Assembly (NCBI GenBank): GCA_022484595.1
Contig: JAKVLB010000005.1
Location: 62,001 to 126,000, forward strand
Length of the DNA stretch: 64,000 nucleotides
Source: Mageeibacillus sp.
GTDB lineage: Bacteria > Bacillota > Clostridia > Saccharofermentanales > Saccharofermentanaceae
Reading direction: 5' to 3'
Below, piece after piece: positions 1-64,000 of this stretch. A program made the position numbers and the translations under genes. The notes under the pieces were generated by a model. It worked only from the letters and a program-made list of their open reading frames with translations. It did no database searches and was not told where the DNA came from. Numbering within the stretch: the first letter of the stretch is position 1; the number at the start of each line of letters is the position of its first letter.

Positions 1-444
1 CCTAAGGTTATGTCAGCCGCCGGAACCGATAAGTGTAATTCGAAACGTTATGAGAAGACGGTTGCTGAGCTTCGTCCTATTCTTGTGAATCTGAGACGCA
101 ATGTTTTCAAGGTTGCATTTGACGGGAACTCCCTTCCCCTGGAATGCGAGGCCGGAAAAGTCGATACCAGACGAGTCTGGTGGGTTCAGGCTGAGACCGT
201 CGTTGGTATGGTCAACGGATACAGAAGAGACGGTTGCAGGGAATATCTTGAAGCGGCTAAATCGGAATGGAATTACATAAAGAATTACATTATAGATAAA
301 AGACCGGGGTCAGAGTGGTACTGGGTAATAAATGAAGACGCCACGCCTGTCGAAGGAGAGCCGATTGTCGAGCCGTGGAAGTGCCCGTATCATAACGGAA
401 GAATGTGCATTGAAGTGTTGAAGGGCGACACAAGGGTAGGATAA
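1..444 (+). CDS. Cellobiose 2-epimerase / AGE-family epimerase, C-terminal part (5' end outside window)
   Basis: The frame is open from base 1, so only the last 147 or so residues are visible and the start lies outside. The remnant carries features of the N-acylglucosamine/cellobiose 2-epimerase family: RVWWVQAE followed by a helical stretch, and a closing WKCPYHNGRMC segment that supplies active-site histidine residues of the (alpha/alpha)6 barrel. Such enzymes isomerise the reducing-end glucose of cellobiose or other beta-linked oligosaccharides to mannose in the cytoplasm. It is followed after 7 nt by an alpha-galactosidase, consistent with one oligosaccharide-use operon. Family assignment is good; the exact substrate cannot be told from the fragment. 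Confidence 0.85.
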   Translation, partial: PKVMSAAGTDKCNSKRYEKTVAELRPILVNLRRNVFKVAFDGNSLPLECEAGKVDTRRVWWVQAETVVGMVNGYRRDGCREYLEAAKSEWNYIKNYIIDKRPGSEWYWVINEDATPVEGEPIVEPWKCPYHNGRMCIEVLKGDTRVG

Positions 445-451
445 CTCTGAT

Positions 452-2710
452 ATGATTACGTTTGACGCGGACAGCGGACTGTTCCGGATTGATACAGAAC
501 GAACAAGTTATATCTGTGCCGTTGCCGGCGGCTATCTCGCGCACGTTTACTACGGACGCAGGCTGCAAAGCACCGGCATTGACTATCTGGTACACAGCCT
601 TGTTACCAGAAAATATCCTGAAGACTGCCCAGGAGAGAAGGGCAGCTTTGCGGATGAATTTCCTTTTGAATACCCTGCGGCAGGTCTCGGTGACAACCGG
701 CAATGCGCCCTGGCGGCACATGACGATACCGGTGCCATAGCGATTGAACTAAAGTATGATTCACACAGAATATACAACGGTAAGCCGGTTCTTGAAGGAT
801 TGCCGGCTTCGTTCGGAAAGCCTGAGGAAACACATACTCTTGATATCGTAATTGCAGACAGTAAGCATGGAATCACAGTTGTTCTGACGTATTCTGTATT
901 TGGGGGTTCCGACGCGATCGCGAAAAGTGTTACGGTGACCAATACCGGTTCAGCCAAACTTTTTATTGACAGCTGTCTTTCATCATCAATAACCGTTGCT
1001 GACGGAGACCGTGACGTATTAAGGCTTCCGGGTTCATGGTCGCGCGAACGGCAGCTCATCCGGACACCGATGCAGCAGGGCAGTATTGTGACTGAATCGG
1101 TCCGGGGAATATCAAGTCATCAGGATCATCCTTTCATTGCCCTGGCGGATTCTTCCGGCAGTTCGGATAATTCTGTGATTGCGCAGAATCTCGTATACTC
1201 CGGTTCCTTTATTGCAAAAGCCCAGATGGATCAGTTTGGCAGGACCAGGGTTGCCATGGGTATTCATCCGGATACTTTTATGTGGCTGTTAGAACCCGGG
1301 GAGAGTTTTACGGCGCCTGAGGTTATATGTGTATATTCCGACAGCGGAACAGACAGAATGACTGCGATATATCACGATTTTTATCGCAATCATCTCATAC
1401 GGAGTCCGTGGAAAGATGCTGCAAGACCGGTTCTTGTCAACAGCTGGGAGGCTTTCTATTTTGATTATGACGCCGATAAACTGATTGAACTTGCAGAGCA
1501 GGCAGGTGAACTTGGAATTGAGCTTCTTGTCGTGGACGACGGATGGTTTGGACAAAGGGATATGCCTGACAGTTCGCTTGGTGACTGGACTCCGGACAAA
1601 CGGAAGTTTCCGGAAGGAATGGAAGTTTTCGCGAGCAAAATCAGGTCAATAAAGGTTAATTGTTCAGACGGGCCAGATACAGAAGCTGAATATATGAAGC
1701 TCGGATTATGGGTAGAGCCTGAGATGGTATCTCCTGATTCGGAGCTGTTAAGACAGCATCCCGAGTGGATTCTCGCCAATGGTGATGAGAAGCCGGTTAT
1801 GATACGTGACCAGTATGTTCTTGATTTTACCCGGGACGATGTTGTCTCGGAAGTTTTTCTGAGGCTTAAGAGTGCAATTACCGCCGCGGGAGCAGCCTAC
1901 CTTAAGTGGGATATGAACAGACCGCTTATTGAATACGGTAGTGCCGCGCTTCCGCCTGAACGAAGGGGCGAGGCGATGCACCGTTATGTTCTCGGCTTGT
2001 ATTCTCTTCAGGAACGTATTCTGCAAGCTTTTCCGGATATTCTGATTGAGAACTGCTGCAGCGGCGGAGGGAGATTTGATTCGGGCATGCTTTACTACAG
2101 CCCGCAAATATGGTGTTCGGATAATACAGATGCTGTTGACAGGCTTGCGATACAGTCCGGCACGGCGCTTTTGTACCCGCTGAGCTGTATAGGAGCGCAT
2201 GTCTCTTCCAGTCCGAATGATTCAACGGGACGCTGTGTTCCCATGGCAACCCGTGCGGCAGTCGCACTTGCAGGTACATTCGGATATGAGCTCAACCTGC
2301 TTAAGCTTACTGAAGAAGATAAAGCAGCCATTCCCGGACAGATTGCTGTCCGCAAGAGGTTTGAAGAACTCATTCGCAACGGATACTACAGACGACTTAA
2401 GTCCATGTATCATAATGAACGTGACACAAGTTCAGGCATATCAGATTCATGGCTCGTTGTTGCTCCTGATTGTGACAGCGCACTGCTATGGTATATCAAG
2501 GTAACTTCAAAAGTTAATTCAGAAACGGGATTAATCAGAATTTCCGGACTTGATCCGGATAAATGCTACAAGGTGGAGACAGTGATTCCGGACGGAGCCT
2601 CACGTGATGAGACTGTCTATGGCGGCGATGCGCTGATAAATGCGGGGTATCCGTTACCCGCGCTTCGCGGTGATTATTCGGCAATTCTGATTTATTTCCG
2701 GGCTGTTTGA
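452..2710 (+). CDS. Alpha-galactosidase, GH36
   Basis: A 752-residue cytoplasmic glycosidase that releases terminal alpha-1,6-galactose from raffinose-family sugars or galactomannan fragments. The GH36 signature is complete: an N-terminal beta-supersandwich, then the TIM barrel with WEAFYFD, VVDDGWFG, the nucleophile motif LKWDMNR (Asp487) and the acid/base motif WCSDNTDA (Asp557). The 70-residue spacing between the two aspartates is that of characterised GH36 enzymes. CSGGGRFD lies between them. No signal peptide is present. The start is ATG 452 with AGGGTAGG upstream. It is 7 nt behind the epimerase gene and ends in a hairpin shared with the convergent phosphoglucomutase gene. Confidence 0.96.
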   Translation: MITFDADSGLFRIDTERTSYICAVAGGYLAHVYYGRRLQSTGIDYLVHSLVTRKYPEDCPGEKGSFADEFPFEYPAAGLGDNRQCALAAHDDTGAIAIELKYDSHRIYNGKPVLEGLPASFGKPEETHTLDIVIADSKHGITVVLTYSVFGGSDAIAKSVTVTNTGSAKLFIDSCLSSSITVADGDRDVLRLPGSWSRERQLIRTPMQQGSIVTESVRGISSHQDHPFIALADSSGSSDNSVIAQNLVYSGSFIAKAQMDQFGRTRVAMGIHPDTFMWLLEPGESFTAPEVICVYSDSGTDRMTAIYHDFYRNHLIRSPWKDAARPVLVNSWEAFYFDYDADKLIELAEQAGELGIELLVVDDGWFGQRDMPDSSLGDWTPDKRKFPEGMEVFASKIRSIKVNCSDGPDTEAEYMKLGLWVEPEMVSPDSELLRQHPEWILANGDEKPVMIRDQYVLDFTRDDVVSEVFLRLKSAITAAGAAYLKWDMNRPLIEYGSAALPPERRGEAMHRYVLGLYSLQERILQAFPDILIENCCSGGGRFDSGMLYYSPQIWCSDNTDAVDRLAIQSGTALLYPLSCIGAHVSSSPNDSTGRCVPMATRAAVALAGTFGYELNLLKLTEEDKAAIPGQIAVRKRFEELIRNGYYRRLKSMYHNERDTSSGISDSWLVVAPDCDSALLWYIKVTSKVNSETGLIRISGLDPDKCYKVETVIPDGASRDETVYGGDALINAGYPLPALRGDYSAILIYFRAV

Positions 2711-2720
2711 CCTATAAAAG

Positions 2721-2757
2721 ACACTCAAGCCTGTTATGAGAAATATGGCTTGAGTGT
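2721..2757. terminator. Bidirectional intrinsic terminator between GH36 and pgcA
   Basis: Perfect 11-bp stem ACACTCAAGCC / GGCTTGAGTGT with a 15-nt loop, followed by T-rich sequence on the plus strand and CTTTTA on the minus strand. The stop codon of the minus-strand phosphoglucomutase gene lies in the loop, so the two convergent genes share it. Confidence 0.8.
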
Positions 2758-4416
2758 TTCGTTTGTCTTACAGATCATTTCTGCTGCAATCTCACGCGTA
2801 TCGGCAAGAGCGCTTATATAGATTTTGATCTTTGGCTCTGTGCCTGACGGTCTTACAACTACTGTAATATTGTCGTCCAGACGGAACTTAATTACATTTG
2901 AAGGAGGCAGACCATCTTTCCCGTTGATATAGTCATCCCTGTGAGTAATCCTGTGACTGCCGATTCTGTCTGTCTCACGAATGGATTGCATTATTGACTG
3001 CATTTTCTCCGCACCTTCAGAACCGTCAAACTCATATGTGGTAAGGCTGTTAAGCATGTAGCCGTATTTGCGGTACAGTTCTTCAAGTTTGTCGAGAAGT
3101 GATATGTTGCGTGATTTGTAGAACGCAAACATTTCGCATATCAGAAAAACCGCATCGACGGCGTCCTTGTCTCTTACATATGAACCTGACAGATAACCGT
3201 AAGACTCCTCGCATCCGAAGATATATGAGCTCTCACGGGATTCGCTCTCAAGCCGTCCGATCTGCTCGCCGATATATTTGAATCCCGTCAGAACATTTAC
3301 GGTGCGAACACCATAGTTTGATGCGATATGCTCAAGCAGGTCAGAAGTCACAATTGTTTTGACATACACCGGCGACTCGGGCATTCTGTCATGGCGTTGC
3401 CGCTGCGAGCAGATGTAATCCAGAAGAAGCATACCTGTCTCATTTCCTGTCAGAAGCCTGCATTCCGATGATTTGCTTCTGACTGCTATTCCGACGCGGT
3501 CACAATCGGGATCGGTAGCAATGAGAAGGTCAGCGCCGATTCTGTCACAATAACTGAGACCCAGACTCATAGCTTCTGTTATCTCAGGGTTAGGGAAAGG
3601 ACATGTCGGAAAATTGCCGTCAGGATTGCGCTGTTCCTCAACAACAGTAACGTTGGAGAATCCGGCGGAATCAAGAACCCGCAGAACCGGCTTAAGTCCG
3701 GTTCCGTTAAGAGGGCTGTAAACTATGGAAACATCTCTGTCGGCGTCGTCGCCAAACAGTACAGATTGTGAGAGTATAGTCCGGTTGAAAGATTCGGCGA
3801 TGTCATCTGTTATGTAACTGATGTGTCCGGAATTCAGGCCGTCTTCAAAAGATGCGGAGGGCATTGCGTCAAAATAGTCGGAACTGTTAATTGAATTCAG
3901 TATCAGCCCGGCGGCGTTATCGGTAATCTGGCAGCCGTCAGGTCCATATACCTTATATCCGTTGTACTTTGCCGGATTATGCGATGCTGTTACCATGATT
4001 CCGGCGGCGCAATTGAGATTGCGGACTGCGTATGACAGCAGAGGAGTAGGCATAAGTTCAGGATATATGAACACCTGAAGCCCGCTGGCGGCGAAAACCT
4101 GTGCAGCGGTGCGCGCGAACAGATCGGAATTTATTCTTGAATCGTAGCTGACGGCGATTCTGCGGCGCGAAGGATCGAATGATTTCACGACATAATCCGC
4201 AAGGCCCGAAGATGCACGCGCGACGGTGTAAATATTCATTCTGTTTGTTCCGGCTCCTATTACTCCGCGAAGTCCCCCGGTGCCAAAGGCGAGATCCTTA
4301 TAGAATGAATCTTCTATTTCAGCTTCGTCCATTGAACGAAGCGCGGCTGCAACAGCGGTGTTGTCAGCTTTTGCAAGCCAGTGTGAGTATACATTCATGA
4401 TTTCCTTTGTAAGCAT
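2734..4416 (-). CDS. pgcA: Phosphoglucomutase / phospho-sugar mutase
   Basis: A 560-residue alpha-D-phosphohexomutase interconverting glucose 6-phosphate and glucose 1-phosphate, linking glycolysis to UDP-glucose, glycogen and envelope precursors. All four family signatures are visible: the phosphoserine loop TASHNP (Ser145), the Mg-binding loop DPDCDRVG, the sugar loop GCEESYGY, and the C-terminal phosphate-binding RPSGTEPK. Length matches the Bacillus PgcA subfamily rather than the shorter GlmM. The ATG follows an ideal GGAGGAAAT site. A near-consensus sigma-A promoter lies about 70 nt upstream. Mannose phosphate could be a second substrate. Confidence 0.95.
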   Translation of the reverse strand: MLTKEIMNVYSHWLAKADNTAVAAALRSMDEAEIEDSFYKDLAFGTGGLRGVIGAGTNRMNIYTVARASSGLADYVVKSFDPSRRRIAVSYDSRINSDLFARTAAQVFAASGLQVFIYPELMPTPLLSYAVRNLNCAAGIMVTASHNPAKYNGYKVYGPDGCQITDNAAGLILNSINSSDYFDAMPSASFEDGLNSGHISYITDDIAESFNRTILSQSVLFGDDADRDVSIVYSPLNGTGLKPVLRVLDSAGFSNVTVVEEQRNPDGNFPTCPFPNPEITEAMSLGLSYCDRIGADLLIATDPDCDRVGIAVRSKSSECRLLTGNETGMLLLDYICSQRQRHDRMPESPVYVKTIVTSDLLEHIASNYGVRTVNVLTGFKYIGEQIGRLESESRESSYIFGCEESYGYLSGSYVRDKDAVDAVFLICEMFAFYKSRNISLLDKLEELYRKYGYMLNSLTTYEFDGSEGAEKMQSIMQSIRETDRIGSHRITHRDDYINGKDGLPPSNVIKFRLDDNITVVVRPSGTEPKIKIYISALADTREIAAEMICKTNETLKPYFS

Positions 4417-4484
4417 ATTTCCTCCATTTATCGATACATCCGGCAGCTAAATAATTAGCCACAAATTAGTCTTAAATTAGCTAA

Positions 4485-4513
4485 ATATTAATCAGTAATG
4501 AGTTGGCTGTCAA
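4485..4513 (-). promoter_or_regulatory. Sigma-A promoter of pgcA
   Basis: On the minus strand TTGACA (4508-4513) is followed after exactly 17 nt by TAATAT (4485-4490). A related AGCTAAATA-TTA element occurs twice, at 4479-4490 over the -10 region and at 4445-4457 in the leader, and could be a pair of operator half-sites. Confidence 0.8.
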
Positions 4514-4580
4514 TACCGCTTATAAATAAGCGGACAGAAAATGTATACCTGGAAATGAGTATGACTATGTGCCGGCGGAA

Positions 4581-5762
4581 TTATGCGGCGGCTTCCCCGC
4601 TGTGTCCGAACATCTGCTTGAGCAGTATCGGAACAAGGATTGAACTTACGAGAATCAGAAGAATTACCGGAGTGAAGAACTCAGGCGCGATAAGTCCTGC
4701 TGACAGACCTTTCTGGGCGGTTATGAGAGCAACCTCGCCGCGTGTCATCATACCTACGCCGATTTTGAGAGAATCACTGAAGTTGAAGCGGCAGATTCTC
4801 GCTATCCCGCCGCACCCGATGATTTTGCCGACGCATGCGATAATCACAAAGGCAACAGAGAAAAGCATCAGCCTTGCATCCATAGACGCAAAGGATACCT
4901 TAAGTCCTATGCCGGCAAAGAAGATAGGAGCGAAAACCATGTATGCGCTGATGTCAACACGACGTTCCACATATTTCGCATCGTTGAGATTGCACAGAAC
5001 AACGCCCGCGACGTAAGCTCCGGTGATATCGGCTATTCCGAAAAATTTCTCTGCCACATATGCCATGGCGAGACAGTAAACGAGAGCCGCGATAGGTATT
5101 CTTCTGGTGTGCTCGTAGCGTGAGTCAAGCCAGACAAAAATCTTGTTAACGAGAAATCCTGAGACAATTGCGATTGCAAAGAATGCTATTGCCTTAAAAA
5201 CAATAATCCATACGGAGGTGTCCGTTCCTTTGGCGCTCAAAACAAAAGTAAGCACGACGATTCCGATGACATCGTCTATAATCGCAGCACTGACTATAGT
5301 GGTGCCGACTGTGCCGCTTAACCTCCCGAGTTCTTTGAGAGCCGCCACGGTTATGCTGACAGACGTAGCGGCCATAATCGTTCCGATAAAAAGTCCCTTG
5401 AGAAATTGTTCGGAACCCGGCGTTCCCCAGCCGTAGAAACTCATAAAAAGTACTGTTCCCAATATAATAGGCACAAAAACGCCGGCGCAGGCGACCGCGG
5501 TGGCCTGGAGCCCGGTCTCTTTGAGCTTCTTCATATCTGTTCCGAGCCCGGCCTCAAACATAAGCATAACTACGCCGATCTCGGCCATCTGTGAAATAAA
5601 ATCCGATTGGCTGACTATTCCTAAAACAGCAGGACCTATAATAAGGCCGGCGAGTATCTCTCCGACGACTTCAGGCGCATGGAGTTTGCGTGCGCAGATC
5701 CCGAAAACTTTGGCTGCCAGCAAAATAATAGCCAGATCCTTTAAATAACCGACACTGTCCAT
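4581..5762 (-). CDS. Cation/proton antiporter, CPA2 (Kef/NapA-like)
   Basis: A 393-residue integral membrane protein of the monovalent cation:proton antiporter-2 family, with about 12 to 13 hydrophobic segments. Visible features are an N-terminal APEVVGEILAG helix typical of the family, a MLMFEAGLGTD segment, and the ITGAYVAGV plus FFAGIGL segments that form the ion site. The C-terminal TrkA-N domain of KefB/KefC is missing, as in short CPA2 members. It probably exchanges Na+ or K+ for protons. The ATG at 5762 is chosen because CAGAGG stands 8 nt before it; a longer frame to 5804 has no ribosome site. The gene appears monocistronic. Confidence 0.9.
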   Translation of the reverse strand: MDSVGYLKDLAIILLAAKVFGICARKLHAPEVVGEILAGLIIGPAVLGIVSQSDFISQMAEIGVVMLMFEAGLGTDMKKLKETGLQATAVACAGVFVPIILGTVLFMSFYGWGTPGSEQFLKGLFIGTIMAATSVSITVAALKELGRLSGTVGTTIVSAAIIDDVIGIVVLTFVLSAKGTDTSVWIIVFKAIAFFAIAIVSGFLVNKIFVWLDSRYEHTRRIPIAALVYCLAMAYVAEKFFGIADITGAYVAGVVLCNLNDAKYVERRVDISAYMVFAPIFFAGIGLKVSFASMDARLMLFSVAFVIIACVGKIIGCGGIARICRFNFSDSLKIGVGMMTRGEVALITAQKGLSAGLIAPEFFTPVILLILVSSILVPILLKQMFGHSGEAAA

Positions 5763-5941
5763 ATTGATAACCTCTGAATTCTCACTTGTGCCGATAAGCG
5801 GCATAAAACAACGCTACTTATTATGCCACCGACAGTCGAATGAGTAGAGAGTGCAGTTTCAACAAATTTCAAATGATAAATTATAACCACTCGATAAATG
5901 ATAAAATAATCAAAAGATATATTTATACAGGAGAACAGATT

Positions 5942-7735
5942 ATGAAGGAACTGGAATTTCCCTTTGATCCGGATTACATACTTCGCAGGAAGAAGGCGTT
6001 GAGAAGGCAGCTTCTTGCGCGCGAAGATGTCAGTTACATCAGCAAGAAGATTGCGTTTCTCGGAGGCTCGACTACGAGTGATGTTGTCCAGATACTTGAG
6101 CTGTTTCTGCTTAATTACGGCATAAAGCCGGAATTCTACGAGTCAGAGTACAACATGTACTATGAGGATGCTGTATTCGGAAATGAGGAGCTTGACGCTT
6201 TTGCTCCCGATGTCGTGATTATTCATACCACCTCACGCAATATAAGAACTTACCCCGCGCCGGGGGACAGCGTTGAACGGATAGATGCGCTTGAGACGGA
6301 GGTTTACTCGCAGTTTGAGCAGGCGTGGATTGCTCTTGACGCCAGATACCATTGCACTGTTATCCAGAATAATTTCGAGCTTCCGTATTACAGGCTTTTC
6401 GGTAACCGTGAGGCAAGCGACATTCACGGCAGAAGTAATTTTACGAGAAGACTTAACGCGCGGTTTTATGATTATGCCGGGAAGAATGCGAATTTCTTTA
6501 TCAACGACATCGATTATCTTGCGGCGGAGTACGGAATCAAGCGCTGGGCTGATCTCAGCGACTGGTACAGGTATAAATACGCGCTTGCCGTGCCGGCGAT
6601 ACCGGCGCTTGCGAGCAACCTCGCGCACATAATCAAGAGCATCTACGGCAGGAACAAGAAGGCGTTCGCGCTCGATATGGACAACACTCTCTGGGGCGGA
6701 GTCGTAGGAGATGACGGTCCGGAGAACATCAGGATCGGACACGAGGACGCTTCTTCCGAACTTTATACCGAGTTTCAGCAGTACATCAGGGCGCATAAGG
6801 ATTTGGGAGTGCTTCTGACGGTAGCGTCCAAGAATGATGAGGAGAACGCGCTTGCAGGACTTGCACGCCCGGATTCTACACTTTCAAAGGATGATTTTCT
6901 CGTAATCAAGGCCAACTGGGACAATAAGGATATCAATATAAGAAAGACCGCTTCAGAACTCAATCTCGGCGCGGACAGCTTCGTTTTTGTCGACGATAAT
7001 CCGGTTGAGAGGGCGCTTGTGGAGGGGCAGATAAAGGGAATCGGAGTTCCGGAGCTTGGCGCAGCGGAGAGTTACATAGGGATACTTGACGGGAGCGGTT
7101 TTTTCGAAGTGACGCACCTGTCGCAGGAAGACCTTAAGCGCAACAGCATGTATAAGGCGAATCTTGAGAGAGAGCAGGCATCGCAGAGCTTCGGCAATTA
7201 TGACGATTATCTGAAGTCTCTGGAGATGAAAGCGGAGATTCTTCCGTTCAAAGAAATGTATATGGCCCGCATAGCCGAGCTTACCAACAAGAGCAACCAG
7301 TTTAATCTGACTACCCGGAGAATGAGTCAGACGGAACTTGAGAGTATAGCCGGGGATTCTGCATATATTACGCGCTACGGCAGGCTTACCGACAGGTTCG
7401 GCGACAACGGTGTGGTCAGCGTGGTATTCGGACATGAACAGAAGGATGACGGAGGTTCAAGTCTTTGCATCGACCTGTGGCTCATGAGCTGCCGAGTTCT
7501 CAAGCGCGGAATGGAGTACGCGATGATGGACGAGATCGCAGATGAGTGCAGACGGCGCAAAATATCGAGAATCAAAGGCTTTTATTATCCGACGGCAAAG
7601 AATAGAATGGTTAAGGAGTTCTATGCTGACCAGGGTTTTGTCAAGACAGATGAGGATGAAGCGGGAAACACATGCTGGGAGCTTGACCTCTCAGTCCCCG
7701 GAAGCAGCAGGAACACAGCGATTAAAGTTAATTGA
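5942..7735 (+). CDS. fkbH: FkbH-like HAD/GNAT enzyme (glyceryl-ACP forming type)
   Basis: A 597-residue protein. The N-terminal region has an SGNH-like start (FLGGSTTSDV); the middle is the FkbH-type HAD domain with DMDNTLWGG (Asp nucleophile motif), TVASKND and FVDDNPVE; the C-terminus is an acyltransferase-like domain with TNKSNQFNLTTRR. Known FkbH proteins take 1,3-bisphosphoglycerate, dephosphorylate it and load the glyceryl unit onto an acyl carrier protein, which supplies C3 units to polyketides and other natural products. The next gene encodes an ACP, which fits directly. The start is ATG 5942 behind AGGAGA; an upstream in-frame ATG lacks a ribosome site. Confidence 0.93.
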   Translation: MKELEFPFDPDYILRRKKALRRQLLAREDVSYISKKIAFLGGSTTSDVVQILELFLLNYGIKPEFYESEYNMYYEDAVFGNEELDAFAPDVVIIHTTSRNIRTYPAPGDSVERIDALETEVYSQFEQAWIALDARYHCTVIQNNFELPYYRLFGNREASDIHGRSNFTRRLNARFYDYAGKNANFFINDIDYLAAEYGIKRWADLSDWYRYKYALAVPAIPALASNLAHIIKSIYGRNKKAFALDMDNTLWGGVVGDDGPENIRIGHEDASSELYTEFQQYIRAHKDLGVLLTVASKNDEENALAGLARPDSTLSKDDFLVIKANWDNKDINIRKTASELNLGADSFVFVDDNPVERALVEGQIKGIGVPELGAAESYIGILDGSGFFEVTHLSQEDLKRNSMYKANLEREQASQSFGNYDDYLKSLEMKAEILPFKEMYMARIAELTNKSNQFNLTTRRMSQTELESIAGDSAYITRYGRLTDRFGDNGVVSVVFGHEQKDDGGSSLCIDLWLMSCRVLKRGMEYAMMDEIADECRRRKISRIKGFYYPTAKNRMVKEFYADQGFVKTDEDEAGNTCWELDLSVPGSSRNTAIKVN

Positions 7736-7752
7736 CAGACAAGGAGACATAT

Positions 7753-7995
7753 ATGTCAAGAGAAGAGATATACGGCAGGCTTAATGAAGTTTTCAGAGAC
7801 GTTTTCGACGATGAGGAGATCACCGTGAACGATAGTACTACCGCAAATGATGTGGACGGATGGGATTCGCTTGAACACATCAATCTGATTGTCGCGGTTG
7901 AGCGGGCGTTCGGGATCAAGTTCACGATGGGCGAGACCGTCGGAATGAAGAATGTCGGCGAGATGGTCGACAAGATTCTGATGCATCTGGGGTAA
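7753..7995 (+). CDS. Acyl carrier protein
   Basis: An 80-residue acidic four-helix carrier with the phosphopantetheine attachment motif GWDSLEHI, the Ser being the modified residue. It starts at ATG 7753, 6 nt after a perfect AAGGAG, 17 nt behind fkbH, and ends 4 nt before the VOC gene. It is not in a fatty-acid gene cluster, so it most likely carries the three-carbon unit made by the FkbH-like enzyme and presents it to a downstream transferase. This pairing parallels FkbH/FkbJ, and a dedicated ACP beside an MBOAT protein parallels DltC/DltB. The partner assignments are inferred from position. Confidence 0.93.
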   Translation: MSREEIYGRLNEVFRDVFDDEEITVNDSTTANDVDGWDSLEHINLIVAVERAFGIKFTMGETVGMKNVGEMVDKILMHLG

Positions 7996-7999
7996 CGTT

Positions 8000-8413
8000 A
8001 TGCAGGTACACCACATAGGCTACCTTGTCAAGAGAATAGGGGACGCGGAAGAGTCTCTTAAGGTACTGGGATACAGCGAGGAACGTGCGGCGGAATACGA
8101 TCCGATAAGGGATGCCGTGCTGTCGTTCTGGGTTAACGGAAGTACCAGAGTTGAACTGGTCGAGCCTGCGGCGGAATCTCCTCTCAGGCCGCTTCTGGCG
8201 CGTTATAAGAATTCACCCTATCATATCTGCTACATAGCGGATGATATTGAGAAAGAACAGCAAAGGCTTGAGCAGGCCGGATATGTCATGTTCAGGGAAC
8301 CTGAGAAGGCGCCATGTCTTGAAGGGAAATCTGTTGTGTTTCTGATGAGCCCCGGTGCCGGAATGGTCGAACTTGTCGAAGCATCGGACCCGACCGGGAA
8401 GGAGGCAGAGTAA
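8000..8413 (+). CDS. VOC-superfamily protein, methylmalonyl-CoA epimerase-like
   Basis: A 137-residue vicinal-oxygen-chelate fold made of two beta-alpha-beta-beta-beta modules. Candidate metal ligands stand at the usual positions: HH near residues 4 and 5, Glu in RVELVEP, His in PYHICYI, and Glu in GMVELVE. Family members include methylmalonyl-CoA epimerase, glyoxalase I and dioxygenases. Encoded between an ACP and an MBOAT acyltransferase, it could epimerise or otherwise modify the acyl unit on the carrier protein, but the sequence does not fix the reaction. It starts at ATG 8000, and its stop is immediately adjacent to the next ATG. Confidence 0.85.
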   Translation: MQVHHIGYLVKRIGDAEESLKVLGYSEERAAEYDPIRDAVLSFWVNGSTRVELVEPAAESPLRPLLARYKNSPYHICYIADDIEKEQQRLEQAGYVMFREPEKAPCLEGKSVVFLMSPGAGMVELVEASDPTGKEAE

Positions 8414-9937
8414 ATGTCTCTTGTATCAGCCGGATTTCTGGCGTTTGTTCTCGTCACGATAATTATCTACTATCTGCTGCCCGGCAGGGCGAGGTCAGGG
8501 CTTCTTTTGGCGGCAAGCCTTGTTTTCTGCGCTTTTGGCGGCGTTTACACCGTTCTTTTTGTAATGCTCTCGGCGGTAACGACTTACCTGGGAGGACGAT
8601 ACGCGAAAGGTCGCACCTGGGTTTGTGCGACTGCTGTCATATTCAATCTTGGGCTTCTTTGCGCGGTTAAGTTCTACGGCGTCATGGATCTGTTCTCGGC
8701 GCGCCTTGACATGTTGTTCGGAGCGGCGGACGGTGCGAATCAGTTTATGAAATATTGCGTTCCCGTCGGAATGTCGTTTTATACCCTGCAGATGACAGGC
8801 TATGTGCTTGACTGCTACTGGGAAAGAACAGCGGCGGAGAAGAGCTTTGTGCGATACCTTCTTTTCGCTGCATATTTTCCTTATCTGACGTCCGGACCTA
8901 TGAATTCATACGGTGTTCTGTCAAAGGAACTGTCAAAAGCCAAAGAGGCGAAGCTTACAGCCGCAAGACTCGGAGAGGGCGCGACGCGTATCCTGTGGGG
9001 ATTCTTCAAGAAACTGGTAATAGCTGACAGGTGCGCGGTTATTGTAGACGCTGTTTACGCCGACCACACCACATTTACCGGCCTTTATACCGTACTTGGA
9101 GTCATTTGTTTCGCTGTTCAGCTTTATGCTGATTTCTCGGGCTGCATGGATGTTGTCTGCGGAACGTCACATATATTCGGCATCGAACTGCCCGAGAACT
9201 TCAACAGCCCTTACCTGGCGGGTTCAATCCGGGAATACTGGCAGCGCTGGCACATTACACTCGGCTCGTGGCTTCGGGATTATCTATTCTATCCGCTTCT
9301 CAAGTCTTCTCTGTTTGTCACGATAGGAGACAGATCCCGAAGGCTGTTAGGAAAGAAGCAGGGCAAGAAGGTTCCTGTATATCTTGGAATGTTCGTGCTA
9401 TGGTTTGCGGTGGGTTACTGGCACGGCGGCGTCTGGAAATATATTATAGGTTCCGGGCTTCTTCACTGCTTTTACATAGTTTCCGGCATGATTGCCGAGC
9501 CTCTGTTCGCGCGCATAAGACCGGCGCTTCACAGCGACCGCCTTCCGTACAGGGTCTTCCGGGTAGTCCGCACGTTTATTCTCGTTCTCATAGGTTTTGT
9601 GTTCTTCAGAAGTGTGAATGTTCCTGATGCCATAGACCTGTTCCGGGCGATAGGAAGACACGGGATGGCAATGTCTTCGGAAGGGCTGCTGTCATGCGGT
9701 CTTGACTGCGGAAATCTGATTGTACTTTGCATAGGCACGGCCGTGCTCGCAGCATGTGATATCTATAAATACAGACCCGATGAGAATGAACCGCCGAGAA
9801 GTGTCCTTGCTGTTCTTCGAAAAGGACCGGCTGTGGTTTTCTGGGCGGTGTTCATGCTGATTCTTCTCGCGGTTCTGATTTTCGGACGCTACGGGTTAGG
9901 ATACGACGCCGGGTCATTCATATACGCAAGAATATGA
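8414..9937 (+). CDS. MBOAT-family O-acyltransferase (DltB/AlgI-like)
   Basis: A 507-residue polytopic membrane protein with about 11 to 12 hydrophobic helices. The MBOAT hallmarks are present: RWHITLGSWLRDYLFYPL (His280 region) and the catalytic-type WHGG motif (His337). DltB, AlgI and PatA relatives move an acyl group from a cytoplasmic donor to an extracytoplasmic hydroxyl. Here the most likely donor is the ACP encoded two genes upstream, carrying a glyceryl-derived unit, and the acceptor a cell-surface polymer or lipid. No DltD/AlgJ-like helper is seen in the window. The gene abuts the VOC gene without any gap. Confidence 0.92.
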   Translation: MSLVSAGFLAFVLVTIIIYYLLPGRARSGLLLAASLVFCAFGGVYTVLFVMLSAVTTYLGGRYAKGRTWVCATAVIFNLGLLCAVKFYGVMDLFSARLDMLFGAADGANQFMKYCVPVGMSFYTLQMTGYVLDCYWERTAAEKSFVRYLLFAAYFPYLTSGPMNSYGVLSKELSKAKEAKLTAARLGEGATRILWGFFKKLVIADRCAVIVDAVYADHTTFTGLYTVLGVICFAVQLYADFSGCMDVVCGTSHIFGIELPENFNSPYLAGSIREYWQRWHITLGSWLRDYLFYPLLKSSLFVTIGDRSRRLLGKKQGKKVPVYLGMFVLWFAVGYWHGGVWKYIIGSGLLHCFYIVSGMIAEPLFARIRPALHSDRLPYRVFRVVRTFILVLIGFVFFRSVNVPDAIDLFRAIGRHGMAMSSEGLLSCGLDCGNLIVLCIGTAVLAACDIYKYRPDENEPPRSVLAVLRKGPAVVFWAVFMLILLAVLIFGRYGLGYDAGSFIYARI

Positions 9938-9973
9938 CAGGAATACAAGATATACACTTGAGGAGGATATAGA

Positions 9974-10582
9974 ATGAACATAGTTTGTCTTGATATGGAA
10001 GGGGTACTTGTACCGGAGATATGGATTGAATTCTCGCGTGTCAGCGGAATACCGGAGCTTTGCAGAACTACCCGCGATGAGCCTGACTACGATAAGCTCA
10101 TGCACTGGAGACTCGGAATCTTGAGAGAGCACGGACTCGGACTTCGCGAGATTCAGAATGTTATCTCACAGATAAATCCCATGCCGGGCGCACGCGAATT
10201 TCTTGACGCATTAAGGCGCGATATGCAGGTCATAATCATCTCGGATACCTTTACCCAGTTTGCCATGCCGCTCATGGCAAAGCTGGGATATCCCGCGCTG
10301 TTCTGCAACTCGCTTGAAGTCGGAAAAGACGGCATGATTGAGGACTTTCATATGAGGATAGCGGACTCCAAGCTTTCCACTGTGCGAGCGCTTCAGTCAA
10401 TCGGTTATGATACAATTGCGTCAGGTGACAGCTATAACGATCTTGATATGATAAAGGCTTCAAAGGCAGGATTTCTGTTCAGGAGCACTCCGAAGATAAT
10501 TGCCGATAATCCGGACATTCCGGCATATGAGACTTTCGACGGGCTTCTCGCGGCAATAAGGAATGTTGCCGACAATGACTGA
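9974..10582 (+). CDS. thrH: ThrH-type HAD phosphatase (phosphoserine phosphatase / homoserine phosphotransferase)
   Basis: A 202-residue HAD hydrolase with the ThrH-specific motif DMEGVLVPEIW, where Glu replaces the second Asp of the usual DxD, then IISDTF (motif II) and SGDSYNDLDM (motif IV). ThrH dephosphorylates phosphoserine and can pass the phosphate to homoserine, linking serine and threonine formation. The start is ATG 9974 behind GAGGAGG. It follows the MBOAT gene by 36 nt and precedes an MFS gene by 29 nt, so it may share that transcript. A role in the acylation cassette is possible but not shown. Confidence 0.88.
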   Translation: MNIVCLDMEGVLVPEIWIEFSRVSGIPELCRTTRDEPDYDKLMHWRLGILREHGLGLREIQNVISQINPMPGAREFLDALRRDMQVIIISDTFTQFAMPLMAKLGYPALFCNSLEVGKDGMIEDFHMRIADSKLSTVRALQSIGYDTIASGDSYNDLDMIKASKAGFLFRSTPKIIADNPDIPAYETFDGLLAAIRNVADND

Positions 10583-10611
10583 GCATCCCGTCCGGGGCAA
10601 AGAAGGCACGT

Positions 10612-11844
10612 ATGAAGGGCAACAGCGGCAAATCGGATAATCACAGTAAGATCTCTTCCGCAATGGCATTCATTATTCTGTTTGGAATTGTGAGTCTGTT
10701 TTCTGATATGACACATGAAGGTGCCAGCAGTATAAGAGGCGCATACCTGTCGCTGCTCGGAGCGTCGGCAGGAACGATCGGATTTGTGTCCGGGCTGGGA
10801 GAACTTGCAGGATACTCGCTCCGGTATGTCTTTGGAAGAATTACCGACAGGACAAAGCTATACTGGCCCATGACGATAGCGGGATACGTTCTCGATGTTC
10901 TGGCGGTTCCCGCACTGGCGCTTACGGGAAAACACGGCTGGATAGCGGCATGCGCGCTCCTTATAATTCAGAGAACGGGAAAGGCTATAAAGAAGCCTGC
11001 CAAGGATACGATTATGTCGTTTGCGGCTTCACAGGAGGGCGTGGGAAAGAGCTTCGGCATACAGGAAGTTCTTGACCAGATAGGAGCCTTTTTAGGCCCG
11101 GTTCTGCTATACCTCGTGATGCTTCTCAAGACCGGTGACGACACGTTCAGCACATACAGGACATGTTTTGCTGTCCTTGCCATTCCCGGCGCTGTAACAA
11201 TGATTCTCCTCATAGTGACGCGACTTAAGTTTCCCAATCCCGAGAGATTTGAGCCTGAAGCAAAAGAGTATGTTCCGTTCAGAATGAAAAAGAAATTCAT
11301 ACTTTATATCGCCGGAATCAGTTTATTTGCCTTCGGTTTTGTGGATTACTCTCTGATTGTTATGCATGTATCGCGCAATTTTGCGGCGGCTGTCCCGGGA
11401 CTTGCGGACAGACTCCCGCTTCTATACGCCGGGGCAATGCTTACCGACGCAGTTTCCGCGCTTGTGTTCGGACTTCTGTTCGATAAGAAAGGCGCCCGTG
11501 TTCTTGTAATATCAACGGTGATTGCCGCTCCGTTCGCCGTTCTGGTTTTCGCCGGACAGACGATGATTCCGGTGGTTGTCGGCATTCTGCTCTGGGGAGT
11601 CGGTATGGGCGCGCAGGAGTCGATTCTCAAGGCGGCGGTTGCCGGGATGGTTCCCAAGACAGCGCGCGCTACGGGATACGGGATCTTCGAGCTTGCGTTC
11701 GGCGTGTTCTGGTTCCTCGGAAGCTGGCTTCTGGGCGTGCTTTATGATGCAAGTCTGCCTGCCATGATTGCGGTGTCAGTCGCAGCACAGCTCGCAGCCA
11801 TACCTTGTTATCTGATGTCATCGAAACAATCTTTCAGAAAATAA
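10612..11844 (+). CDS. MFS transporter
   Basis: A 410-residue protein with 12 predicted membrane helices and the major facilitator cytoplasmic loop signatures GRITDRTKLYW between helices 2 and 3 and LFDKKGAR between helices 8 and 9. The N-terminal DMTHEGASSIRG segment is common to a group of uncharacterised bacterial MFS proteins. The substrate cannot be inferred. The ATG is preceded only by a weak purine-rich stretch (AAGAAGG). It is the last gene of the fkbH-to-MFS run and is followed by a 141-nt gap holding the promoter of the next gene. Confidence 0.88.
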   Translation: MKGNSGKSDNHSKISSAMAFIILFGIVSLFSDMTHEGASSIRGAYLSLLGASAGTIGFVSGLGELAGYSLRYVFGRITDRTKLYWPMTIAGYVLDVLAVPALALTGKHGWIAACALLIIQRTGKAIKKPAKDTIMSFAASQEGVGKSFGIQEVLDQIGAFLGPVLLYLVMLLKTGDDTFSTYRTCFAVLAIPGAVTMILLIVTRLKFPNPERFEPEAKEYVPFRMKKKFILYIAGISLFAFGFVDYSLIVMHVSRNFAAAVPGLADRLPLLYAGAMLTDAVSALVFGLLFDKKGARVLVISTVIAAPFAVLVFAGQTMIPVVVGILLWGVGMGAQESILKAAVAGMVPKTARATGYGIFELAFGVFWFLGSWLLGVLYDASLPAMIAVSVAAQLAAIPCYLMSSKQSFRK

Positions 11845-11905
11845 ATAAACGCTGACACTTCACGAAAAGTTAACACAAACCTGCCCCGAACAGGCGCGCA
11901 ATTTG

Positions 11906-11934
11906 TTGTTTTTTGCCTGAAATAAACATACAAT
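11906..11934 (+). promoter_or_regulatory. Sigma-A promoter of the SDR gene
   Basis: TTGTTT (11906-11911), 17-nt spacer, TACAAT (11929-11934), about 50 nt before the start codon at 11986. The leader includes AAAGAGG as ribosome site. Confidence 0.65.
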
Positions 11935-11985
11935 TCAGTAAGGAAATATGTAATTACCAGCACACAGTAAAAAGAGGTTAACACA

Positions 11986-13161
11986 ATGGTTTCTGAATAT
12001 CTCGTTCTCGGAGGCGCAGGAGCCCTCGGCAAGTTTATCGTAAGCATTCTGCTGTCCCGTAAAGAGAAAGTCAGAATCCTGATGAGCGAACTCGCAGACG
12101 CCAGCAGCTACAAGAACAACCCGGGCGTTGAAGTCTTTTACGGCATATCCACGGATAAGGATTCAATGAAGGAGTTTTTTGACGTTGAAGATCCGAGGCA
12201 TTCTGTTGTAATCAACGCCGATGAGTATATCTCCCTTTCCGATTCCACAAATCTTACCATGCGCAGAGTTAACGTGATCGGAGCCGAGAATATCGTCGAT
12301 ATGTGTCTCAAGAGGAAAATCGGAAGGCTGGTCTACCTGAGCTCGGCATACGCACTCAATCCTGAAGTTACCGGTGATACTATCTCTATGCACTTTGACC
12401 GCAACAAAGTCGAAGGTGAATATGCAAAATCAAAGGCTGAAGCAGCGGCATATGTCATGGAGAAGGTTACTCTCAACAAGTTCAACGCAGTTATGGTTCT
12501 GCCGACATTCATTATGGGTCCCGGCTATTCCGAAGATTATGAGATTAACAAGATTATCAACAGTTATCTCAAAGACGGCGTTACGCCGATAAAGGGCGGC
12601 CATGCCTTTGTCGATGTCCGCGATGTCGCCAACGCGATGATTGTGCTGTCAGAGAACGGAGAGCCCGGAACAGGTTATGTTATCTCCGGCGAATACAAGA
12701 CCTCAGAGGAGTTTTTCGCTGATGTCAATGAAGTTCAGGGAATTGACGCGCCGGTAAAGACTGCTCCAAGCATCGTTATGAGCAGGTCTTTGTCGAAGCT
12801 TGTGGATACGTATTACAAGATAACCAGAAAGGACAACCCCAAGCGTGTTTACGCGCTGTTCTCGGACAATCCTACAGCCAAATTTGAAGACACGCACAGC
12901 GGGGTGTTTCCTGACAATATCATAAAGTTTAAAGAGACGATCAGCGACAGTATCAATGGCGTTGATCAGGCTGCGGGAAATACAGCGTTTGTCAGAGCAG
13001 ACAGTGAACCAAAGATGTCGGCTGTGGCAAAAACATCGAGAATTGAACGTTCTTACGCACAGCCTGAGAATTTGCAGTATGATAATGCGATTTCCGGCGC
13101 TGCTTCTCGTGCTGAGATTAAAGGTTCAGAGCCTGACGACAGCGGCGACGGGGAGGCCTGA
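11986..13161 (+). CDS. NAD(P)-dependent epimerase/dehydratase-like SDR protein
   Basis: A 391-residue extended short-chain dehydrogenase. The Rossmann motif GGAGALGKF is at the N-terminus, and the catalytic YAKSK follows an SSAYALNPE segment; FVDVRDVANA is a typical extended-SDR substrate-domain motif. The last 70 or so residues are polar and look disordered, unusual for the family. Relatives act on nucleotide sugars, steroids or dihydroflavonol-type substrates, so the substrate stays open. It has its own promoter and is followed after 2 nt by maf, whose ribosome site (GGGGAGG) lies inside its 3' end. Confidence 0.85.
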   Translation: MVSEYLVLGGAGALGKFIVSILLSRKEKVRILMSELADASSYKNNPGVEVFYGISTDKDSMKEFFDVEDPRHSVVINADEYISLSDSTNLTMRRVNVIGAENIVDMCLKRKIGRLVYLSSAYALNPEVTGDTISMHFDRNKVEGEYAKSKAEAAAYVMEKVTLNKFNAVMVLPTFIMGPGYSEDYEINKIINSYLKDGVTPIKGGHAFVDVRDVANAMIVLSENGEPGTGYVISGEYKTSEEFFADVNEVQGIDAPVKTAPSIVMSRSLSKLVDTYYKITRKDNPKRVYALFSDNPTAKFEDTHSGVFPDNIIKFKETISDSINGVDQAAGNTAFVRADSEPKMSAVAKTSRIERSYAQPENLQYDNAISGAASRAEIKGSEPDDSGDGEA

Positions 13162-13163
13162 GC

Positions 13164-13814
13164 TTGAAGTTCGGTACAATGAAGATTATTTTAGGCAGCA
13201 GTTCACCGCGAAGGCGTGAGCTGCTGTCACTTATTACGGACGAATATGAAATAATGACGGCGGATATTGATGAGCGCGCCATTGAGAATGATCTTAATCA
13301 AAGAGGAACAGAAGCGTCCTGTGTCAGCGAGGCGCTGGCCCTGGCGAAAGCGAAGGCGGTATATGATTTGCTTTCGGGGAAGTCCCGTGCTGAAACTGTC
13401 GTTATAGGGGCGGATACTTCGGTAATACTGGACAATGTAATTTACGGCAAGCCTAAAGATGAGGCTGATGCTTCGCATATGCTCAAATGTCTGTCCGGAA
13501 GGCGGCATGCGGTCGCAACGGGTGTTGCCCTTGTCAGCAGCGCCGGCGCGAAGAGCTTTACTGAAGAGAGTTTTGTTGAGTTCAACAGCTATGATGATTT
13601 CCAGAAACGACTTATAGATGATTACGTCAGGTCGGGTGATCCCATGGACAAGGCCGGAGCATACGGCATTCAGAACGGCGGTGCGCTTCTTGTCAGGAAA
13701 ATTGACGGCGACTACTTCAATGTGGTAGGACTTCCGGTTGCAAGACTTGCGCGGGAACTTGCAGATGTTTATCATGTTATGAATCAAGAAAGTGATTCTA
13801 TTTATCGGGGGTAA
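13164..13814 (+). CDS. maf: Maf-family nucleotide pyrophosphatase
   Basis: A 216-residue protein with the Maf signature LGSSSPRRRELL near the N-terminus, IGADTSVI, and the C-terminal DKAGAYGIQ. Maf/YhdE enzymes hydrolyse non-canonical or m5/pseudo-UTP-type nucleotides and affect septum formation when overproduced. A TTG start at 13164 is preferred because GGGGAGG lies 8 nt before it; the ATG at 13179 has no ribosome site. The gene is coupled to the SDR gene and precedes a small membrane protein by 5 nt. Confidence 0.9.
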   Translation: MKFGTMKIILGSSSPRRRELLSLITDEYEIMTADIDERAIENDLNQRGTEASCVSEALALAKAKAVYDLLSGKSRAETVVIGADTSVILDNVIYGKPKDEADASHMLKCLSGRRHAVATGVALVSSAGAKSFTEESFVEFNSYDDFQKRLIDDYVRSGDPMDKAGAYGIQNGGALLVRKIDGDYFNVVGLPVARLARELADVYHVMNQESDSIYRG

Positions 13815-13819
13815 TAATC

Positions 13820-14416
13820 ATGACAAAAACCGGGAAAACAAAAGGTGCTTCTGCTGCGGGCAATGTTCTTAAGCTTATCGGTATCTATATTCTGATTTAC
13901 CTGTGCTGCTCCGCCGCTTTCGTCGGACTTTTTCACACGGGACTATTTGAAGGACTCGGCGTGCTTATGTACAGGGGAGCGCTGTTTATAATCATCACCG
14001 GCACTGTTTCAGCTGTGATAATGGGTGTCATAAGGCATTTCTGGAAGTTTGTAAGTGTGAGAGACATAATAATGATGTTCGTCATTTTCTGCTGTGTGAA
14101 CATGGTGCTGTTCACACTTATACCTGTCACCGTTGAACGTTCGGTGTCAGTTTTTATGCTGAGCTACATGGATGAGAATTCCGACCAGACATTCACTCAG
14201 GATTCCGTCGGTGATATCTTTACATCGAAATACGTTAGTGACTACGGCGCATTCGACAAGAGGTTTGATGAGCAGATAGTTACCGGAACGCTTGATGAGA
14301 ATGCCGACGGATCATATTCCATAAATGACCGCGGGCGCTTTATTGTCAGAATGTTCAGGACCGTTGCCAAGTGGTTCAACACCGATCAGAGACTTGTGTA
14401 TCCGAATGAGAATTGA
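13820..14416 (+). CDS. Uncharacterised membrane protein
   Basis: A 198-residue protein I do not recognise. A short basic N-terminus precedes three strongly hydrophobic helices (about residues 17-40, 48-70 and 82-103), followed by a soluble acidic domain of about 90 residues that would lie on one side of the membrane. Topology suggests the C-terminal domain is extracytoplasmic if the N-terminus is inside. It lies 5 nt downstream of maf and is probably cotranscribed with it. No catalytic motif is visible. Confidence 0.7.
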   Translation: MTKTGKTKGASAAGNVLKLIGIYILIYLCCSAAFVGLFHTGLFEGLGVLMYRGALFIIITGTVSAVIMGVIRHFWKFVSVRDIIMMFVIFCCVNMVLFTLIPVTVERSVSVFMLSYMDENSDQTFTQDSVGDIFTSKYVSDYGAFDKRFDEQIVTGTLDENADGSYSINDRGRFIVRMFRTVAKWFNTDQRLVYPNEN

Positions 14417-14500
14417 GTGCGCAGGTGCGATGTTTATTTATCGCGAAAACAGGTTATAATGTTATCGCTGATTTTCCAAAACAGCTATAAAGGATAACTT

Positions 14501-15427
14501 ATGATTTGCAGTAACATTCTCGAAGCAGTGGGAAATACCCCGCTTATCAGGCTCAATAATATAGTTCCGGAGGGTGCCGGTGAGGTGCTCGTCAAGTTCG
14601 AAGGTCTCAATGTCGGAGGCTCAATTAAGACGCGCACGGCATATAACATGATTCTTCACGCTGAACGCAGCGGAAAGCTCAACAAATCAAGCATAATCGC
14701 GGAACCTACCAGCGGCAACCAGGGCATAGGACTGGCGCTTATAGGCGCTGTCCGCGGCTACAGGACGATAATCATTATGCCGGATTCGGTGAGTGAAGAG
14801 AGAAGCAAGCTTGTCCGTCATTACGGCGCGGAAGTTATCCTTATTCATGATGACGGTGATATAGGCAAGTGCATCGAGCAGTGCAGACTCAAGGCCGAAG
14901 AACTGGCGGCCCGAGATCCCCGCGTTTTTATCCCGCAGCAGTTTGAGAATCCGGCCAACGTCGAGGCGCAGTATAACTATACAGCCTCGGAGATTTTGAG
15001 ACAGGCGGACAGACCCATTGACGGTTTCTGTTCCGGTATAGGAACAGGCGGAACCATAACCGGAATCGGCGAAGCTTTGAAGGAACACAACCCGGATATC
15101 GTAATCTGGGCTGCAGAACCTGAGAATGCGGCGATTCTTTCCGGCGGGAGCATCGGCACACATATACAGATGGGAATCGGCGACGGAATTATCCCCAAGA
15201 TTCTGAATCAGAACATATACAGCGATATCTGCATAGTGACGGACGGAGAAGCGCTTGAGACAGCGCGCCGGCTGGCCTCACGCGAAGGTATCATGTGCGG
15301 AATATCAAGCGGAACCAATGTGGCGGCAGCGCTTAAGCTTGCGAAGAAATTAGGTCCCGGCAAAACTGTTGTCACAGTTCTCCCGGATACCGCCGAGAGA
15401 TATTTTTCGACGCCTCTTTTTGATTAG
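14501..15427 (+). CDS. cysK: Cysteine synthase family PLP enzyme
   Basis: A 308-residue fold-type II PLP enzyme that makes cysteine from O-acetylserine and sulfide. The substrate loop PTSGNQGIG, the phosphate-binding GIGTGGTITG and the C-terminal SSGTN are present. The PLP lysine motif is GGSIKTR rather than the common SVKDR: lysine is kept but the following Asp is Thr. This places it a little away from standard CysK and leaves room for a related beta-replacement reaction. A TATAAT -10 hexamer is at 14455-14460. Transcription ends at the strong hairpin 15433-15475. Confidence 0.9.
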   Translation: MICSNILEAVGNTPLIRLNNIVPEGAGEVLVKFEGLNVGGSIKTRTAYNMILHAERSGKLNKSSIIAEPTSGNQGIGLALIGAVRGYRTIIIMPDSVSEERSKLVRHYGAEVILIHDDGDIGKCIEQCRLKAEELAARDPRVFIPQQFENPANVEAQYNYTASEILRQADRPIDGFCSGIGTGGTITGIGEALKEHNPDIVIWAAEPENAAILSGGSIGTHIQMGIGDGIIPKILNQNIYSDICIVTDGEALETARRLASREGIMCGISSGTNVAAALKLAKKLGPGKTVVTVLPDTAERYFSTPLFD

Positions 15428-15432
15428 GCTCA

Positions 15433-15475
15433 CAGACGGTTATCGACTTATGTCGTAAACCGTCTGATTTTTTTT
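15433..15475 (+). terminator. Intrinsic terminator of cysK
   Basis: Stem CAGACGGTT / AACCGTCTG with an inner CGAC/GTCG pairing, followed by eight T. It separates cysK from the hydrogenase operon. Confidence 0.92.
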
Positions 15476-15528
15476 GAAAAATGTTGAAAAAATCGTATTT
15501 ATTTCTAACTTTTATCGGCACGCCTATT

Positions 15529-15534
15529 TATAAT
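15529..15534 (+). promoter_or_regulatory. Putative -10 of the hydrogenase operon
   Basis: TATAAT about 90 nt before the start of the diaphorase-like gene; no convincing -35 at 16-18 nt, so an activator may be needed. I saw no Rex-like site. Confidence 0.4.
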
Positions 15535-15622
15535 GTCAATCGATAGAGGCTATACTGATTGAACCTATGAGGACTTGGGACAAGACCCGGTCTTTTACTA
15601 TCTAAAGAAGGGAAAACCTAAA

Positions 15623-17455
15623 ATGAGCAGACTAAGCATTGTTACGAACAACAAGGCTCAGGAAACTGTCGAGCAACTCTACAAAGACGTAGAGCGCAGA
15701 GTTCAGGCCAGCCAGCCGGGACTTTGCCCTGTAGATCTTGCAGCAACTTTTCTGAACCTCTGCCACTCACAGTCCTGCGGTAAATGCACACCTTGCCGCG
15801 TTGGCCTCGGAAAGCTCGAAGAGCTGTTGAAGTCGGTTCTCGACGGTACAGCTACCATTGAGACGATTGATGTTATCGAGGAGACAGCCAAGAGTATTTA
15901 TTACTCCGCTGACTGCGCTATCGGTTCCGAAGCTGCGAGAATGGTAATCAAGGGACTTTTGGGATTCAGAGATGATTTTGAGGAGCACATTCTGCATGGC
16001 AGATGCAAGGGCCTTATGAGCCAGCCTGTTCCATGCGTTTATCAGTGCCCGGCACATGTTGACATCCCGGGTTACGTATCACTCGTTCATGAGGGAAGGT
16101 ACGCTGACGCTGTCAACCTCATCAGGAAAGACAACCCGCTTCCTTCGGTATGCGGACTTATCTGCGAGCATCCGTGCGAGGCAAGATGCCGCCGCACATT
16201 GGTTGATGACCCTATCAACATAAGAGGACTCAAGAGATTCGCCGTTGAGAACGAAGGCGAAGTCAAGGTTCCTTTAAAGGCTGAATCAACCGGCAAGAAG
16301 ATCGGTATCATCGGCGGAGGTCCTTCCGGACTTACAGCCGCATATTTCCTGTCACTTATGGGACATGACGTCACCGTATATGAGCAGCGCAAGCAGCTCG
16401 GCGGTATGCTTCGTTACGGTATCCCTGCGTACAGACTTCCCAGAGAATCACTGGATGCCGAGATTGAAGCCATGAAGCTTTCAGGCTTCAAGACAATAAC
16501 CGATTTCTCTATCGGCAAGGATGCTACAATCGAAGAAATAAGGGCAAAGTACGATGCGGTTTATGTCGCAATCGGCGCGCATACCGATAAGAAGCTCGGC
16601 ATTGACGGTGAAGACGCTAACGGCGTTATCTCGGCTGTTGAGATGCTTCGCGCAATCGGTGACAATGTAATGCCTGACTATTCGGGAATGAATATAGTTG
16701 TTGTCGGCGGCGGCAACGTAGCGATGGATGTTGCGCGCAGTGCAATCAGATGCGGCGCGAAGTCAGTCAAGATTGCATACAGAAGAAGAAAGATTGACAT
16801 GACCGCACTTCCTGAGGAAGTAGAGGGCGCTATTGCTGACGGCTGCGAGGTCGTTGAGCTTCACGCACCGGTAAGAGTTGAGAAGGACGAAGCGGGCAAT
16901 GTAAAAGCTCTTATCGTTCAGCCTCAGATGGTAGGCCCCGTTGAGTGGGGCCGCCCGAAGCCTGTTAAGGCTGATAAGCCTGAGATTGCAATGCCTTGCG
17001 ACAAACTTCTTGTTGCTATCGGACAGGGTATTGAGTCACAGCAGTTTGAAGCATACGGAATGCCGGTCAAGAGAGAAAAGATTACCGCTATGAACACGGG
17101 AAGCATTGACGGCAAGGACGGAATTTTCGCCGGCGGAGATTGCGTTACCGGACCTGCTACGGTTATCAAGGCTATTGCAGGCGGTAAAGTGGCGGCTGCC
17201 AATATCGATGAGTATCTCGGTTTCCGTCATGAGATCAAGAGCGATATCGAGATTCCTACGCCTAAGTTTGACGATCATGCACCCTGCGGACGTATCAATA
17301 TGCTTGAGCGCCCTGCCGATGAGAGAAGAAATGACTTCAAGCTCATGGAAATCTGCATGAGCGAGCAGGAGGCCAAGCAGGAGTCAGGCAGATGCCTGCA
17401 CTGCGATCACTTCGGCTACGGTATCTTTAAGGGAGGCAGAGAAACAAAATGGTAA
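15623..17455 (+). CDS. NuoF 4Fe-4S domain fused to GltD-type flavoprotein (hydrogenase-linked NAD(P)H oxidoreductase)
   Basis: A 610-residue two-part protein. Residues 51-98 hold the C-terminal [4Fe-4S] motif of NuoF/HydB (SCGKCTPCR plus Cys98), but the FMN/NADH-binding part of NuoF is absent. From about residue 135 it is a GltD/NfnB-like module: two cysteine clusters (CVYQCPAH, CGLICEHPCEARC), an FAD site IGGGPSGL, an NAD(P)H site VVGGGNVAMD and a terminal GRCLHC. It likely passes electrons between NAD(P)H and the ferredoxin-like domains of the hydrogenase encoded next; the two genes overlap by 7 nt. Start ATG 15623 is used, not an upstream TTG. Confidence 0.9.
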   Translation: MSRLSIVTNNKAQETVEQLYKDVERRVQASQPGLCPVDLAATFLNLCHSQSCGKCTPCRVGLGKLEELLKSVLDGTATIETIDVIEETAKSIYYSADCAIGSEAARMVIKGLLGFRDDFEEHILHGRCKGLMSQPVPCVYQCPAHVDIPGYVSLVHEGRYADAVNLIRKDNPLPSVCGLICEHPCEARCRRTLVDDPINIRGLKRFAVENEGEVKVPLKAESTGKKIGIIGGGPSGLTAAYFLSLMGHDVTVYEQRKQLGGMLRYGIPAYRLPRESLDAEIEAMKLSGFKTITDFSIGKDATIEEIRAKYDAVYVAIGAHTDKKLGIDGEDANGVISAVEMLRAIGDNVMPDYSGMNIVVVGGGNVAMDVARSAIRCGAKSVKIAYRRRKIDMTALPEEVEGAIADGCEVVELHAPVRVEKDEAGNVKALIVQPQMVGPVEWGRPKPVKADKPEIAMPCDKLLVAIGQGIESQQFEAYGMPVKREKITAMNTGSIDGKDGIFAGGDCVTGPATVIKAIAGGKVAAANIDEYLGFRHEIKSDIEIPTPKFDDHAPCGRINMLERPADERRNDFKLMEICMSEQEAKQESGRCLHCDHFGYGIFKGGRETKW

Positions 17456-19185
17456 ACGTAACAATTGACGGAATTACAGTATCCGTACCAGAGAAGACAA
17501 CCATTCTTGCTGCTGCTGTCAAAGCGGGCGTGAAGATTCCTACGCTTTGCTACTGGAAAGATCTCAATGAGATCGGCGCCTGCCGTGTCTGCGTTGTAGA
17601 GGTAGAGGGCTTCGACAGACTTCTTACCGCATGCAACAACGCGGTTGAAGAGGGTATGGTCATCCATACAAACAGCAAGAAGGCAAGAACAGCCCGCAAG
17701 ACAAATGTCGAGCTTATTCTTTCACAGCATAATGATGAGTGCACAACCTGCGTAAGATCAGGAAACTGCTCACTCCAGACTTTGTCAAATGATCTGTCTG
17801 TAAGAGATGTTCCTTTCGAAAAAGAACTCCCCAAGCAGAAGGGCAATCCTGATTTCCCGCTTATCAGAGACTATACAAAGTGCATCAAGTGCATGCGTTG
17901 CGTTCAGGTCTGCGACAAGATTCAGCATTCCAACGTATGGGATGTAATCAATACGGGCGGACAGACAACAGTAGATGTTGCCAATGTTTACAGCCTTGAG
18001 GATTCACAGTGCGCTCTTTGCGGACAGTGCATCACACACTGCCCCGTAGGTGCCCTGCACGAGAGAGATGACAGTGAGAAGGTTCTTGATGCAATTGACG
18101 ATCCTGAGAAGATTGTCGTAGTTCAGATCGCGCCTTCCATCAGAACGGCATGGGGCGAGACCTTCGGAATGGATGCAAAGGAAGCAACTGTAGAAAGACT
18201 CGCTGCCTGCCTTAAGCAGATCGGCGCGGATTATGTTTTCGACACCAACTTCTCTGCAGATCTTACTATCGTCGAGGAAGCAAATGAATTCCTCGAGAAG
18301 CTTACACACGCCGATAAGAACAAGTTCCCGATGTTCACTTCCTGCTGCCCGGGCTGGGTGAGATTTATCAAGGCTCACTATCCTGAGTTTGTAGATCAGG
18401 TGTCCACATCAAAGTCACCTCAACAGATGTTCGGTGCGGTGGTCAAGAGCTACTATGCGGAAATTCTCGGAGTAGATCCTTCAAAGCTTTACAGTGTATC
18501 AATCATGCCTTGCCTCGCGAAGAAGCACGAGTGTGCGATTCCGGCAATGAACGATGCCTGCGGTGATCCTGATGTTGATGTTGTACTTACGACAAGAGAA
18601 GTCGACAGACTCATAAAGATTGCGCAGATCAACCCGAAGAAGGTCAGTGATATCGAGCTTGACAAGCCTCTCGGCATCGGTTCAGGCGCAGGTAATATTT
18701 TCGGTGCTACAGGCGGCGTTATGGAAGCGGCTTTGCGTTCCGCTTACTTCTATGTAACCGGCAACAAGCCGGATCCCGACAAGACATTCACTGCGGTTCG
18801 CGGTATGGATGGCTGGAAGGAAGCCGAGTACGACATTAACGGCATAAAGCTTAAAGTTGCTGTCGTAAACGGTCTCGGAAATGCCGACAAGCTTTTGCAG
18901 GCTTTGAAGAGAGGCGAGGTTGATTATCAGTTCGTTGAAGTTATGGCCTGCCCGGGCGGCTGCGTAGGCGGCGGCGGACAACCGATTCACGACGGATTCA
19001 GCCTTAAGCAGGAGAGAGCCGATGTTCTCTACAATCAGGATAAGAACATGACCCTGAGATTCTCTCATGAGAATCCGGCTATCAAGGACATCTATTCCAA
19101 GTACCTTGACAAGCCGCTTTCTGAGAAGGCAGAGCATCTGCTCCATACAAACCAGCATGCGTGGAAGATGCCCGGTGAGGAGTAA
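17449..19185 (+). CDS. hydA: [FeFe]-hydrogenase, catalytic subunit (CpI-like)
   Basis: A 578-residue modular enzyme reducing protons with electrons from ferredoxin or the partner flavoprotein. Domains in order: [2Fe-2S] (Cys34, 45, 48, 62), His-Cys [4Fe-4S] (His94, Cys98, 101, 107), two [4Fe-4S] clusters (Cys145-155 and 188-198), then the H-cluster domain with L1 TSCCPGW (Cys299 proton relay, Cys300 ligand), L2 MPCLAKKHE (Cys355) and L3 MACPGGC (Cys501, Cys505). All ligands needed for an active H-cluster are there, so maturation of a [2Fe] subcluster is required. ATG overlaps the previous stop (ATGGTAA). Confidence 0.97.
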   Translation: MVNVTIDGITVSVPEKTTILAAAVKAGVKIPTLCYWKDLNEIGACRVCVVEVEGFDRLLTACNNAVEEGMVIHTNSKKARTARKTNVELILSQHNDECTTCVRSGNCSLQTLSNDLSVRDVPFEKELPKQKGNPDFPLIRDYTKCIKCMRCVQVCDKIQHSNVWDVINTGGQTTVDVANVYSLEDSQCALCGQCITHCPVGALHERDDSEKVLDAIDDPEKIVVVQIAPSIRTAWGETFGMDAKEATVERLAACLKQIGADYVFDTNFSADLTIVEEANEFLEKLTHADKNKFPMFTSCCPGWVRFIKAHYPEFVDQVSTSKSPQQMFGAVVKSYYAEILGVDPSKLYSVSIMPCLAKKHECAIPAMNDACGDPDVDVVLTTREVDRLIKIAQINPKKVSDIELDKPLGIGSGAGNIFGATGGVMEAALRSAYFYVTGNKPDPDKTFTAVRGMDGWKEAEYDINGIKLKVAVVNGLGNADKLLQALKRGEVDYQFVEVMACPGGCVGGGGQPIHDGFSLKQERADVLYNQDKNMTLRFSHENPAIKDIYSKYLDKPLSEKAEHLLHTNQHAWKMPGEE

Positions 19186-19237
19186 TTCAGTCTGATACCG
19201 GTTCCTCCGGCTGACTGAGCTGACAATTAAGAAACAG

Positions 19238-19274
19238 ACCCGGGTGCAGCTTTGCTGTGCCCGGGTTTTTGTTT
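19238..19274 (+). terminator. Intrinsic terminator of the hydrogenase operon
   Basis: Stem ACCCGGG-TGCAGC / GCTGTG-CCCGGGT with a TTT loop and a T-rich tail (TTTTTGTTT). It separates hydA from the nifH-like operon. Confidence 0.9.
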
Positions 19275-19313
19275 GGCCGGATACTGACGGGCAGGCGCAG
19301 CCGGGTCATGTTA

Positions 19314-19337
19314 TGCGGCTGCGTTTATACAGCCGCA
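19314..19337. repeat. Perfect inverted repeat downstream of the hydA terminator
   Basis: TGCGGCTG, 8-nt loop, CAGCCGCA. There is no T-run, so it is not a standard terminator. The rest of 19275-19379 shows no open frame or other signal. Confidence 0.5.
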
Positions 19338-19379
19338 GTTTCCGCGCTGTTTTATATATTCGGTTTCACCGTTCTGTTT

Positions 19380-19398
19380 TGACATAGTAGCTATGTCA
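19380..19398. promoter_or_regulatory. Palindromic operator upstream of the nifH-like promoter
   Basis: Perfect 8-3-8 dyad TGACATAG-TAG-CTATGTCA ending 2 nt before the -35 hexamer, the place where a dimeric activator would touch RNA polymerase. The cognate regulator is unknown. The site is absent before the second leader-bearing promoter at 24852. Confidence 0.7.
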
Positions 19399-19400
19399 GA

Positions 19401-19429
19401 TTGACTTACACTGTTAAGGTCGGTAGAAT
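19401..19429 (+). promoter_or_regulatory. Sigma-A promoter of the nifH-like/hypF operon
   Basis: TTGACT (19401-19406), 17-nt spacer, TAGAAT (19424-19429). A start near 19436 would place the conserved leader at the very 5' end of the RNA. Confidence 0.8.
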
Positions 19430-19436
19430 AAAGGAA

Positions 19437-19549
19437 ATAAATCAGACTCTGACGGCAAGGATAATTCCAAGCGGAAATAGTCTCATATTAATCAGTTAAT
19501 TGATGATGTGCAGGCTCCTTATCCGCAGGTTGGATCAAGGAGCATTTTT
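19437..19549 (+). promoter_or_regulatory. Candidate riboswitch leader, copy 1 (translational type)
   Basis: The first 24 nt (ATAAATCAGACTCTGACGGC then AAGG) are identical to the leader before hypC. Conserved pairings: AGACU (19444-19448) with AGUCU closing a domain that contains GGA-UAAU-UCC and a conserved CGGAA, then an A/U-rich hairpin. The last hairpin pairs GCTCCTTATCC (19514-19524) with GGAT-C-AAGGAGC (19532-19543), so the ribosome site AAGGAG (19537-19542) is buried 7 nt before the ATG. It matches no riboswitch class I can recall. Confidence 0.72.
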
Positions 19550-20305
19550 ATGTTAAAGATTGCAATTTACGGCAAAGGCGGAATAGGCAAATCGACGGTT
19601 ACAGCAAATCTGTCGGCGGCATTCGCGAGACTCGGGAAGAAAGTCATACAGATAGGCTGCGATCCTAAGGCTGACTCCACAATCAACCTTCTGGGCGGCG
19701 AAGCGGTCAAGCCGGTAATTGAAATACTTCGCGAAGGCAAGACTGCCGGAAGAATTGAAGATATATCTGCCACCGGGTTCGGCGGAGTATTATGCATAGA
19801 GACCGGCGGACCTACTCCAGGCCTCGGCTGTGCAGGACGGGGAATAATCGCCACGTTCAATCTGCTGGACGAACTGGAATTATTCGAGAAGATAAAGCCT
19901 GACGTTGTTATGTATGATGTCCTGGGCGATGTCGTGTGCGGCGGATTCGCGGCACCGATCAGGGAGGGATATGCCAGGAAGGTGCTTATTGTCACATCAG
20001 GCGAGAAGATGGCGCTTTATGCAGCCAACAATATCTGTCAGGCAGTGAAGAATTTCGAGGATCGGAGCTACGCTACTGTCGGAGGAATTGTACTCAACCA
20101 TAGAAATGTCGAGAATGAACTGTCGCGGGTCGAGATGTTTGCGAAGGATCACGGACTTGAGATCGTCGCTCAGATTCCGAGAAGCGATGATATTACCAGG
20201 TGTGAGGATGCAGGCAAAACCTGTGTTGAGGGCGCGCCTCAGAGCGAGGCCGCGCAGGAGTTTATGAGGCTTGCAGAAAGACTTATAGGGGAAGGTGACG
20301 AATGA
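19550..20305 (+). CDS. NifH-like nitrogenase-type reductase (Fe protein homologue)
   Basis: A 251-residue ATPase of the NifH/BchL/CfbC family that delivers low-potential electrons to a NifDK-type partner during ATP hydrolysis. Visible: P-loop GKGGIGKST (8-16), switch residues CDPKADST, the [4Fe-4S] ligands Cys94 (GLGCAGRG) and Cys130 (DVVCGGFA), and a MALYAAN segment shared by Fe proteins. It is shorter than NifH of dinitrogenase systems (about 275-295). The ATG at 19550 follows AAGGAG inside the regulatory hairpin. It overlaps the next gene by ATGA. ParA/MinD membership is excluded by the two cysteines. Confidence 0.93.
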   Translation: MLKIAIYGKGGIGKSTVTANLSAAFARLGKKVIQIGCDPKADSTINLLGGEAVKPVIEILREGKTAGRIEDISATGFGGVLCIETGGPTPGLGCAGRGIIATFNLLDELELFEKIKPDVVMYDVLGDVVCGGFAAPIREGYARKVLIVTSGEKMALYAANNICQAVKNFEDRSYATVGGIVLNHRNVENELSRVEMFAKDHGLEIVAQIPRSDDITRCEDAGKTCVEGAPQSEAAQEFMRLAERLIGEGDE

Positions 20306-21633
20306 ACAGAGCAGTATCATACACGGCAGGTGAGCTGGCCGTCAGCGGAAGAGATAACATTCCTTCCGAACTGTTGTCAGGAGCCGGACTTGTATACAGT
20401 TCGCCGGCAACTCTCGCGTATAACTCACCGGGCGCGGAAGGCTACGGGGTAAAGCGTGCGGCACTTTCTGTCCCTGAGTCGGTGATGCTGATAGTCGCAC
20501 CCGGGTGCTGCGGCCGCAATACGTCGCTTGTGTCAAACATGCCCGGATACAGAAACAGGTTCTTCTATCTGCTCATGGACGAGACTGATCTTGTTACCGG
20601 AAGGCATCTTACAAAGGTTCCAGAAGCGGTCAGCGAAGTAGTGTCTTTCCTGGACGGACTCGAAGGCACCGGCGTCCCCAAGGCCGTTATGATATGCATA
20701 ACATGTGTGGACGCTCTTCTGGGTACGGATATGGAGCGTGTCGCGCGCAGCTGCGAGACAGCGTTAAGAGAAGCCGGATACAAAGATACGCGCGTTAAGC
20801 CGTGCTATATGTATGCGCTCACCCGCGAGGGCAACCGCCCGCCGATGGTTCATGTCAGACAGACAATATATTCTCTTCTTCCCGAGTGCAGAAAGGACCC
20901 TCAGGCGGTTAATATTCTGGGCTCATTCGCGCCGACAAGATCAGATGACTTAGTCAGTATTCTCAACAGTGCCGGCTACAAAACCATCAGACAGCTTGGT
21001 GACATAACAGCCTATGACGAGTTCATGAAGATGGGTGAAGCGTCGCTTAACATTGTTACAAACCCCGAAGCACGCGCCGCTGCCGAGGACCTGAGAGTCA
21101 GGCTTAATATACCTTATGTGGAGCTGACAAGGGTATACGATGCCGAAAAGATTGACCGTCAGTATCGTTCGCTGATCAAGGCACTGGGGGCCGGTGATAT
21201 AAATTCTGCCGAAGAACAGAGAGACCGTGCGAGGTCGGCGGCTGAGAAACTCAGACAGCAGTTTCCTGAGACTGTTTTCGCCGTCGGGAGCTGCTGCAAT
21301 GCTGATGCGCTCGAGCTGTCGCTGTCGCTTGTGAGAATGGGTTTTAAGGTGTCTGAAATCTATACAGCCATTGATCCGGCGCAGTTCGTATATGTGAGAA
21401 AACTCGCGGAACTATCCGGGAATACAAGAATCTACTGCAATATGGAACCGACGATGATCAACTATGATGTGTCCGCAAGCTGCGCACATGTTTCCGTCGG
21501 AAAAGATGCGGGATACTACAATCCCGGTATTGCCGGAGTCTCGTGGAACTCCGATGTTCAGCCGTTCGGATATCAGGGATTGGCGGATCTGCTCACGCAG
21601 GTATATGACAGACTAAGGGAGGAACACCGATGA
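20302..21633 (+). CDS. NifD/NifE-like nitrogenase-type oxidoreductase, subunit 1a
   Basis: A 443-residue member of the nitrogenase component 1 superfamily, far from true NifD. Cluster-ligand candidates sit where the P-cluster or 4Fe-4S cysteines lie in relatives: Cys69/Cys70 (APGCCGRN) and Cys132/Cys135 (CITCVDALLGTDM, compare CxxGLIGDD in NifD/E). The stretch DETDLVTG corresponds to the RDIVFGG motif. FeMo-cofactor ligands cannot be recognised, so N2 reduction is not implied. It is coupled by ATGA overlaps to the nifH-like gene before and the partner subunit after, and leads into hypF. The substrate is unknown; assembly or reduction of an iron cofactor is the working idea. Confidence 0.85.
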   Translation: MNRAVSYTAGELAVSGRDNIPSELLSGAGLVYSSPATLAYNSPGAEGYGVKRAALSVPESVMLIVAPGCCGRNTSLVSNMPGYRNRFFYLLMDETDLVTGRHLTKVPEAVSEVVSFLDGLEGTGVPKAVMICITCVDALLGTDMERVARSCETALREAGYKDTRVKPCYMYALTREGNRPPMVHVRQTIYSLLPECRKDPQAVNILGSFAPTRSDDLVSILNSAGYKTIRQLGDITAYDEFMKMGEASLNIVTNPEARAAAEDLRVRLNIPYVELTRVYDAEKIDRQYRSLIKALGAGDINSAEEQRDRARSAAEKLRQQFPETVFAVGSCCNADALELSLSLVRMGFKVSEIYTAIDPAQFVYVRKLAELSGNTRIYCNMEPTMINYDVSASCAHVSVGKDAGYYNPGIAGVSWNSDVQPFGYQGLADLLTQVYDRLREEHR

Positions 21634-22559
21634 AAGGTTTGCGCAAATGTCTGACACCGTTCGCTCCGGATCAGTCCGGCGCCGTCTCAGTGCTGTATGA
21701 GCTGGGAGGAATTATTGTCGTCGTTGACGCGGGCGGATGCACGGGAAATATTTGCGGCTTCGATGAGCCGCGCTGGCAGAATTCAAAAAGTGCGATTTTC
21801 TCCGCCGGGCTTCGCGACATGGATGCGATTCTCGGCAGAGACAGGCTTCTTGTATCGAAAATTGTTTCTGCGGCGGACAGAATCGAGGCCCGCTTTGTGG
21901 CGATTGTCGGAACACCTGTCCCGGCGACTATCGCCACAGATTACAAAGCGCTTAAGCGGATGCTCGAGAAACAGATCGATCTGCCTGTATTTACGATCGA
22001 GACAAACGGCATGCGTCTTTATGACGTCGGTGAGACTATGGCTTACAAGGCCCTGATTGAAGAATTCAGGGACAGGGAAAGGTCGTCCGGCAGGAATGAT
22101 TCAAAACTTATCCTGGGCGCAACGCCGCTGACATACGGCAACAGCTATTTGCCGATGACGATTGAAGACTATTACGGAATTGATTCAGGTATTGAAGCTG
22201 TTGCCGCTTCGACTTCGGGAATAGAAGCGTGCAAGGCATGCGGACTCAAGTACACAGTGGAGTGCAATATGGCGCATGAATACTGCGAAGAAGGCCGTCT
22301 CAGGGGAAGGGTTCTGGTTGTGCACGACGAAGCGTTCGGTCTGACGGTAAAGAACCGGTACAAAGGATATTGCGAGACTGCAAGTTTTTTCGCGCACGGA
22401 CAGAGAAGGCTTGATGAAGAAGACGACTTTACAAGGCTCGTCAGAGAAGGCGGTTTTGACACGATTGTCGCGGACAGCTGCCTTGCGCCGCTGGTGCCTT
22501 TCTATCACGGGGCATGGGTTGACGCACCTTGTTTCGCGATCAGCGGAAGACTTTTATGA
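21630..22559 (+). CDS. NifK/NifN-like nitrogenase-type partner subunit 1b
   Basis: A 309-residue, short nitrogenase component 1 homologue, likely partner of the preceding gene. Its N-terminus (SGAVSVLYELGG..VVDAGGC) has a Cys37 in the position of the first NifK/BchB-type cluster cysteine, with Cys42 near. A paralogous segment occurs in the gene at 28926 (SGFASALYELGG..SGC), as does the closing SGRL motif. It is far shorter than NifK (about 500), so the third Rossmann-like domain is reduced. ATGA overlaps join it to 1a and to hypF. Confidence 0.8.
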   Translation: MKGLRKCLTPFAPDQSGAVSVLYELGGIIVVVDAGGCTGNICGFDEPRWQNSKSAIFSAGLRDMDAILGRDRLLVSKIVSAADRIEARFVAIVGTPVPATIATDYKALKRMLEKQIDLPVFTIETNGMRLYDVGETMAYKALIEEFRDRERSSGRNDSKLILGATPLTYGNSYLPMTIEDYYGIDSGIEAVAASTSGIEACKACGLKYTVECNMAHEYCEEGRLRGRVLVVHDEAFGLTVKNRYKGYCETASFFAHGQRRLDEEDDFTRLVREGGFDTIVADSCLAPLVPFYHGAWVDAPCFAISGRLL

Positions 22560-24877
22560 TTACCAGAACTGTCAGAGTATATGGAATTGTCCAGGGCGTC
22601 GGATTCAGGCCGACGGTGGCAAGACACGCCTCGAGCGCGGGCGTGAACGGCAGCGTCTGCAACAGGGGACCTTATGTTGAGATAATTGCGCAGGGTGACG
22701 AGGCGGCGGTCAGTGAGTTTCTGCGACTTATAGCGGAACAGCCGCCGAGACGCGCCGCGATTCTCAAGATGGACGTCAAGGACAGCGATAGCTCGCATAT
22801 ATACGATTCCTTCGATATTGTCAGGAGCGCCAGAACGCAGGGCGAGATTTATGTGTCGCCTGATCTTGCCGTGTGCGATGATTGTCTGGCAGAGCTTCAC
22901 GACAGGAATAACAGACGTTATCAGCATCCGTTCATAAACTGCACCTGCTGCGGTCCGAGACTCACGATTCTGGACAGTCTGCCTTATGACCGCGAGAGGA
23001 CCTCGATGAAGGAATTCCCGATGTGCGACAGATGTGCGGAGGAATATCACAACCCTGACAGCCGGCGATACGATGCCCAGCCGGTCTGCTGCAATGACTG
23101 CGGTCCGGAGTACTTTATTCTTGACAATGAGGACATAAGGGGACTCAAGGCAATCACTATGGTGCGCCGGTTTCTGAGCGACGGCAAAATAGTTGCAATC
23201 AAGGGAATCGGCGGGTTCCATCTGGCATGCAGCGCCACTGATGCCAACGCGGTAGCGAGGCTCAGAGAGCTCAAGCACCGTCCGGCAAAGCCCTTTGCAG
23301 TGATGATGGATTCTTACGCGACGATTGAACGCAACTGCGAAATACTGCCTGTTCAGGAGGAGTATATCAGGGGACATCAGAAGCCGATAGTGCTGATGAG
23401 ACGCCTGAGTTCGTCCCTGCTCGCTGAGAATGTCGCGCCGGACAACCCTAATGTGGGAGTTATGCTGCCGTATGCGCCGGTGCAGAGCCTTATATTTGAT
23501 ATGGATGACGGCATTGATGTGCCGCGCTGTCTTGTAATGACGAGCGGCAATCTGTCGGGACTTCCGATATGCCGTGATGATGACGACGTCAGAAAAGAGA
23601 TACTTCAGTACACTGATATTGTGCTTACAAACAACCGTAAAATCCGGATGAGAGCCGATGATTCGGTTATGGATTTCTATAGCGGAAAGCCTTATATGAT
23701 AAGGCGTTCACGAGGTTTTGCCCCGCTTCCGTTCATACTGTCGCATGATTACGGAAAAGTCTGCGTTACAGCTTACGGCGGCGAACTCAAAAACACTTTC
23801 TGCACAACGTCAGGAAATCTGTTCTATCCGTCATCCTATATAGGCGACCTTACGGATCTAAAGGGTAAAGCGGTTCTTGCGGAGACTGTCGATAGAATGA
23901 ATACACTTCTTGAGGCAAAGCCGACTCATGCAGTCTGCGACCTGCATCCGAACTACAATTCTTCAATGGCAGCGGAGGAATCCGGTCTGCCGGTAATCCG
24001 TGTACAGCACCACTATGCGCACATTCTGTCGTGCATGGCCGAGAATGATTATTTCGGCGAATGCATCGGAATAGCTATGGACGGAACGGGATATGCACCT
24101 GACGGCAGCATATGGGGCGGTGAGATATTGAAGTGCAGCCCGGATGACTATGAACGGATAGGTTCGATACGGCCGTTTATACAGTTCGGAGGAGACGCGG
24201 CCTCGCGCGAAGGATACAAGATCGCAATATCGATGTTAATCGATATATACGGCGAAGAGGCTCAGACGGTAATTGACCGTGAAGGACTTCTTGTAAGCGG
24301 GAATTTCCGCCTGTATAAGACGATGCATGACAGGCGCATCAACTCTGTGGTGTCGACAAGCTGCGGAAGACTGTTCGACGCCGTGTCGGCAATACTGGGA
24401 CTTCGAAAAGAATCGAGCTTTGAGGGAGAGGCAGCCACAGCGCTTGAATTTTGCGCACTGGAATACGAGGAGTCTTTGAAATCGTACCCGGACTGCCGGA
24501 ACGACTTATTGTTTCCTGAACTTACGGATGGCGACATTATAGCGACTGACAGGATTGTGAGGTATATTACCGAAGGAGTTCTCTCGGGTGAGAGCTCAGG
24601 AAAACTGGCATATGAATTTCACATGATGCTTGCGCAGGGTGCAGGTAAGCTTGCCGCCTGCAAAGCAGGAGAAATCAAAACCGCGGCGCTCAGCGGAGGC
24701 TGTTTCCAGAACAGGCTGCTGCTGAGAATGACCGAGCGGGAGTTAAGGAGGGCGGGACTCAATGTCCTGACACACAGTCTTATTCCGCCGAACGACGGAG
24801 GTATTGCGATAGGACAGGCCCTGTACGGCTCAAATAAGCTTATGAAGGAAGTTGACGGAGACGGCAAAGGCGTATAG
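22556..24877 (+). CDS. hypF: Carbamoyltransferase HypF
   Basis: A 773-residue, full-length HypF that converts carbamoyl phosphate to carbamoyl-adenylate and transfers the carbamoyl group to the C-terminal cysteine of HypE, the first step to the cyanide ligands of [NiFe]-hydrogenases. Domains: acylphosphatase (GVGFRP), two zinc-finger units (CDDCLAEL..CTCCGPR and CDRCAEEY..CCNDCG), YrdC-like (KGIGGFHLAC), and a Kae1-like C-domain with HHYAHI, AMDGTGY and SGGCFQN. It begins in an ATGA overlap with the NifK-like gene. Its TAG stop overlaps the -10 of the downstream hypC promoter. Strikingly it is in an operon with nitrogenase-like genes. Confidence 0.96.
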   Translation: MITRTVRVYGIVQGVGFRPTVARHASSAGVNGSVCNRGPYVEIIAQGDEAAVSEFLRLIAEQPPRRAAILKMDVKDSDSSHIYDSFDIVRSARTQGEIYVSPDLAVCDDCLAELHDRNNRRYQHPFINCTCCGPRLTILDSLPYDRERTSMKEFPMCDRCAEEYHNPDSRRYDAQPVCCNDCGPEYFILDNEDIRGLKAITMVRRFLSDGKIVAIKGIGGFHLACSATDANAVARLRELKHRPAKPFAVMMDSYATIERNCEILPVQEEYIRGHQKPIVLMRRLSSSLLAENVAPDNPNVGVMLPYAPVQSLIFDMDDGIDVPRCLVMTSGNLSGLPICRDDDDVRKEILQYTDIVLTNNRKIRMRADDSVMDFYSGKPYMIRRSRGFAPLPFILSHDYGKVCVTAYGGELKNTFCTTSGNLFYPSSYIGDLTDLKGKAVLAETVDRMNTLLEAKPTHAVCDLHPNYNSSMAAEESGLPVIRVQHHYAHILSCMAENDYFGECIGIAMDGTGYAPDGSIWGGEILKCSPDDYERIGSIRPFIQFGGDAASREGYKIAISMLIDIYGEEAQTVIDREGLLVSGNFRLYKTMHDRRINSVVSTSCGRLFDAVSAILGLRKESSFEGEAATALEFCALEYEESLKSYPDCRNDLLFPELTDGDIIATDRIVRYITEGVLSGESSGKLAYEFHMMLAQGAGKLAACKAGEIKTAALSGGCFQNRLLLRMTERELRRAGLNVLTHSLIPPNDGGIAIGQALYGSNKLMKEVDGDGKGV

Positions 24878-24880
24878 AAT
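24852..24880 (+). promoter_or_regulatory. Sigma-A promoter of the hypCDE/hydFE operon, inside the end of hypF
   Basis: TTGACG (24852-24857), 17-nt spacer, TAGAAT (24875-24880). The -10 hexamer is the same as at the nifH-like promoter and includes the hypF stop codon. A start near 24887 coincides with the first base of the conserved leader. Confidence 0.78.
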
Positions 24881-24886
24881 TTAAGC

Positions 24887-25011
24887 ATAAATCAGACTCT
24901 GACGGCAAGGCAATTGAACCCGAACCGGAATAGTTTTTAATCGATAGTGATTACTAAGACTCTTCCTTTTCGCTGTGCCTGACAAAGCCCGATTGAGAAG
25001 AGTTTTTTTTT
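24887..25011 (+). promoter_or_regulatory. Candidate riboswitch leader, copy 2 (transcriptional type)
   Basis: It starts with the same 24 nt as the leader at 19437. The AGACU element can pair with AGUUU (G-U replacing G-C compared with copy 1), closing a domain that again has GG...CC and CGGAAUAG; an A/U hairpin (TAATC/GATTA) follows as in copy 1. The expression platform differs: an intrinsic terminator. AGACUCU occurs both at the 5' end and in the terminator 5' arm, so the terminator 3' arm could pair with either. Confidence 0.72.
24956..25011 (+). terminator. Conditional terminator before hypC
   Basis: Ten-pair stem AAGACTCTTC (24956-24965) / GAAGAGTTTT (24997-25006), one G-U pair, with nine T at 25003-25011. 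It stands between promoter and hypC, so it must be read through for the genes to be expressed. Confidence 0.8.
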
Positions 25012-25024
25012 GGAGGTGCGGCAT

Positions 25025-25237
25025 ATGTGTGTAGGTTTATCGGCGAAGGTTCTGAGTGTAAAAGACGGCGTGGCGCTGGTTGATTGTACGGGAGCGAAGC
25101 GCGAGGTATCAGCTGAGCTGCTTGACGATCTTGAACCCGGAGATTTTGTTATGGTTCATGCTGGATCCGCGATAGCGAAAATTACGGACAGCGACGAGAA
25201 TCAGGCGGCGAAGCTTGCAAAGGAGCATCTGGTATGA
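25025..25237 (+). CDS. hypC: Hydrogenase maturation chaperone HypC
   Basis: A 70-residue OB-fold-like protein with the required N-terminal cysteine just after Met (MCVGLS, usual MCxAxP). HypC binds HypD and carries the Fe(CN)2CO unit. The start is ATG 25025 behind GGAGG, immediately after the conditional terminator; the ATGA overlap with hypD fits their stoichiometric complex. In [NiFe] systems HypC also escorts the unit to the large subunit, but no such subunit is in the window, so the acceptor here is open. Confidence 0.92.
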   Translation: MCVGLSAKVLSVKDGVALVDCTGAKREVSAELLDDLEPGDFVMVHAGSAIAKITDSDENQAAKLAKEHLV

Positions 25238-26283
25238 GTGAGCTGACAGAGCGGACAAAGAAGTATCTTGAAGAGTATGACGGACCGGAAATCCGGATAA
25301 TGGAGGTGTGCGGAACACATACGCACGAGATATTCAGACAGGGCATCAGGCGGATACTGTCGCCGAAAATCAGTCTCATTTCCGGACCGGGATGCCCGGT
25401 GTGCGTCACTCCCGTCAAATATATCGATGAAGCTGTATATCTCGCGCTTGAATCAGGCTGCACTGTTACAACTTTCGGTGACCTTGTGAGAGTTCCCGGA
25501 AGCAGCATGAGTCTCGCCGGAGCAAGAGCCCGCGGCGCGCGTGTCAAGGTTGTATATTCACCGCAGGACAGCGAAAAGTATGCGTCAGAGCATCCCGACG
25601 AGCAGGTTGTTTTCCTGTCAGTCGGATTTGAGACAACTACGCCGTCAGATGTACTGGCGGTTAAGAACGCGATCAGAGACGGAATTTCCAATTTCTCAAT
25701 ACTTACTTCCAACAAAACGATGCCGGGAGCTTACGAAGCCATGCGCCGGAGCACGGACGCATTCCTGTATCCGGGACATGTTCACGCGATTATCGGGACC
25801 GGAATCTGCAGCGAGCTTGCCGCAGCAGGAACCAGCGGAGTTATTGCAGGTTTTACAGGCGATGAACTTCTGAGCGCGCTCGCTGTTACCGTAAGAAAAT
25901 TCAGCGAAGGAAAACCTTTCTGGGTGAATGCATATCCAAGAGTTGTGACCGACGAGGGTAGTCCCGCCGCAAGAGCACTTGTTGACAGATACATGCAGCC
26001 CTGTGATGCCGACTGGCGCGGAATCGGGGTTATTGAGCAGTCCGGAGTAGAGCTCAGAGACGAGTACTCGGATTACGATTCGAGACGCAAATATAACATT
26101 CCGGAATTTAAAACGGAATATAAGACGGCATGCAGATGCGGAGAAGTTCTTCAGGGCAAAATAACACCGGAGGACTGTCCGCTTTTCGGCAAGGCGTGCA
26201 ATCCGGAGCACCCTGTAGGCGCTTGTATGGTATCGGGCGAAGGCGCATGTTCAGCGTTTTATTTATATGGAGGCAAATTATGA
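25234..26283 (+). CDS. hypD: Hydrogenase maturation protein HypD
   Basis: A 349-residue [4Fe-4S] protein, the scaffold on which Fe(CN)2CO is built with HypC. All signatures are seen: CGTHTHE, GPGCPVCVTP, the ETTTP thioredoxin-like fold segment, and the C-terminal cysteine region CRCGEVLQG..CPLFGKAC..GACMVSGEGAC. It is joined by ATGA overlaps to hypC and hypE, so C, D and E are made together. It appears fully functional. Confidence 0.96.
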   Translation: MSELTERTKKYLEEYDGPEIRIMEVCGTHTHEIFRQGIRRILSPKISLISGPGCPVCVTPVKYIDEAVYLALESGCTVTTFGDLVRVPGSSMSLAGARARGARVKVVYSPQDSEKYASEHPDEQVVFLSVGFETTTPSDVLAVKNAIRDGISNFSILTSNKTMPGAYEAMRRSTDAFLYPGHVHAIIGTGICSELAAAGTSGVIAGFTGDELLSALAVTVRKFSEGKPFWVNAYPRVVTDEGSPAARALVDRYMQPCDADWRGIGVIEQSGVELRDEYSDYDSRRKYNIPEFKTEYKTACRCGEVLQGKITPEDCPLFGKACNPEHPVGACMVSGEGACSAFYLYGGKL

Positions 26284-27284
26284 GTGATATGGTAACACTT
26301 GCACACGGCAGCGGCGGCAGCAAGACGAGCGAGCTGATTGAGAAGGTATTCAGAAAAAACCTCGGGAACAGGTATTTTACCTCGGATGATGCGGCGGTTC
26401 TTCCGAGACCTGAAGGCAGAATCGCAATGTCTACCGACGGCTTTATTGTATCGCCGTGCGTTTTTCCGGGCGGCAATATAGGCAAGCTCTCAGTGTGCGG
26501 TACCGTAAACGATCTGGCCTGCATGGGAGCCAGGCCGCTCTACCTGACATGCTCTTACGTTATTGAAGAGGGCTTTCCGATAGAAGAACTTGAGGTGATT
26601 GCGGAGAGTATGGGCAAGACCGCCAGGGAAGTCGGAGTAAATATAGTTGCGGGCGATACCAAGGTTGCCGGCAGGGGACAGGTCGACAAAATCTTCATCA
26701 CTACTGCCGGAGTCGGAGTGATTGCTGACGGTGTGTCGACATCCGGAAGTTTTGCAAGACCTGGCGATAAGATAATAGTAACGGGAGACATAGGAAGACA
26801 CGGTACGGCGATTCTTCTTGAACGCGACGACTTCGGCATCGATGCCGAGGTCACTTCAGACTGTGCGCCGCTATGGGTACCTGTCGAAGCCGTTTTGAAG
26901 GTATGTCCGGAGATGCATGTTATCCGTGATGCTACGAGAGGCGGAGTCGGAACTGTTCTCTATGAGATTGCCGGAGAAGCAGGCGTCGGGATTAATATTG
27001 ACCGCGCGGCGGTTCCGGTTGCGCCGGAAGTGGCGGGTGTCACGGGTCTTCTCGGACTCGAGCCGCTTTATCTCGCCTGCGAAGGCCGCATGGTAATGAT
27101 GTGTCCGGCAGAATATGCGGACGCAGTGACAGCGGCCCTGTCTTCATGCAGATATACAGAGGGCGCGACGATAATCGGTGAGGTAACTTCCGATAACATC
27201 GGAAAGGTTGTGATAACAACCGAGATCGGCGGTCAGACGTTCCTGCCAAAGCCCGGAAACGAGCTTCTTCCGAGAATATGCTGA
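26280..27284 (+). CDS. hypE: Hydrogenase maturation protein HypE
   Basis: A 334-residue PurM/AIR-synthase-like ATPase. It dehydrates the thiocarboxamide made by HypF into thiocyanate and passes CN to the HypCD iron. The N-terminal HGSGG motif, the SDDAA metal/ATP segment, and the C-terminal PRIC ending are all present; the final cysteine is the carbamoyl acceptor, so cyanide synthesis should work. The ATG at 26280 overlaps the hypD stop. An alternative family, ThiL/SelD, is ruled out by the PRIC end and the context. Confidence 0.96.
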   Translation: MSDMVTLAHGSGGSKTSELIEKVFRKNLGNRYFTSDDAAVLPRPEGRIAMSTDGFIVSPCVFPGGNIGKLSVCGTVNDLACMGARPLYLTCSYVIEEGFPIEELEVIAESMGKTAREVGVNIVAGDTKVAGRGQVDKIFITTAGVGVIADGVSTSGSFARPGDKIIVTGDIGRHGTAILLERDDFGIDAEVTSDCAPLWVPVEAVLKVCPEMHVIRDATRGGVGTVLYEIAGEAGVGINIDRAAVPVAPEVAGVTGLLGLEPLYLACEGRMVMMCPAEYADAVTAALSSCRYTEGATIIGEVTSDNIGKVVITTEIGGQTFLPKPGNELLPRIC

Positions 27285-27315
27285 CAGATTGACGGAAAGA
27301 GAGGTTGATTGAGCA

Positions 27316-27567
27316 ATGGAGACCAGAGTTGCGGTAATTACAATAATAGTCGAGAATCCAGAATCGGTGGCAAAAATCAACGAGCTGCTTCACGGCGTCG
27401 GTCAGTACATAATCGGCCGGATGGGACTTCCTTATCGCGAAAAGCATATAAGCATCATATCGATAGCTATCGATGCACCGCAGAATCTTACGAGTGAAGT
27501 GTCCGGAAGAATCGGACGGCTTGACGGCGTGTCCGTGAAGACCACATATTCAAATATTCAGGGATGA
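27316..27567 (+). CDS. Iron-only hydrogenase system regulator (TM1266 family)
   Basis: An 83-residue ferredoxin-like/ACT-type protein of the family known from Thermotoga TM1266, found next to [FeFe]-hydrogenase maturation genes (TIGR03959). It starts METRVAVITII and has GRMGLPY and SGRIGRLDGV. Its biochemical role is not established; a ligand-binding regulator is assumed. Its place between hypE and a NifD-like gene links the Hyp block to the [FeFe] rather than a [NiFe] enzyme. Confidence 0.85.
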   Translation: METRVAVITIIVENPESVAKINELLHGVGQYIIGRMGLPYREKHISIISIAIDAPQNLTSEVSGRIGRLDGVSVKTTYSNIQG

Positions 27568-27606
27568 CAATCATCCTGTGCAGAATCTAAAGCGGGAGGC
27601 AGCAAG

Positions 27607-28929
27607 GTGAATGACGTTCACGGCGCAGTACTGAGTCAGTCGGCAGCAGTAGCAGACTGCCGTTTTCCAAAACCATTTGACAATGGTCTTGAGTTCAACG
27701 CGCCGGTTCACGGAACGTGGAATATTGTTCACATAGGATATGAGATTCCCGGAGCTCACCAGATATATATCTGCGCCGACAACTGCATGAGGGGAGTCGT
27801 TATGACCGCGGCGGAGATGGGTGAACTCGCAAGGTTCTCCGGCGTTGTTCTCGAAGAGGATGACATGGTTTTCGCCGGCAGAATAGAACAGACAACCATT
27901 GAGGGAGTGAGTGACGTTCTCCGTTCGCTCGACAGCCTTCCTCCGGCAGCGATTATTTTCCCGGTGTGCGCACACAAATTCATGGGCTGCGATATGGAAT
28001 ATGTATACAGATGTCTTGAAGAGCGGTTCCCGAAGGTGAAGTTTGTGAGAGCCTTTATGGATCCCATAATGCAGAAGCGCGGAACCTCCCCGGACGTAAG
28101 ACTGCGACGCGCGATGCTCGACATAATTGATGAACAGCCCGTCAACCCCCTTGCCGTCAACGTTGCAGGCTGTGATGTTTCTATGGCAGAGGACAACGAT
28201 ATCAGGAAGCTGCTTGTTGATTCCGGATGTATCGTGCGCGAGATGTGCTGCTGCAGCAGCTTTGAAGATTACATGAACATGGGACAGGGCCGTTTGAACA
28301 TATGCTGCAATCCGGCGGGCGTTCCCGGCGTGAAAAATTTCAGCGGCAGATTCGGGCGGGATTATATTTGGCTGCCGTTTGTTTTTGATTACGGGAAGAC
28401 TCAGACAGGGCTTGAACTGCTTGCCGCAAAACTCGGGAAGAGCTTTGCAGAGGATAAAGAGGCCATGAAGAATGATGTTGAATCAGCGTTTGCCGCGGCA
28501 GAAAAAGTGATTATGGACACTGAGATTGCACTTGACTATACGGCAGTCGCGCGGCCGCTGTCTCTGGGCAGGTTCCTTATCGAACACAGGTTCAATCTTA
28601 CGAAGATTTATCTTGATGTTATTGATACCGACGAAGAGGAGGATTTCCGCTGGCTTCAGGCCAATGCGCCGGGACTTGTAATATCGTCAACGGTTGACAT
28701 CTCCGGAAGAGTGTTAAGACGCGACAACGCCGGCTGCCTCGCGATAGGTCAGAAAGCCGCATGGTTCGAAGGAACCGCTCATTTCGTAAATATTGTCGAA
28801 GGCGGCGGGCTTTACGGCTACAGCGGAATGATAAGGTTTGCCGGGCTTATGGAAGAAGCTTTGCTTGAAGAAAAAGATACGAGGGACATTGTTCCGAGAA
28901 AGGGATTGGGGTGCGCGAGCCTGATATGA
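27607..28929 (+). CDS. NifD/NifE-like nitrogenase-type oxidoreductase, subunit 2a
   Basis: A 440-residue nitrogenase component 1 homologue, paralogous to the gene at 20302. Candidate cluster cysteines: Cys56/Cys60 (ICADNC) and Cys121/Cys128 (PVCAHKFMGCDM, aligned with CITCVDALLGTDM of the first copy). EEDDMVFAG corresponds to the RDIVFGG motif of NifD/E. A second cysteine-rich stretch, MCCCSS, follows near residue 215. The GTG start at 27607 is backed by GGGAGG 7 nt upstream. It overlaps its partner by ATGA. A second pair beside the first recalls the DK plus EN arrangement, one acting and one as scaffold, but this is inference. Confidence 0.83.
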   Translation: MNDVHGAVLSQSAAVADCRFPKPFDNGLEFNAPVHGTWNIVHIGYEIPGAHQIYICADNCMRGVVMTAAEMGELARFSGVVLEEDDMVFAGRIEQTTIEGVSDVLRSLDSLPPAAIIFPVCAHKFMGCDMEYVYRCLEERFPKVKFVRAFMDPIMQKRGTSPDVRLRRAMLDIIDEQPVNPLAVNVAGCDVSMAEDNDIRKLLVDSGCIVREMCCCSSFEDYMNMGQGRLNICCNPAGVPGVKNFSGRFGRDYIWLPFVFDYGKTQTGLELLAAKLGKSFAEDKEAMKNDVESAFAAAEKVIMDTEIALDYTAVARPLSLGRFLIEHRFNLTKIYLDVIDTDEEEDFRWLQANAPGLVISSTVDISGRVLRRDNAGCLAIGQKAAWFEGTAHFVNIVEGGGLYGYSGMIRFAGLMEEALLEEKDTRDIVPRKGLGCASLI

Positions 28930-30014
28930 GAAAGTCTTACGTCAGAATTCCGGTTTACACAGGTGATGTCTCGGGCTTCGCGTCGGCTCTTTATGAGCTC
29001 GGCGGAATGCTTGTGATTCACGACCCTTCGGGCTGCAACTCGACCTACAATACGCACGATGAAGTCCGCTGGTATGATAAGGAGAGCCTGATATTTATAT
29101 CGGGACTTAATGATATTGACGCAATCACCGGAAATGACGACAAGCTTATCAACGATACCGTAAGTGCCGCGAAAAGACTTAATCCGCGCTTTATTGCGCT
29201 CGCCAACTCACCGATTCCGTATCTAAACGGAACCGATTTTGAGGGAATATGCCGCATTATTGAGAACAGAACCGGTCTGCCGTGCTTCTATGTGAAGACG
29301 AATGCGATGCACGATTACACTGTCGGAGCATCGGGTGCGTATCTCGCTTTTGCCAAAAAATTCTTAAAGGCAGGGCCGGATCCAGACCGCGGTAACATTG
29401 AGGCCAAAGCTTCCGGCGCAAACGGTAAACAATTGAAGCGTGTGAATATTATCGGAGTGACGCCTCTGGATTATACATCGACAACTATCGATGTGTCCGG
29501 AAGATACGATGTTATATCAAACTGGTCATACGGCACGGACTTTGACAGCATCATGCGCTCTCCTGAGGCAGATCTCAACATTGTTATGTCTTCGTGCGGT
29601 CTGGCCGTCGCGAAATATATGGAGAAGACATTCGGCATACCTTATCAGACGGGCAATTCATATCTTGAGCTGCCGCGCGGTAAGTCCCGCAATTATATAG
29701 TTGGCGAGCCGGTTACTTCCGGAATCATAGCCAGGAAAATCAAACTTGAGTACGGCATGGATTTTAATATTGTTGCGACTACGGAAATCACCGACGGGCT
29801 TTTGTCGGAGGTTGATGATGCATGTCACGGCGAGGACATGATAAAGGAGAAGATTGCCGATGGCGTCAGAATCATCGCAGATCCCCTGTATCGTGTTATC
29901 GCACCGCCCACGGCAGAATTCATTGAGCTCCCGCATTTTGCGCTGTCGGGACGACTGTATCTCAAACGCATACCCAATCTTTTTAATTTGGAGGAATATT
30001 ACCATGAGTCTTAA
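28926..30014 (+). CDS. NifK/NifN-like nitrogenase-type partner subunit 2b
   Basis: A 362-residue partner of the preceding gene and paralogue of the protein at 21630: shared SGF/SGA..LYELGG, a cysteine at residue 37 (PSGC), GVTPLDYT against GATPLTYG, and an SGRLYL end. The second N-terminal cysteine of copy 1 (Cys42) is replaced here by Asn or Tyr, so any bridging cluster would have different ligands. The stop lies inside the start of hydF (11-nt overlap), tying nitrogenase-like and H-cluster genes in one message. Confidence 0.8.
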   Translation: MRKSYVRIPVYTGDVSGFASALYELGGMLVIHDPSGCNSTYNTHDEVRWYDKESLIFISGLNDIDAITGNDDKLINDTVSAAKRLNPRFIALANSPIPYLNGTDFEGICRIIENRTGLPCFYVKTNAMHDYTVGASGAYLAFAKKFLKAGPDPDRGNIEAKASGANGKQLKRVNIIGVTPLDYTSTTIDVSGRYDVISNWSYGTDFDSIMRSPEADLNIVMSSCGLAVAKYMEKTFGIPYQTGNSYLELPRGKSRNYIVGEPVTSGIIARKIKLEYGMDFNIVATTEITDGLLSEVDDACHGEDMIKEKIADGVRIIADPLYRVIAPPTAEFIELPHFALSGRLYLKRIPNLFNLEEYYHES

Positions 30015-31212
30015 TGACACACCATCAGGAGAGAGAATTCATATCGGATTCTTCGGAAGGCGCAACGCCGGCAAATCAAGTCTTGTCAACCGCGTGACAG
30101 ACCAGGAGTTAGCGGTTGTATCAGATACAAAGGGTACGACGACCGACCCGGTCACCAAGGCAATGGAACTTCTTCCGCTGGGCCCCGTTGTGATTATCGA
30201 TACACCGGGCTTCGATGATGTCGGAGACCTCGGCGCGAAAAGAATTTCCAAAACCCGCCTTATCCTGAACAGAGTCGATGTAGCCGTGCTTGTCGTAGAT
30301 ATCACCGAAGGCATCGGCGATTGTGAGAAGCTGCTGATAAGTCTTTTCGACGAGAAGAAGATTCCGTACATCATAGCTTACAACAAGGCAGACCTGATGC
30401 AGAAAATCCCTTCAGTCAGGGATAACGAGATATATGTGAGCAGCATTACCGGAAGCAATATAAGCGAACTCAAGGAAATGATCGCGCGGTCCGGGTCCGT
30501 GAAGAAAGATGTCGCGCCGCTGATCTCGGATCTGATTGATCCGGGCGATACTGTGATACTTGTCATACCGATAGATTCATCGGCGCCGAAGGGAAGAATT
30601 ATCCTGCCGCAGCAGCAGGTGCTTCGTGAAATCCTTGATTGCAATGCAAAGGCAATGTGCGTCCAGCACACTGAACTTGACAGTGCGCTGTCGGGTCTGA
30701 AAGGCAAAGCGGCTCTTGTGGTTACAGACAGTCAGGTTTTCGGAAAAATCGCTCCGATTGTGCCGGCGGATGTCAGGCTTACATCTTTTTCGATACTGAT
30801 GGCCAGACACAAGGGGTTTCTGAGCACAGCTGTACGCGGAGCGGCGGCGCTGGACAGGCTCAAAGACGGTGACACGGTGCTGATCTCGGAAGGATGCACT
30901 CATCATCGTCAGTGTGAGGATATCGGAACGGTCAAGCTGCCGGCGTGGATAAGGCAGTATACGGGAAAACAGCTCCGTTTTGAGACGACTTCCGGTCTGT
31001 CATTCGCCGATGACCTGTCACGCTACAGCATGATTGTTCACTGCGGTGCATGTATGCTCAATGACCGTGAAGTGCTGTACCGTATGGCAAGCGCGGAGGA
31101 AATAGGAATACCGATGACAAATTACGGCACAGCCATAGCTCATATGCACGGGATACTCGCGCGAAGTCTTGAAGTGTTTCCCGGACTTTATGAGGAATTT
31201 GTAAATGGATAA
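30004..31212 (+). CDS. hydF: [FeFe]-hydrogenase maturation GTPase HydF
   Basis: A 402-residue scaffold that holds the [2Fe] precursor and delivers it to apo-HydA. The N-terminal GTPase has GRRNAGKSS, DTPG and NKAD; a dimerisation domain follows; the C-terminal cluster-binding domain has the CxHx(n)HCxxC ligands (GCTHHRQC and HCGAC). Start ATG 30004 follows TTGGAGG, located within the end of the NifK-like gene. hydE begins 8 nt before its stop. Confidence 0.96.
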   Translation: MSLNDTPSGERIHIGFFGRRNAGKSSLVNRVTDQELAVVSDTKGTTTDPVTKAMELLPLGPVVIIDTPGFDDVGDLGAKRISKTRLILNRVDVAVLVVDITEGIGDCEKLLISLFDEKKIPYIIAYNKADLMQKIPSVRDNEIYVSSITGSNISELKEMIARSGSVKKDVAPLISDLIDPGDTVILVIPIDSSAPKGRIILPQQQVLREILDCNAKAMCVQHTELDSALSGLKGKAALVVTDSQVFGKIAPIVPADVRLTSFSILMARHKGFLSTAVRGAAALDRLKDGDTVLISEGCTHHRQCEDIGTVKLPAWIRQYTGKQLRFETTSGLSFADDLSRYSMIVHCGACMLNDREVLYRMASAEEIGIPMTNYGTAIAHMHGILARSLEVFPGLYEEFVNG

Positions 31213-32248
31213 AAAGCAGCTTATTGCAAAACTCGACCGCGAAGGAATTCTTCCCGCCGATGATCTGGCACAGCTGCTCCGGGGTCTTGACAGTGAGGAG
31301 ACAGAGCTGCTTTCGGGCTGTGCCCGCAGGAAGGCCGTCTCTTTGTACGGCAAATCTGTTTATATAAGGGGAATAGTGGAATTTACCAACTACTGCCGCA
31401 ATGATTGCAGGTACTGCGGTATCAGGTGCTCCAACACCCGCGCGGACAGATACAGGCTCTCAAAGAATGAGATTCTGTCTGCCTGTGAGGGAGGCTACCG
31501 GTCCGGCTTCAGGACATTTGTACTGCAGGGCGGCGAAGATATGCACTACACCGATTCCGATATCTGCGAAATTGTAAAGGCCATCAAGGACAGGTGGCCG
31601 GAGTGTGCCGTGACGCTTTCCATCGGTGAGCGTTCCCGCTCCGGCTATGAGAGCTATTATGCCGCGGGCGCGGACAGATTCCTTCTTCGTCAGGAGACAT
31701 CTTCCCCGTCACACTACGCATATCTTCACCCGGAGACGATGTCTCTTGCCAACCGCAAGCGCTGTCTTGACGACCTTAAGGACATTGGTTATCAGACAGG
31801 GTGCGGAATAATGGTCGGTTCTCCGGGGCAGACCATAGAAAATATTGTGCAGGATCTGCTTTATATGAAGGACTTTGTGCCTCACATGATAGGGATAGGA
31901 CCTTTTATTCCTCATAAAGACACTCCGTTCGCGGATGAGCCTGCCGGAGATGCAGGCCTGTGTCTGAGGGTTCTGTCGATAACACGTCTTATGCTGCCAA
32001 AAGTTCTGCTTCCTTCCACTACCGCGCTGGGAACCGCTGTGTCTGACGGCAGGCTTCAGGGTATTCTCGCCGGAGCGAACGTCATAATGCCGAATATCAC
32101 TCCGCCGCGCGGACGCTGCAGGTATATTCTCTATGACGGGCAGATCGGAACTGAAGGAGATACGCAGGAGGATCTTAAGAGAATCGGAGATGACCTGAAG
32201 AGCATCGGTTATTTTGCCGACATGGGCAGGGGAGATTCGATAATGTGA
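31205..32248 (+). CDS. hydE: [FeFe]-hydrogenase maturase HydE (radical SAM)
   Basis: A 347-residue radical SAM enzyme with the CX3CX2C motif (Cys64, Cys68, Cys71; NYCRNDCRYCGIR), matching HydE rather than BioB or PylB. HydE acts on the Fe(CO)2CN-cysteine product of HydG and helps build the dithiolate-bridged diiron unit. Normally hydE, hydF and hydG occur together; hydG is not next to it or anywhere in the window. It overlaps hydF by 8 nt, and a MATE gene follows after 43 nt. Confidence 0.95.
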   Translation: MDKKQLIAKLDREGILPADDLAQLLRGLDSEETELLSGCARRKAVSLYGKSVYIRGIVEFTNYCRNDCRYCGIRCSNTRADRYRLSKNEILSACEGGYRSGFRTFVLQGGEDMHYTDSDICEIVKAIKDRWPECAVTLSIGERSRSGYESYYAAGADRFLLRQETSSPSHYAYLHPETMSLANRKRCLDDLKDIGYQTGCGIMVGSPGQTIENIVQDLLYMKDFVPHMIGIGPFIPHKDTPFADEPAGDAGLCLRVLSITRLMLPKVLLPSTTALGTAVSDGRLQGILAGANVIMPNITPPRGRCRYILYDGQIGTEGDTQEDLKRIGDDLKSIGYFADMGRGDSIM

Positions 32249-32291
32249 TAGAATCATCTCACCGACAATAATCCGGTGGGAGAAGAACTGT

Positions 32292-33647
32292 ATGACTGAC
32301 GACAAAAGAATATACACACTCAGCTCCGAGAAGCCCGCAAAGGCTGTTCTTAAGATGGGGCTGCCGCTTGTGTGCGGGATGTTCGTCATGGTGCTTTATA
32401 ACCTTGTGGATACATATTTCATCGGCAAGCTGAACGACGATTATCAGCTCGCGGCGGTGAGTCTCGCATATCCGCTGATGATGGTGATGATAGCCATCTC
32501 AAATATGGTGGGAACCGGCTGCTCGTCTCTTATTGCGAGAAGTCTTGGCGCCAAAGATTATGAGACCGCCAACAGAACCGTGTCGGTAGGTTTCGCACTT
32601 ACGTTTGTCATGTCGTTACTGGTGACCGCGGCCGGACTTATATTTCTGAATCCGCTGGTTGAGTTGCTCGGTGCCGACAAGACGACATTTGAGTTTACGA
32701 GACAGTATTCACAGGTTATCCTTATCGGGAGCTTTGCAACGATGGGCAGCTTCACGTTCGGTCAGCTTCTCCGTTCCGAAGGCTCGGCGACGTTCTCGAT
32801 AGTCGGCATGATCGCCGGAACCGTGACAAATATAGTGCTTGATCCGGTGTTTATCTTCGGACTTCGTATGGAGATTCGCGGAGCCGCGATAGCGACGGTT
32901 ATCGGCAATATTGTCGGCGCGCTTTGTCCTGTGATTTACTATGTGAAGAAAAGAAGTATTCTCAGACCGTCGTTAAAGCTTGCTTTGCCTACCGCGAAGA
33001 TCTTAGGAGAGATATTCTGGGTCGGGGTGCCGGCTACGCTTGAGACGCTGCTTACGGCAGGCGCTGCAATAGTGCTCAACAATCTCGCGGCGGCATATGG
33101 TGCGCTTACTGTGGCGGCGATGGGAATATCGTCGAAACTGATGAGCTTCGGGTCTTATATCTATCAGGGTTTTGCTGCAGGACTTCAGCCGCTTATGGGT
33201 TTTAATTTCGGCGCGAAAAATTACAGGCGTATGATGGCTCTTATAAGGGCGGGCATTGCTGTTATTACCGGTGCGGAACTCATTGTTATGGCGGCATTTG
33301 CCGTGTTTGCGCCTCAGCTGATCGATATTTTTACAGATACCGCCGAAGTAGTAAGAATAGGTGCGGTTGTATTGCGTGCAAATATGTTTATTCTGCCGTT
33401 TGTAGGCTCAATCGCGGCTTCTCGGGCTACGTTCCAGGCTATGGGCAAACCGCAGTACGCTTTCTCGATTACAGTTGTGAGACAGCTTGTGCTATATGTC
33501 CCGCTGCAGCTTCTGATGAATAATATCTGGGGTTTTGGAGGAATGATATGGGCACAGCCTCTGACCGAATGTATAATGATGCTGGCTTCGCTGATGCTGC
33601 TTTTCGGAGTTATCAGCAAATTCATGAAGAACCAGGAGGGCTTATGA
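32292..33647 (+). CDS. MATE-family efflux transporter
   Basis: A 451-residue, 12-helix exporter of the MOP superfamily, expected to use a Na+ or H+ gradient to expel cationic or drug-like compounds. Two homologous halves are visible: FVMVLYNLVDTYFIGKL in the first, and a GISSKLMSFGSYIYQGF..QPLMGFNFGAKNYRRM segment in the second. The start follows GGGAG. It ends in an ATGA overlap with the lyxose isomerase gene. A link to the hydrogenase genes is positional only. Confidence 0.92.
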   Translation: MTDDKRIYTLSSEKPAKAVLKMGLPLVCGMFVMVLYNLVDTYFIGKLNDDYQLAAVSLAYPLMMVMIAISNMVGTGCSSLIARSLGAKDYETANRTVSVGFALTFVMSLLVTAAGLIFLNPLVELLGADKTTFEFTRQYSQVILIGSFATMGSFTFGQLLRSEGSATFSIVGMIAGTVTNIVLDPVFIFGLRMEIRGAAIATVIGNIVGALCPVIYYVKKRSILRPSLKLALPTAKILGEIFWVGVPATLETLLTAGAAIVLNNLAAAYGALTVAAMGISSKLMSFGSYIYQGFAAGLQPLMGFNFGAKNYRRMMALIRAGIAVITGAELIVMAAFAVFAPQLIDIFTDTAEVVRIGAVVLRANMFILPFVGSIAASRATFQAMGKPQYAFSITVVRQLVLYVPLQLLMNNIWGFGGMIWAQPLTECIMMLASLMLLFGVISKFMKNQEGL

Positions 33648-34333
33648 GAAGATCTGAGATTAACAGGGCGCTGAGGCGCATGGAAGATTTTATTAACGGG
33701 CTTAGTGTGTCATTGCCGCCGTTTTGCGGCTTCACTCCGGAAGAGTGGAAGAGCAGGGGTCATGAGTTCGATGAGATAAGAGACAATATGTTGGGGTGGG
33801 ATATAACGGATTACGGTCTGGGCAATTTTGCAAAGGTCGGGTTCTCGCTGATAACTCTTCGCAACGGAAATACACATATGAGCGACAGATACGGCAAGCC
33901 CTACGCGGAGAAGCTTCTTTTTCTTGAGGAAGGTCAGTATTCACCGAATCATTTTCACTGGTACAAGATGGAGGACATCATCAATCGCGGAGGCGGAAAC
34001 CTTCTCATAAGAGTTTATAATTCACTGCCGGACGAGGAAGTTGACAGAGTTACGGATGTTACTGTCCATACGGACGGATGTGTGCGCACGGTCAAGGCGG
34101 GAACGCAGATAAGACTTACGCCGGGTGAGAGTATATCAATCCAGCAGAGGATGTATCACGATTTTGAAGTTGAGCCCGGAACCGGGGCAATTCTTATAGG
34201 CGAGGTATCCCAGTGCAATGATGATAATACAGACAACCGTTTCAATCCGCCGGTAGGAAGATTCCCGGCAATCGAAGAAGACGAGCAGCCGTACAGATTG
34301 TTGTGCAACGAATACCCGAAGGCCGGTTCTTAA
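33644..34333 (+). CDS. D-lyxose ketol-isomerase
   Basis: A 229-residue cupin-type isomerase converting D-lyxose and D-xylulose, or D-mannose and D-fructose. Metal ligands are clear: NHFHWYKMEDI (two His and the Glu) and MYHDFEV (His). It is the usual length for the family. ATG 33644 overlaps the MATE stop and has AGGAGG just upstream. It probably ends the hydE-MATE-isomerase transcript; I see no good terminator in the 115 nt after it. Confidence 0.9.
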   Translation: MRRSEINRALRRMEDFINGLSVSLPPFCGFTPEEWKSRGHEFDEIRDNMLGWDITDYGLGNFAKVGFSLITLRNGNTHMSDRYGKPYAEKLLFLEEGQYSPNHFHWYKMEDIINRGGGNLLIRVYNSLPDEEVDRVTDVTVHTDGCVRTVKAGTQIRLTPGESISIQQRMYHDFEVEPGTGAILIGEVSQCNDDNTDNRFNPPVGRFPAIEEDEQPYRLLCNEYPKAGS

Positions 34334-34448
34334 GTATAAACCGGGCTGATGAGCAAAAGTAATCCTGTTGTAACAGTATTGGATGTTGAATTGTAAAACA
34401 AATCCCTTCATAGTTTAGTTGTAGTAAATTATGAGGAGTGTGCCGGCA

Positions 34449-36050
34449 TTGAATAATCTCAAGACAAGATTCAAAGAATGGTTTATGCGTTTCTGTGAGC
34501 TGAATGAGCATCAGGCGCAGCTGAGTCTGCTGCTTGCAGGCTGTCTCATTGTCGTTATGTTCGGTTCGGTCTGCGCGGTTAATGCTAACTCAAATGCCGC
34601 GGCACTGAGCAATGCAGCTTCTGAATCTGATATCGGAGCCTCAATCAGTCTCGAATCGATTGCAGCCGGCAGTAATCCCGGTATAACGCAGACGACCCAG
34701 GCGGAGAAAGCCGTTACAGCTGCCGAATCAACCGTAATTTCAGCTGCGTCAAAGCGTGGCGAGCTCGCGGGGGATACTGTTGTGTCAGGTCTTGCTTCAC
34801 TTAGTGATGATGAACTTGTTGAGGAGATCAGATCCGGGAATGCCGGAGTAATTGCCAGAGAACAGATTACGACAAACGTGGCGAATGATTCTAATGTTAC
34901 GCACACAGCCGCAGTAGCGCAGGAGCCGGCCGCTGCGTCTGAGACAGCGGGTTCGGAGACGACAGGACAGGCGGCACAGCTCAATTATGAGCTTGGAATA
35001 GATGTTTCAAAGTACAACGGTGATATAGACTGGTCTATGGTAAAGGCCGCGGGATATTCTTTTGCGATAATCAGATGCGGCGGAAGAGGTTACGGTTCGT
35101 CCGGAGGACTTTATACTGATACGCGTTTTGCCCAGAATATCCAGGGGGCTAAGGCTGCGGGTCTCAAAGTCGGAGTGTACTTCTTTTCGCAGGCCACGAC
35201 AGCTTATGAGGCACTTGAAGAGGCTTCGCTCACGCTGTCGCAGATAAGCGGCTACAGCCTTGATTATCCGGTTGTAATGGATTGGGAGACAAATACCGGC
35301 TACAGAACGTGGACATTGGGAAGCGCGGATTTCGCAAATGTCATTACGGCATTTTGCAGCACGATTGCGCAGAACGGTTATACGCCGATGGTTTATCTGA
35401 ACACATCTGACATTACGAGCCGTCTCGGCAGCTACAGCAGTCAGATACTGAGCAGTTATAAGCTCTGGTACGCTCTTCCGTATTCAAATTATGAGGACGG
35501 CTCAATGTATCAGCCCGGCAGCGCGACTCCGCAGAAGGGCTTCTCATACTCCGTGTGGCAGTATTCATGGTGGGGAACTGTTCCGGGCATAAGCTATCCG
35601 GTCGATCTCAATGTGTCATACCTTGGAAGCACATCTCTGGCAGACGCGAAAATCAATCTTACAAATACTTCGTACAACACAACTGCCGGAACGGTCATAT
35701 CGCCGCTGGACGGTGTCAGCGCACAGAATTCACTTGGAAAGAGCGATACATCAGGCATAACCTGCACTATTACCGACAGTGCGGGAACGCAGCTTACAGC
35801 GGACGCGGCGGCACTGCTGCCCGGCGTGTACACAGTAACCTACACATATCAGGACACATATAAAGGCACGATAACCGCGACAGCTGCATGGACTGTAGCG
35901 GCAGCTGCGGCGGAAGCAACGACGGCATCAACGTCGGCATCAACGTCGGCATCAACGTCGGCGTCAGCAGAAACGACTTCTTCCGCGAGTTCTGCAGCCA
36001 CAACCCAGGTATCTCAGACGACCGTTTCGGAGACTTCATCTTCAGTGTGA
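34449..36050 (+). CDS. Secreted GH25 lysozyme-like muramidase
   Basis: About 533 residues. A membrane anchor or uncleaved signal (LSLLLAGCLIVVMFGSV) near residue 25 is followed by a Ser/Ala/Thr-rich linker, then the GH25 domain (about 180-400) with GIDVSKYNGDIDW, FAIIRCGG and the catalytic VMDWE. A small beta-sandwich-like domain and a TSAS-repeat tail close it. It should cut the N-acetylmuramyl bond of peptidoglycan. TTG 34449 is chosen because GAGGAG (34433-34438) stands before it; an ATG at 34431 lies upstream of that site and lacks its own. Confidence 0.9.
   Translation: MNNLKTRFKEWFMRFCELNEHQAQLSLLLAGCLIVVMFGSVCAVNANSNAAALSNAASESDIGASISLESIAAGSNPGITQTTQAEKAVTAAESTVISAASKRGELAGDTVVSGLASLSDDELVEEIRSGNAGVIAREQITTNVANDSNVTHTAAVAQEPAAASETAGSETTGQAAQLNYELGIDVSKYNGDIDWSMVKAAGYSFAIIRCGGRGYGSSGGLYTDTRFAQNIQGAKAAGLKVGVYFFSQATTAYEALEEASLTLSQISGYSLDYPVVMDWETNTGYRTWTLGSADFANVITAFCSTIAQNGYTPMVYLNTSDITSRLGSYSSQILSSYKLWYALPYSNYEDGSMYQPGSATPQKGFSYSVWQYSWWGTVPGISYPVDLNVSYLGSTSLADAKINLTNTSYNTTAGTVISPLDGVSAQNSLGKSDTSGITCTITDSAGTQLTADAAALLPGVYTVTYTYQDTYKGTITATAAWTVAAAAAEATTASTSASTSASTSASAETTSSASSAATTQVSQTTVSETSSSV
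35919..35966 (+). repeat. 12-bp tandem repeat in the GH25 tail
   Basis: Four in-frame copies of ACGTCGGCATCA (first and last with one change), coding TSAS repeats. Such a repeat can change copy number by slippage without a frameshift. Confidence 0.9.
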
Positions 36051-36095
36051 TTTTCACGAAATGAGGAATATAATGAGAAAAAGCGGTCGGAGGAC

Positions 36096-37217
36096 ATGGT
36101 GTTGAGAGATGATACCTTACAGAGTGTTGCGGTGCGTAAGCTTGAGGCCGAAGTAAGAATGAGTCTTGCAAGAGCTCTTTTGGTAATGACGGTTCTCTGT
36201 CTGTTTCTTGAAGTCAGCGTTGGTTTTGTCATTTATTACTCAGGAGAGATGAACCAGGGCGTCATGTCTTATGCGCTGCTTAGAGTGATTCTGCCGACAT
36301 CCATCAACATTATTCTGTGCTTTATGGCGCATGTATCCGCGCGAACCCCGAACTATTCGGACAAAACCAAAAACAGGTTCGCGTCGCTTGCCATTATTAT
36401 TTTTGCGGGTCAGCTCAGTATTGTTCACAGCTACTATGTGCCTATATGGGGAGTGTCGCTGTTTGCGCTTATGTTCTGCAGTCTCTTCCATGACCCGGTT
36501 ATTCACAAGATTGAAGGTGCTGTCTGCCTTGCCTTTATCGCGGCAGCGGCTTTGCAGCATAATCTCGAATATCCGGAACAGTTCAACTACACGGTTGAAT
36601 GTCTTATCGTCACGGAGGTGACCGGAATCGGTATATGCTATCTTGCTTTTCTGCTGGAGAAACACAGCCGCAAGGAGTTTCTCATCAATATGGAGATAAC
36701 CGCGGGTGCCAGCAAATACAAGACAGGATATGAGGTTGACGCACTTACCGGTGTATACAGCAGGGCATTTCTTACCGAGTCGGCGCAGATAATTCTTGAG
36801 AATGCGAGCGAGTTGGCGTCTGTAGGTGTGGCGATGCTTGATATTGATGATTTCAAGCAGGTCAACGATAACTTCGGCCACGATAACGGAGACATTGTGC
36901 TTAGGCAGTTCGGCGAGCTGCTCAACCTGTACAGTGAAAAGAATATAGTTTGCGGAAGATTCGGGGGAGAAGAATTTGTAATCGTTTTCGCTCACGGTGA
37001 AGAGAAACTTAACATAGCGGCCCTGGAAGAGATTCGCACTATGTTCGAGACTATGACATTTGCGTTTATGAGTGGTAACATCACAGTAAGCGGCGGATAT
37101 AAACTCGTTGAAGAGCCGCTGCTCTTTGATGACGCAGTTAAGCTTGCGGATGAAGCTATGTACGATTCGAAGCGCGGCGGAAAGAATAAAATAACAGTTA
37201 ACGGAGGCGTTACATGA
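36096..37217 (+). CDS. Membrane diguanylate cyclase (GGDEF protein)
   Basis: A 373-residue protein with about six N-terminal membrane helices (to residue 195) and a C-terminal GGDEF domain: DALTGVYSRAFL, MLDIDDFKQVNDNFGHDNGD, and the active-site GGEEF around residue 290, giving c-di-GMP from GTP. The catalytic motif is intact. I see no RxxD inhibitory site before it. The helices may sense a signal, but no known sensor domain is recognised. ATGA overlap with the next gene. Confidence 0.93.
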   Translation: MVLRDDTLQSVAVRKLEAEVRMSLARALLVMTVLCLFLEVSVGFVIYYSGEMNQGVMSYALLRVILPTSINIILCFMAHVSARTPNYSDKTKNRFASLAIIIFAGQLSIVHSYYVPIWGVSLFALMFCSLFHDPVIHKIEGAVCLAFIAAAALQHNLEYPEQFNYTVECLIVTEVTGIGICYLAFLLEKHSRKEFLINMEITAGASKYKTGYEVDALTGVYSRAFLTESAQIILENASELASVGVAMLDIDDFKQVNDNFGHDNGDIVLRQFGELLNLYSEKNIVCGRFGGEEFVIVFAHGEEKLNIAALEEIRTMFETMTFAFMSGNITVSGGYKLVEEPLLFDDAVKLADEAMYDSKRGGKNKITVNGGVT

Positions 37218-37819
37218 ACGATTACACCGGTTCCTACAAGGCGAGAATAGCCATGGTAGATGTTTGTATGCTGATACTCGGAGTGGGATTTCTTATCTGG
37301 CAGGACAGAATGATGGCGACCATAATCATGATTGCCGGAATACTTGTTGCCGTTGCGGGTGTTATTCTCATTGTTAATTTTCTGATTGACAAAGAAAAGA
37401 CCGCATTCGACTGGACAATAATGGTATTCGGCGTGCTAGTGCTCGCAGGAGGACTTCTTCTCGCTGTTTTCTCCGGTGCCATCGTTAACATCGCAGTATA
37501 TCTGTTCGCATCACTCCTTGCCATATATGGTCTTGTTGATATTATTACCTCGATAACCGTTACAAGACATGTCGGAGGACAGTGGTGGATATCGATGATA
37601 TTCGGAATAGCGGCGCTTGTTTTCGGCGTTGTAATTTTTGCTCTTAAACTTAACGGTACGGATACCGTTGCGGTTCTTATAGGAATTACCTTTATCGTGG
37701 CTTCTCTCGGCGGCATCATAAATGCCCTGCAGACTTATTTCGGACGCAGACGTCTTGTAAAGATGTTCGGCTCAAATCCGCCGCCGCAGCACGGACAGGT
37801 TCCGCCTTCAAAGAACTGA
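37214..37819 (+). CDS. DUF308 (HdeD-like) membrane protein
   Basis: A 201-residue protein with six hydrophobic helices in three similar pairs, each with GIAALVFG-like glycine-rich repeats typical of DUF308/HdeD proteins. HdeD is linked to acid resistance in E. coli, but the molecular role is unknown. It is translationally coupled (ATGA) to the diguanylate cyclase gene. The C-terminus is a short basic, Pro-rich tail. Confidence 0.85.
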   Translation: MNDYTGSYKARIAMVDVCMLILGVGFLIWQDRMMATIIMIAGILVAVAGVILIVNFLIDKEKTAFDWTIMVFGVLVLAGGLLLAVFSGAIVNIAVYLFASLLAIYGLVDIITSITVTRHVGGQWWISMIFGIAALVFGVVIFALKLNGTDTVAVLIGITFIVASLGGIINALQTYFGRRRLVKMFGSNPPPQHGQVPPSKN

Positions 37820-37953
37820 AGCCGCCGCTGCAAGCCGTAAGGTCTTGATTAAATACATAAATCAGAGGCTGTCATTTCTACGGAGCATATACAAATTTTG
37901 TAACTGATTATCCCGAACCTTTACGATATAATGTCGTGAGGGGGCAACTGAAT

Positions 37954-39438
37954 ATGTTTAAAATTGGTTTTGACAACGACAGGTATGTTGAGCTTCAAAG
38001 CGAGAAGATCCGTGAACGTGTGGATCAGTTCGGCGGCAAGCTCTATTTGGAATTCGGCGGCAAGCTGTTTGATGATTATCATGCATCAAGAGTTTTGCCG
38101 GGCTTTGAACCGGACAGCAAGATCCGTATGCTCAAGGCGCTGGCCGACGACGCGGAGATAGTTATTGCTATCAATGCCGATGCGATTGAAAAGAACAAGC
38201 GCCGCGGCGATATCGGAATCACATACGATCAGGAAGTATTAAGGCTTATTGACGCTTTTACGGAATTCGGACTGTATGTGGGAAGTGTTGTAATCACGCA
38301 GTTCGCGGGGCAGCCCCTCGCGGAGAAATTCGAATCGCGTCTGCGCGGTCTCGGCGTAAAATCATACCGTCACTATCCGATAGAAGGATACCCTTCGAAT
38401 ATTCCTTATATAGTCAGCGAAGACGGTTACGGCAAGAATGATTATATCGAGACAACAAGAAGTCTCGTCGTTGTCACGGCGCCGGGTCCGGGATCAGGGA
38501 AAATGGCAACCTGTCTGTCACAGCTTTATCACGAGAACAAGCGCGGCACCAAGGCCGGCTATGCCAAGTTCGAGACTTTTCCGATCTGGAGCATTCCGCT
38601 TCAGCATCCTGTAAATGTCGCGTATGAGGCGGCGACCGCAGATCTTGCGGATGTCAATATGATAGATCCGTTCCATCTTGAAGCGTATGGCAAGACAACC
38701 GTAAATTACAACCGCGATGTGGAAGTGTTCCCTGTTGTGAATGCGATTTTCGAAAAGATATTCGGTCAGTCGCCCTACAAGTCACCGACGGACATGGGAG
38801 TAAACATGGCGGGATTCGCAATTGTTGACGATGAGATCTGCCGTGATGCTTCACGCCAGGAGATTATCAGACGTTACTATGATGCCCGTTCGCAGGTCCG
38901 CAAGGGAGATTCTGACGGAAGCGATGTTACGAAGATTGAGCTTCTGATGAAGAAGAGCGGCATAGATATTTCTGACCGGCATGTTATAGGAGCTGCGCTT
39001 GTCCGCGCAGAATCTACAGGAGGCCCGGCAGTTGCTCTTGAGCTTCCGTCGGGTCAGATTGTGACAGGAAAGACAACCGACCTTTTCGGACCTGCTTCGG
39101 CAGCGCTTCTCAATGCCCTTAAGGTTCTTGCGGGAATTTCCCACGATATTCCGCTTATATCTCCAAACGTTATCGAGCCGATACAGGACATGAAGGTCAA
39201 TCACATGGGCAACCATAATCCTCGCCTGCATACAGACGAAGTTCTGATAGCGCTTGCAATGAGTGCGGCGACTAACCCTGTCGCTGAGCTTGCCATGCAG
39301 CAGCTCGGCAACCTTGTCCACAGTGATGCCCATTCAACCACGCTCATGTCGACCGTGGATCTCAATATGTTCCGCAAGCTCGGAATCAACCTGACATGCG
39401 AGCCTGTGTATGAGACCAAGAAGCTGTATCACAGATAA
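37954..39438 (+). CDS. DUF1846 family protein
   Basis: A 494-residue cytoplasmic protein of a family common in Firmicutes, of solved fold but undefined function. I recognise it from the MFKIGFDNDRYVELQSEKI start, APGPGSGKMATCLSQLYHE (a P-loop-like segment near residue 180) and GNHNPRLHTDEVLIALAMSAA. The P-loop-like sequence suggests nucleotide binding. Start ATG 37954 follows GAGGGGG. A TATAAT at 37927-37932 may be its -10. It is monocistronic, with a strong terminator after it. Confidence 0.85.
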   Translation: MFKIGFDNDRYVELQSEKIRERVDQFGGKLYLEFGGKLFDDYHASRVLPGFEPDSKIRMLKALADDAEIVIAINADAIEKNKRRGDIGITYDQEVLRLIDAFTEFGLYVGSVVITQFAGQPLAEKFESRLRGLGVKSYRHYPIEGYPSNIPYIVSEDGYGKNDYIETTRSLVVVTAPGPGSGKMATCLSQLYHENKRGTKAGYAKFETFPIWSIPLQHPVNVAYEAATADLADVNMIDPFHLEAYGKTTVNYNRDVEVFPVVNAIFEKIFGQSPYKSPTDMGVNMAGFAIVDDEICRDASRQEIIRRYYDARSQVRKGDSDGSDVTKIELLMKKSGIDISDRHVIGAALVRAESTGGPAVALELPSGQIVTGKTTDLFGPASAALLNALKVLAGISHDIPLISPNVIEPIQDMKVNHMGNHNPRLHTDEVLIALAMSAATNPVAELAMQQLGNLVHSDAHSTTLMSTVDLNMFRKLGINLTCEPVYETKKLYHR

Positions 39439-39480
39439 TACCGAGAGCGGATCCCGGAGTTACAGATATAATTGAAGATA

Positions 39481-39515
39481 CCCCCTGTGAGAGATTTTCA
39501 CAGGGGGTTTTATTT
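39481..39515 (+). terminator. Intrinsic terminator of the DUF1846 gene
   Basis: Perfect stem CCCCCTGTGA / TCACAGGGGG with a short loop and a TTTTATTTT tail. Confidence 0.93.
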
Positions 39516-39531
39516 TGACACTGACAGGGTG

Positions 39532-39560
39532 TTGACAAGAGAGGAGAATCGTTAGATAAT
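39532..39560 (+). promoter_or_regulatory. Sigma-A promoter of the ctsR operon
   Basis: TTGACA (39532-39537), 17-nt spacer, GATAAT (39555-39560). The CtsR operator covers the expected start site just downstream. Confidence 0.9.
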
Positions 39561-39565
39561 CTGAT

Positions 39566-39588
39566 TGTCAAAGAAAGTCAAAGTCAAA
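39566..39588 (+). promoter_or_regulatory. CtsR operator
   Basis: TGTCAAAGAAAGTCAAA matches the CtsR heptad repeat consensus RGTCAAANANRGTCAAA in all but the first base, with a third GTCAAA directly after. It sits at the transcription start, so CtsR should repress its own operon. Confidence 0.93.
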
Positions 39589-39652
39589 GTCGAAAACGGA
39601 GAACAGACTTCGGACCGGCGCAAGAATCAGATGAAGAAGGGAGGCAATTCGG

Positions 39653-40114
39653 ATGGCAAGATTAGTAGATGTAATTGAAGCAATGATCAAGGATATGCTT
39701 GATGAGAATGACGGTCAGGCAACTATAAACCGGAGCATGCTGGCAGAGCAGGCGAACTGTGTGCCATCACAGATAACATATGTGTTAAGCACAAGATTTT
39801 CGAGCGGCAACGGATATGTTGTCGAGAGCCGAAGGGGCGGAGGCGGTCAGATCACCATAACCCGTGCAAGACCGGTTGGCCCCGAGGACTATCTGAAGCT
39901 GATAGTTCAGGAGGCCGGACCTGACCTGACGCAGCAGCAGGCGAAGACGCTGATTGAGAATGCGGTGGCGTTCGGTGCCATGAGTCCCAAGGAAGGTACG
40001 GCAATTATGGCAGCTGTTTCCGACAGGTCGCTCGCGAGAATTGATTCGGACATAAGATCGGTAGTGAGAGCGGATATCTTTAAGAATGCGCTGCTCGGAC
40101 TGATGATTGGTTAA
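39653..40114 (+). CDS. ctsR: Transcriptional repressor CtsR
   Basis: A 153-residue class III heat-shock repressor. The N-terminal winged helix-turn-helix (SMLAEQANCVPSQITYVL) is followed by the heat-sensing glycine loop RRGGGGQI, then the C-terminal dimerisation domain. Start ATG 39653 follows GGGAGG. It is the first gene of the ctsR-mcsA-mcsB-clpC operon, and its operator is in front of it. Confidence 0.97.
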   Translation: MARLVDVIEAMIKDMLDENDGQATINRSMLAEQANCVPSQITYVLSTRFSSGNGYVVESRRGGGGQITITRARPVGPEDYLKLIVQEAGPDLTQQQAKTLIENAVAFGAMSPKEGTAIMAAVSDRSLARIDSDIRSVVRADIFKNALLGLMIG

Positions 40115-40127
40115 AGGAGGATTGCAT

Positions 40128-40802
40128 ATGTATAGATGTAAAAGATGCGGAGCTGAACTGACGAACAAGATCATCAAGATCAACGGCGTCATGTACTGCG
40201 AGAATTGCGCGCGTGCGATGGGGTATGACAGATTCCTGGATAATCCTGCCGAACTGATGGGTTCGGCGTTCTCTCCGATGGATGAGCTGGCGGCCAACTT
40301 TATGAAGCTGGCGGATCTTGATTTCGGCAGCAGCACGGTTACGTGCCCGAAGTGCTGCATGAAGCTGCGGGATTATGAGAATAAAGGAATGCTTGGATGC
40401 ATCGAGTGTTATAACGCTTTCAATGATTACGTTGTCAAGGAGATGTTCAGGCAACAGGGCGAGAGTGAGTATGCCGGAAGAATGCCGGGCAAATTTGTTG
40501 CGTCTGAAGATATAGAGAAAGCAATGCTCACTGATGGCAAAGAAAATAAAGGTGAAGAGAATAAGGCGCCCGCTTCAGACTCAAAGTCCGCTTCGGCAGT
40601 AAAGAATGCTGACGGAACTCCGGCGGCAGATACCGCGAATACGGAGCAGGACAATAAACTTGCAAAGCTTGAGAAGGCTGATATCGGAATGCTCTCTGAT
40701 GCTGAACTTGAGGATGGAATAAGACTTGCGACTGCAAGTGAGAAATATCAGCTTGCGATTAAGTTCAGAGACGAGCTTAAGGGCAGAAAGGCCGGTGAGT
40801 GA
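40128..40802 (+). CDS. mcsA: McsA, zinc-binding activator with UVR domain
   Basis: A 224-residue adaptor. Four zinc-binding cysteine pairs occur (CKRC, CENC, CPKC, CIEC), then a long Ala/Ser/Glu-rich linker (about 125-175), then a C-terminal UVR-type helical hairpin (EKYQLAIKFRDEL). In Bacillus McsA binds and activates the arginine kinase McsB. Start ATG 40128 is behind AGGAGG, 13 nt after ctsR. The linker is longer than in Bacillus. Confidence 0.92.
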   Translation: MYRCKRCGAELTNKIIKINGVMYCENCARAMGYDRFLDNPAELMGSAFSPMDELAANFMKLADLDFGSSTVTCPKCCMKLRDYENKGMLGCIECYNAFNDYVVKEMFRQQGESEYAGRMPGKFVASEDIEKAMLTDGKENKGEENKAPASDSKSASAVKNADGTPAADTANTEQDNKLAKLEKADIGMLSDAELEDGIRLATASEKYQLAIKFRDELKGRKAGE

Positions 40803-40804
40803 TT

Positions 40805-41839
40805 ATGAGTATGTGGTATGAGAAGAGCGGAGAAGACATGGACGTGGTAATCGCCACCAAGGTCAGTGTCGTGCGTAACGTCAAGGGTTTTAACTTCAGC
40901 CCTAAGATAAGTACAGCCGAGAGCGACAGTCTTCTTGATATGGTGTCCGCGGTGATAGACAAGAACAAACTTATGAATCACTGGTCGGTCAGACAGGCAA
41001 AGGAGAACAAGGAAGAAGCAAATCTTCTTACTCCGGAGACTCAGATTTTCGAGAACGGAATGAACGCGATAACGCAGCCGGATCACAAGGGGATCTATTA
41101 TAACGCGGATGCCTCGCTGAGTGTTCTCATAGGAGACCGTGAGCACATTACAATACGGTCGATGTCTGCGGGACATGACAAGTGCACTTATGCAAGGGCA
41201 GAGCAGCTTGCGTCTGAACTTGAGGGAAAGCTTGACATGGCGTTCTCCGAGAAATACGGCTTCCTCACGTCTGACGTGAGGCTGACGGGAACCGGTCTTA
41301 AAATCAGCTATGTGGTCGCAATTCCGGCTACAGTGAACAACAACGGCGGACTGGCGGCACTGAGGCAGAGAGTCGCACAGTATTACTGGGAGATAAGACC
41401 GTTTGCCGAACAGGGAGAGCTTGCGGATTCCAACATCTACGTGGTGACCAATGTCAGTACACTCGGCGTCGCGGAGGAGGATGTTGAGAGCCGCGGCGAG
41501 ATGCTTATCGGCGATATCATTAAATTCGAGCGTAAGCTCCGTGAGGAACTCGCGAAGAAAAAGAAGCCGCAGATGGCTGACTTGTGCGGCAGGTCTTACG
41601 GTCTGTTAAGATACAGCGGGAGCATGAGCCGCAAGGAGGCGGTTGACGCGCTCAACTGGATCAGAATATATAAGGACTTTGATGATTCAGGTGACTTCAA
41701 ACTCTCATGGGAGGCAATAAATAAGCTGACGCAGATGATGTGCTGGGAGCCGCAGCAGAACGGGCTTAAGCTCAGACCTGATAATCTGGCGGCAGTGAGA
41801 TCAAGGAAGATCAAAGAGATTCTGAAGGGAGATGACTGA
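40805..41839 (+). CDS. mcsB: McsB-like guanido kinase homologue, probably catalytically impaired
   Basis: A 344-residue protein in the mcsB place, recognisable by LTS..TGTGLK, CGRSYGLLRYSGSMS and LRPDN. Compared by eye with Bacillus McsB, the ATP-binding SSRIRLARN reads ATKVSVVRN, NEEDHIRIQ reads GDREHITIR, the cysteine in LTSCPTN is Asp, and the allosteric RDxxRA element is missing. If the alignment holds, phosphoarginine formation and sensing are lost and the protein may be a pseudokinase that still binds McsA or ClpC. It starts 2 nt after mcsA and ends 2 nt before clpC. Confidence 0.85.
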   Translation: MSMWYEKSGEDMDVVIATKVSVVRNVKGFNFSPKISTAESDSLLDMVSAVIDKNKLMNHWSVRQAKENKEEANLLTPETQIFENGMNAITQPDHKGIYYNADASLSVLIGDREHITIRSMSAGHDKCTYARAEQLASELEGKLDMAFSEKYGFLTSDVRLTGTGLKISYVVAIPATVNNNGGLAALRQRVAQYYWEIRPFAEQGELADSNIYVVTNVSTLGVAEEDVESRGEMLIGDIIKFERKLREELAKKKKPQMADLCGRSYGLLRYSGSMSRKEAVDALNWIRIYKDFDDSGDFKLSWEAINKLTQMMCWEPQQNGLKLRPDNLAAVRSRKIKEILKGDD

Positions 41840-41841
41840 TT

Positions 41842-44529
41842 ATGCAGATATCCGAAGAAACAGCAAAAATTATAGCGGTGGCAGGAGCGCTGACCGCTGA
41901 ACACAATATGTCCATGATTAACGATTCGATGATTTTCGCTTCATTGTGCCTGGTGCCTTCAACCGCGAAAAGCATAATCGAAGACTGCACGGAGAATATG
42001 GATGCGCTTCTTGACAGACTCGGCGTCGACGGAGGATTTGATGTTGACAGTGTTCCGAAGGAATACGCGGACAGGGCGTTCGCAAGCCTCAGGATTGAGT
42101 CCAAGAGAATAATGCAGATGAGTACTGATGTCTCGATGAAGACAGGCTCGCACGGCACGGTTCTGCCGGTTCACATTCTGTTTGTGATCATCTCGAGGAA
42201 ACTGTCTCAGCATGTGGACATTTTCGACGCGCTTAACGCAGGCGGTACCGACTTAAAGAAGATCAGGAACGACACCATCGAAGCGCTTGATGAGGGTATG
42301 AGAGAAAGTATGGGCGGAGCGGGAGAGAGAGCCGGCGATGATTCCGAAGACGAATTCTCCGATGAGACGGACATAAATGATAATGGTCAGACAGATGCCT
42401 CAAAGAAGTCCGGGAAGGGCAAAAGCAAAGGCCGCAAGACTCTCGAGAAATACGGCAAGAATCTGACCGAAGCCGCCAAGGCCGGCAAGATTGACCCGGT
42501 TATCGGCCGTGAGGAAGAAATCAACAGGGTTATGCAGATTCTTGTAAGACGCACAAAGAACAATCCCTGTCTTGTAGGCGATCCGGGTGTCGGAAAGACT
42601 GCGATTGCGGAAGGCCTGGCGCTCAAGATAGCGAACAATGATGTTCCGGATATAATAAAAGGCAAGACAGTCTACAGCATGGATATGGGTTCGATGGTAG
42701 CCGGTTCCAAATACAGGGGCGACTTCGAGGAGCGTATCAAAAACATGCTTGACGAGGCGGTTGCCGACCCAAACATCATACTGTTCATAGATGAGATCCA
42801 CACGCTTGTCGGAGCCGGAGAAGGCGGCAACGGAGGTTCTATGGACGCGGCCAATATAATGAAGCCGCTTCTTACAAAGAATGAGCTTCAGGTTATCGGA
42901 GCGACGACTCTTGACGAGTATTCGAAGATTATCGAGAAAGACCATGCCCTTGAGCGCCGTTTCCAGAAAGTAATGGTAAACGAGCCGTCGGTTCCCGACG
43001 CGATAGAGATAATGAAGGGTCTTCGCAGCAAGTATGAAGCCCATCACAAAATCCACATTCCGGATGATGTGCTCGAACAGTCGGTGAGACTGTCATCGCG
43101 CTATGTCTCTGACAGATATCTGCCTGACAAGGCGATTGACCTGGTGGATGAAGCGGCGGCGTCGAAGAGGATCAATTTTGCCGACGCCAAGGCCCGCAAA
43201 GCTCTCGAGGAAGAGCTTGGCAAGATGACTGCTGCGAAGAAGAAGGCAGCCGACGATATGGAGTTTGAGAAAGCCCAGGAATACAAGAACGAGGAAGACA
43301 GAATAAACGCGAGACTTGAGAGCCTTAAGAGCAAGTCAGCGCCGGACAGCGAGGGCTATACCGGCACGCTTACGACTGATGATGTCGCGGAAGTTCTTGC
43401 AAAGTGGACAGGTATTCCTGTCACCAAAATTACACAGACCGATGCCGACAAGCTCAAGAATCTCGAGAATGATCTCAAGACACGTGTAATCGGGCAGGAT
43501 GAGGCTGTCACCGCGATAGCCAAGGCAATCCGCCGCGGACGTCTCGGACTCAAGGATGAGAAGCGCCCTTCCGGAACTTTCATATTCCTCGGCACGACCG
43601 GTGTCGGAAAGACTGAACTCGCAAAGGCTCTGGCTGAGGTAATGTTCGGCAACGAGAGCGCGCTTGTCAGAATAGATATGTCCGAATATATGGAGAAGCA
43701 CGATGTCGCGAGACTTATCGGCGCGCCTCCGGGATATGTGGGCTACGAAGAGGGCGGCCAGCTCACGGAAGCGGTGAGGAGACATCCTTATTCGGTGGTG
43801 CTTTTCGACGAGATAGAGAAGGCGCATCCGGAGATATTCAACACGATGCTTCAGGTATTGGACGACGGCAGACTTACCGACGGACAGGGCAGAACCGTTG
43901 ACTTCCGCAACACGATTATCATTATGACATCGAACATCGGCGCACGAATGCTGACAGGCGGGGAAGGCCGCAAAATCGGGTTCTCCGTGGGCGACGCGAA
44001 TGACGAGGACGAGATGTCACGCGAGGGTCTTTACGGCGGAAAGTCTTATGACGAGGCAAAGAAGCTTGTAATTGAAGAACTCAAGAAGTCCTTCTCGCCG
44101 GAATTCGTCAACCGTGTCGATGAGATTATTTTCTTCCGTATGCTCGGCAAGGATTCACTCATAAAGATTGTCGATATTCTTATGAATCAGGTCGCAAGGC
44201 GAATCAGAGATCTCGGCATGGACATCGAACTCACGCAGGATGCCAAAGAGCTGCTCGCGCGCAAGGGCTACGATCCGCAGTATGGCGCAAGGCCGCTTCG
44301 CCGTGTGATTACTTCGATGGTGGAAGACCGTTTCTCGGAGGCTATGCTTGACGGTATAGCAAAGCCGGGTCATCTCGCCATAATCGACGCTATAGATTCA
44401 TCGTCACCTGAAGCACTTCTTTTGTCAGGCACCGAGGATGAAGGCGGCAAAGTCATAGTTATCCGTGACGGCGGACCGCTCAGGACGCAGAAGGAGAGTC
44501 CGGTTATTCAGGAGAACGTCACGACCTGA
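41842..44529 (+). CDS. clpC: ATP-dependent Clp protease ATP-binding subunit ClpC
   Basis: An 895-residue Hsp100 unfoldase that feeds ClpP. The N-domain (1-150) is divergent, then an acidic and basic linker of about 45 residues (SEDEFSDETD..KSGKGKSKG) that most ClpC lack. AAA1 has GDPGVGKT and LFIDEIHT; the middle domain is a short coiled coil with a UVR-like EFEKAQEYKNEED; AAA2 has GTTGVGKT and LFDEIEKAH. It is the last gene of the CtsR operon, followed by a strong terminator. Confidence 0.96.
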   Translation: MQISEETAKIIAVAGALTAEHNMSMINDSMIFASLCLVPSTAKSIIEDCTENMDALLDRLGVDGGFDVDSVPKEYADRAFASLRIESKRIMQMSTDVSMKTGSHGTVLPVHILFVIISRKLSQHVDIFDALNAGGTDLKKIRNDTIEALDEGMRESMGGAGERAGDDSEDEFSDETDINDNGQTDASKKSGKGKSKGRKTLEKYGKNLTEAAKAGKIDPVIGREEEINRVMQILVRRTKNNPCLVGDPGVGKTAIAEGLALKIANNDVPDIIKGKTVYSMDMGSMVAGSKYRGDFEERIKNMLDEAVADPNIILFIDEIHTLVGAGEGGNGGSMDAANIMKPLLTKNELQVIGATTLDEYSKIIEKDHALERRFQKVMVNEPSVPDAIEIMKGLRSKYEAHHKIHIPDDVLEQSVRLSSRYVSDRYLPDKAIDLVDEAAASKRINFADAKARKALEEELGKMTAAKKKAADDMEFEKAQEYKNEEDRINARLESLKSKSAPDSEGYTGTLTTDDVAEVLAKWTGIPVTKITQTDADKLKNLENDLKTRVIGQDEAVTAIAKAIRRGRLGLKDEKRPSGTFIFLGTTGVGKTELAKALAEVMFGNESALVRIDMSEYMEKHDVARLIGAPPGYVGYEEGGQLTEAVRRHPYSVVLFDEIEKAHPEIFNTMLQVLDDGRLTDGQGRTVDFRNTIIIMTSNIGARMLTGGEGRKIGFSVGDANDEDEMSREGLYGGKSYDEAKKLVIEELKKSFSPEFVNRVDEIIFFRMLGKDSLIKIVDILMNQVARRIRDLGMDIELTQDAKELLARKGYDPQYGARPLRRVITSMVEDRFSEAMLDGIAKPGHLAIIDAIDSSSPEALLLSGTEDEGGKVIVIRDGGPLRTQKESPVIQENVTT

Positions 44530-44574
44530 CAGTAATCAATGCGCAGCACTCACACTGAAAAGGTATATTACCCT

Positions 44575-44607
44575 CCCTTTGCCGCTTCACCGGCAAAGGG
44601 TTTTTTT
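44575..44607 (+). terminator. Intrinsic terminator of the ctsR operon
   Basis: Perfect stem CCCTTTGCCG / CGGCAAAGGG, a 6-nt loop, and seven T. Confidence 0.93.
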
Positions 44608-44706
44608 ATGTTCGCCGGCCGGCAATAAGAAGGTTGACGGCAGTCATTCCCTTTTTGTTGTATAATTGACGGCATTGATTCAAATGAAAATAATCGGAGT
44701 ACATAT

Positions 44707-46035
44707 ATGACAGATAACAAGACAGCAGCAGTCAGCGTAAAGAAGAATTCCCGCGAGCCTGAGATCGGCTGCGTACCGAGAAAATTCTGGTTCGGATTCT
44801 TCGGCTCCCACTTCCTCGTTCCGATCATCTGTGCGCTTACTCATATCAGAGTCAGGCCCGATAAGGAGTTCGTGAAGCACGAAGGTCCGATAATCGTTCT
44901 GGCCAACCATGAGTCTTATCTCGACCCGATGGTCATAAACAGACTTACAAAGGCAAGACCCGCGAATTTTGTCACCGGTGAATTTGTTTTCCGTGCGCGC
45001 GGCTGGGGATATCTGTTCAAGCTCGGCGGCGCGATTCCGAAGAAACAATTCGTTGTCGATACTGTTGCCGTCAAAGCTATGATGCGTGTAATGAAGCGAA
45101 AAGGCGTACTGATCATTTTTCCTGAAGCTACAAGGCATGTAGACGGAAAATCGATTGAGTTTGACGACGGTGTGGCAAAACTTGCCAAGAAGTCCGGTGC
45201 CTCTGTATATATAGCTCATATCCACGGAGCATATATGTCATGGCCGCGCTGGTCCGTGTCCGGCATGCGCAAGGGCAGGATAACCGCTGAATTCGTTCGT
45301 AAGATATATGCGCCCGAAGTCGAGTCTATGAGCGTTGACGAACTTCAACAGCAGATCCTTGCCGGGATCGATTACAACGAGAATGAATGGATTCGTGAGA
45401 ATCCTCGCAAATACCGCAGCAGCAGACCCGCCGCAGGCCTTCAGAACATCGCATATGCCTGCCCGCGCTGCAACAGGGAATTTACAATGCGTTACATGAA
45501 TTCCGGAAAGCACGACATGATTCAGTGCAACAACTGCGGCAATGCCGCCAGAATTCTGCCGACCGGACTGCTGGCTCCGGTTGATCCGAACTGTTTTGTA
45601 TATGATGATCTCCACAAGTGGGCGCAGTGGGAGCGCGCCGCAATAAGCGAGGAAATCAGGTCGGAGAATTTCCGAATGGAACTTGATGCTGATCTGTTCA
45701 AGGTTTTCGATGCCTTTACGTTCGCGAAGACAGGTTCCGGAAAAGTTACGATAACCGGAAAAGAGATTATTTACGAAGGCACCGAATGCGAAGCGGGAGA
45801 CGGAATACCCTATAAGAAGGGCAGACCGCTCGCGGGATACAGGAACGTGGATTTGGGCAGCGTCTGCAGGCCTGTTAAGGTTGTTTTCGAGATTGACACA
45901 ATGCGAGGCCTGGTTGCGTCTTACGGCAAATATTTCGAGATTTATGACAGGGCGGGACAGCTCTACAGATTCTATGTGGACGGCCAGAAGGTGTTTAAGG
46001 TTCACGAGATTGTCGCGCTTCTCGGAAGGAAATAA
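44707..46035 (+). CDS. PlsC-like acyltransferase with zinc-ribbon C-terminal extension
   Basis: A 442-residue protein. Residues about 30-240 form a 1-acylglycerol-3-phosphate acyltransferase domain with NHESYLDP (HX4D catalytic motif) and FPEATRH, expected to acylate lysophosphatidate at the membrane. The C-terminal half is unusual: a CPRC..CNNC zinc ribbon (about 255-280) and a beta-rich domain of about 120 residues with no family I can name. Ordinary PlsC ends near residue 240. A TATAAT at 44661-44666 is a likely -10. The gene stands alone. Confidence 0.88.
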   Translation: MTDNKTAAVSVKKNSREPEIGCVPRKFWFGFFGSHFLVPIICALTHIRVRPDKEFVKHEGPIIVLANHESYLDPMVINRLTKARPANFVTGEFVFRARGWGYLFKLGGAIPKKQFVVDTVAVKAMMRVMKRKGVLIIFPEATRHVDGKSIEFDDGVAKLAKKSGASVYIAHIHGAYMSWPRWSVSGMRKGRITAEFVRKIYAPEVESMSVDELQQQILAGIDYNENEWIRENPRKYRSSRPAAGLQNIAYACPRCNREFTMRYMNSGKHDMIQCNNCGNAARILPTGLLAPVDPNCFVYDDLHKWAQWERAAISEEIRSENFRMELDADLFKVFDAFTFAKTGSGKVTITGKEIIYEGTECEAGDGIPYKKGRPLAGYRNVDLGSVCRPVKVVFEIDTMRGLVASYGKYFEIYDRAGQLYRFYVDGQKVFKVHEIVALLGRK

Positions 46036-46133
46036 TTTTCAATAGGGTCAGCAGCGGCGCCGGTACAGGATAATTTACAGATATTTGAATAAAACAGGCG
46101 TTTTACAGCCTTTAATAACTGTCGCTGAAATAG

Positions 46134-46139
46134 TATAAT
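46134..46139 (+). promoter_or_regulatory. Putative -10 of pgk-tpi
   Basis: TATAAT, 72 nt before the start codon, with only a weak TTTAAT 17 nt upstream. The leader carries TTAGGAG as ribosome site. Confidence 0.5.
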
Positions 46140-46211
46140 TTTTGAGTAAGTTCGGGAAGGATTTATTGTTTCCCCAATACATCACTAAAATTAATTAGGA
46201 GTGTGACACCA

Positions 46212-48158
46212 ATGGCTAAGTATGACAAGAAAAGTGTCGAAGATTTGGATGTTGCAGGCAAGAAGGTTATTGTCCGTGTTGACTTTAACGTTCCGCTTGA
46301 CAAGCAGACAAATGAGATTACAGATGACAAGCGTATTCAGGGCGCTTTGCCGACAATCAAGTATCTTGTAGATCACAACGCGAAGGTTATCCTCGTATCT
46401 CACCTGGGACGTCCGAAGAACGGTCCTGAGGCTAAGTTCTCAATGAAGCCCGCAGCAGAGCGTCTGGCTCAGCTTCTCGGCAAGCCTGTAACTCTTGCAG
46501 CCGATGTAATCGGAGAAGATGCAAAGGCAAAGGCTGCAGCCCTCAAGGACGGCGAGATTCTCATGCTTGAGAATGTCCGTTTCCACAAGGAAGAGACAAA
46601 GAATGATCCTAAGTTTGCGCAAGAACTCGCTTCAATGGCTGACCTCTACGTAAACGACGCTTTCGGTACAGCACACCGCGCTCATGCTTCAACAGCAGGT
46701 CTCGCAAACTTCCTTCCTTCAGCATGCGGTTATCTGATTCAGAAGGAGATCAAGTTTATCGGCGGTGCTCTTGACGAGCCTCAGAGACCTTTCGTTGCAA
46801 TTTTAGGCGGCGCCAAGGTATCCGATAAGATCGGCGTAATCACAAATCTTCTCGACAAGGCTGATACAGTAATCATCTGCGGCGGTATGGCATATACCTT
46901 CATCGGCGCAATGGGCGGCACGGTAGGCGATTCACTTTTCGAGGCTGACAAGGTTGACCTCGCCAAAGAGCTCATCGCCAAGGCAGAGGAGAAGGGCGTC
47001 AAGCTTCTTCTTCCTGAGGATACCGTTATTGCAGACGCTTTCGACGCCAATGCGAACAGCAAGGTAGTTTCATCAATGGAGATTCCGGACGGCTGGCAGG
47101 GTCTTGATATCGGACCTAAGACAATTGAGAAGTTCTCAGCAGCAGTCAAGGAAGCCAAGACAGTTATCTGGAACGGTCCTGCAGGCGTTTTCGAGTTTGA
47201 GAAGTTTGCAGTAGGTACAAAGGCCATCGCTCAGGCAATCGCTGACACAGACGCCATCTCGATCATCGGCGGCGGCGATTCCGCATCAGCTATCCAGAAC
47301 CTTGGCTTCGCAGACAAGGTTACACATATTTCCACAGGCGGCGGAGCTTCTCTCGAGTACATCGAGGGTAAGGTTCTTCCCGGTATTGACTGCCTGTCTG
47401 ACCGTAAGAACGGCAGAACATTTGCAGCAGGCAACTGGAAGATGAACTGCGGTGTTCCGAGCGATGCGGCAAAACTCATCGGTGATCTTGTTCCGCTCGT
47501 TAAGGATGCAGAGTCAAGAATTGCTCTCGGCGTACCTGCGACAGCTCTTGCTGCTGCACTCGAGGCTTCGGCTTATACAAACGTAAAGATTGCAGCCCAG
47601 AACTGCCACTTCGAAGAGAAGGGCGCGTTCACAGGCGAGATCTCACCTTTGTGGCTTGCAAAGATGGGCGTAACATACTGCATCATCGGCCATTCCGAGA
47701 GAAGAGAGTACAATGCTGAGACAGATGAGACTGTAAACAAGAAGGCACACGCACTTCTTAAGTACGGCGTAAAGCCTATAATCTGCTGCGGTGAGACACT
47801 TGAGCAGAGAGAATCAGGCGTTTATTTCGATTGGATCAAGGGTCAGATTGAGGGCGCTCTCAAGGGCATTCCGGCTGAGAAGATGTGCCAGATTACAATC
47901 GCTTATGAGCCAATCTGGGCTATCGGTACAGGCAAGGTCGCTACAGATGATCAGGCAGAGGAAATCTGCGGATTCATCCGCGGCGTTGTAAAGACACTTT
48001 ACAATGACGACATCGCTGCGGCTCTTACAATCCAGTACGGCGGTTCTGTAAAGGCTGCTACAGCAGCAGGCCTGTTCTCAATGCCTAACGTCAACGGCGG
48101 CCTCGTAGGCGGCGCTTCGCTCAAGGCTGACGAGTTCTCAAAGATCTGCCTTGCATAA
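46212..48158 (+). CDS. pgk-tpi: Phosphoglycerate kinase-triosephosphate isomerase fusion
   Basis: A 648-residue single frame coding two glycolytic enzymes. PGK (about 1-395): VDFNVP, SHLGRPK, an intact substrate-binding N-domain and [11 protein letters not shown] (about 404-648): GNWKMN (Asn and Lys), CIIGHSERR (catalytic His), [12 protein letters not shown] (catalytic Glu) and YGGSVK. Both look active. The linker is only about ten residues and has no internal ribosome site or slip site, so the fusion seems obligatory. Codon choice is narrow, typical of high expression. ATG 46212 is chosen over GTG 46203 on ribosome-site spacing. Confidence 0.97.
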
Positions 48159-48198
48159 GCATCTGCAGAATCCTGCCATATAGGTATTCGGTTATCAA

Positions 48199-48232
48199 AG
48201 TCCCGTGGGAGTCAATCCCGCGGGACTTTTTT
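48199..48232 (+). terminator. Intrinsic terminator of pgk-tpi
   Basis: Stem AGTCCCGTGGG / CCCGCGGGACT (one G-U) with a 7-nt loop and TTTTTT. Confidence 0.92.
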
Positions 48233-48464
48233 GTTATTATCACATTATTGCAGAGCGGCGGAAGGCGGCCGTAAAGCTGCTTCGGAGGTAGTTGTAATCG
48301 TGAGGAAACGGTCAAAAAACAAACGTAGTTCTTCCGAATTGCATATAATAGTGTTCTAAAATAAAGATAAGTGCAATGCTGATGCAAGCGAATAACTATT
48401 TTCTGATAGAAAAAACGATTATCCGAGACCTGTTAGGTCTGTACTTCCCTTATGATATATTATG
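48233..48464. other. Long intergenic stretch before the lipoprotein gene
   Basis: No credible gene on either strand. It is A/T-rich towards the right. The only structures seen are a TATAAT at 48344-48349 without a -35 and a perfect 6-3-6 dyad AGACCT-GTT-AGGTCT at 48426-48440, 24 nt before the promoter, a possible operator. Confidence 0.5.
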
Positions 48465-48493
48465 TTGATTTTCGCAAAACGTCAATTTATAGT
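48465..48493 (+). promoter_or_regulatory. Sigma-A promoter of the lipoprotein gene
   Basis: TTGATT (48465-48470), 17-nt spacer, TATAGT (48488-48493). It gives a leader of about 120 nt. Confidence 0.65.
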
Positions 48494-48540
48494 AACATTA
48501 GAATAAAAGATTGAACAATGAAGTATAGGAGGTAGGACCA

Positions 48541-48549
48541 ATGCGGTAA
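48541..48549 (+). other. Two-codon leader minigene (Met-Arg-stop)
   Basis: ATG CGG TAA with an excellent ribosome site, AGGAGG, 8 to 9 nt before it, 72 nt ahead of the lipoprotein start, whose own site (GGTGGAG) is no better. A start plus one Arg codon is a known way to stall or shed peptidyl-tRNA. Confidence 0.4.
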
Positions 48550-48620
48550 TAGTCAGAATTAGATTGGAGATAGAATAAAAGCAATATTAAGAAAATAATA
48601 TCTTTGGTGGAGAATATAGT

Positions 48621-50867
48621 ATGAAAAGGTTTGTAGCAATTCTGTTGTCGGTATGTTTTCTGCTCGGTATGTTAACATCCTGCTCGAAGATAAAATCCGA
48701 GATGGCACGTGTTCCTGAGGACGAATCTTTTTTTGAATCAAAAGATCTTGTATTGGGCGATGAATATATAAATGATGAGAGTTATTCATTCCGGCAGGTA
48801 ACTCCCGTTTATTATTGTTCTGACTATTTATATCTTGAAATTGCACTGGATAATGAAGAGTATCTTGAGAAATATGATTATCAGGGGACAAGGATTTCTA
48901 AGACAGATTTAAGTCCTCTATCGGGCGGACAGGATTATGTTATGAGCATCGTTATGTTCGGAGATGATGACAGAACATATCTGATTACCGCGGAAAGTGC
49001 TTCCGGCACAGAGTCGTATATAAATACGTTATATCAATTATCCGGCTCAGACGATGAACTGACAAAGATTGACACGATAAATATGGATTTATCCGGAAAA
49101 GCAGTGAGCATTATTGAAGCTAAGCTGGTTGGAGATGAGATATTCGTCGAATATCAGTATATGGAAAATTCTATGTATTATTACGGAATTGCAGTGCTGA
49201 GCACAGACGGTGAGTGTCAGTACTGCCATGATATAGAAGGTAATATCTGTCATCTTAACAGTAACGGCGCAGGGGATATTATTTATACGGAAGAGGGTAA
49301 TGACAAGCGTTTCAGTTTGAACAGATTTGACGTAGATGAACGGAAAATTGAAACGCTGTCTCCGGGAGACGACCTGATTGAAGACTATAAACTTGGAAGC
49401 ATCGGATGCGACGGGAATATATACACTCAAAAAGGGAATAAGATAATGATGTATGACCCGTCTGCCGGGGCGGAATCGGAATATATGGATTTGAATTACT
49501 GCGGCGCCGGACTGTATTTATCAGCAAGTGCCTATATTGATTATATCGATAGCGACAGAGTGATTCTTCATGATTTAAGTGTTGTAAGGAATGAGAAGAG
49601 CGGGCGCTGCAAAATAACCATCCTGCAGAGAACGCAGAGCAATCCTTACGCCGGAAGAAAGATAGTCGATGTTGCAGAATTATGGGGAATCCAGGAAGTG
49701 CTGTCAGATGGCGTGAAGAAATACAACGAGAACAATTCGGATTACTTTGCGTATGTAGATGACAAATATGATATCAACGTTGTGGAAATTCCGCAGGTGT
49801 ATTCGGACATCGTTACAAACGAAGATCAGAAGACTGTGGTTAATTACATTATCAACCTTCTGATCCAGGATATAAGTAACAATGAAGGTCCGGATGTAGT
49901 GATAGGACTTGGTGATGTGACACAGGTTAACAGCGGGTCATATCTGATGGATCTGAATAAGTTTATTGACGGAGCTGACGGAATCAACAGAAGTGATTAC
50001 TTCGGAAATGCATTCAGCGCATTTTCCACATCAGACCGCCAGTACCAGCTTCCGCTATCAATACAGATAGCAGGGATTATGACCAATACCGATAATGCTC
50101 CTTCCAACGATATCGGTTACACATTCGATGAGTATCTGGAACTTGTAAAAGGTCCGTCAAACGGCGCAGATCCTTTGGACAGGGCGGGCTTGGGGAGAAA
50201 CAGTGTTTTCGATGAAATCTTCTCATCAATGCAAGGGGACTTTATCAATCAGGACAACGAAATAGACATTGATAATGAAGAATTCAGAAATCTGGCAGCT
50301 TTTGTGCGGGATAACTTTAATGATACCGGAAATTACCAGACTGATATGTCATCTGTGATGTGGACGCAGTTTTATGATATTTACTATGATATGATATACG
50401 GCAATGCTTCTTTTCAGAACTGGAGCGTTTACGGTATACCTTCAGAAGCAGGAAAAGGCCCGGCGGTAACAAATTATGATACGGCAGCAATTACAACCTG
50501 TGCAAAAGATGAGAATGCATCGTGGAGTCTTATTAAATGCATGTTAAGTGAAGATGTGCAGGGAATGCAGAGACTGTCAAACCCGATAAATATAAACGCT
50601 TTTGATGTGTTTGCAAATGAAGCAATAGAGGCTGCGAATGAAGTCAGGCTATCGCAGGATAATAGCGCAAGGGTTCTTGATGAAAGTGATATAGACAGAT
50701 ATAAGACAATGCTTTTAAAGGCGGATACTTCGCTGTTCGCGGATACAGAGATAGTTTTGATCATGAATGAGGAACTGCAGCCTTATTATAACGGAGAAAA
50801 ATCTATAGATGAAGTAACAGCAGTAATTGCGAACCGTTGTCAGCTTGTTCTGGATGAAAGAAGTTGA
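48621..50867 (+). CDS. Large lipoprotein with extracellular solute-binding domain
   Basis: A 748-residue lipoprotein: signal peptide MKRFVAILLSVCFLLGM with lipobox LTSC (Cys21). The first 330 residues look like a beta-propeller or repeat domain; the C-terminal part (about 350-720) resembles family 1 extracellular solute-binding proteins, with GPDVVIGLG, a WSVYGIPSEAGKGP pocket segment and the INAFDVFANE region. No permease genes lie beside it, so it may serve a distant importer or act as a receptor. Its base composition is more A/T-rich than its neighbours, hinting at a separate history. Confidence 0.82.
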   Translation: MKRFVAILLSVCFLLGMLTSCSKIKSEMARVPEDESFFESKDLVLGDEYINDESYSFRQVTPVYYCSDYLYLEIALDNEEYLEKYDYQGTRISKTDLSPLSGGQDYVMSIVMFGDDDRTYLITAESASGTESYINTLYQLSGSDDELTKIDTINMDLSGKAVSIIEAKLVGDEIFVEYQYMENSMYYYGIAVLSTDGECQYCHDIEGNICHLNSNGAGDIIYTEEGNDKRFSLNRFDVDERKIETLSPGDDLIEDYKLGSIGCDGNIYTQKGNKIMMYDPSAGAESEYMDLNYCGAGLYLSASAYIDYIDSDRVILHDLSVVRNEKSGRCKITILQRTQSNPYAGRKIVDVAELWGIQEVLSDGVKKYNENNSDYFAYVDDKYDINVVEIPQVYSDIVTNEDQKTVVNYIINLLIQDISNNEGPDVVIGLGDVTQVNSGSYLMDLNKFIDGADGINRSDYFGNAFSAFSTSDRQYQLPLSIQIAGIMTNTDNAPSNDIGYTFDEYLELVKGPSNGADPLDRAGLGRNSVFDEIFSSMQGDFINQDNEIDIDNEEFRNLAAFVRDNFNDTGNYQTDMSSVMWTQFYDIYYDMIYGNASFQNWSVYGIPSEAGKGPAVTNYDTAAITTCAKDENASWSLIKCMLSEDVQGMQRLSNPININAFDVFANEAIEAANEVRLSQDNSARVLDESDIDRYKTMLLKADTSLFADTEIVLIMNEELQPYYNGEKSIDEVTAVIANRCQLVLDERS

Positions 50868-50955
50868 CAGAAACCGCGGCTTCACCGGGCGCAGTGCACA
50901 CTGAAATGAACGCACACCGTCTCTGACATTCCATTTGAGTCGGTTAAGCAAATAA

Positions 50956-50986
50956 AAGAGGCGCAATTCAATGAATCGCGCCTCTT
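50956..50986. terminator. Bidirectional terminator between lipoprotein and nfnB genes
   Basis: Stem AAGAGGCGC / GCGCCTCTT extended by ATTC/GAAT. A CTTTTATT tail on the minus strand serves nfnB; the plus-strand tail is weaker. Confidence 0.78.
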
Positions 50987-51016
50987 ATTATATGATACTA
51001 AAGTATCGACCGACTA

Positions 51017-52417
51017 TCAGCCCTTAGCCTTAAGATACTCGTCGATGCCCTTTGCGGCAGACTTGCCGGCACCCATTGCGAGGATAACCGTTGCAGCGCC
51101 TGTGACCGCATCACCGCCGGCGAAAACGCCCGGTCTTGTGGTCATCTCAGTGCCTTCAGTAACGATGATTCCGCCGTGCTTGTTGACGTCGAGTCCCTTT
51201 GTTGTGGACTTGATGAGCGGGTTAGGAGATGTTCCGAGTGACATTATAACTGCGTCGCAGTCGATGGTGAACTCAGAACCCGGAATCTCAACAGGTTTCC
51301 TTCTTCCTGATGCGTCAGGCTCGCCAAGCTCCATTCTGATGCATGTGATGCCGGATACCCAGCCATTCTCGTCAGCGAGAACTTCTGTAGGATTTGTGAG
51401 GAGATCGAAAATGATACCCTCTTCCTTAGCGTGATGTACTTCTTCCTTACGTGCAGGAAGCTCTTCTTCACTACGACGATAAACAACGTGAACCTCTGCG
51501 CCGAGTCTCTTTGCAGTTCTTGCAGCATCCATTGCAACGTTTCCGCCGCCTACGATGACAGCCTTCTTGGCTCTCATGATAGGTGTTCTCGAAGTCTCGG
51601 AGAACGCGCCCATGAGGTTTGATCTCGTAAGATACTCGTTAGCTGAGAACACACCGAGAGACTGCTCGCCCGGGATATTCATGAAGCGCGGAAGACCTGC
51701 GCCGGAACCGACGAATACAGCCTCGAAGCCGCTCTTGTCCATGAGGTCGTCGATTGTCTCAGATCTGCCGATGACAGCGTCAGTTACAATCTTCACGCCC
51801 AGTGACTTAACATTCTCGACTTCCTTGGCAACAACCTTCTCCTTAGGGAGACGGAACTCAGGGATACCATAAACAAGAACGCCGCCTGCTTTGTGAAGAG
51901 CTTCGAAAATAGTAACATCGTAACCCATCTTAGCAAGATCGCCAGCGCATGTGAGTCCTGACGGACCGGCGCCGATAACTGCGACTTTATTGCCTTTCTT
52001 TACCATGTCAGCAGGAAGCTGAGGCTTGATGCCCATATCTTTGGCAGCATCAGCAGTGAATCTCTCGAGACGTCCGATTGAGACTGCCTCGCCCTTGATT
52101 CCGCGGATGCACTTTGCTTCGCACTGTGACTCCTGAGGGCAGACACGTCCGCAGACAGCCGGAAGCGCGGAAGACTCGCTGATTACAGCGTAAGCTCCGG
52201 CAACGTCGCCTTCCTTGAGTTTGCTGATGAAGCCGGGAATATTGATGCTGACAGGGCAGCCTTCAATGCAGCGTGCATTCTTGCAGCCGAGGCAACGTGT
52301 TGCTTCAGTCATTGCCTCTTCTTTTGTATATCCAAGGTTAACTTCTTCAAAGTTGGTAGCGCGCACCTGAGGATCCTGCTCGCTTACCGGTACTTTCTTA
52401 AAAACATCTACTTCCAT
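51017..52417 (-). CDS. nfnB: NfnB / GltA-type NADPH-dependent flavoprotein (large subunit)
   Basis: A 466-residue flavoprotein: cysteine clusters CLGCKNARCIEGCPV and CGRVCPQESQCEAKC for two [4Fe-4S], FAD motif IGAGPSGL, and NADPH motif VGGGNVAMDAA. Long annotated as glutamate synthase small subunit; with its partner it matches the electron-bifurcating ferredoxin:NAD(P)H transhydrogenase NfnAB, or sulfide dehydrogenase. No glutamate synthase large subunit is present, which favours Nfn. It lies 37 nt downstream of nfnA with AAGGAG before the ATG. Confidence 0.9.
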   Translation of the reverse strand: MEVDVFKKVPVSEQDPQVRATNFEEVNLGYTKEEAMTEATRCLGCKNARCIEGCPVSINIPGFISKLKEGDVAGAYAVISESSALPAVCGRVCPQESQCEAKCIRGIKGEAVSIGRLERFTADAAKDMGIKPQLPADMVKKGNKVAVIGAGPSGLTCAGDLAKMGYDVTIFEALHKAGGVLVYGIPEFRLPKEKVVAKEVENVKSLGVKIVTDAVIGRSETIDDLMDKSGFEAVFVGSGAGLPRFMNIPGEQSLGVFSANEYLTRSNLMGAFSETSRTPIMRAKKAVIVGGGNVAMDAARTAKRLGAEVHVVYRRSEEELPARKEEVHHAKEEGIIFDLLTNPTEVLADENGWVSGITCIRMELGEPDASGRRKPVEIPGSEFTIDCDAVIMSLGTSPNPLIKSTTKGLDVNKHGGIIVTEGTEMTTRPGVFAGGDAVTGAATVILAMGAGKSAAKGIDEYLKAKG

Positions 52418-52454
52418 AGATAAATTCTCCTTTTAAGTATATTCGCGAAAACGA

Positions 52455-53333
52455 TTACGAGCAGATGCCGCAATTGCCGTGATGTGTGTCGCCTTCTTCG
52501 AGGGCAAGCATCAGCTTGCCTTCCTCTGTCTTGTAGAGGCGTGAGCGCTGCATGGCCTGGTTGAAATCAACCTTCCAGCCGTCAAACTCAGGGCCGTCAA
52601 CGCAGGCGAACTTAACTTCACCGCCTACAAGAAGTCTGCAGGCACCGCACATTCCTGTGCCGTCTACCATGATTGTGTTCATCGAAATCATGGTGTGGAT
52701 GCCGAGCTTCTCTGTGAGCTGGCAGGCAAACTTCATCATGATCATAGGTCCGATTACCACACAGTGGTCATAGCGGACGCCCTGATCCCAGAGCTGCTGG
52801 AGTGCAACGCAGACATTGCCGTGGATTCCGTAAGATCCGTCATCTGTAGCGAAGTAAAGGTTTGTCGTAACAGCCTTCATCTCGTCTTCAAGGATAAGGA
52901 GATCCTTGGTTCTTGCGCCCTGGATGCAGTCAACGTCAACGCCGTTGGAGTGCAGCCACTTGAGCTGGTTATAAACAGGAGCTGTTCCTACGCCGCCTGC
53001 GATGAAGAGAATCTTCTTCTTCTTAAGCTCATCCATAGGGAGCTCGCACAGATCGGAAGGATTTCCGAGAGGGCCTACTACATCCGCGAAGCGGTCACCG
53101 ACTTCAAGTCTTGACATACGCTCTGTCTCCGCGCCGACTGTCTGGAAAACAATTGTTACCTGACCCTTCTCACGATCGTAGTCGCAAACGGTCAACGGAA
53201 TACGCTCACCCTCTGCATCTGTACGAACGATAAGAAACTGTCCCGGCATTGCCTTGCCTGCAACGAGAGGCGCAACAACGTCCATGAGCCAGACCTTAGG
53301 TCCCAGCGGCTTCTTTGTTACGATTTCAAACAT
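52455..53333 (-). CDS. nfnA: NfnA / ferredoxin-NADP reductase-type subunit
   Basis: A 292-residue FNR-like protein with FAD-binding RIPLTVCD, NAD-binding GGVGTAPVYNQLKWL, and a [2Fe-2S] cysteine set MCGACRLL..ACVDGPEFDG, as in NfnA, SudB and PyrK. With NfnB it would couple NADH plus reduced ferredoxin to NADPH formation, balancing carriers with the hydrogenase system elsewhere in the window. The true start is ATG 53333 behind GAGGAGG; a longer open frame upstream has no support. Confidence 0.92.
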   Translation of the reverse strand: MFEIVTKKPLGPKVWLMDVVAPLVAGKAMPGQFLIVRTDAEGERIPLTVCDYDREKGQVTIVFQTVGAETERMSRLEVGDRFADVVGPLGNPSDLCELPMDELKKKKILFIAGGVGTAPVYNQLKWLHSNGVDVDCIQGARTKDLLILEDEMKAVTTNLYFATDDGSYGIHGNVCVALQQLWDQGVRYDHCVVIGPMIMMKFACQLTEKLGIHTMISMNTIMVDGTGMCGACRLLVGGEVKFACVDGPEFDGWKVDFNQAMQRSRLYKTEEGKLMLALEEGDTHHGNCGICS

Positions 53334-53442
53334 AGCTAAGTCCTCCTCAGAAAACTCATAAAATTTATTATTCATGCCTTGGTTCAAGGCTAAGAATCGG
53401 TAAAAAGGCAAACGAGTGCCCGTAAACACAAGTAGCGACAGT

Positions 53443-53451
53443 ATTATAACA
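53443..53451 (-). promoter_or_regulatory. Extended -10 promoter of nfnAB
   Basis: TG-T-TATAAT on the minus strand about 110 nt before nfnA. No good -35, as expected for an extended -10. Confidence 0.6.
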
Positions 53452-53550
53452 CCTTTGAAACATTTTTTATTGTTAGCTGACAAAAAAAATACCGATTGTG
53501 AAGCAATTCTGTAAGAAGTGCAAAATCGCTAAAAAACCTTTTCGAAATAA

Positions 53551-53559
53551 TGATACAAT
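53551..53559 (+). promoter_or_regulatory. Extended -10 promoter of the metalloprotease gene
   Basis: TG-A-TACAAT about 30 nt before the start codon, divergent from the nfnAB promoter. Confidence 0.6.
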
Positions 53560-53589
53560 GATTCAATATTAAATATCGGAGGGATGGAT

Positions 53590-54300
53590 ATGAACATGTT
53601 TCTTTACATTCTGCTCATGATTGTTCTGGCGTGGAGCGTGATTGTACAGACCAGACTTAAGCGTCTCGCGCGTGAATATTCGGATGAGCCTGTGGCAAGC
53701 GGGAAGACTGCCAATCAGTGCGCTGAAGAGATGCTGAGGATGAATGACGTCTACGGAATTACTTTCGACCGTCGTGAAGGCACACTGACGGATTGTTATT
53801 CACCCAAAGATCACAAGATATATCTTTCCGAAACGACTTACGGAAGCAATTCGATTACGGCTGTTGCCGTTGCCGCTCATGAGTGCGGGCACGCCTGCCA
53901 GGATGCGAACGGAATGTTTGTCTACAAAATCAGGCAGCTTATGGCACCGGCCGCGGGCATAGCTTCGAGAATCAGTGTTTTCATCGTGCTTGCAGGACTT
54001 ATCTTTATGTATGCGGCAAGAACTGTGTCTTCTCAGGAAGTCGGATACAATATCTGCACGGTCGGCATAGCACTCTATACGATAGTATTTCTGTTCTATC
54101 TGGTTACACTGCCGATAGAACGCAACGCAAGCAGGCGCGGACTTGCCGCGATGAAGGAAGCCGGATGGGTGGACGACACACAGCTCAAGGCTGCGCGCAA
54201 GGTTCTCTGGGCTGCCGGAGACACATATGCGGTAGCTCTTGCTTCTTCAGCCGTTATGCTTCTGAGACTCATCGCGATGAGGGGCAGCAAAAGACGATAA
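53590..54300 (+). CDS. Membrane zinc metallopeptidase, YugP family
   Basis: A 236-residue membrane protease: one N-terminal helix, then a zinc motif HECGHACQD (HExxH-like, near residue 98), then three further hydrophobic helices. Family members are neutral zinc metallopeptidases of unknown target. Start ATG 53590 is chosen because GGAGGG ends 6 nt before it; ATG 53584 would touch that site. Convergent with the GH31-like gene, 9 nt apart with no terminator in between. Confidence 0.88.
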   Translation: MNMFLYILLMIVLAWSVIVQTRLKRLAREYSDEPVASGKTANQCAEEMLRMNDVYGITFDRREGTLTDCYSPKDHKIYLSETTYGSNSITAVAVAAHECGHACQDANGMFVYKIRQLMAPAAGIASRISVFIVLAGLIFMYAARTVSSQEVGYNICTVGIALYTIVFLFYLVTLPIERNASRRGLAAMKEAGWVDDTQLKAARKVLWAAGDTYAVALASSAVMLLRLIAMRGSKRR

Positions 54301-54309
54301 AGCTGTCTG

Positions 54310-56553
54310 TCATCCGAGTGAGATAATCAGCTCGCTGCTCTCAAAATTTATCATTGTTCCGTATTCAGACTTCTGAGGTATTGACTCCGAGACCGATACA
54401 ACGTTAGTTATGCCGGAGAGCAGAACTCGCTTGTTCTGTCCGAAGCCTTTGGTCCTGACGGTAATCTTGAGACCAGCGCGGCTTATTGACACGAGCCCCG
54501 ACGTGCCGGCGCCGTCTTCATATACTTCACATTCGGCACTCGACCCGTCGCTCAGCTCAAAGCACGTAAAGGTCACGTTGTCCAGGAAGAATCTGAAGTT
54601 GCTGCTTTCCGGGGTTCTTGTGGCGATAATTGAGTTGGGCCGCGCGTACATCGGTACAGTTTCAGAGTCTACGATTCTGTTGATGTAGCGGGGACCCTGA
54701 ATACGTTCGTGTGTGAACAGATCAGTCCAGACACCTGTCGGTATGTATGTTTTGCAGCTACCGTCTTCACTCAGTACCGGTGATATCAGAAGTGAATTTC
54801 CAAACATGTATTCTGTCTGATTGCCGCGGGCAAAGACATCGTTCGGGAATACGGAAGAGAGCATTCTCATTACCGGAACTCCGCAGACAGCCCCTTCAAT
54901 TATCGAAGAATAGATGTATGGCATCATTCCATACCGCAGACTTTCAGCGGTCCGGACTGCTCCGATTATGGAATTCTGTGAGCCGGGGTCTGCTTCCGAT
55001 GTGGTGACATTTATCCTGAAATGCGGGCTGAACATAGCAAGCTGAAGGCGTCTTTGGAACAGATTCCCGCCACACGAGGATCTGGAAGGAATATCAATGT
55101 TGACGGCGGGGTATCCCGATAGGCCGAGCGACAGCGAGTTGCAGAGAATCTCATTCAGCGAAGCAAACGAAGTGCTGCTTCCTGAAGACACATTCGGATA
55201 AGGAACAATGTGGTCGCCGGGGCGGTTATTGCAGGTTATTGCGAGGAGTGAACCGCGGCCTCTGGCCCTGATCTCACACTCTGCAATGGCGATATTGAGA
55301 CTCTCCGGGAAAGCCAGAGCGAAGTCAGGGTTACCGGTCCGGTCTTCAATGAGCTTCAAAAGAAAATCAGGGATGTCTGCTTCGAGCATGTCGCACTGGG
55401 ATTTGAGGAGCACGTCGCATTTGTTTGTGAACCAGTTGCGTGCTGTCAGTATCACTACATTTACAATTCCAAGATTGCCACTGTCAGTTTCTTTCACAAT
55501 AGCCCTGTTGTTCTCTGTGCTCACAAGATAGCCGCTGTCGAGAAGTTCAGTATATTCCGGTGAGGCATCGCTGATTACAGGAGTAACTGAGAGGCCAAGT
55601 CTGGTTCCTGCGTCGTGCATTGCGCGCAACAGCGCATCCGGGTTGGGAAATCTCAGCAGATCCCAGGTGAACCCCGTACAGTTGTACTCAGGATGCCACG
55701 AGTTGCCGAGCCATACCTCGCGAAGCGACAGACCAAGATTCTTGTAAGTTCTGACGAGACTTATAAGATAATCGGAAGTGATGCTGAAGTTGCCGTTGAA
55801 CCTTAAGGCTACTCCCTGTGTGAGAACTTCGGGAATGTGCATTGCACCGGTAAACTGTGCGTAATCCGTGAGAAGATCCGTCATCGAGTCATCGCCGAAA
55901 AGCAGATATTCCATACTGCTGCCGGCGACCGAGAAAGTCGAGCATGTGTCTGTGCTTCCTATATCTATTTTTGTTTTCTTAGAAGTGTTAACAAATACTC
56001 CGTAGTTATGTGACGAGAAATAAACGGGATTGCCGCCCTCCACGCAGTCACCGTTGCGAGCCAGCGATACTCCGCATCTGCCGAGACCGTATACGTATTC
56101 ATCATAGGAAATCTCAAGGCTCGCACCTGTTCTGATACAACCATCGTCTTCTTCACAGAATATGCCGTATTCAGGTTCTGATACCAGAGGCAGTCCGCAG
56201 TAATAGAACCGGATACGGAATTTACCTGTTTTGGGTATGCGTGCTTCAAGTGTACCGGCCCGGAATATGAGTTCATCATCGTTTGTTTCGGGACAGCCGA
56301 CCGAAGACGGATCAAGAATGGTCTGCCGGACAGAGCGTGCCCGAATCTCATCCTGGCGAACCACAGTTCTTACGCATATGGCTTTGTTAGCGGGGGAATA
56401 GAGCTGAATCGTCATGCGTCCGGGAGCGGGTCTGCGGATTTTGCGGGAACTCAGAACATCGTAACTGACGAAGCAACACTTGCATCTTATGGAAACGGTA
56501 TTGTCAGAAAAGACAACAGACTCAATACTATCGGGGTACTTTATAGCGCTCAC
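54310..56553 (-). CDS. GH31-like glycosidase with altered active site
   Basis: A 747-residue protein with the GH31 layout: N-terminal beta domain (YGLGRCG), barrel with GNFSITSDYLISLVRTYKNL, and the C-terminal sandwich (RGNQTEYMFGNSLLISPVL, YARPNSIIA). The nucleophile Asp is kept (EADIPD, about residue 393, where YicI has KTDFGE). The region of the acid/base Asp (HWGGD in YicI) reads YPNVSSG, and WSHDIGGF reads VNIDIPS. It may be an unusual or inactive glycosidase. GTG 56553 follows GGAGG; a longer frame would start inside that site. Confidence 0.82.
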   Translation of the reverse strand: MSAIKYPDSIESVVFSDNTVSIRCKCCFVSYDVLSSRKIRRPAPGRMTIQLYSPANKAICVRTVVRQDEIRARSVRQTILDPSSVGCPETNDDELIFRAGTLEARIPKTGKFRIRFYYCGLPLVSEPEYGIFCEEDDGCIRTGASLEISYDEYVYGLGRCGVSLARNGDCVEGGNPVYFSSHNYGVFVNTSKKTKIDIGSTDTCSTFSVAGSSMEYLLFGDDSMTDLLTDYAQFTGAMHIPEVLTQGVALRFNGNFSITSDYLISLVRTYKNLGLSLREVWLGNSWHPEYNCTGFTWDLLRFPNPDALLRAMHDAGTRLGLSVTPVISDASPEYTELLDSGYLVSTENNRAIVKETDSGNLGIVNVVILTARNWFTNKCDVLLKSQCDMLEADIPDFLLKLIEDRTGNPDFALAFPESLNIAIAECEIRARGRGSLLAITCNNRPGDHIVPYPNVSSGSSTSFASLNEILCNSLSLGLSGYPAVNIDIPSRSSCGGNLFQRRLQLAMFSPHFRINVTTSEADPGSQNSIIGAVRTAESLRYGMMPYIYSSIIEGAVCGVPVMRMLSSVFPNDVFARGNQTEYMFGNSLLISPVLSEDGSCKTYIPTGVWTDLFTHERIQGPRYINRIVDSETVPMYARPNSIIATRTPESSNFRFFLDNVTFTCFELSDGSSAECEVYEDGAGTSGLVSISRAGLKITVRTKGFGQNKRVLLSGITNVVSVSESIPQKSEYGTMINFESSELIISLG

Positions 56554-56611
56554 TTTAATGATTTCCTCCAAAAACAAATATTTTTAATTATAAACTTTAT
56601 GTCTGCCATTT

Positions 56612-56620
56612 TGCTATAAT
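56612..56620 (+). promoter_or_regulatory. Extended -10 promoter of cca
   Basis: TG-C-TATAAT ending only 7 nt before the cca ATG, so transcription would begin at or next to the start codon. Confidence 0.65.
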
Positions 56621-56627
56621 TTTTACT

Positions 56628-58010
56628 ATGAATGAAACTGTGTTTAACTTTAATGATTCTTTTCGCGAAATGCCGCAATATGTGACGGGTATTCTGTCGG
56701 TTCTCGAGAACGCCGGCTTCAGTGCCTATGTTGTCGGAGGCGCTGTCAGGGACATGGTTCTTGGAGTTGTGCCTCACGATTATGATGTCGCGACTTCGGC
56801 AACTCCGGATGCAGTCGTTGACCTGTTGGAAAAGAACGGCATCGCGTACACCGATATGGCGGCGAAGCACGGCACGGTAATGGCGCTGACAGGCTCCGGA
56901 CCGGTTGAGATTACAACATTCAGAATCGATGGCGGCTATTCCGACGGAAGAAGACCTGACGAGGTAGGATTTACGCGCGATATAAATGAAGATGTCATGC
57001 GCCGCGATTTTACAATCAACTCACTTTATCTTGACAGGGACGGACATATATGCGACATCACAGGAGGAATCAGGGACTGCAGGGTGCGGCTTATACGCAC
57101 GGTCGGAGACCCGCATGAACGTTTCGCGGAAGATGCGCTGAGAATAATGCGCGCGCTGAGGTTTGCCGCGGTGCTCGGCTTTGATATTGAGGATTCTACT
57201 TTTGCTGCGATGGAAGACCTTGCGGACAACCTGAGGCTGATTTCGGCGGAGCGGACAGCGGCGGAGTTCAAGACTCTTGTCTGTGCCGGATTTGCTTCGC
57301 GGACCATAAGGAAAGGATACAGGATTCTGTCCGAAATAATACCTGAGCTTGCCGAATGTTACGGCTTTGACCAGCACTCCGTTTTTCACGACAAGGATGT
57401 CTTTGAACATACGCTTGCAGTTCTGGACGGAATTCCGATTGAGAACAGCAAGCGCGACCCGGAGCTTGCGCTTGCCGCGGTGTTCCATGATCTCGGCAAG
57501 CCTTCGTGTTTTCGCATAAACGCAAATGGCATTGCGCATATGAAGGGACATCCGGAGAAGAGCGCTCTGATAGCCCGCCGTGTTCTCAAGGAACTCAAAT
57601 TTCCGCCGACTGTCATAAACCGTGTGTGTACCCTGATTGACCTTCACGATACTTTTGTCAGGCCCGAACGTTACACTGTGCATAAATTTATCAGTGAAAA
57701 TTCCATTGAGACGGTAACCAAGCTCTGTATACTTCAGCGCGCCGATATTATGGCGCACTCAATGCTGGGAATGAAAAGGATGGAGAAGCTGGAGGCGATT
57801 ACGGCTATTGTGGACGAACTCAAAGCTGAGGGGGCTGTTTTCGAGCCGGAGAAGCTTGATATTACAGGCGAAGATCTGATTGCCATAGGTTTCAGACAGG
57901 GACCCGGGATAGGGAATGCCATGAGGCAGCTGTTTGACATGTATATGCGCGGTGATGTTGCAAATGAACACGACAGTCTTGTCAGGTGTGCCGGGGAATT
58001 GCCGGATTAA
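56628..58010 (+). CDS. cca: CCA tRNA nucleotidyltransferase
   Basis: A 460-residue class II nucleotidyltransferase that adds or repairs the 3' CCA of tRNA. Visible: VVGGAVRDMVLG, the metal-binding HDYDVATSA, RRDFTINSL, ERFAEDALRIMRALRFA, and a C-terminal HD domain (FEHTLAV, FHDLGKP). No ribosome site precedes the ATG and the -10 is 7 nt upstream, so the mRNA may be leaderless. Divergent from the GH31-like gene. Confidence 0.96.
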   Translation: MNETVFNFNDSFREMPQYVTGILSVLENAGFSAYVVGGAVRDMVLGVVPHDYDVATSATPDAVVDLLEKNGIAYTDMAAKHGTVMALTGSGPVEITTFRIDGGYSDGRRPDEVGFTRDINEDVMRRDFTINSLYLDRDGHICDITGGIRDCRVRLIRTVGDPHERFAEDALRIMRALRFAAVLGFDIEDSTFAAMEDLADNLRLISAERTAAEFKTLVCAGFASRTIRKGYRILSEIIPELAECYGFDQHSVFHDKDVFEHTLAVLDGIPIENSKRDPELALAAVFHDLGKPSCFRINANGIAHMKGHPEKSALIARRVLKELKFPPTVINRVCTLIDLHDTFVRPERYTVHKFISENSIETVTKLCILQRADIMAHSMLGMKRMEKLEAITAIVDELKAEGAVFEPEKLDITGEDLIAIGFRQGPGIGNAMRQLFDMYMRGDVANEHDSLVRCAGELPD

Positions 58011-58115
58011 CACTTTGTTCAAAATACATTTTCAAATATTGATTAATTGGTGATTGAATTGTGTACGAATGTGAAATTATAATTTAATAACAAATAATCC
58101 AAGGGGGATCTATTT

Positions 58116-58790
58116 ATGAAGTGTACAAAGAAAGGTTTTACATTGGTCGAAATTATAGTGGTTATAGCCATTATAGTTATCCTTGCGGGCGCTGGTGCCG
58201 TAGGACTGATAGCATCGCTGAATCGTTCCAAGGAGAGCAAGGCGCAGCTCGAAGCCAACAACGGCTTCAACTTTGAGAGCAGAGCCAGAGGCGAAGTAGA
58301 GAGCGGTGTCGGGAGCGCACTTAACTTCAAAGAAATTGAGACCTCGGTTAACGCGACGAGCGAGTCGACTTCCGACGAGTCTGAGTCCAGCACATCAGAA
58401 TCTAGCACCACGTCTTCTTCGCAGACAACAACGACAAGCAGTACAACCCAATCCACTACGCAGAGCACGGCCGGCGCCGGCGGCGGAGTCACAGTCGGGT
58501 CTGCCACTGCCGGTAACGGATATGTATCGGGAGCCGACGGAACTGCCGGTATTGTCAGTATGTCATCGTCTTCGGGCGGCGTCAGCATCTCAGCGACACG
58601 CGGCTGGGGCAGCAAAGGCAACTTTACGGTTACAAAGAATTCAAACGGAGATTATGTTGTGTCCAATATGTCCGGTGATAAGTGGGTATACAGCGGGCTC
58701 AGCGGTGATATCTGGAACAATTCGTCGGTTACTTTAACTTCGGGCGATAAGTCATATCTTTCCAGTTCATTCGGGTTGACGTTCAACTGA
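58116..58790 (+). CDS. Prepilin-like protein with N-terminal methylation motif
   Basis: A 224-residue protein with a classical type IV prepilin leader: KKG, cleavage, then FTLVEIIVVIAIIVILAG with Glu at position 5. The rest is Ser/Thr-rich (about 80-125) and Gly-rich, with a compact C-terminal region of about 60 residues. It should be cut by a prepilin peptidase and inserted in a pilus or competence pseudopilus. No pil or com genes are nearby, so it is an orphan. Start behind AAGGGGG. Confidence 0.9.
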   Translation: MKCTKKGFTLVEIIVVIAIIVILAGAGAVGLIASLNRSKESKAQLEANNGFNFESRARGEVESGVGSALNFKEIETSVNATSESTSDESESSTSESSTTSSSQTTTTSSTTQSTTQSTAGAGGGVTVGSATAGNGYVSGADGTAGIVSMSSSSGGVSISATRGWGSKGNFTVTKNSNGDYVVSNMSGDKWVYSGLSGDIWNNSSVTLTSGDKSYLSSSFGLTFN

Positions 58791-58917
58791 CAAAACGTCA
58801 ACGAGTTCATAAATTAGTTCAAATTTATCTATAGTTTGGTGATGATACCGCGGGCAGTGCGGAGTAGAATGATAAAACAGTGTGAGAAATAATTCTTTAT
58901 ATAGATCACCCTTGAGG

Positions 58918-58943
58918 AAGGCCGTTTCGTAAGAAGCGGCCTT
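58918..58943. terminator. Hairpin between the prepilin and ABC transporter genes
   Basis: Stem AAGGCCGTTTC / GAAGCGGCCTT (one G-U) with a GTAA loop and a weak TCTT tail on the plus strand. It is downstream of both convergent genes. Confidence 0.6.
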
Positions 58944-58990
58944 TCTTAACGGCAATTACGGTTCATGACGGCTGACACTGTCAGCAGGCG

Positions 58991-60562
58991 TCAGTGATTA
59001 TCCCCATGAAGCCTTCGCTCTGCGTTTAAGAGATTGCAAAGCGCCTCAGACTGTGGATTTTGCAGGACTTCTGATGTCAGTCCCTCTTCACATACCGAGC
59101 CCCTGTCCATAACAATAACACGAGGACAAATCTGCCTGACTATGTGAATATTATGAGTGATAAGAACTATGGATGTTCCTTTCTCGCGGTTGATTCGGGG
59201 GAGGAGCTTCAGTATCTCCGAAGCTGAACTTGCGTCAAGCGATGAGAACGGCTCGTCTGCCATGATTACAAAAGGCTCGAGAATCAGACACATCGCTATC
59301 GCGACACGCTGACGCTGGCCGCCGGACAGCGCCGATGGAAGTCTTGTCAGATATTCGCTGCCGAGACCTACGTCTGTCAGAGCTTTCTCGATTCTGATCT
59401 TCATATCCCGTGATGACATTCTTTTGCGTGCTGCAATAAGAGGTTCTTTGAGATGCCACATAACGCTGTGCGCAGGGTTGAGGCATGACACGGGATCCTG
59501 AAAGACCGCGCCGATCCGGCCGCCGGTGCAGGTGATACTGCCGGTGTGCGGGATAAGCCCGAGAACAGTTTTCGACAGCGTCGTTTTACCGCAGCCGCTT
59601 GAACCGATAAGGCCGAGAATCTCATGCGGATATATATCAAGATTTATGTCGGAGAGGACAGTCTTTGCAGAATTGTCGTAACGCGCCGCCAAGTGCCGGG
59701 CGGTGAGAATCGGGCTTGAAGAGTAATCGACAGAGGCTCGCGTCAGGCCGAGAGTTCTCGGGTCAAGCCGTGCGTTGGTCAGAAGCTCCGCGGTGTATCC
59801 GGAATGAGGGTGGGAAAGCATCTCCTCGGCGGAATCACGGTCAACTATCTCGCCGCCTCGCATTACAATTACGCGGTCGCAGAAATTGCGGACGGCGGAC
59901 AGGTCGTGCGATATAAACAGAACGGTCATATGAAGACGGTGGCAGATATCTTTGAGCAAAGCCAGTATGGCAACGGTTGTAACTGTGTCGAGGGAAGATG
60001 TCGGTTCGTCGCAGATAAGAAGCTTTGGCGACAAAAGAGCGGCTCCGGCGATAAGAACCCTCTGACGCTGACCTCCGGAGAGCTGGTGTGGGTATCGGAT
60101 ATAAATGTCTTCGGGGTCTGTAAAGCCGACCATAGACAGTATCGCAAGAATCTTTGCTCTGCGGTCAGCTCTGTCTTTGTTTCCGTGGCACTCAAGGATC
60201 TCATCAAGACTTTTGCCGACTTTGCAAAGAGGGTCGAGCGCCGTCGAGGGCTCCTGAAAAATCACTCCTATATCCGAGCCAAGCATCATGCGGCGCCTTC
60301 TTCTGTTCATTGTGAGCAGGTTCTCACCTGCGAAACTGATTCTGCCGCTAATTATTCTGGCACTGTCCGGCAGCAACCCCGCGATTGCCATGGCTGTCAT
60401 AGTCTTGCCGCTGCCTGAGTTGCCTATAAGTCCCAATATCTCGCCGTCGCGTATCCCGAACTCTATGTTCTTTACGACAGGAACGGGATCAGGATTTCTT
60501 ACTCCCGGGAAAGCGATTGACAGGTCGTGGACTTTTACCAAGTGCGTGTGTCTGGTGTTCAC
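58991..60562 (-). CDS. Peptide/nickel-type ABC transporter, fused ATPases (DppD-DppF type)
   Basis: A 523-residue protein with two complete nucleotide-binding domains in one chain. Domain 1: GNSGSGKT, LSGGQRQR, LLICDEPTSSLD. Domain 2: GSSGCGKT, LSGGQRQR, VIMADEPFSSLD. Most Opp/Dpp systems use two separate ATPases; the fusion resembles YejF. A GTG start overlaps the stop of the upstream permease gene (GTGA), with GGGAGG before it. Last gene of the importer operon. Confidence 0.95.
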   Translation of the reverse strand: MNTRHTHLVKVHDLSIAFPGVRNPDPVPVVKNIEFGIRDGEILGLIGNSGSGKTMTAMAIAGLLPDSARIISGRISFAGENLLTMNRRRRRMMLGSDIGVIFQEPSTALDPLCKVGKSLDEILECHGNKDRADRRAKILAILSMVGFTDPEDIYIRYPHQLSGGQRQRVLIAGAALLSPKLLICDEPTSSLDTVTTVAILALLKDICHRLHMTVLFISHDLSAVRNFCDRVIVMRGGEIVDRDSAEEMLSHPHSGYTAELLTNARLDPRTLGLTRASVDYSSSPILTARHLAARYDNSAKTVLSDINLDIYPHEILGLIGSSGCGKTTLSKTVLGLIPHTGSITCTGGRIGAVFQDPVSCLNPAHSVMWHLKEPLIAARKRMSSRDMKIRIEKALTDVGLGSEYLTRLPSALSGGQRQRVAIAMCLILEPFVIMADEPFSSLDASSASEILKLLPRINREKGTSIVLITHNIHIVRQICPRVIVMDRGSVCEEGLTSEVLQNPQSEALCNLLNAERRLHGDNH

Positions 60563-61368
60563 CTGGCACCTCCCGAGGACAGGCTTACGCGAAGTCCTTC
60601 AGAAAGGAAATACAGACCGAGAATGTAAAAAATCAGCATCAGAGAAGGAAATACAAGAAGCCATGGCGACGTCATAAGGTATGACTGGCTGTCGGCGAGC
60701 ATTTTGCCGAAGCTTGCGTCGGGTGGCTGGACTCCGAGTCCGAGATAACTCATTCCTGACTCGAAAAGAGTCATGTTGGCTAGACCAATTACTGTGGCAG
60801 GCAGTAATTGAGGCAACAGATTCGGCAGTATGTGCGCGGCCATTATCCTGACAGGTTTTACGCCTGTGACCCTGGCGTGCAGGATATATCCCCGCTCTTT
60901 TATCTCCATTGTGCCGGCGCGGCAGACTCTCGCGAATGTCGGAGCGAAAACAAGTCCCAACGCCCATATGACGTTGAACATCGAGGCACCGAACACGGCA
61001 ACCGCGACAAGAGCCAGAAGTATTCCGGGAAAACACATTATACTGTTGTTGAAGAGCATTATTGATTTGTCGGTGAAGCCTCCGAAGTAACCTGCCGGAA
61101 GACCTGTTGCGACTCCGAGGACAAGAGCTATGGCGATGCCTGCGAAAGATATGAATATGGTGTACTTGGAAGCTGACAAAACTCTTGAGAACACATCCCT
61201 GCCAAAGTTGTCCGTCCCGAAAATGTGAGAGGCGCAAGGCGCAACGAGCTTTGCCGAAGCATCCGTTGCGTTGGGATCATAAGGAAGGCAGACAAGCGAC
61301 ATAATAAACGCGGTTACACAGATTCCTAAAAGAATACCGCCGGTAATATAAAAAGCCCTGGATCTCAT
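60559..61368 (-). CDS. ABC transporter permease (DppC/OppC type)
   Basis: A 269-residue permease with an N-terminal helix, a GTDNFGRDVFSRVL segment and the BPD_transp_1 domain with the EAA-like loop (HILPNLLPQLL). It forms the channel with the DppB-type partner 16 nt upstream. ATG 61368 is chosen for its spacing to AGGAGGGGG; a GTG at 61377 is too near. Confidence 0.94.
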   Translation of the reverse strand: MRSRAFYITGGILLGICVTAFIMSLVCLPYDPNATDASAKLVAPCASHIFGTDNFGRDVFSRVLSASKYTIFISFAGIAIALVLGVATGLPAGYFGGFTDKSIMLFNNSIMCFPGILLALVAVAVFGASMFNVIWALGLVFAPTFARVCRAGTMEIKERGYILHARVTGVKPVRIMAAHILPNLLPQLLPATVIGLANMTLFESGMSYLGLGVQPPDASFGKMLADSQSYLMTSPWLLVFPSLMLIFYILGLYFLSEGLRVSLSSGGAR

Positions 61369-61384
61369 ATAAGTCACCCCCTCC

Positions 61385-62350
61385 TTATTTCAGTCTGATG
61401 CGCGGATCCATCAGACCGGCGCATATGTCGGCGAGAAAATACAGAATCACCGTTATAAGCGCCAGATAGAAGACCATTCCGGACAGCAGCGGAAAATCCC
61501 TGCGGGAAATTGCCGCGAGAAGCAGACGCCCGAGTCCGGGAAGATTGAATACCTGTTCCACGATGATACTGCCGCCGAGAATGTCGGACAGAACGAGAGA
61601 TATGATTGTTGCCGAGGAAACGTTGGAATTCGGAAGAACGTGACGGAAAAGTATCCGCAGGTCAGACAGTCCGTGGCTCTTTGACGTCCTGACGTAATCT
61701 GAAGCGTTCTGTTCAATTATCGCCGAGCGCATAAACTTGAATGTCATCGCTATCTTTGGCAGTGCAATCGCAACGGACGGCAGGAAAAGACTTGCCGCGT
61801 AAGCACCGAAATTGACTTCCGGTCCGACATAATTTCCGAGCGTGAAGATTCCGAGAACTTTGCTCGCAAACACAATCAGCAGAAGCGACAGTATGAACGG
61901 CGGAACCGCGAAAAGCACGTGACCAAGAACAGAAAAGATCTGGTCAGGTATGTGTCCCGGCCTGCGCGCCGATATGACTGCCAGCGGATATGAGATGACG
62001 ATTACAAGACAGAGCGCCATGACACTCATGCCTAAAGTCACGGGGAGTCTCTGGGTAATAAGTGAGATTACGGGAACATGGTAGGCGACGGAATTGCCGA
62101 GATTGCCTGTCAGTGCGCCGCCAAGCCAGCTGAGATACTGCAGAACCACAGGTCTGTCGAGGCCGAGCTGCATTCTGAGCGCTTCAACCTGAGAAGGTGA
62201 AGCATCGGGCCCGAGCATTATCTGTGCGGCATCTCCGGGGATTATGGAAAACGCGGCGAACGTGAAGAAAGACACAAGAAGAAGCGTAGCCAAAAGCTCG
62301 ATAAGTTTGGCAATTGCATATCTTAAATTCTGTCGGCTGTTCTGGCTCAA
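61385..62350 (-). CDS. ABC transporter permease (DppB/OppB type)
   Basis: A 321-residue permease with six helices, the typical PGDAAQIMLGPDAS N-terminal periplasmic-side segment, and an EAA-like loop (LRILFRHVLPN). It starts at TTG 62350 with GGAGA upstream; no ATG in this frame is possible without losing the first helix. It has its own promoter after the terminator that follows the binding-protein gene. Confidence 0.93.
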   Translation of the reverse strand: MSQNSRQNLRYAIAKLIELLATLLLVSFFTFAAFSIIPGDAAQIMLGPDASPSQVEALRMQLGLDRPVVLQYLSWLGGALTGNLGNSVAYHVPVISLITQRLPVTLGMSVMALCLVIVISYPLAVISARRPGHIPDQIFSVLGHVLFAVPPFILSLLLIVFASKVLGIFTLGNYVGPEVNFGAYAASLFLPSVAIALPKIAMTFKFMRSAIIEQNASDYVRTSKSHGLSDLRILFRHVLPNSNVSSATIISLVLSDILGGSIIVEQVFNLPGLGRLLLAAISRRDFPLLSGMVFYLALITVILYFLADICAGLMDPRIRLK

Positions 62351-62379
62351 AGTTCATTCTCCGCTTTTGTTGTTGTTTT

Positions 62380-62407
62380 ATTATATATGGTTTTCGGGAT
62401 TTGTAAA
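62380..62407 (-). promoter_or_regulatory. Promoter of the permease/ATPase genes
   Basis: On the minus strand TTTACA, 16-nt spacer, TATAAT (62380-62385), about 30 nt before oppB-type start. Confidence 0.65.
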
Positions 62408-62435
62408 AAAAGAAAACCAGATCGGTTCAAAACAA

Positions 62436-62469
62436 AAAGAGCCGCTGAAAATACATGCAGCGGCTCTTT
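62436..62469 (-). terminator. Terminator after the binding-protein gene
   Basis: Perfect 12-bp stem AAAGAGCCGCTG / CAGCGGCTCTTT with a T-rich tail (TTGTTTTG) on the minus strand. It probably keeps the binding protein in excess over the permease. Confidence 0.9.
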
Positions 62470-62489
62470 CATAAACAGAAATTGTCCTT

Positions 62490-64000
62490 TTACGCGAGTT
62501 TAACCGTCGACATGTCCTGAACGTACATGGGATATACGGAATATCCCGTAAGTCTTGTCGATACAGCGGTCAGTGTGGTCGGATCCTGAATATAGCATGA
62601 CGCACTGTCTTTTACCATAAGCGCCAGAATCTGATGATAGAGGTCAATCTTGGCGTCGTTGTCCGTAAGCGTCGGAATCTGTTCGAGCAGAGCGTCAACG
62701 TCGCTGTTCGAGTAGTTTATGAAGTTGCCGGAAGCGCCCGTCTGGTAGCGCTGCAGAACATCATAAGGAGCGAAGTCGCTTGTCAGCGCGATAACTGTTG
62801 TCTGATAGTCGCGGTTTGTGTAAACCTGATCGAGCCAAGTCGCCCAGTCCACCTGGGTAATCTGTAGATTTATTCCTACTTCGGAGAGTTCAGAAGCGAG
62901 TTCAACAGCTGTATTTACATGAATCAGATAATTTGAGGGCACGGTAACCGTAAGGTCAAGACCGTTACCGTAGCCCGCATCGGCAAGAAGTGAACGTGCT
63001 TTGTCCTGATCCTGCGTGTAGGTTCCGTCAAGCGAAGTATCGTAGTACTCTCCCATTGCAGGGCTCATTGCGGTTGTGAGTTCTGTTCCGGAGCCGCCCA
63101 TCGTCGTATTAATGATGTCCGCACGGTTGACAGCGAGGTTGATTGCTTCTCGTACACGAACGTCGTTCAAAGGCTCAACGCTGTTGTTGAGCGCGAAAAC
63201 CTGTACCATATTCGAGTTGTTCGACTCTATTGTAAATTTGGACGGGTCGAGCTGATCTGCGTGATCACGGTCGAGATACGGGAAAATATCTATATTGCCG
63301 TTCTGAAGTTCAAGCAGTCCTGCGTCCATGTCGGCACAGATTTTGAAGGTCACGGTATCGAGATAGGGAAGCCCTGACTGCCAGTAATCGGGGTTCTTTG
63401 CAAGGACTACAGACTGTCCGACGGTGTAGGAAACAAACTTGAACGGACCGGTGCCTACGGGTGCCGTATCGCATTCCGTGTAGCCGTCGGGAATAATGCC
63501 TACGGTAAAATTGCTGAGCATCTCTGAGTCAGGTGATTCAAGTGTTACCACAACCTGATTCTTGTCGTTCTTCTCAACGTCTGCCACACAGTCAAGCTCT
63601 GCTGTGAGAGCTGTTCCGTCCTGAGAATCAAGCAGTCCGGCAGCACGCTTAAGCGAATATACAACGTCGTCAGCGTCAAGCGTGTCGCCGTTATGGAATT
63701 TGACTCTGTCGCGGATTGTAAAGGTGTAGACTGATGAATCTTCAGATATGTCGACTCCGGTGGCAAGACATGGATTGAGGCTGCCTGTGGAATCGAACTT
63801 ATACAGTCCTTCGTATATGTTGAAAATCAGTTCTTTGTCTCCCGCCGCGACCACTGTGTGCGGATCAAAAGACGATGGCTCCTGAGTGATGCCGACCGTG
63901 ACATTGTTGTTGCCCTGACTTGAAGAAGTCCCGCCGCAGGCGCAAATGCCGGTTCCCAAAGCGAGAACGAGTGCCGCAGCCGCAACTTTGCGTACAAAAT
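62490..64000 (-). CDS. ABC transporter substrate-binding lipoprotein, family 5 (5' end outside window)
   Basis: At least 503 residues of a DppA/OppA-like binding protein. The frame is still open at base 64000 and reads through a hydrophobic signal (VAAAALVLAL) to a lipobox-like ICAC, so only the first few residues are missing. Family 5 features: TQEPSSFDPHTV, FNIYEGLYKFD, the YTFTIRDRVKFHNGD segment, and VREAINLAVNR. It should bind oligopeptides, or a metal chelate or sugar, outside the membrane. Confidence 0.93.
   Translation of the reverse strand, partial: FVRKVAAAALVLALGTGICACGGTSSSQGNNNVTVGITQEPSSFDPHTVVAAGDKELIFNIYEGLYKFDSTGSLNPCLATGVDISEDSSVYTFTIRDRVKFHNGDTLDADDVVYSLKRAAGLLDSQDGTALTAELDCVADVEKNDKNQVVVTLESPDSEMLSNFTVGIIPDGYTECDTAPVGTGPFKFVSYTVGQSVVLAKNPDYWQSGLPYLDTVTFKICADMDAGLLELQNGNIDIFPYLDRDHADQLDPSKFTIESNNSNMVQVFALNNSVEPLNDVRVREAINLAVNRADIINTTMGGSGTELTTAMSPAMGEYYDTSLDGTYTQDQDKARSLLADAGYGNGLDLTVTVPSNYLIHVNTAVELASELSEVGINLQITQVDWATWLDQVYTNRDYQTTVIALTSDFAPYDVLQRYQTGASGNFINYSNSDVDALLEQIPTLTDNDAKIDLYHQILALMVKDSASCYIQDPTTLTAVSTRLTGYSVYPMYVQDMSTVKLA

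Follow-up and report, generated by a model that had tools for sequence, protein, structure and literature searches.

The window analyzed, i.e., the whole 64,000-nucleotide stretch of contig JAKVLB010000005.1 of Mageeibacillus sp. (GCA_022484595.1; positions 62,001 – 126,000), contained on its plus strand a run of genes in the order nifH-like, D1, K1, hypF, hypC, hypD, hypE, TM1266, D2, K2, hydF, and hydE, with hydA upstream. Open reading frames and family profiles thus recovered every gene named by a first-pass annotation of this DNA, on the strand and in the order claimed. The hydA gene (17449..19185), encoding a group A6 [FeFe] hydrogenase with the motifs TSCCP, MPC..K, and EVMAC, scored 776 bits with the NADH-dependent group A6 model (cut-off 765). 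It overlapped by 7 bases with a gene coding for an NAD(P)H-binding flavoprotein with a NuoF-like Fe-S domain (15575..17455, plus strand), a likely partner of HydA. A cysK gene was found upstream of hydA and, in several relatives, close to the cluster too. The run had been described as starting at position 19380, directly after hydA; the nifH-like gene starts at 19550, with 364 bases between both genes.

The nifH-like gene (19550..20305) encoded an ATP-dependent Fe protein (H1; PF00142, 301 bits) with a P-loop and, as stated before, both cluster cysteines (GLGCAGRG and DVVCGGF). Two pairs of nitrogenase component-1-like subunits were retrieved, namely D1 (20302..21633) with its partner K1 (21630..22559), and D2 (27607..28929) with its partner K2 (28911..30014). 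All four matched PF00148 (cut-off 28.6 bits), with 98 bits for D1, 30 for K1, 37 for D2, and 77 for K2. The genes for the carbamoyltransferase HypF (22556..24877; 736 bits), HypC (25025..25237; 56.5 bits; N-terminal Met-Cys), HypD (25234..26283; 360 bits; GPGCPVC and CGTH), HypE (26280..27284; 404 bits; C-terminal PRIC), and a TM1266-family putative regulator of the [FeFe]-hydrogenase system (27316..27567; 106 bits) all exceeded their NCBIfam cut-offs. The start of hypC was placed at about 25025 (MCVG), roughly 147 bases downstream of the end of hypF. Similarly, the H-cluster maturation GTPase and scaffold HydF (30004..31212) reached 539 bits (cut-off 325.6) and the radical SAM maturase HydE (31205..32248) 488 bits (cut-off 254.6). 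A second copy of hydE occurred on contig C4 of the same genome. Four-base ATGA overlaps joined nifH to D1, D1 to K1, K1 to hypF, hypC to hypD, and hypD to hypE. Such overlaps had been claimed for two borders between gene classes, of which K1/hypF was found as described; K2 and hydF overlap by 11 bases, not in the ATGA manner, and hydF and hydE by 8. A scan of the window with Rfam at gathering thresholds gave no match.

Conservation of the gene set

The cluster was compared with 59 related genomes (35 of the genus of the window genome), with a class survey of 393 genomes, each at least 90% complete, and with 71 named loci, 45 of them full-length, that were obtained from a scan of 84,980 genomes; these genus, class, and named-locus sets overlap, and all counts take genomes as independent, kinship being ignored. 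The order nifH-D1-K1-hypF-C-D-E-tm1266-D2-K2 was present in all 15 genomes of the genus that carry D1, that of the window among them; in two (G023 and G029) the cluster is divided between two contigs, and in a third (G018) it is cut inside K2. Among the full-length loci, nifH, D1, and K1 occurred in 45/45, and hypF, hypC, hypD, and hypE in 44/45 each, followed by D2 (43/45), K2 (40/45), tm1266 (35/45), hydF (29/45), and hydE (7/45); hydG was absent from all 45. Because the order recurs in all D1-bearing genomes of the genus and most of the genes in full-length loci elsewhere, a chance neighborhood was ruled out. The gene set was also found in named isolates, namely of Sharpea, Pseudoramibacter, and Eubacterium uniforme. 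The adjacency of hydA was rejected as part of the conserved unit, as hydA was next door in only 3 of the 71 loci; the first and third motifs were retained in two of these three copies, the copy of L076 having a deviating motif. D1 and K1 were fused in 16 other loci, and D2 and K2 in one (L101).

Signature residues were conserved as well. The cysteines at positions 69, 70, 132, and 135 of D1 (28 diverse sequences), 37 and 42 of K1 (22 sequences), 60 and 121 of D2 (32 diverse sequences), and 42 of K2 (27 sequences) were invariant. In counts in which some genomes were entered twice (loci L038 – L053 overlap L058 – L128), the HypC cysteine pattern was present in 81/81 copies, GPGCPVC and CGTH of HypD in 78/78 copies (a count of 76/78 being obtained for a second HypD pattern), and the HypE C-terminal pattern in 75/75 near-complete copies. 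The zinc-finger pattern of HypF was found in 74/74 near-complete copies and its acylphosphatase motif GVGFRP in 48/74, including the window copy; five of the 26 copies without it were inspected and all read GVGMRP. NifH retained the P-loop in 105, the first cysteine in 98, and the second cysteine in 106 of 106 copies, and HydF the CxHH and HCxxC patterns in 46 and 47 of 49 copies, respectively.

Absence of HydG

According to a passage of PMC12752695, the H-cluster obtains its CO, CN, and first iron unit from HydG. In the window genome, which is 99.1% complete, no HydG was found over the cut-off, its two matches to the HydG model being the two HydE proteins, and a profile search found no [NiFe] hydrogenase large subunit. 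This absence of HydG from the genome, the key fact, had been left out of the first-pass annotation. Within the genus, the 15 D1 carriers comprised HydG in none, HypD in 15, and HydF in 14, the exception being a genome at 89% completeness (G033) without HydF over the cut-off. Among the 20 non-carriers, HydG was found in 12, HydF in the same 12, and HypD in none; the eight genomes with neither HydG nor nitrogenase-like genes were also without HydF. A [NiFe] large subunit (PF00374) occurred in neither group (0/35). At the gene level, hydE-hydF without hydG was found in G005 and G025, and tm1266-hydE-hydG-hydF at the counterpart position in G001.

In the class survey, HydF, used as a stand-in for the hydA system in genome-wide co-occurrence counts, was found in 260 genomes and HydG in 242. 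D2 was present in 18 genomes (lowest accepted score 449 bits, a cut picked after the scores were known, with seven genomes at 205 – 341 bits left out), and D1 in 12 of those 18 (15 genomes with weak D1 scores of 58 – 208 bits left out). All of them carried HydF and none HydG. Hence, among HydF-positive genomes, HydG was found in 0/18 with D2 versus 235/242 without D2. Genomes with HydG and genomes with D2 coexisted in eight of the nine D2-bearing families and in three genera (g1, g138, and g191). The wider D/K family, represented by the seven genomes at 205 – 341 bits with the D2 model, occurred with HydG in five of the seven. D2 was found in 18 of the 25 genomes with HydF and no HydG; HydG can be absent for other reasons, because the other seven carried neither D1 nor D2. 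Translations read by eye in the HydF neighborhoods of six of these seven (G426 excluded) revealed no replacement candidate. The prediction that would have spoken against a functional tie, namely D/K-like genes occurring mostly without hydA or Hyp genes, was contradicted, with D1 in 12/393 class genomes, of which 12/12 had HydF and 0/12 HydG, and with HypD in 15/15 D1 carriers of the genus versus 0/20 others.

Searches for HydG and PF00374 among the named loci covered 50 of the 71 genomes; HydG was over the cut-off in 0/50 and the [NiFe] large subunit was found in 8/50. It is very improbable that HydG was merely overlooked through an assembly gap or strong divergence. Many of the genomes are drafts and most contained radical SAM matches below the cut-off, but those that were checked turned out to be HydE or ThiH; among the named loci, five ThiH-like stretches were fetched and four of the sub-cut-off matches of 167 – 183 bits were scanned (L198 left out), all four being ThiH. 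In addition, the counts of 0/15, 0/50, and 0/18, although from overlapping sets, contrast with 242/393 found by the same search, which makes gaps unlikely. As a control, the HydG model was over the cut-off in one of 14 control genomes, that of Thermotoga maritima.

A possible HydG-independent route to the H-cluster

The replacement of HydG by this gene set, a reading that draws on co-occurrence and sequence, is well supported by genomics. The first-pass annotation had put forward another way of making the diiron subcluster, or else a new Fe-CN/CO cofactor, with the nitrogenase-like complexes reducing or assembling the iron-ligand synthon; the absence of HydG, its exclusion by D2, and the co-occurrence with HydF and Hyp genes argue for the former. 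With a probability of about three in four, the cluster serves as a front end of H-cluster biosynthesis that does without HydG, in which a Hyp-made iron unit would be processed by NifH-driven D1/K1 and D2/K2 complexes and passed to HydE and HydF. We infer that it is the task of HydG that is replaced, that the Hyp proteins supply the ligands, and that D1/K1 and D2/K2 carry out the steps in between.

In known Hyp systems, carbamoyl phosphate is the source from which HypF and HypE generate cyanide, and HypC and HypD assemble the iron unit, the product being Fe(CN)2CO. In the proposed route, HypF and HypE would likewise deliver cyanide from carbamoyl phosphate, and HypC and HypD would assemble a cyanide- and CO-bearing iron unit for a new target. 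The substrate of HydE, by contrast, is Fe(CN)(CO)2(Cys), according to a passage of PMC12752695. The proposed route therefore needs one more step at the ligands. D1/K1 may act on the Hyp-derived unit, for example by generating or attaching CO derived from CO2, or by swapping cyanide for CO. D2/K2 may act at the hand-over to HydE and HydF, for example by reduction of mononuclear iron. NifH would provide both complexes with electrons coupled to ATP hydrolysis. Finally, HydE and HydF would finish the diiron subcluster and insert it, as they do in the established pathway. For some Clostridium acetogens, hydG was not identified by motif, and HydE and HydF alone activate weakly (~1%), as reported in a passage of PMC9431212 that names no nitrogenase-like genes. 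No description of the present system was found in searches of an open-access library, outside which most subscription papers lie.

The cluster could alternatively produce a separate Fe-CN/CO cofactor for another enzyme, with HydA matured otherwise or inactive. The nitrogenase-like chemistry is one that we infer, and the rarity of adjacent hydA genes, among which the L076 copy deviates in a motif, would fit such a cofactor. It is nevertheless quite unlikely, as hydF lies inside the run in many full-length loci, as D1 and D2 occurred only with HydF in the class survey (the exception being G033 in the genus), and as HydA of the window keeps its active-site motifs. The route to the diiron subcluster is therefore favored.

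A second layout was found in six of the 18 D2 genomes. These had no D1, and their fetched D2 loci contained no Hyp genes and instead a FecBCD-type iron-complex ABC importer; three of the six loci were also without hydE and hydF. Since D2 is not accompanied by Hyp genes in these loci as fetched, the system may not always include Hyp, and the presence of the importer makes uptake of a precursor conceivable. NifHDK-like sets that are near relatives also lie beside FecBCD-type importers in L159, L160, and a Treponema plasmid; on a Sporomusa plasmid, a more remote set comes in addition with a TonB siderophore receptor and an alpha/beta hydrolase. Plasmid searches yielded two records with D1 and one with K2; with NifH, 262 records were obtained, which were the source of the Rhizobium and Thalassococcus references. 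These associations, together with the same importer type in the six D2 loci, are what one would expect if the D/K complexes were iron-supply reductases, freeing or reducing chelated iron for H-cluster assembly at the expense of ATP, with the diatomic ligands coming from Hyp alone (type A, below) or from another source. This is an unlikely explanation, since HydG would still be needed if iron were merely supplied, yet D2 and HydG were mutually exclusive, and since no fetched locus that combines D1 and Hyp contained the importer. A speculative extension of the HydG-independent front end, given a rather low probability, is that two or more such routes exist. In type A, HypCDEF and D1/K1 would make the iron-cyanide/carbonyl unit. 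In type B, with D2/K2 and the importer and no D1, an iron complex would be imported, possibly an iron-cyanide/carbonyl precursor from neighbors. In both, D2/K2 would remodel organometallic iron for HydE and HydF, driven by ATP.

Certain gut and rumen bacteria seem to assemble the iron core of their [FeFe] hydrogenase with conserved nitrogenase-like proteins and the cyanide-making Hyp proteins of another hydrogenase class in the place of HydG. If true, this would be a second biological origin of the organometallic unit of the H-cluster, nitrogenase-like enzymes would gain a new kind of job, and the Hyp proteins a client beyond [NiFe] hydrogenases; moreover, hydG as a genomic sign of a working [FeFe] hydrogenase would need correcting. 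The presence of rumen bacteria among the carriers is relevant to hydrogen and methane balance. As culturable isolates are among the carriers, the question is open to experiment.

Comparison with known systems

Nitrogen fixation was rejected as a function of the cluster. No equivalog cut-off was reached, the NifH-like protein scoring 309.7 bits with the nifH model (cut-off 394) and the D and K proteins falling far below the nifD and nifK cut-offs or giving no match, and no other nif gene was present in the run. Residues of NifD, NifK, and Bch proteins have cluster-ligand roles. In a profile alignment with hhalign (probability 92), D1 had no Cys or His at the FeMo-cofactor ligand positions of NifD, the probability of 44 for D2 and NifD being too weak for such a reading. 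Usable probabilities were also obtained for D2-BchN (93), K2-NifK (89), and K2-BchB (97); those for D1-BchN (0.3), K1-NifK (25), and K1-BchB (7) were low as well, so that the cluster ligands of the D/K proteins are only suggestive. The working model resembles NifEN/NifH, with a NifH-driven component-1-like complex as assembly machine. For D1, K1, and K2, the highest-scoring NCBIfam model was NifE, although at 26 – 45 bits versus a cut-off of 505; D2 had no match, and the NifE and NifN cut-offs were reached by none of the window proteins.

Dark-operative protochlorophyllide reductase (DPOR; BchLNB), CfbCD, and methylthio-alkane reductase (MarHDK) likewise combine a NifH-like ATPase with a D/K-like pair for low-potential reductions of substrates other than N2. 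Their genomic partners differ, and the window proteins remained below the equivalog cut-offs, with 217 bits for BchL (cut-off 345), 312 bits for CfbC (cut-off 402), and no match to BchN or BchB. The profile matches of all four D/K proteins and the predicted folds of D1 and D2 place them in the PF00148 superfamily. The best Z scores of these folds were 23.2 (D2) and 24.5 (D1), with NifEN and nitrogenase chains, and the nearest nitrogenase-like branch cannot be told by comparison of predicted structures. A role of the D/K pairs in sulfur salvage, as methylthio-alkane reductase-like (Mar) enzymes that lie here by accident, is hardly credible. The cysK gene is in line with it, as are nitrogenase superfamily IV-A genes located within or close to gene clusters that include sulfur genes (a passage of PMC10418091), but the Mar structure matched no better than those of NifEN, DPOR, or nitrogenase (Z scores of 22.0 for D2 and 22.2 for D1), and both the link with HydF and Hyp and the mutual exclusion with HydG argue against it. 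In a quick tree, which stands in for an unfinished careful one and contains no Mar or CfbD, D1, D2, K1, and K2 formed their own groups, their deep placement being unsure because the Nif and Bch references lie on very long branches. The NifH tree was built with FastTree. In the quick D/K tree, the outside rows nearest to D2 and K2 were the importer-linked NifHDK-like sets of Treponema saccharophilum, L159, and L160; no hyd genes adjoined them in the stretches covered.

With the HypABCDEF system of [NiFe] hydrogenases, the cluster shares HypC, HypD, HypE, and HypF with their signature residues, the HypF pattern being variable. It differs in that no hypA or hypB was present between nifH and hydE; [NiFe] hydrogenase maturation was rejected, given the absence of a large subunit from the genus. 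In a quick, midpoint-rooted tree with only three outside rows, the cluster HypD proteins were separate from those three, which stem from genomes with a [NiFe] large-subunit match. The back end of the proposed route (HydE, HydF, and HydA) is known, and the front end matches no system known to us or found in the searches. With HydEFG, the cluster has HydE, HydF, the TM1266 regulator, and presumably the final product in common; HydG is missing, and a nine-gene nitrogenase-like and Hyp set stands in its place.

The cluster and its genome

The genome to which the window belongs is a draft of 1.92 Mb on 12 contigs, with a completeness of 99.1%. Its cluster (19550-32248, forward strand) comprised nifH, D1, K1, hypF, hypC, hypD, hypE, tm1266, D2, K2, hydF, and hydE, most neighbours being joined by short overlaps and D and K being labels coined here for both component-1-like subunits of each nitrogenase-like pair. 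Upstream of this run, genes for a NADH-linked flavoprotein and a group A6 [FeFe] hydrogenase were present. The first-pass annotation had described nitrogenase-like, Hyp, and Hyd genes in a single run, which was borne out; all of them lie on one strand. A search of the whole genome with a HydG model (cut-off 312 bits) yielded two matches, which scored far lower (72.7 and 44.3 bits) and were both HydE, and no [NiFe] large subunit was found. Hence, the [FeFe] hydrogenase, which looks intact, is accompanied by HydE and HydF but lacks the described source of the CO, CN, and iron synthon, and HypCDEF occur without a [NiFe] client. A second hydE (528 bits) was located on another contig (C4; L007 11410-12492), isolated and near methionine/cysteine genes; most cluster-bearing relatives also possess a hydE outside the cluster. 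An ordinary stress operon lies downstream of the cluster (window 39653-44529) and consists of ctsR, a small gene with no Pfam match, an mcsB-like guanidino kinase gene, and a clp ATPase gene.

Distribution of HydG and the nitrogenase-like genes

One set of 59 relatives, 35 of them from the genus, was searched for D1, HypD, HydG, HydF, and the [NiFe] large subunit. D1 was found in 15 of the 35 genus genomes and HypD in precisely those 15; HydG occurred in none of the 15 D1 carriers versus 12 of the 20 other genus genomes (Fisher's test, relatedness being ignored: 3e-10 for HypD and 2e-4 for HydG). Every one of the 12 genomes with HydG also had HydF, as did 14 of the 15 D1 carriers; the only carrier without a match was G033 (completeness 89%). 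Of the eight genus genomes with neither D1 nor HydG, none had HydF over the cut-off. [NiFe] large subunits were found in none of the 35. The order nifH-D1-K1-hypF-C-D-E-tm1266-D2-K2 was retrieved in 15/15 D1 genomes, a count that includes G018 (contig stops within K2) and G023 and G029 (run on two contigs each). In G005 and G025, hydE-hydF was present and hydG absent; the order in G001 was tm1266-hydE-hydG-hydF.

For a class survey, 393 genomes of at least 90% completeness were sampled evenly across the class; HydG was over the cut-off in 242 of them and HydF in 260. D1 scores were bimodal (12 genomes with at least 512 bits, 15 at 58-208), and D2 scores were at least 449 bits in 18 genomes and 205-341 in seven. 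All 12 D1 genomes fell within the 18 D2 genomes, in which HydF was found in 18/18 and HydG in 0/18. At genome level, the alternative maturation route proposed in the first-pass annotation is supported and can be sharpened to a replacement of HydG. Among HydF-containing genomes, the D2 carriers comprised 0 with and 18 without HydG, and the others 235 with and 7 without (p ~2e-22, uncorrected). The 18 D2 genomes were spread over nine families, eight of which also contained HydG genomes, and three genera (g1, g138, and g191) contained both kinds. Judged by family and genus membership, this distribution looks like repeated replacement rather than a single inherited event. Two results count against replacement: the seven genomes with HydF and neither HydG nor D2, and the presence of HydG in five of the seven genomes bearing the intermediate D/K family (D2 model, 205-341 bits). 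The former (7/393; six fetched, L147-L152) may reflect another bypass of HydG, missed genes, or relics.

A D1-alignment scan of 84,980 species genomes yielded 71 loci. Among the carriers are MAGs labelled as Lachnospiraceae, Oscillospiraceae, or Coriobacteriaceae, as well as isolates of Eubacterium uniforme (ATCC 35992), Pseudoramibacter alactolyticus (ATCC 23263), Pseudoramibacter porci, Sharpea azabuensis (DSM 18934), Sharpea porci, and Porcincola intestinalis. None of the 71 loci contained hydG, and none of the 50 genomes searched, which lie behind 50 of these loci, had HydG over the cut-off; eight of the 50 had a [NiFe] large subunit. Matches to the HydG model below the cut-off (167-181 bits) occurred in 11 of the 50; the four matches of this kind that were scanned, three from those 11 and one from the genus genome G015, all proved to be ThiH by a clear margin (494-515 versus 168-182 bits).

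Locus layouts and possible roles

Two layouts were distinguished among the 18 D2 genomes. Type A (12/18) contained D1/K1, together with Hyp in the loci read. Type B (6/18; G168, G232, G299, G417, G424, and G483) combined nifH-D2-K2 with a FecBCD-type importer in one locus, as in G299 (hydE-nifH-D2-K2-binding protein-permease-ATPase-hydF-tm1266). The G424 locus contained hydE and hydF, that of G168 hydE, and those of the three genomes of family f56 only tm1266 of these genes, HydF being encoded elsewhere in the genome. In a scan of 116 loci, the importer binding protein and permease were present in 6/6 type B loci; beyond these, matches came up in L159 and L160 alone (HydG genomes, intermediate D/K family), and no D1+Hyp locus had any. 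Such importer-linked relatives would fit a role of the nitrogenase-like complexes in iron supply, but this role, which leaves the loss of HydG unexplained, is unlikely. That the cluster replaces HydG is highly probable; replacement with Hyp-derived ligands and nitrogenase-like reduction has a probability of about 0.75.

HypEF and HypCD are able to give cyanide and a Fe(CN)2CO unit, and NifH-type systems offer ATP-driven low-potential electron transfer. Signature residues were conserved in near-complete copies, namely the HypC N-terminal Cys (81/81), the HypD GPGCPVC motif (78/78), and the HypE C-terminal Cys (75/75). The HypF GVGFRP pattern varied, occurring in 48/74 copies, and five of the remaining copies, when inspected, read GVGMRP; these counts take in some genomes twice. 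In a quick, midpoint-rooted tree, the cluster HypD were set apart from three outside HypD, whose genomes each gave a [NiFe] large-subunit match. In the described pathway, HydG converts tyrosine into a Fe(CN)(CO)2(Cys) unit, HydE reduces and pairs this unit, and HydF finishes the assembly, aided by the glycine cleavage system (PMC12752695). Conversion of Fe(CN)2CO into the HydE substrate would require extra CO, one fewer cyanide, or reduction. D1/K1 was accompanied by Hyp in 44/45 full loci, and D2/K2 always occurred with HydF in the class survey, also without Hyp nearby. These pairings suggest a division of labour, in which D1/K1 would act on what Hyp delivers, whereas D2/K2 would act at the point of transfer to HydE/HydF.

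A TM1266-like domain was fused to the importer ATPase in G424 and the f56 genomes; it forms the C-terminus of ABC importer ATPases adjoining nitrogenase-like genes in L144 (5358-6413) and L141 (2187-3296). NifHDK-like genes were also joined to iron-complex importers on plasmids of Treponema saccharophilum (L161 11235-17531) and Sporomusa termitida (L162 4966-13097), the latter near genes for a TonB siderophore receptor and an alpha/beta hydrolase. These plasmid sets are candidates for an ATP-driven siderophore or iron-chelate reductase.

The subunits compared with known systems

Single-frame fusions joined D1 to K1 at 16 loci, D2 to K2 at one, and NifH to D2 at one (L153 7712-9841; 710 residues), the last being an unusual reductase-partner fusion. 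They indicate that each D partners the K of its own pair and that D2 acts together with a NifH. An extra nifH immediately 5' of D2 was present in some genomes (L089, L098, L116, L121, and L125); those second NifH proteins placed in a quick tree fell on a branch with type B NifH, away from the first nifH product. If both D/K pairs need NifH, the lone nifH of the window must serve both.

D1 had four cysteines that were invariant across 28 sequences, K1 two across 22, D2 two across 32, and K2 one across 27. In profile alignments, D1 Cys70 and Cys135 fell on two NifD P-cluster cysteines, D2 Cys60 and Cys121 on two BchN cluster cysteines, and K1 Cys37 (with low probability) and K2 Cys42 on one NifK cluster cysteine; the D1 alignment gave no counterpart of the first NifD P-cluster cysteine, nor of the FeMo-cofactor Cys and His. 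AlphaFold models of D2 (pLDDT 89.7) and D1 (87.1) both had the full component-1 fold and were about equally close to NifN, BchB, nitrogenase, and Mar chains (identity 10-19%). By analogy, the subunit interface may hold a single [4Fe-4S] cluster, as in NifEN or DPOR.
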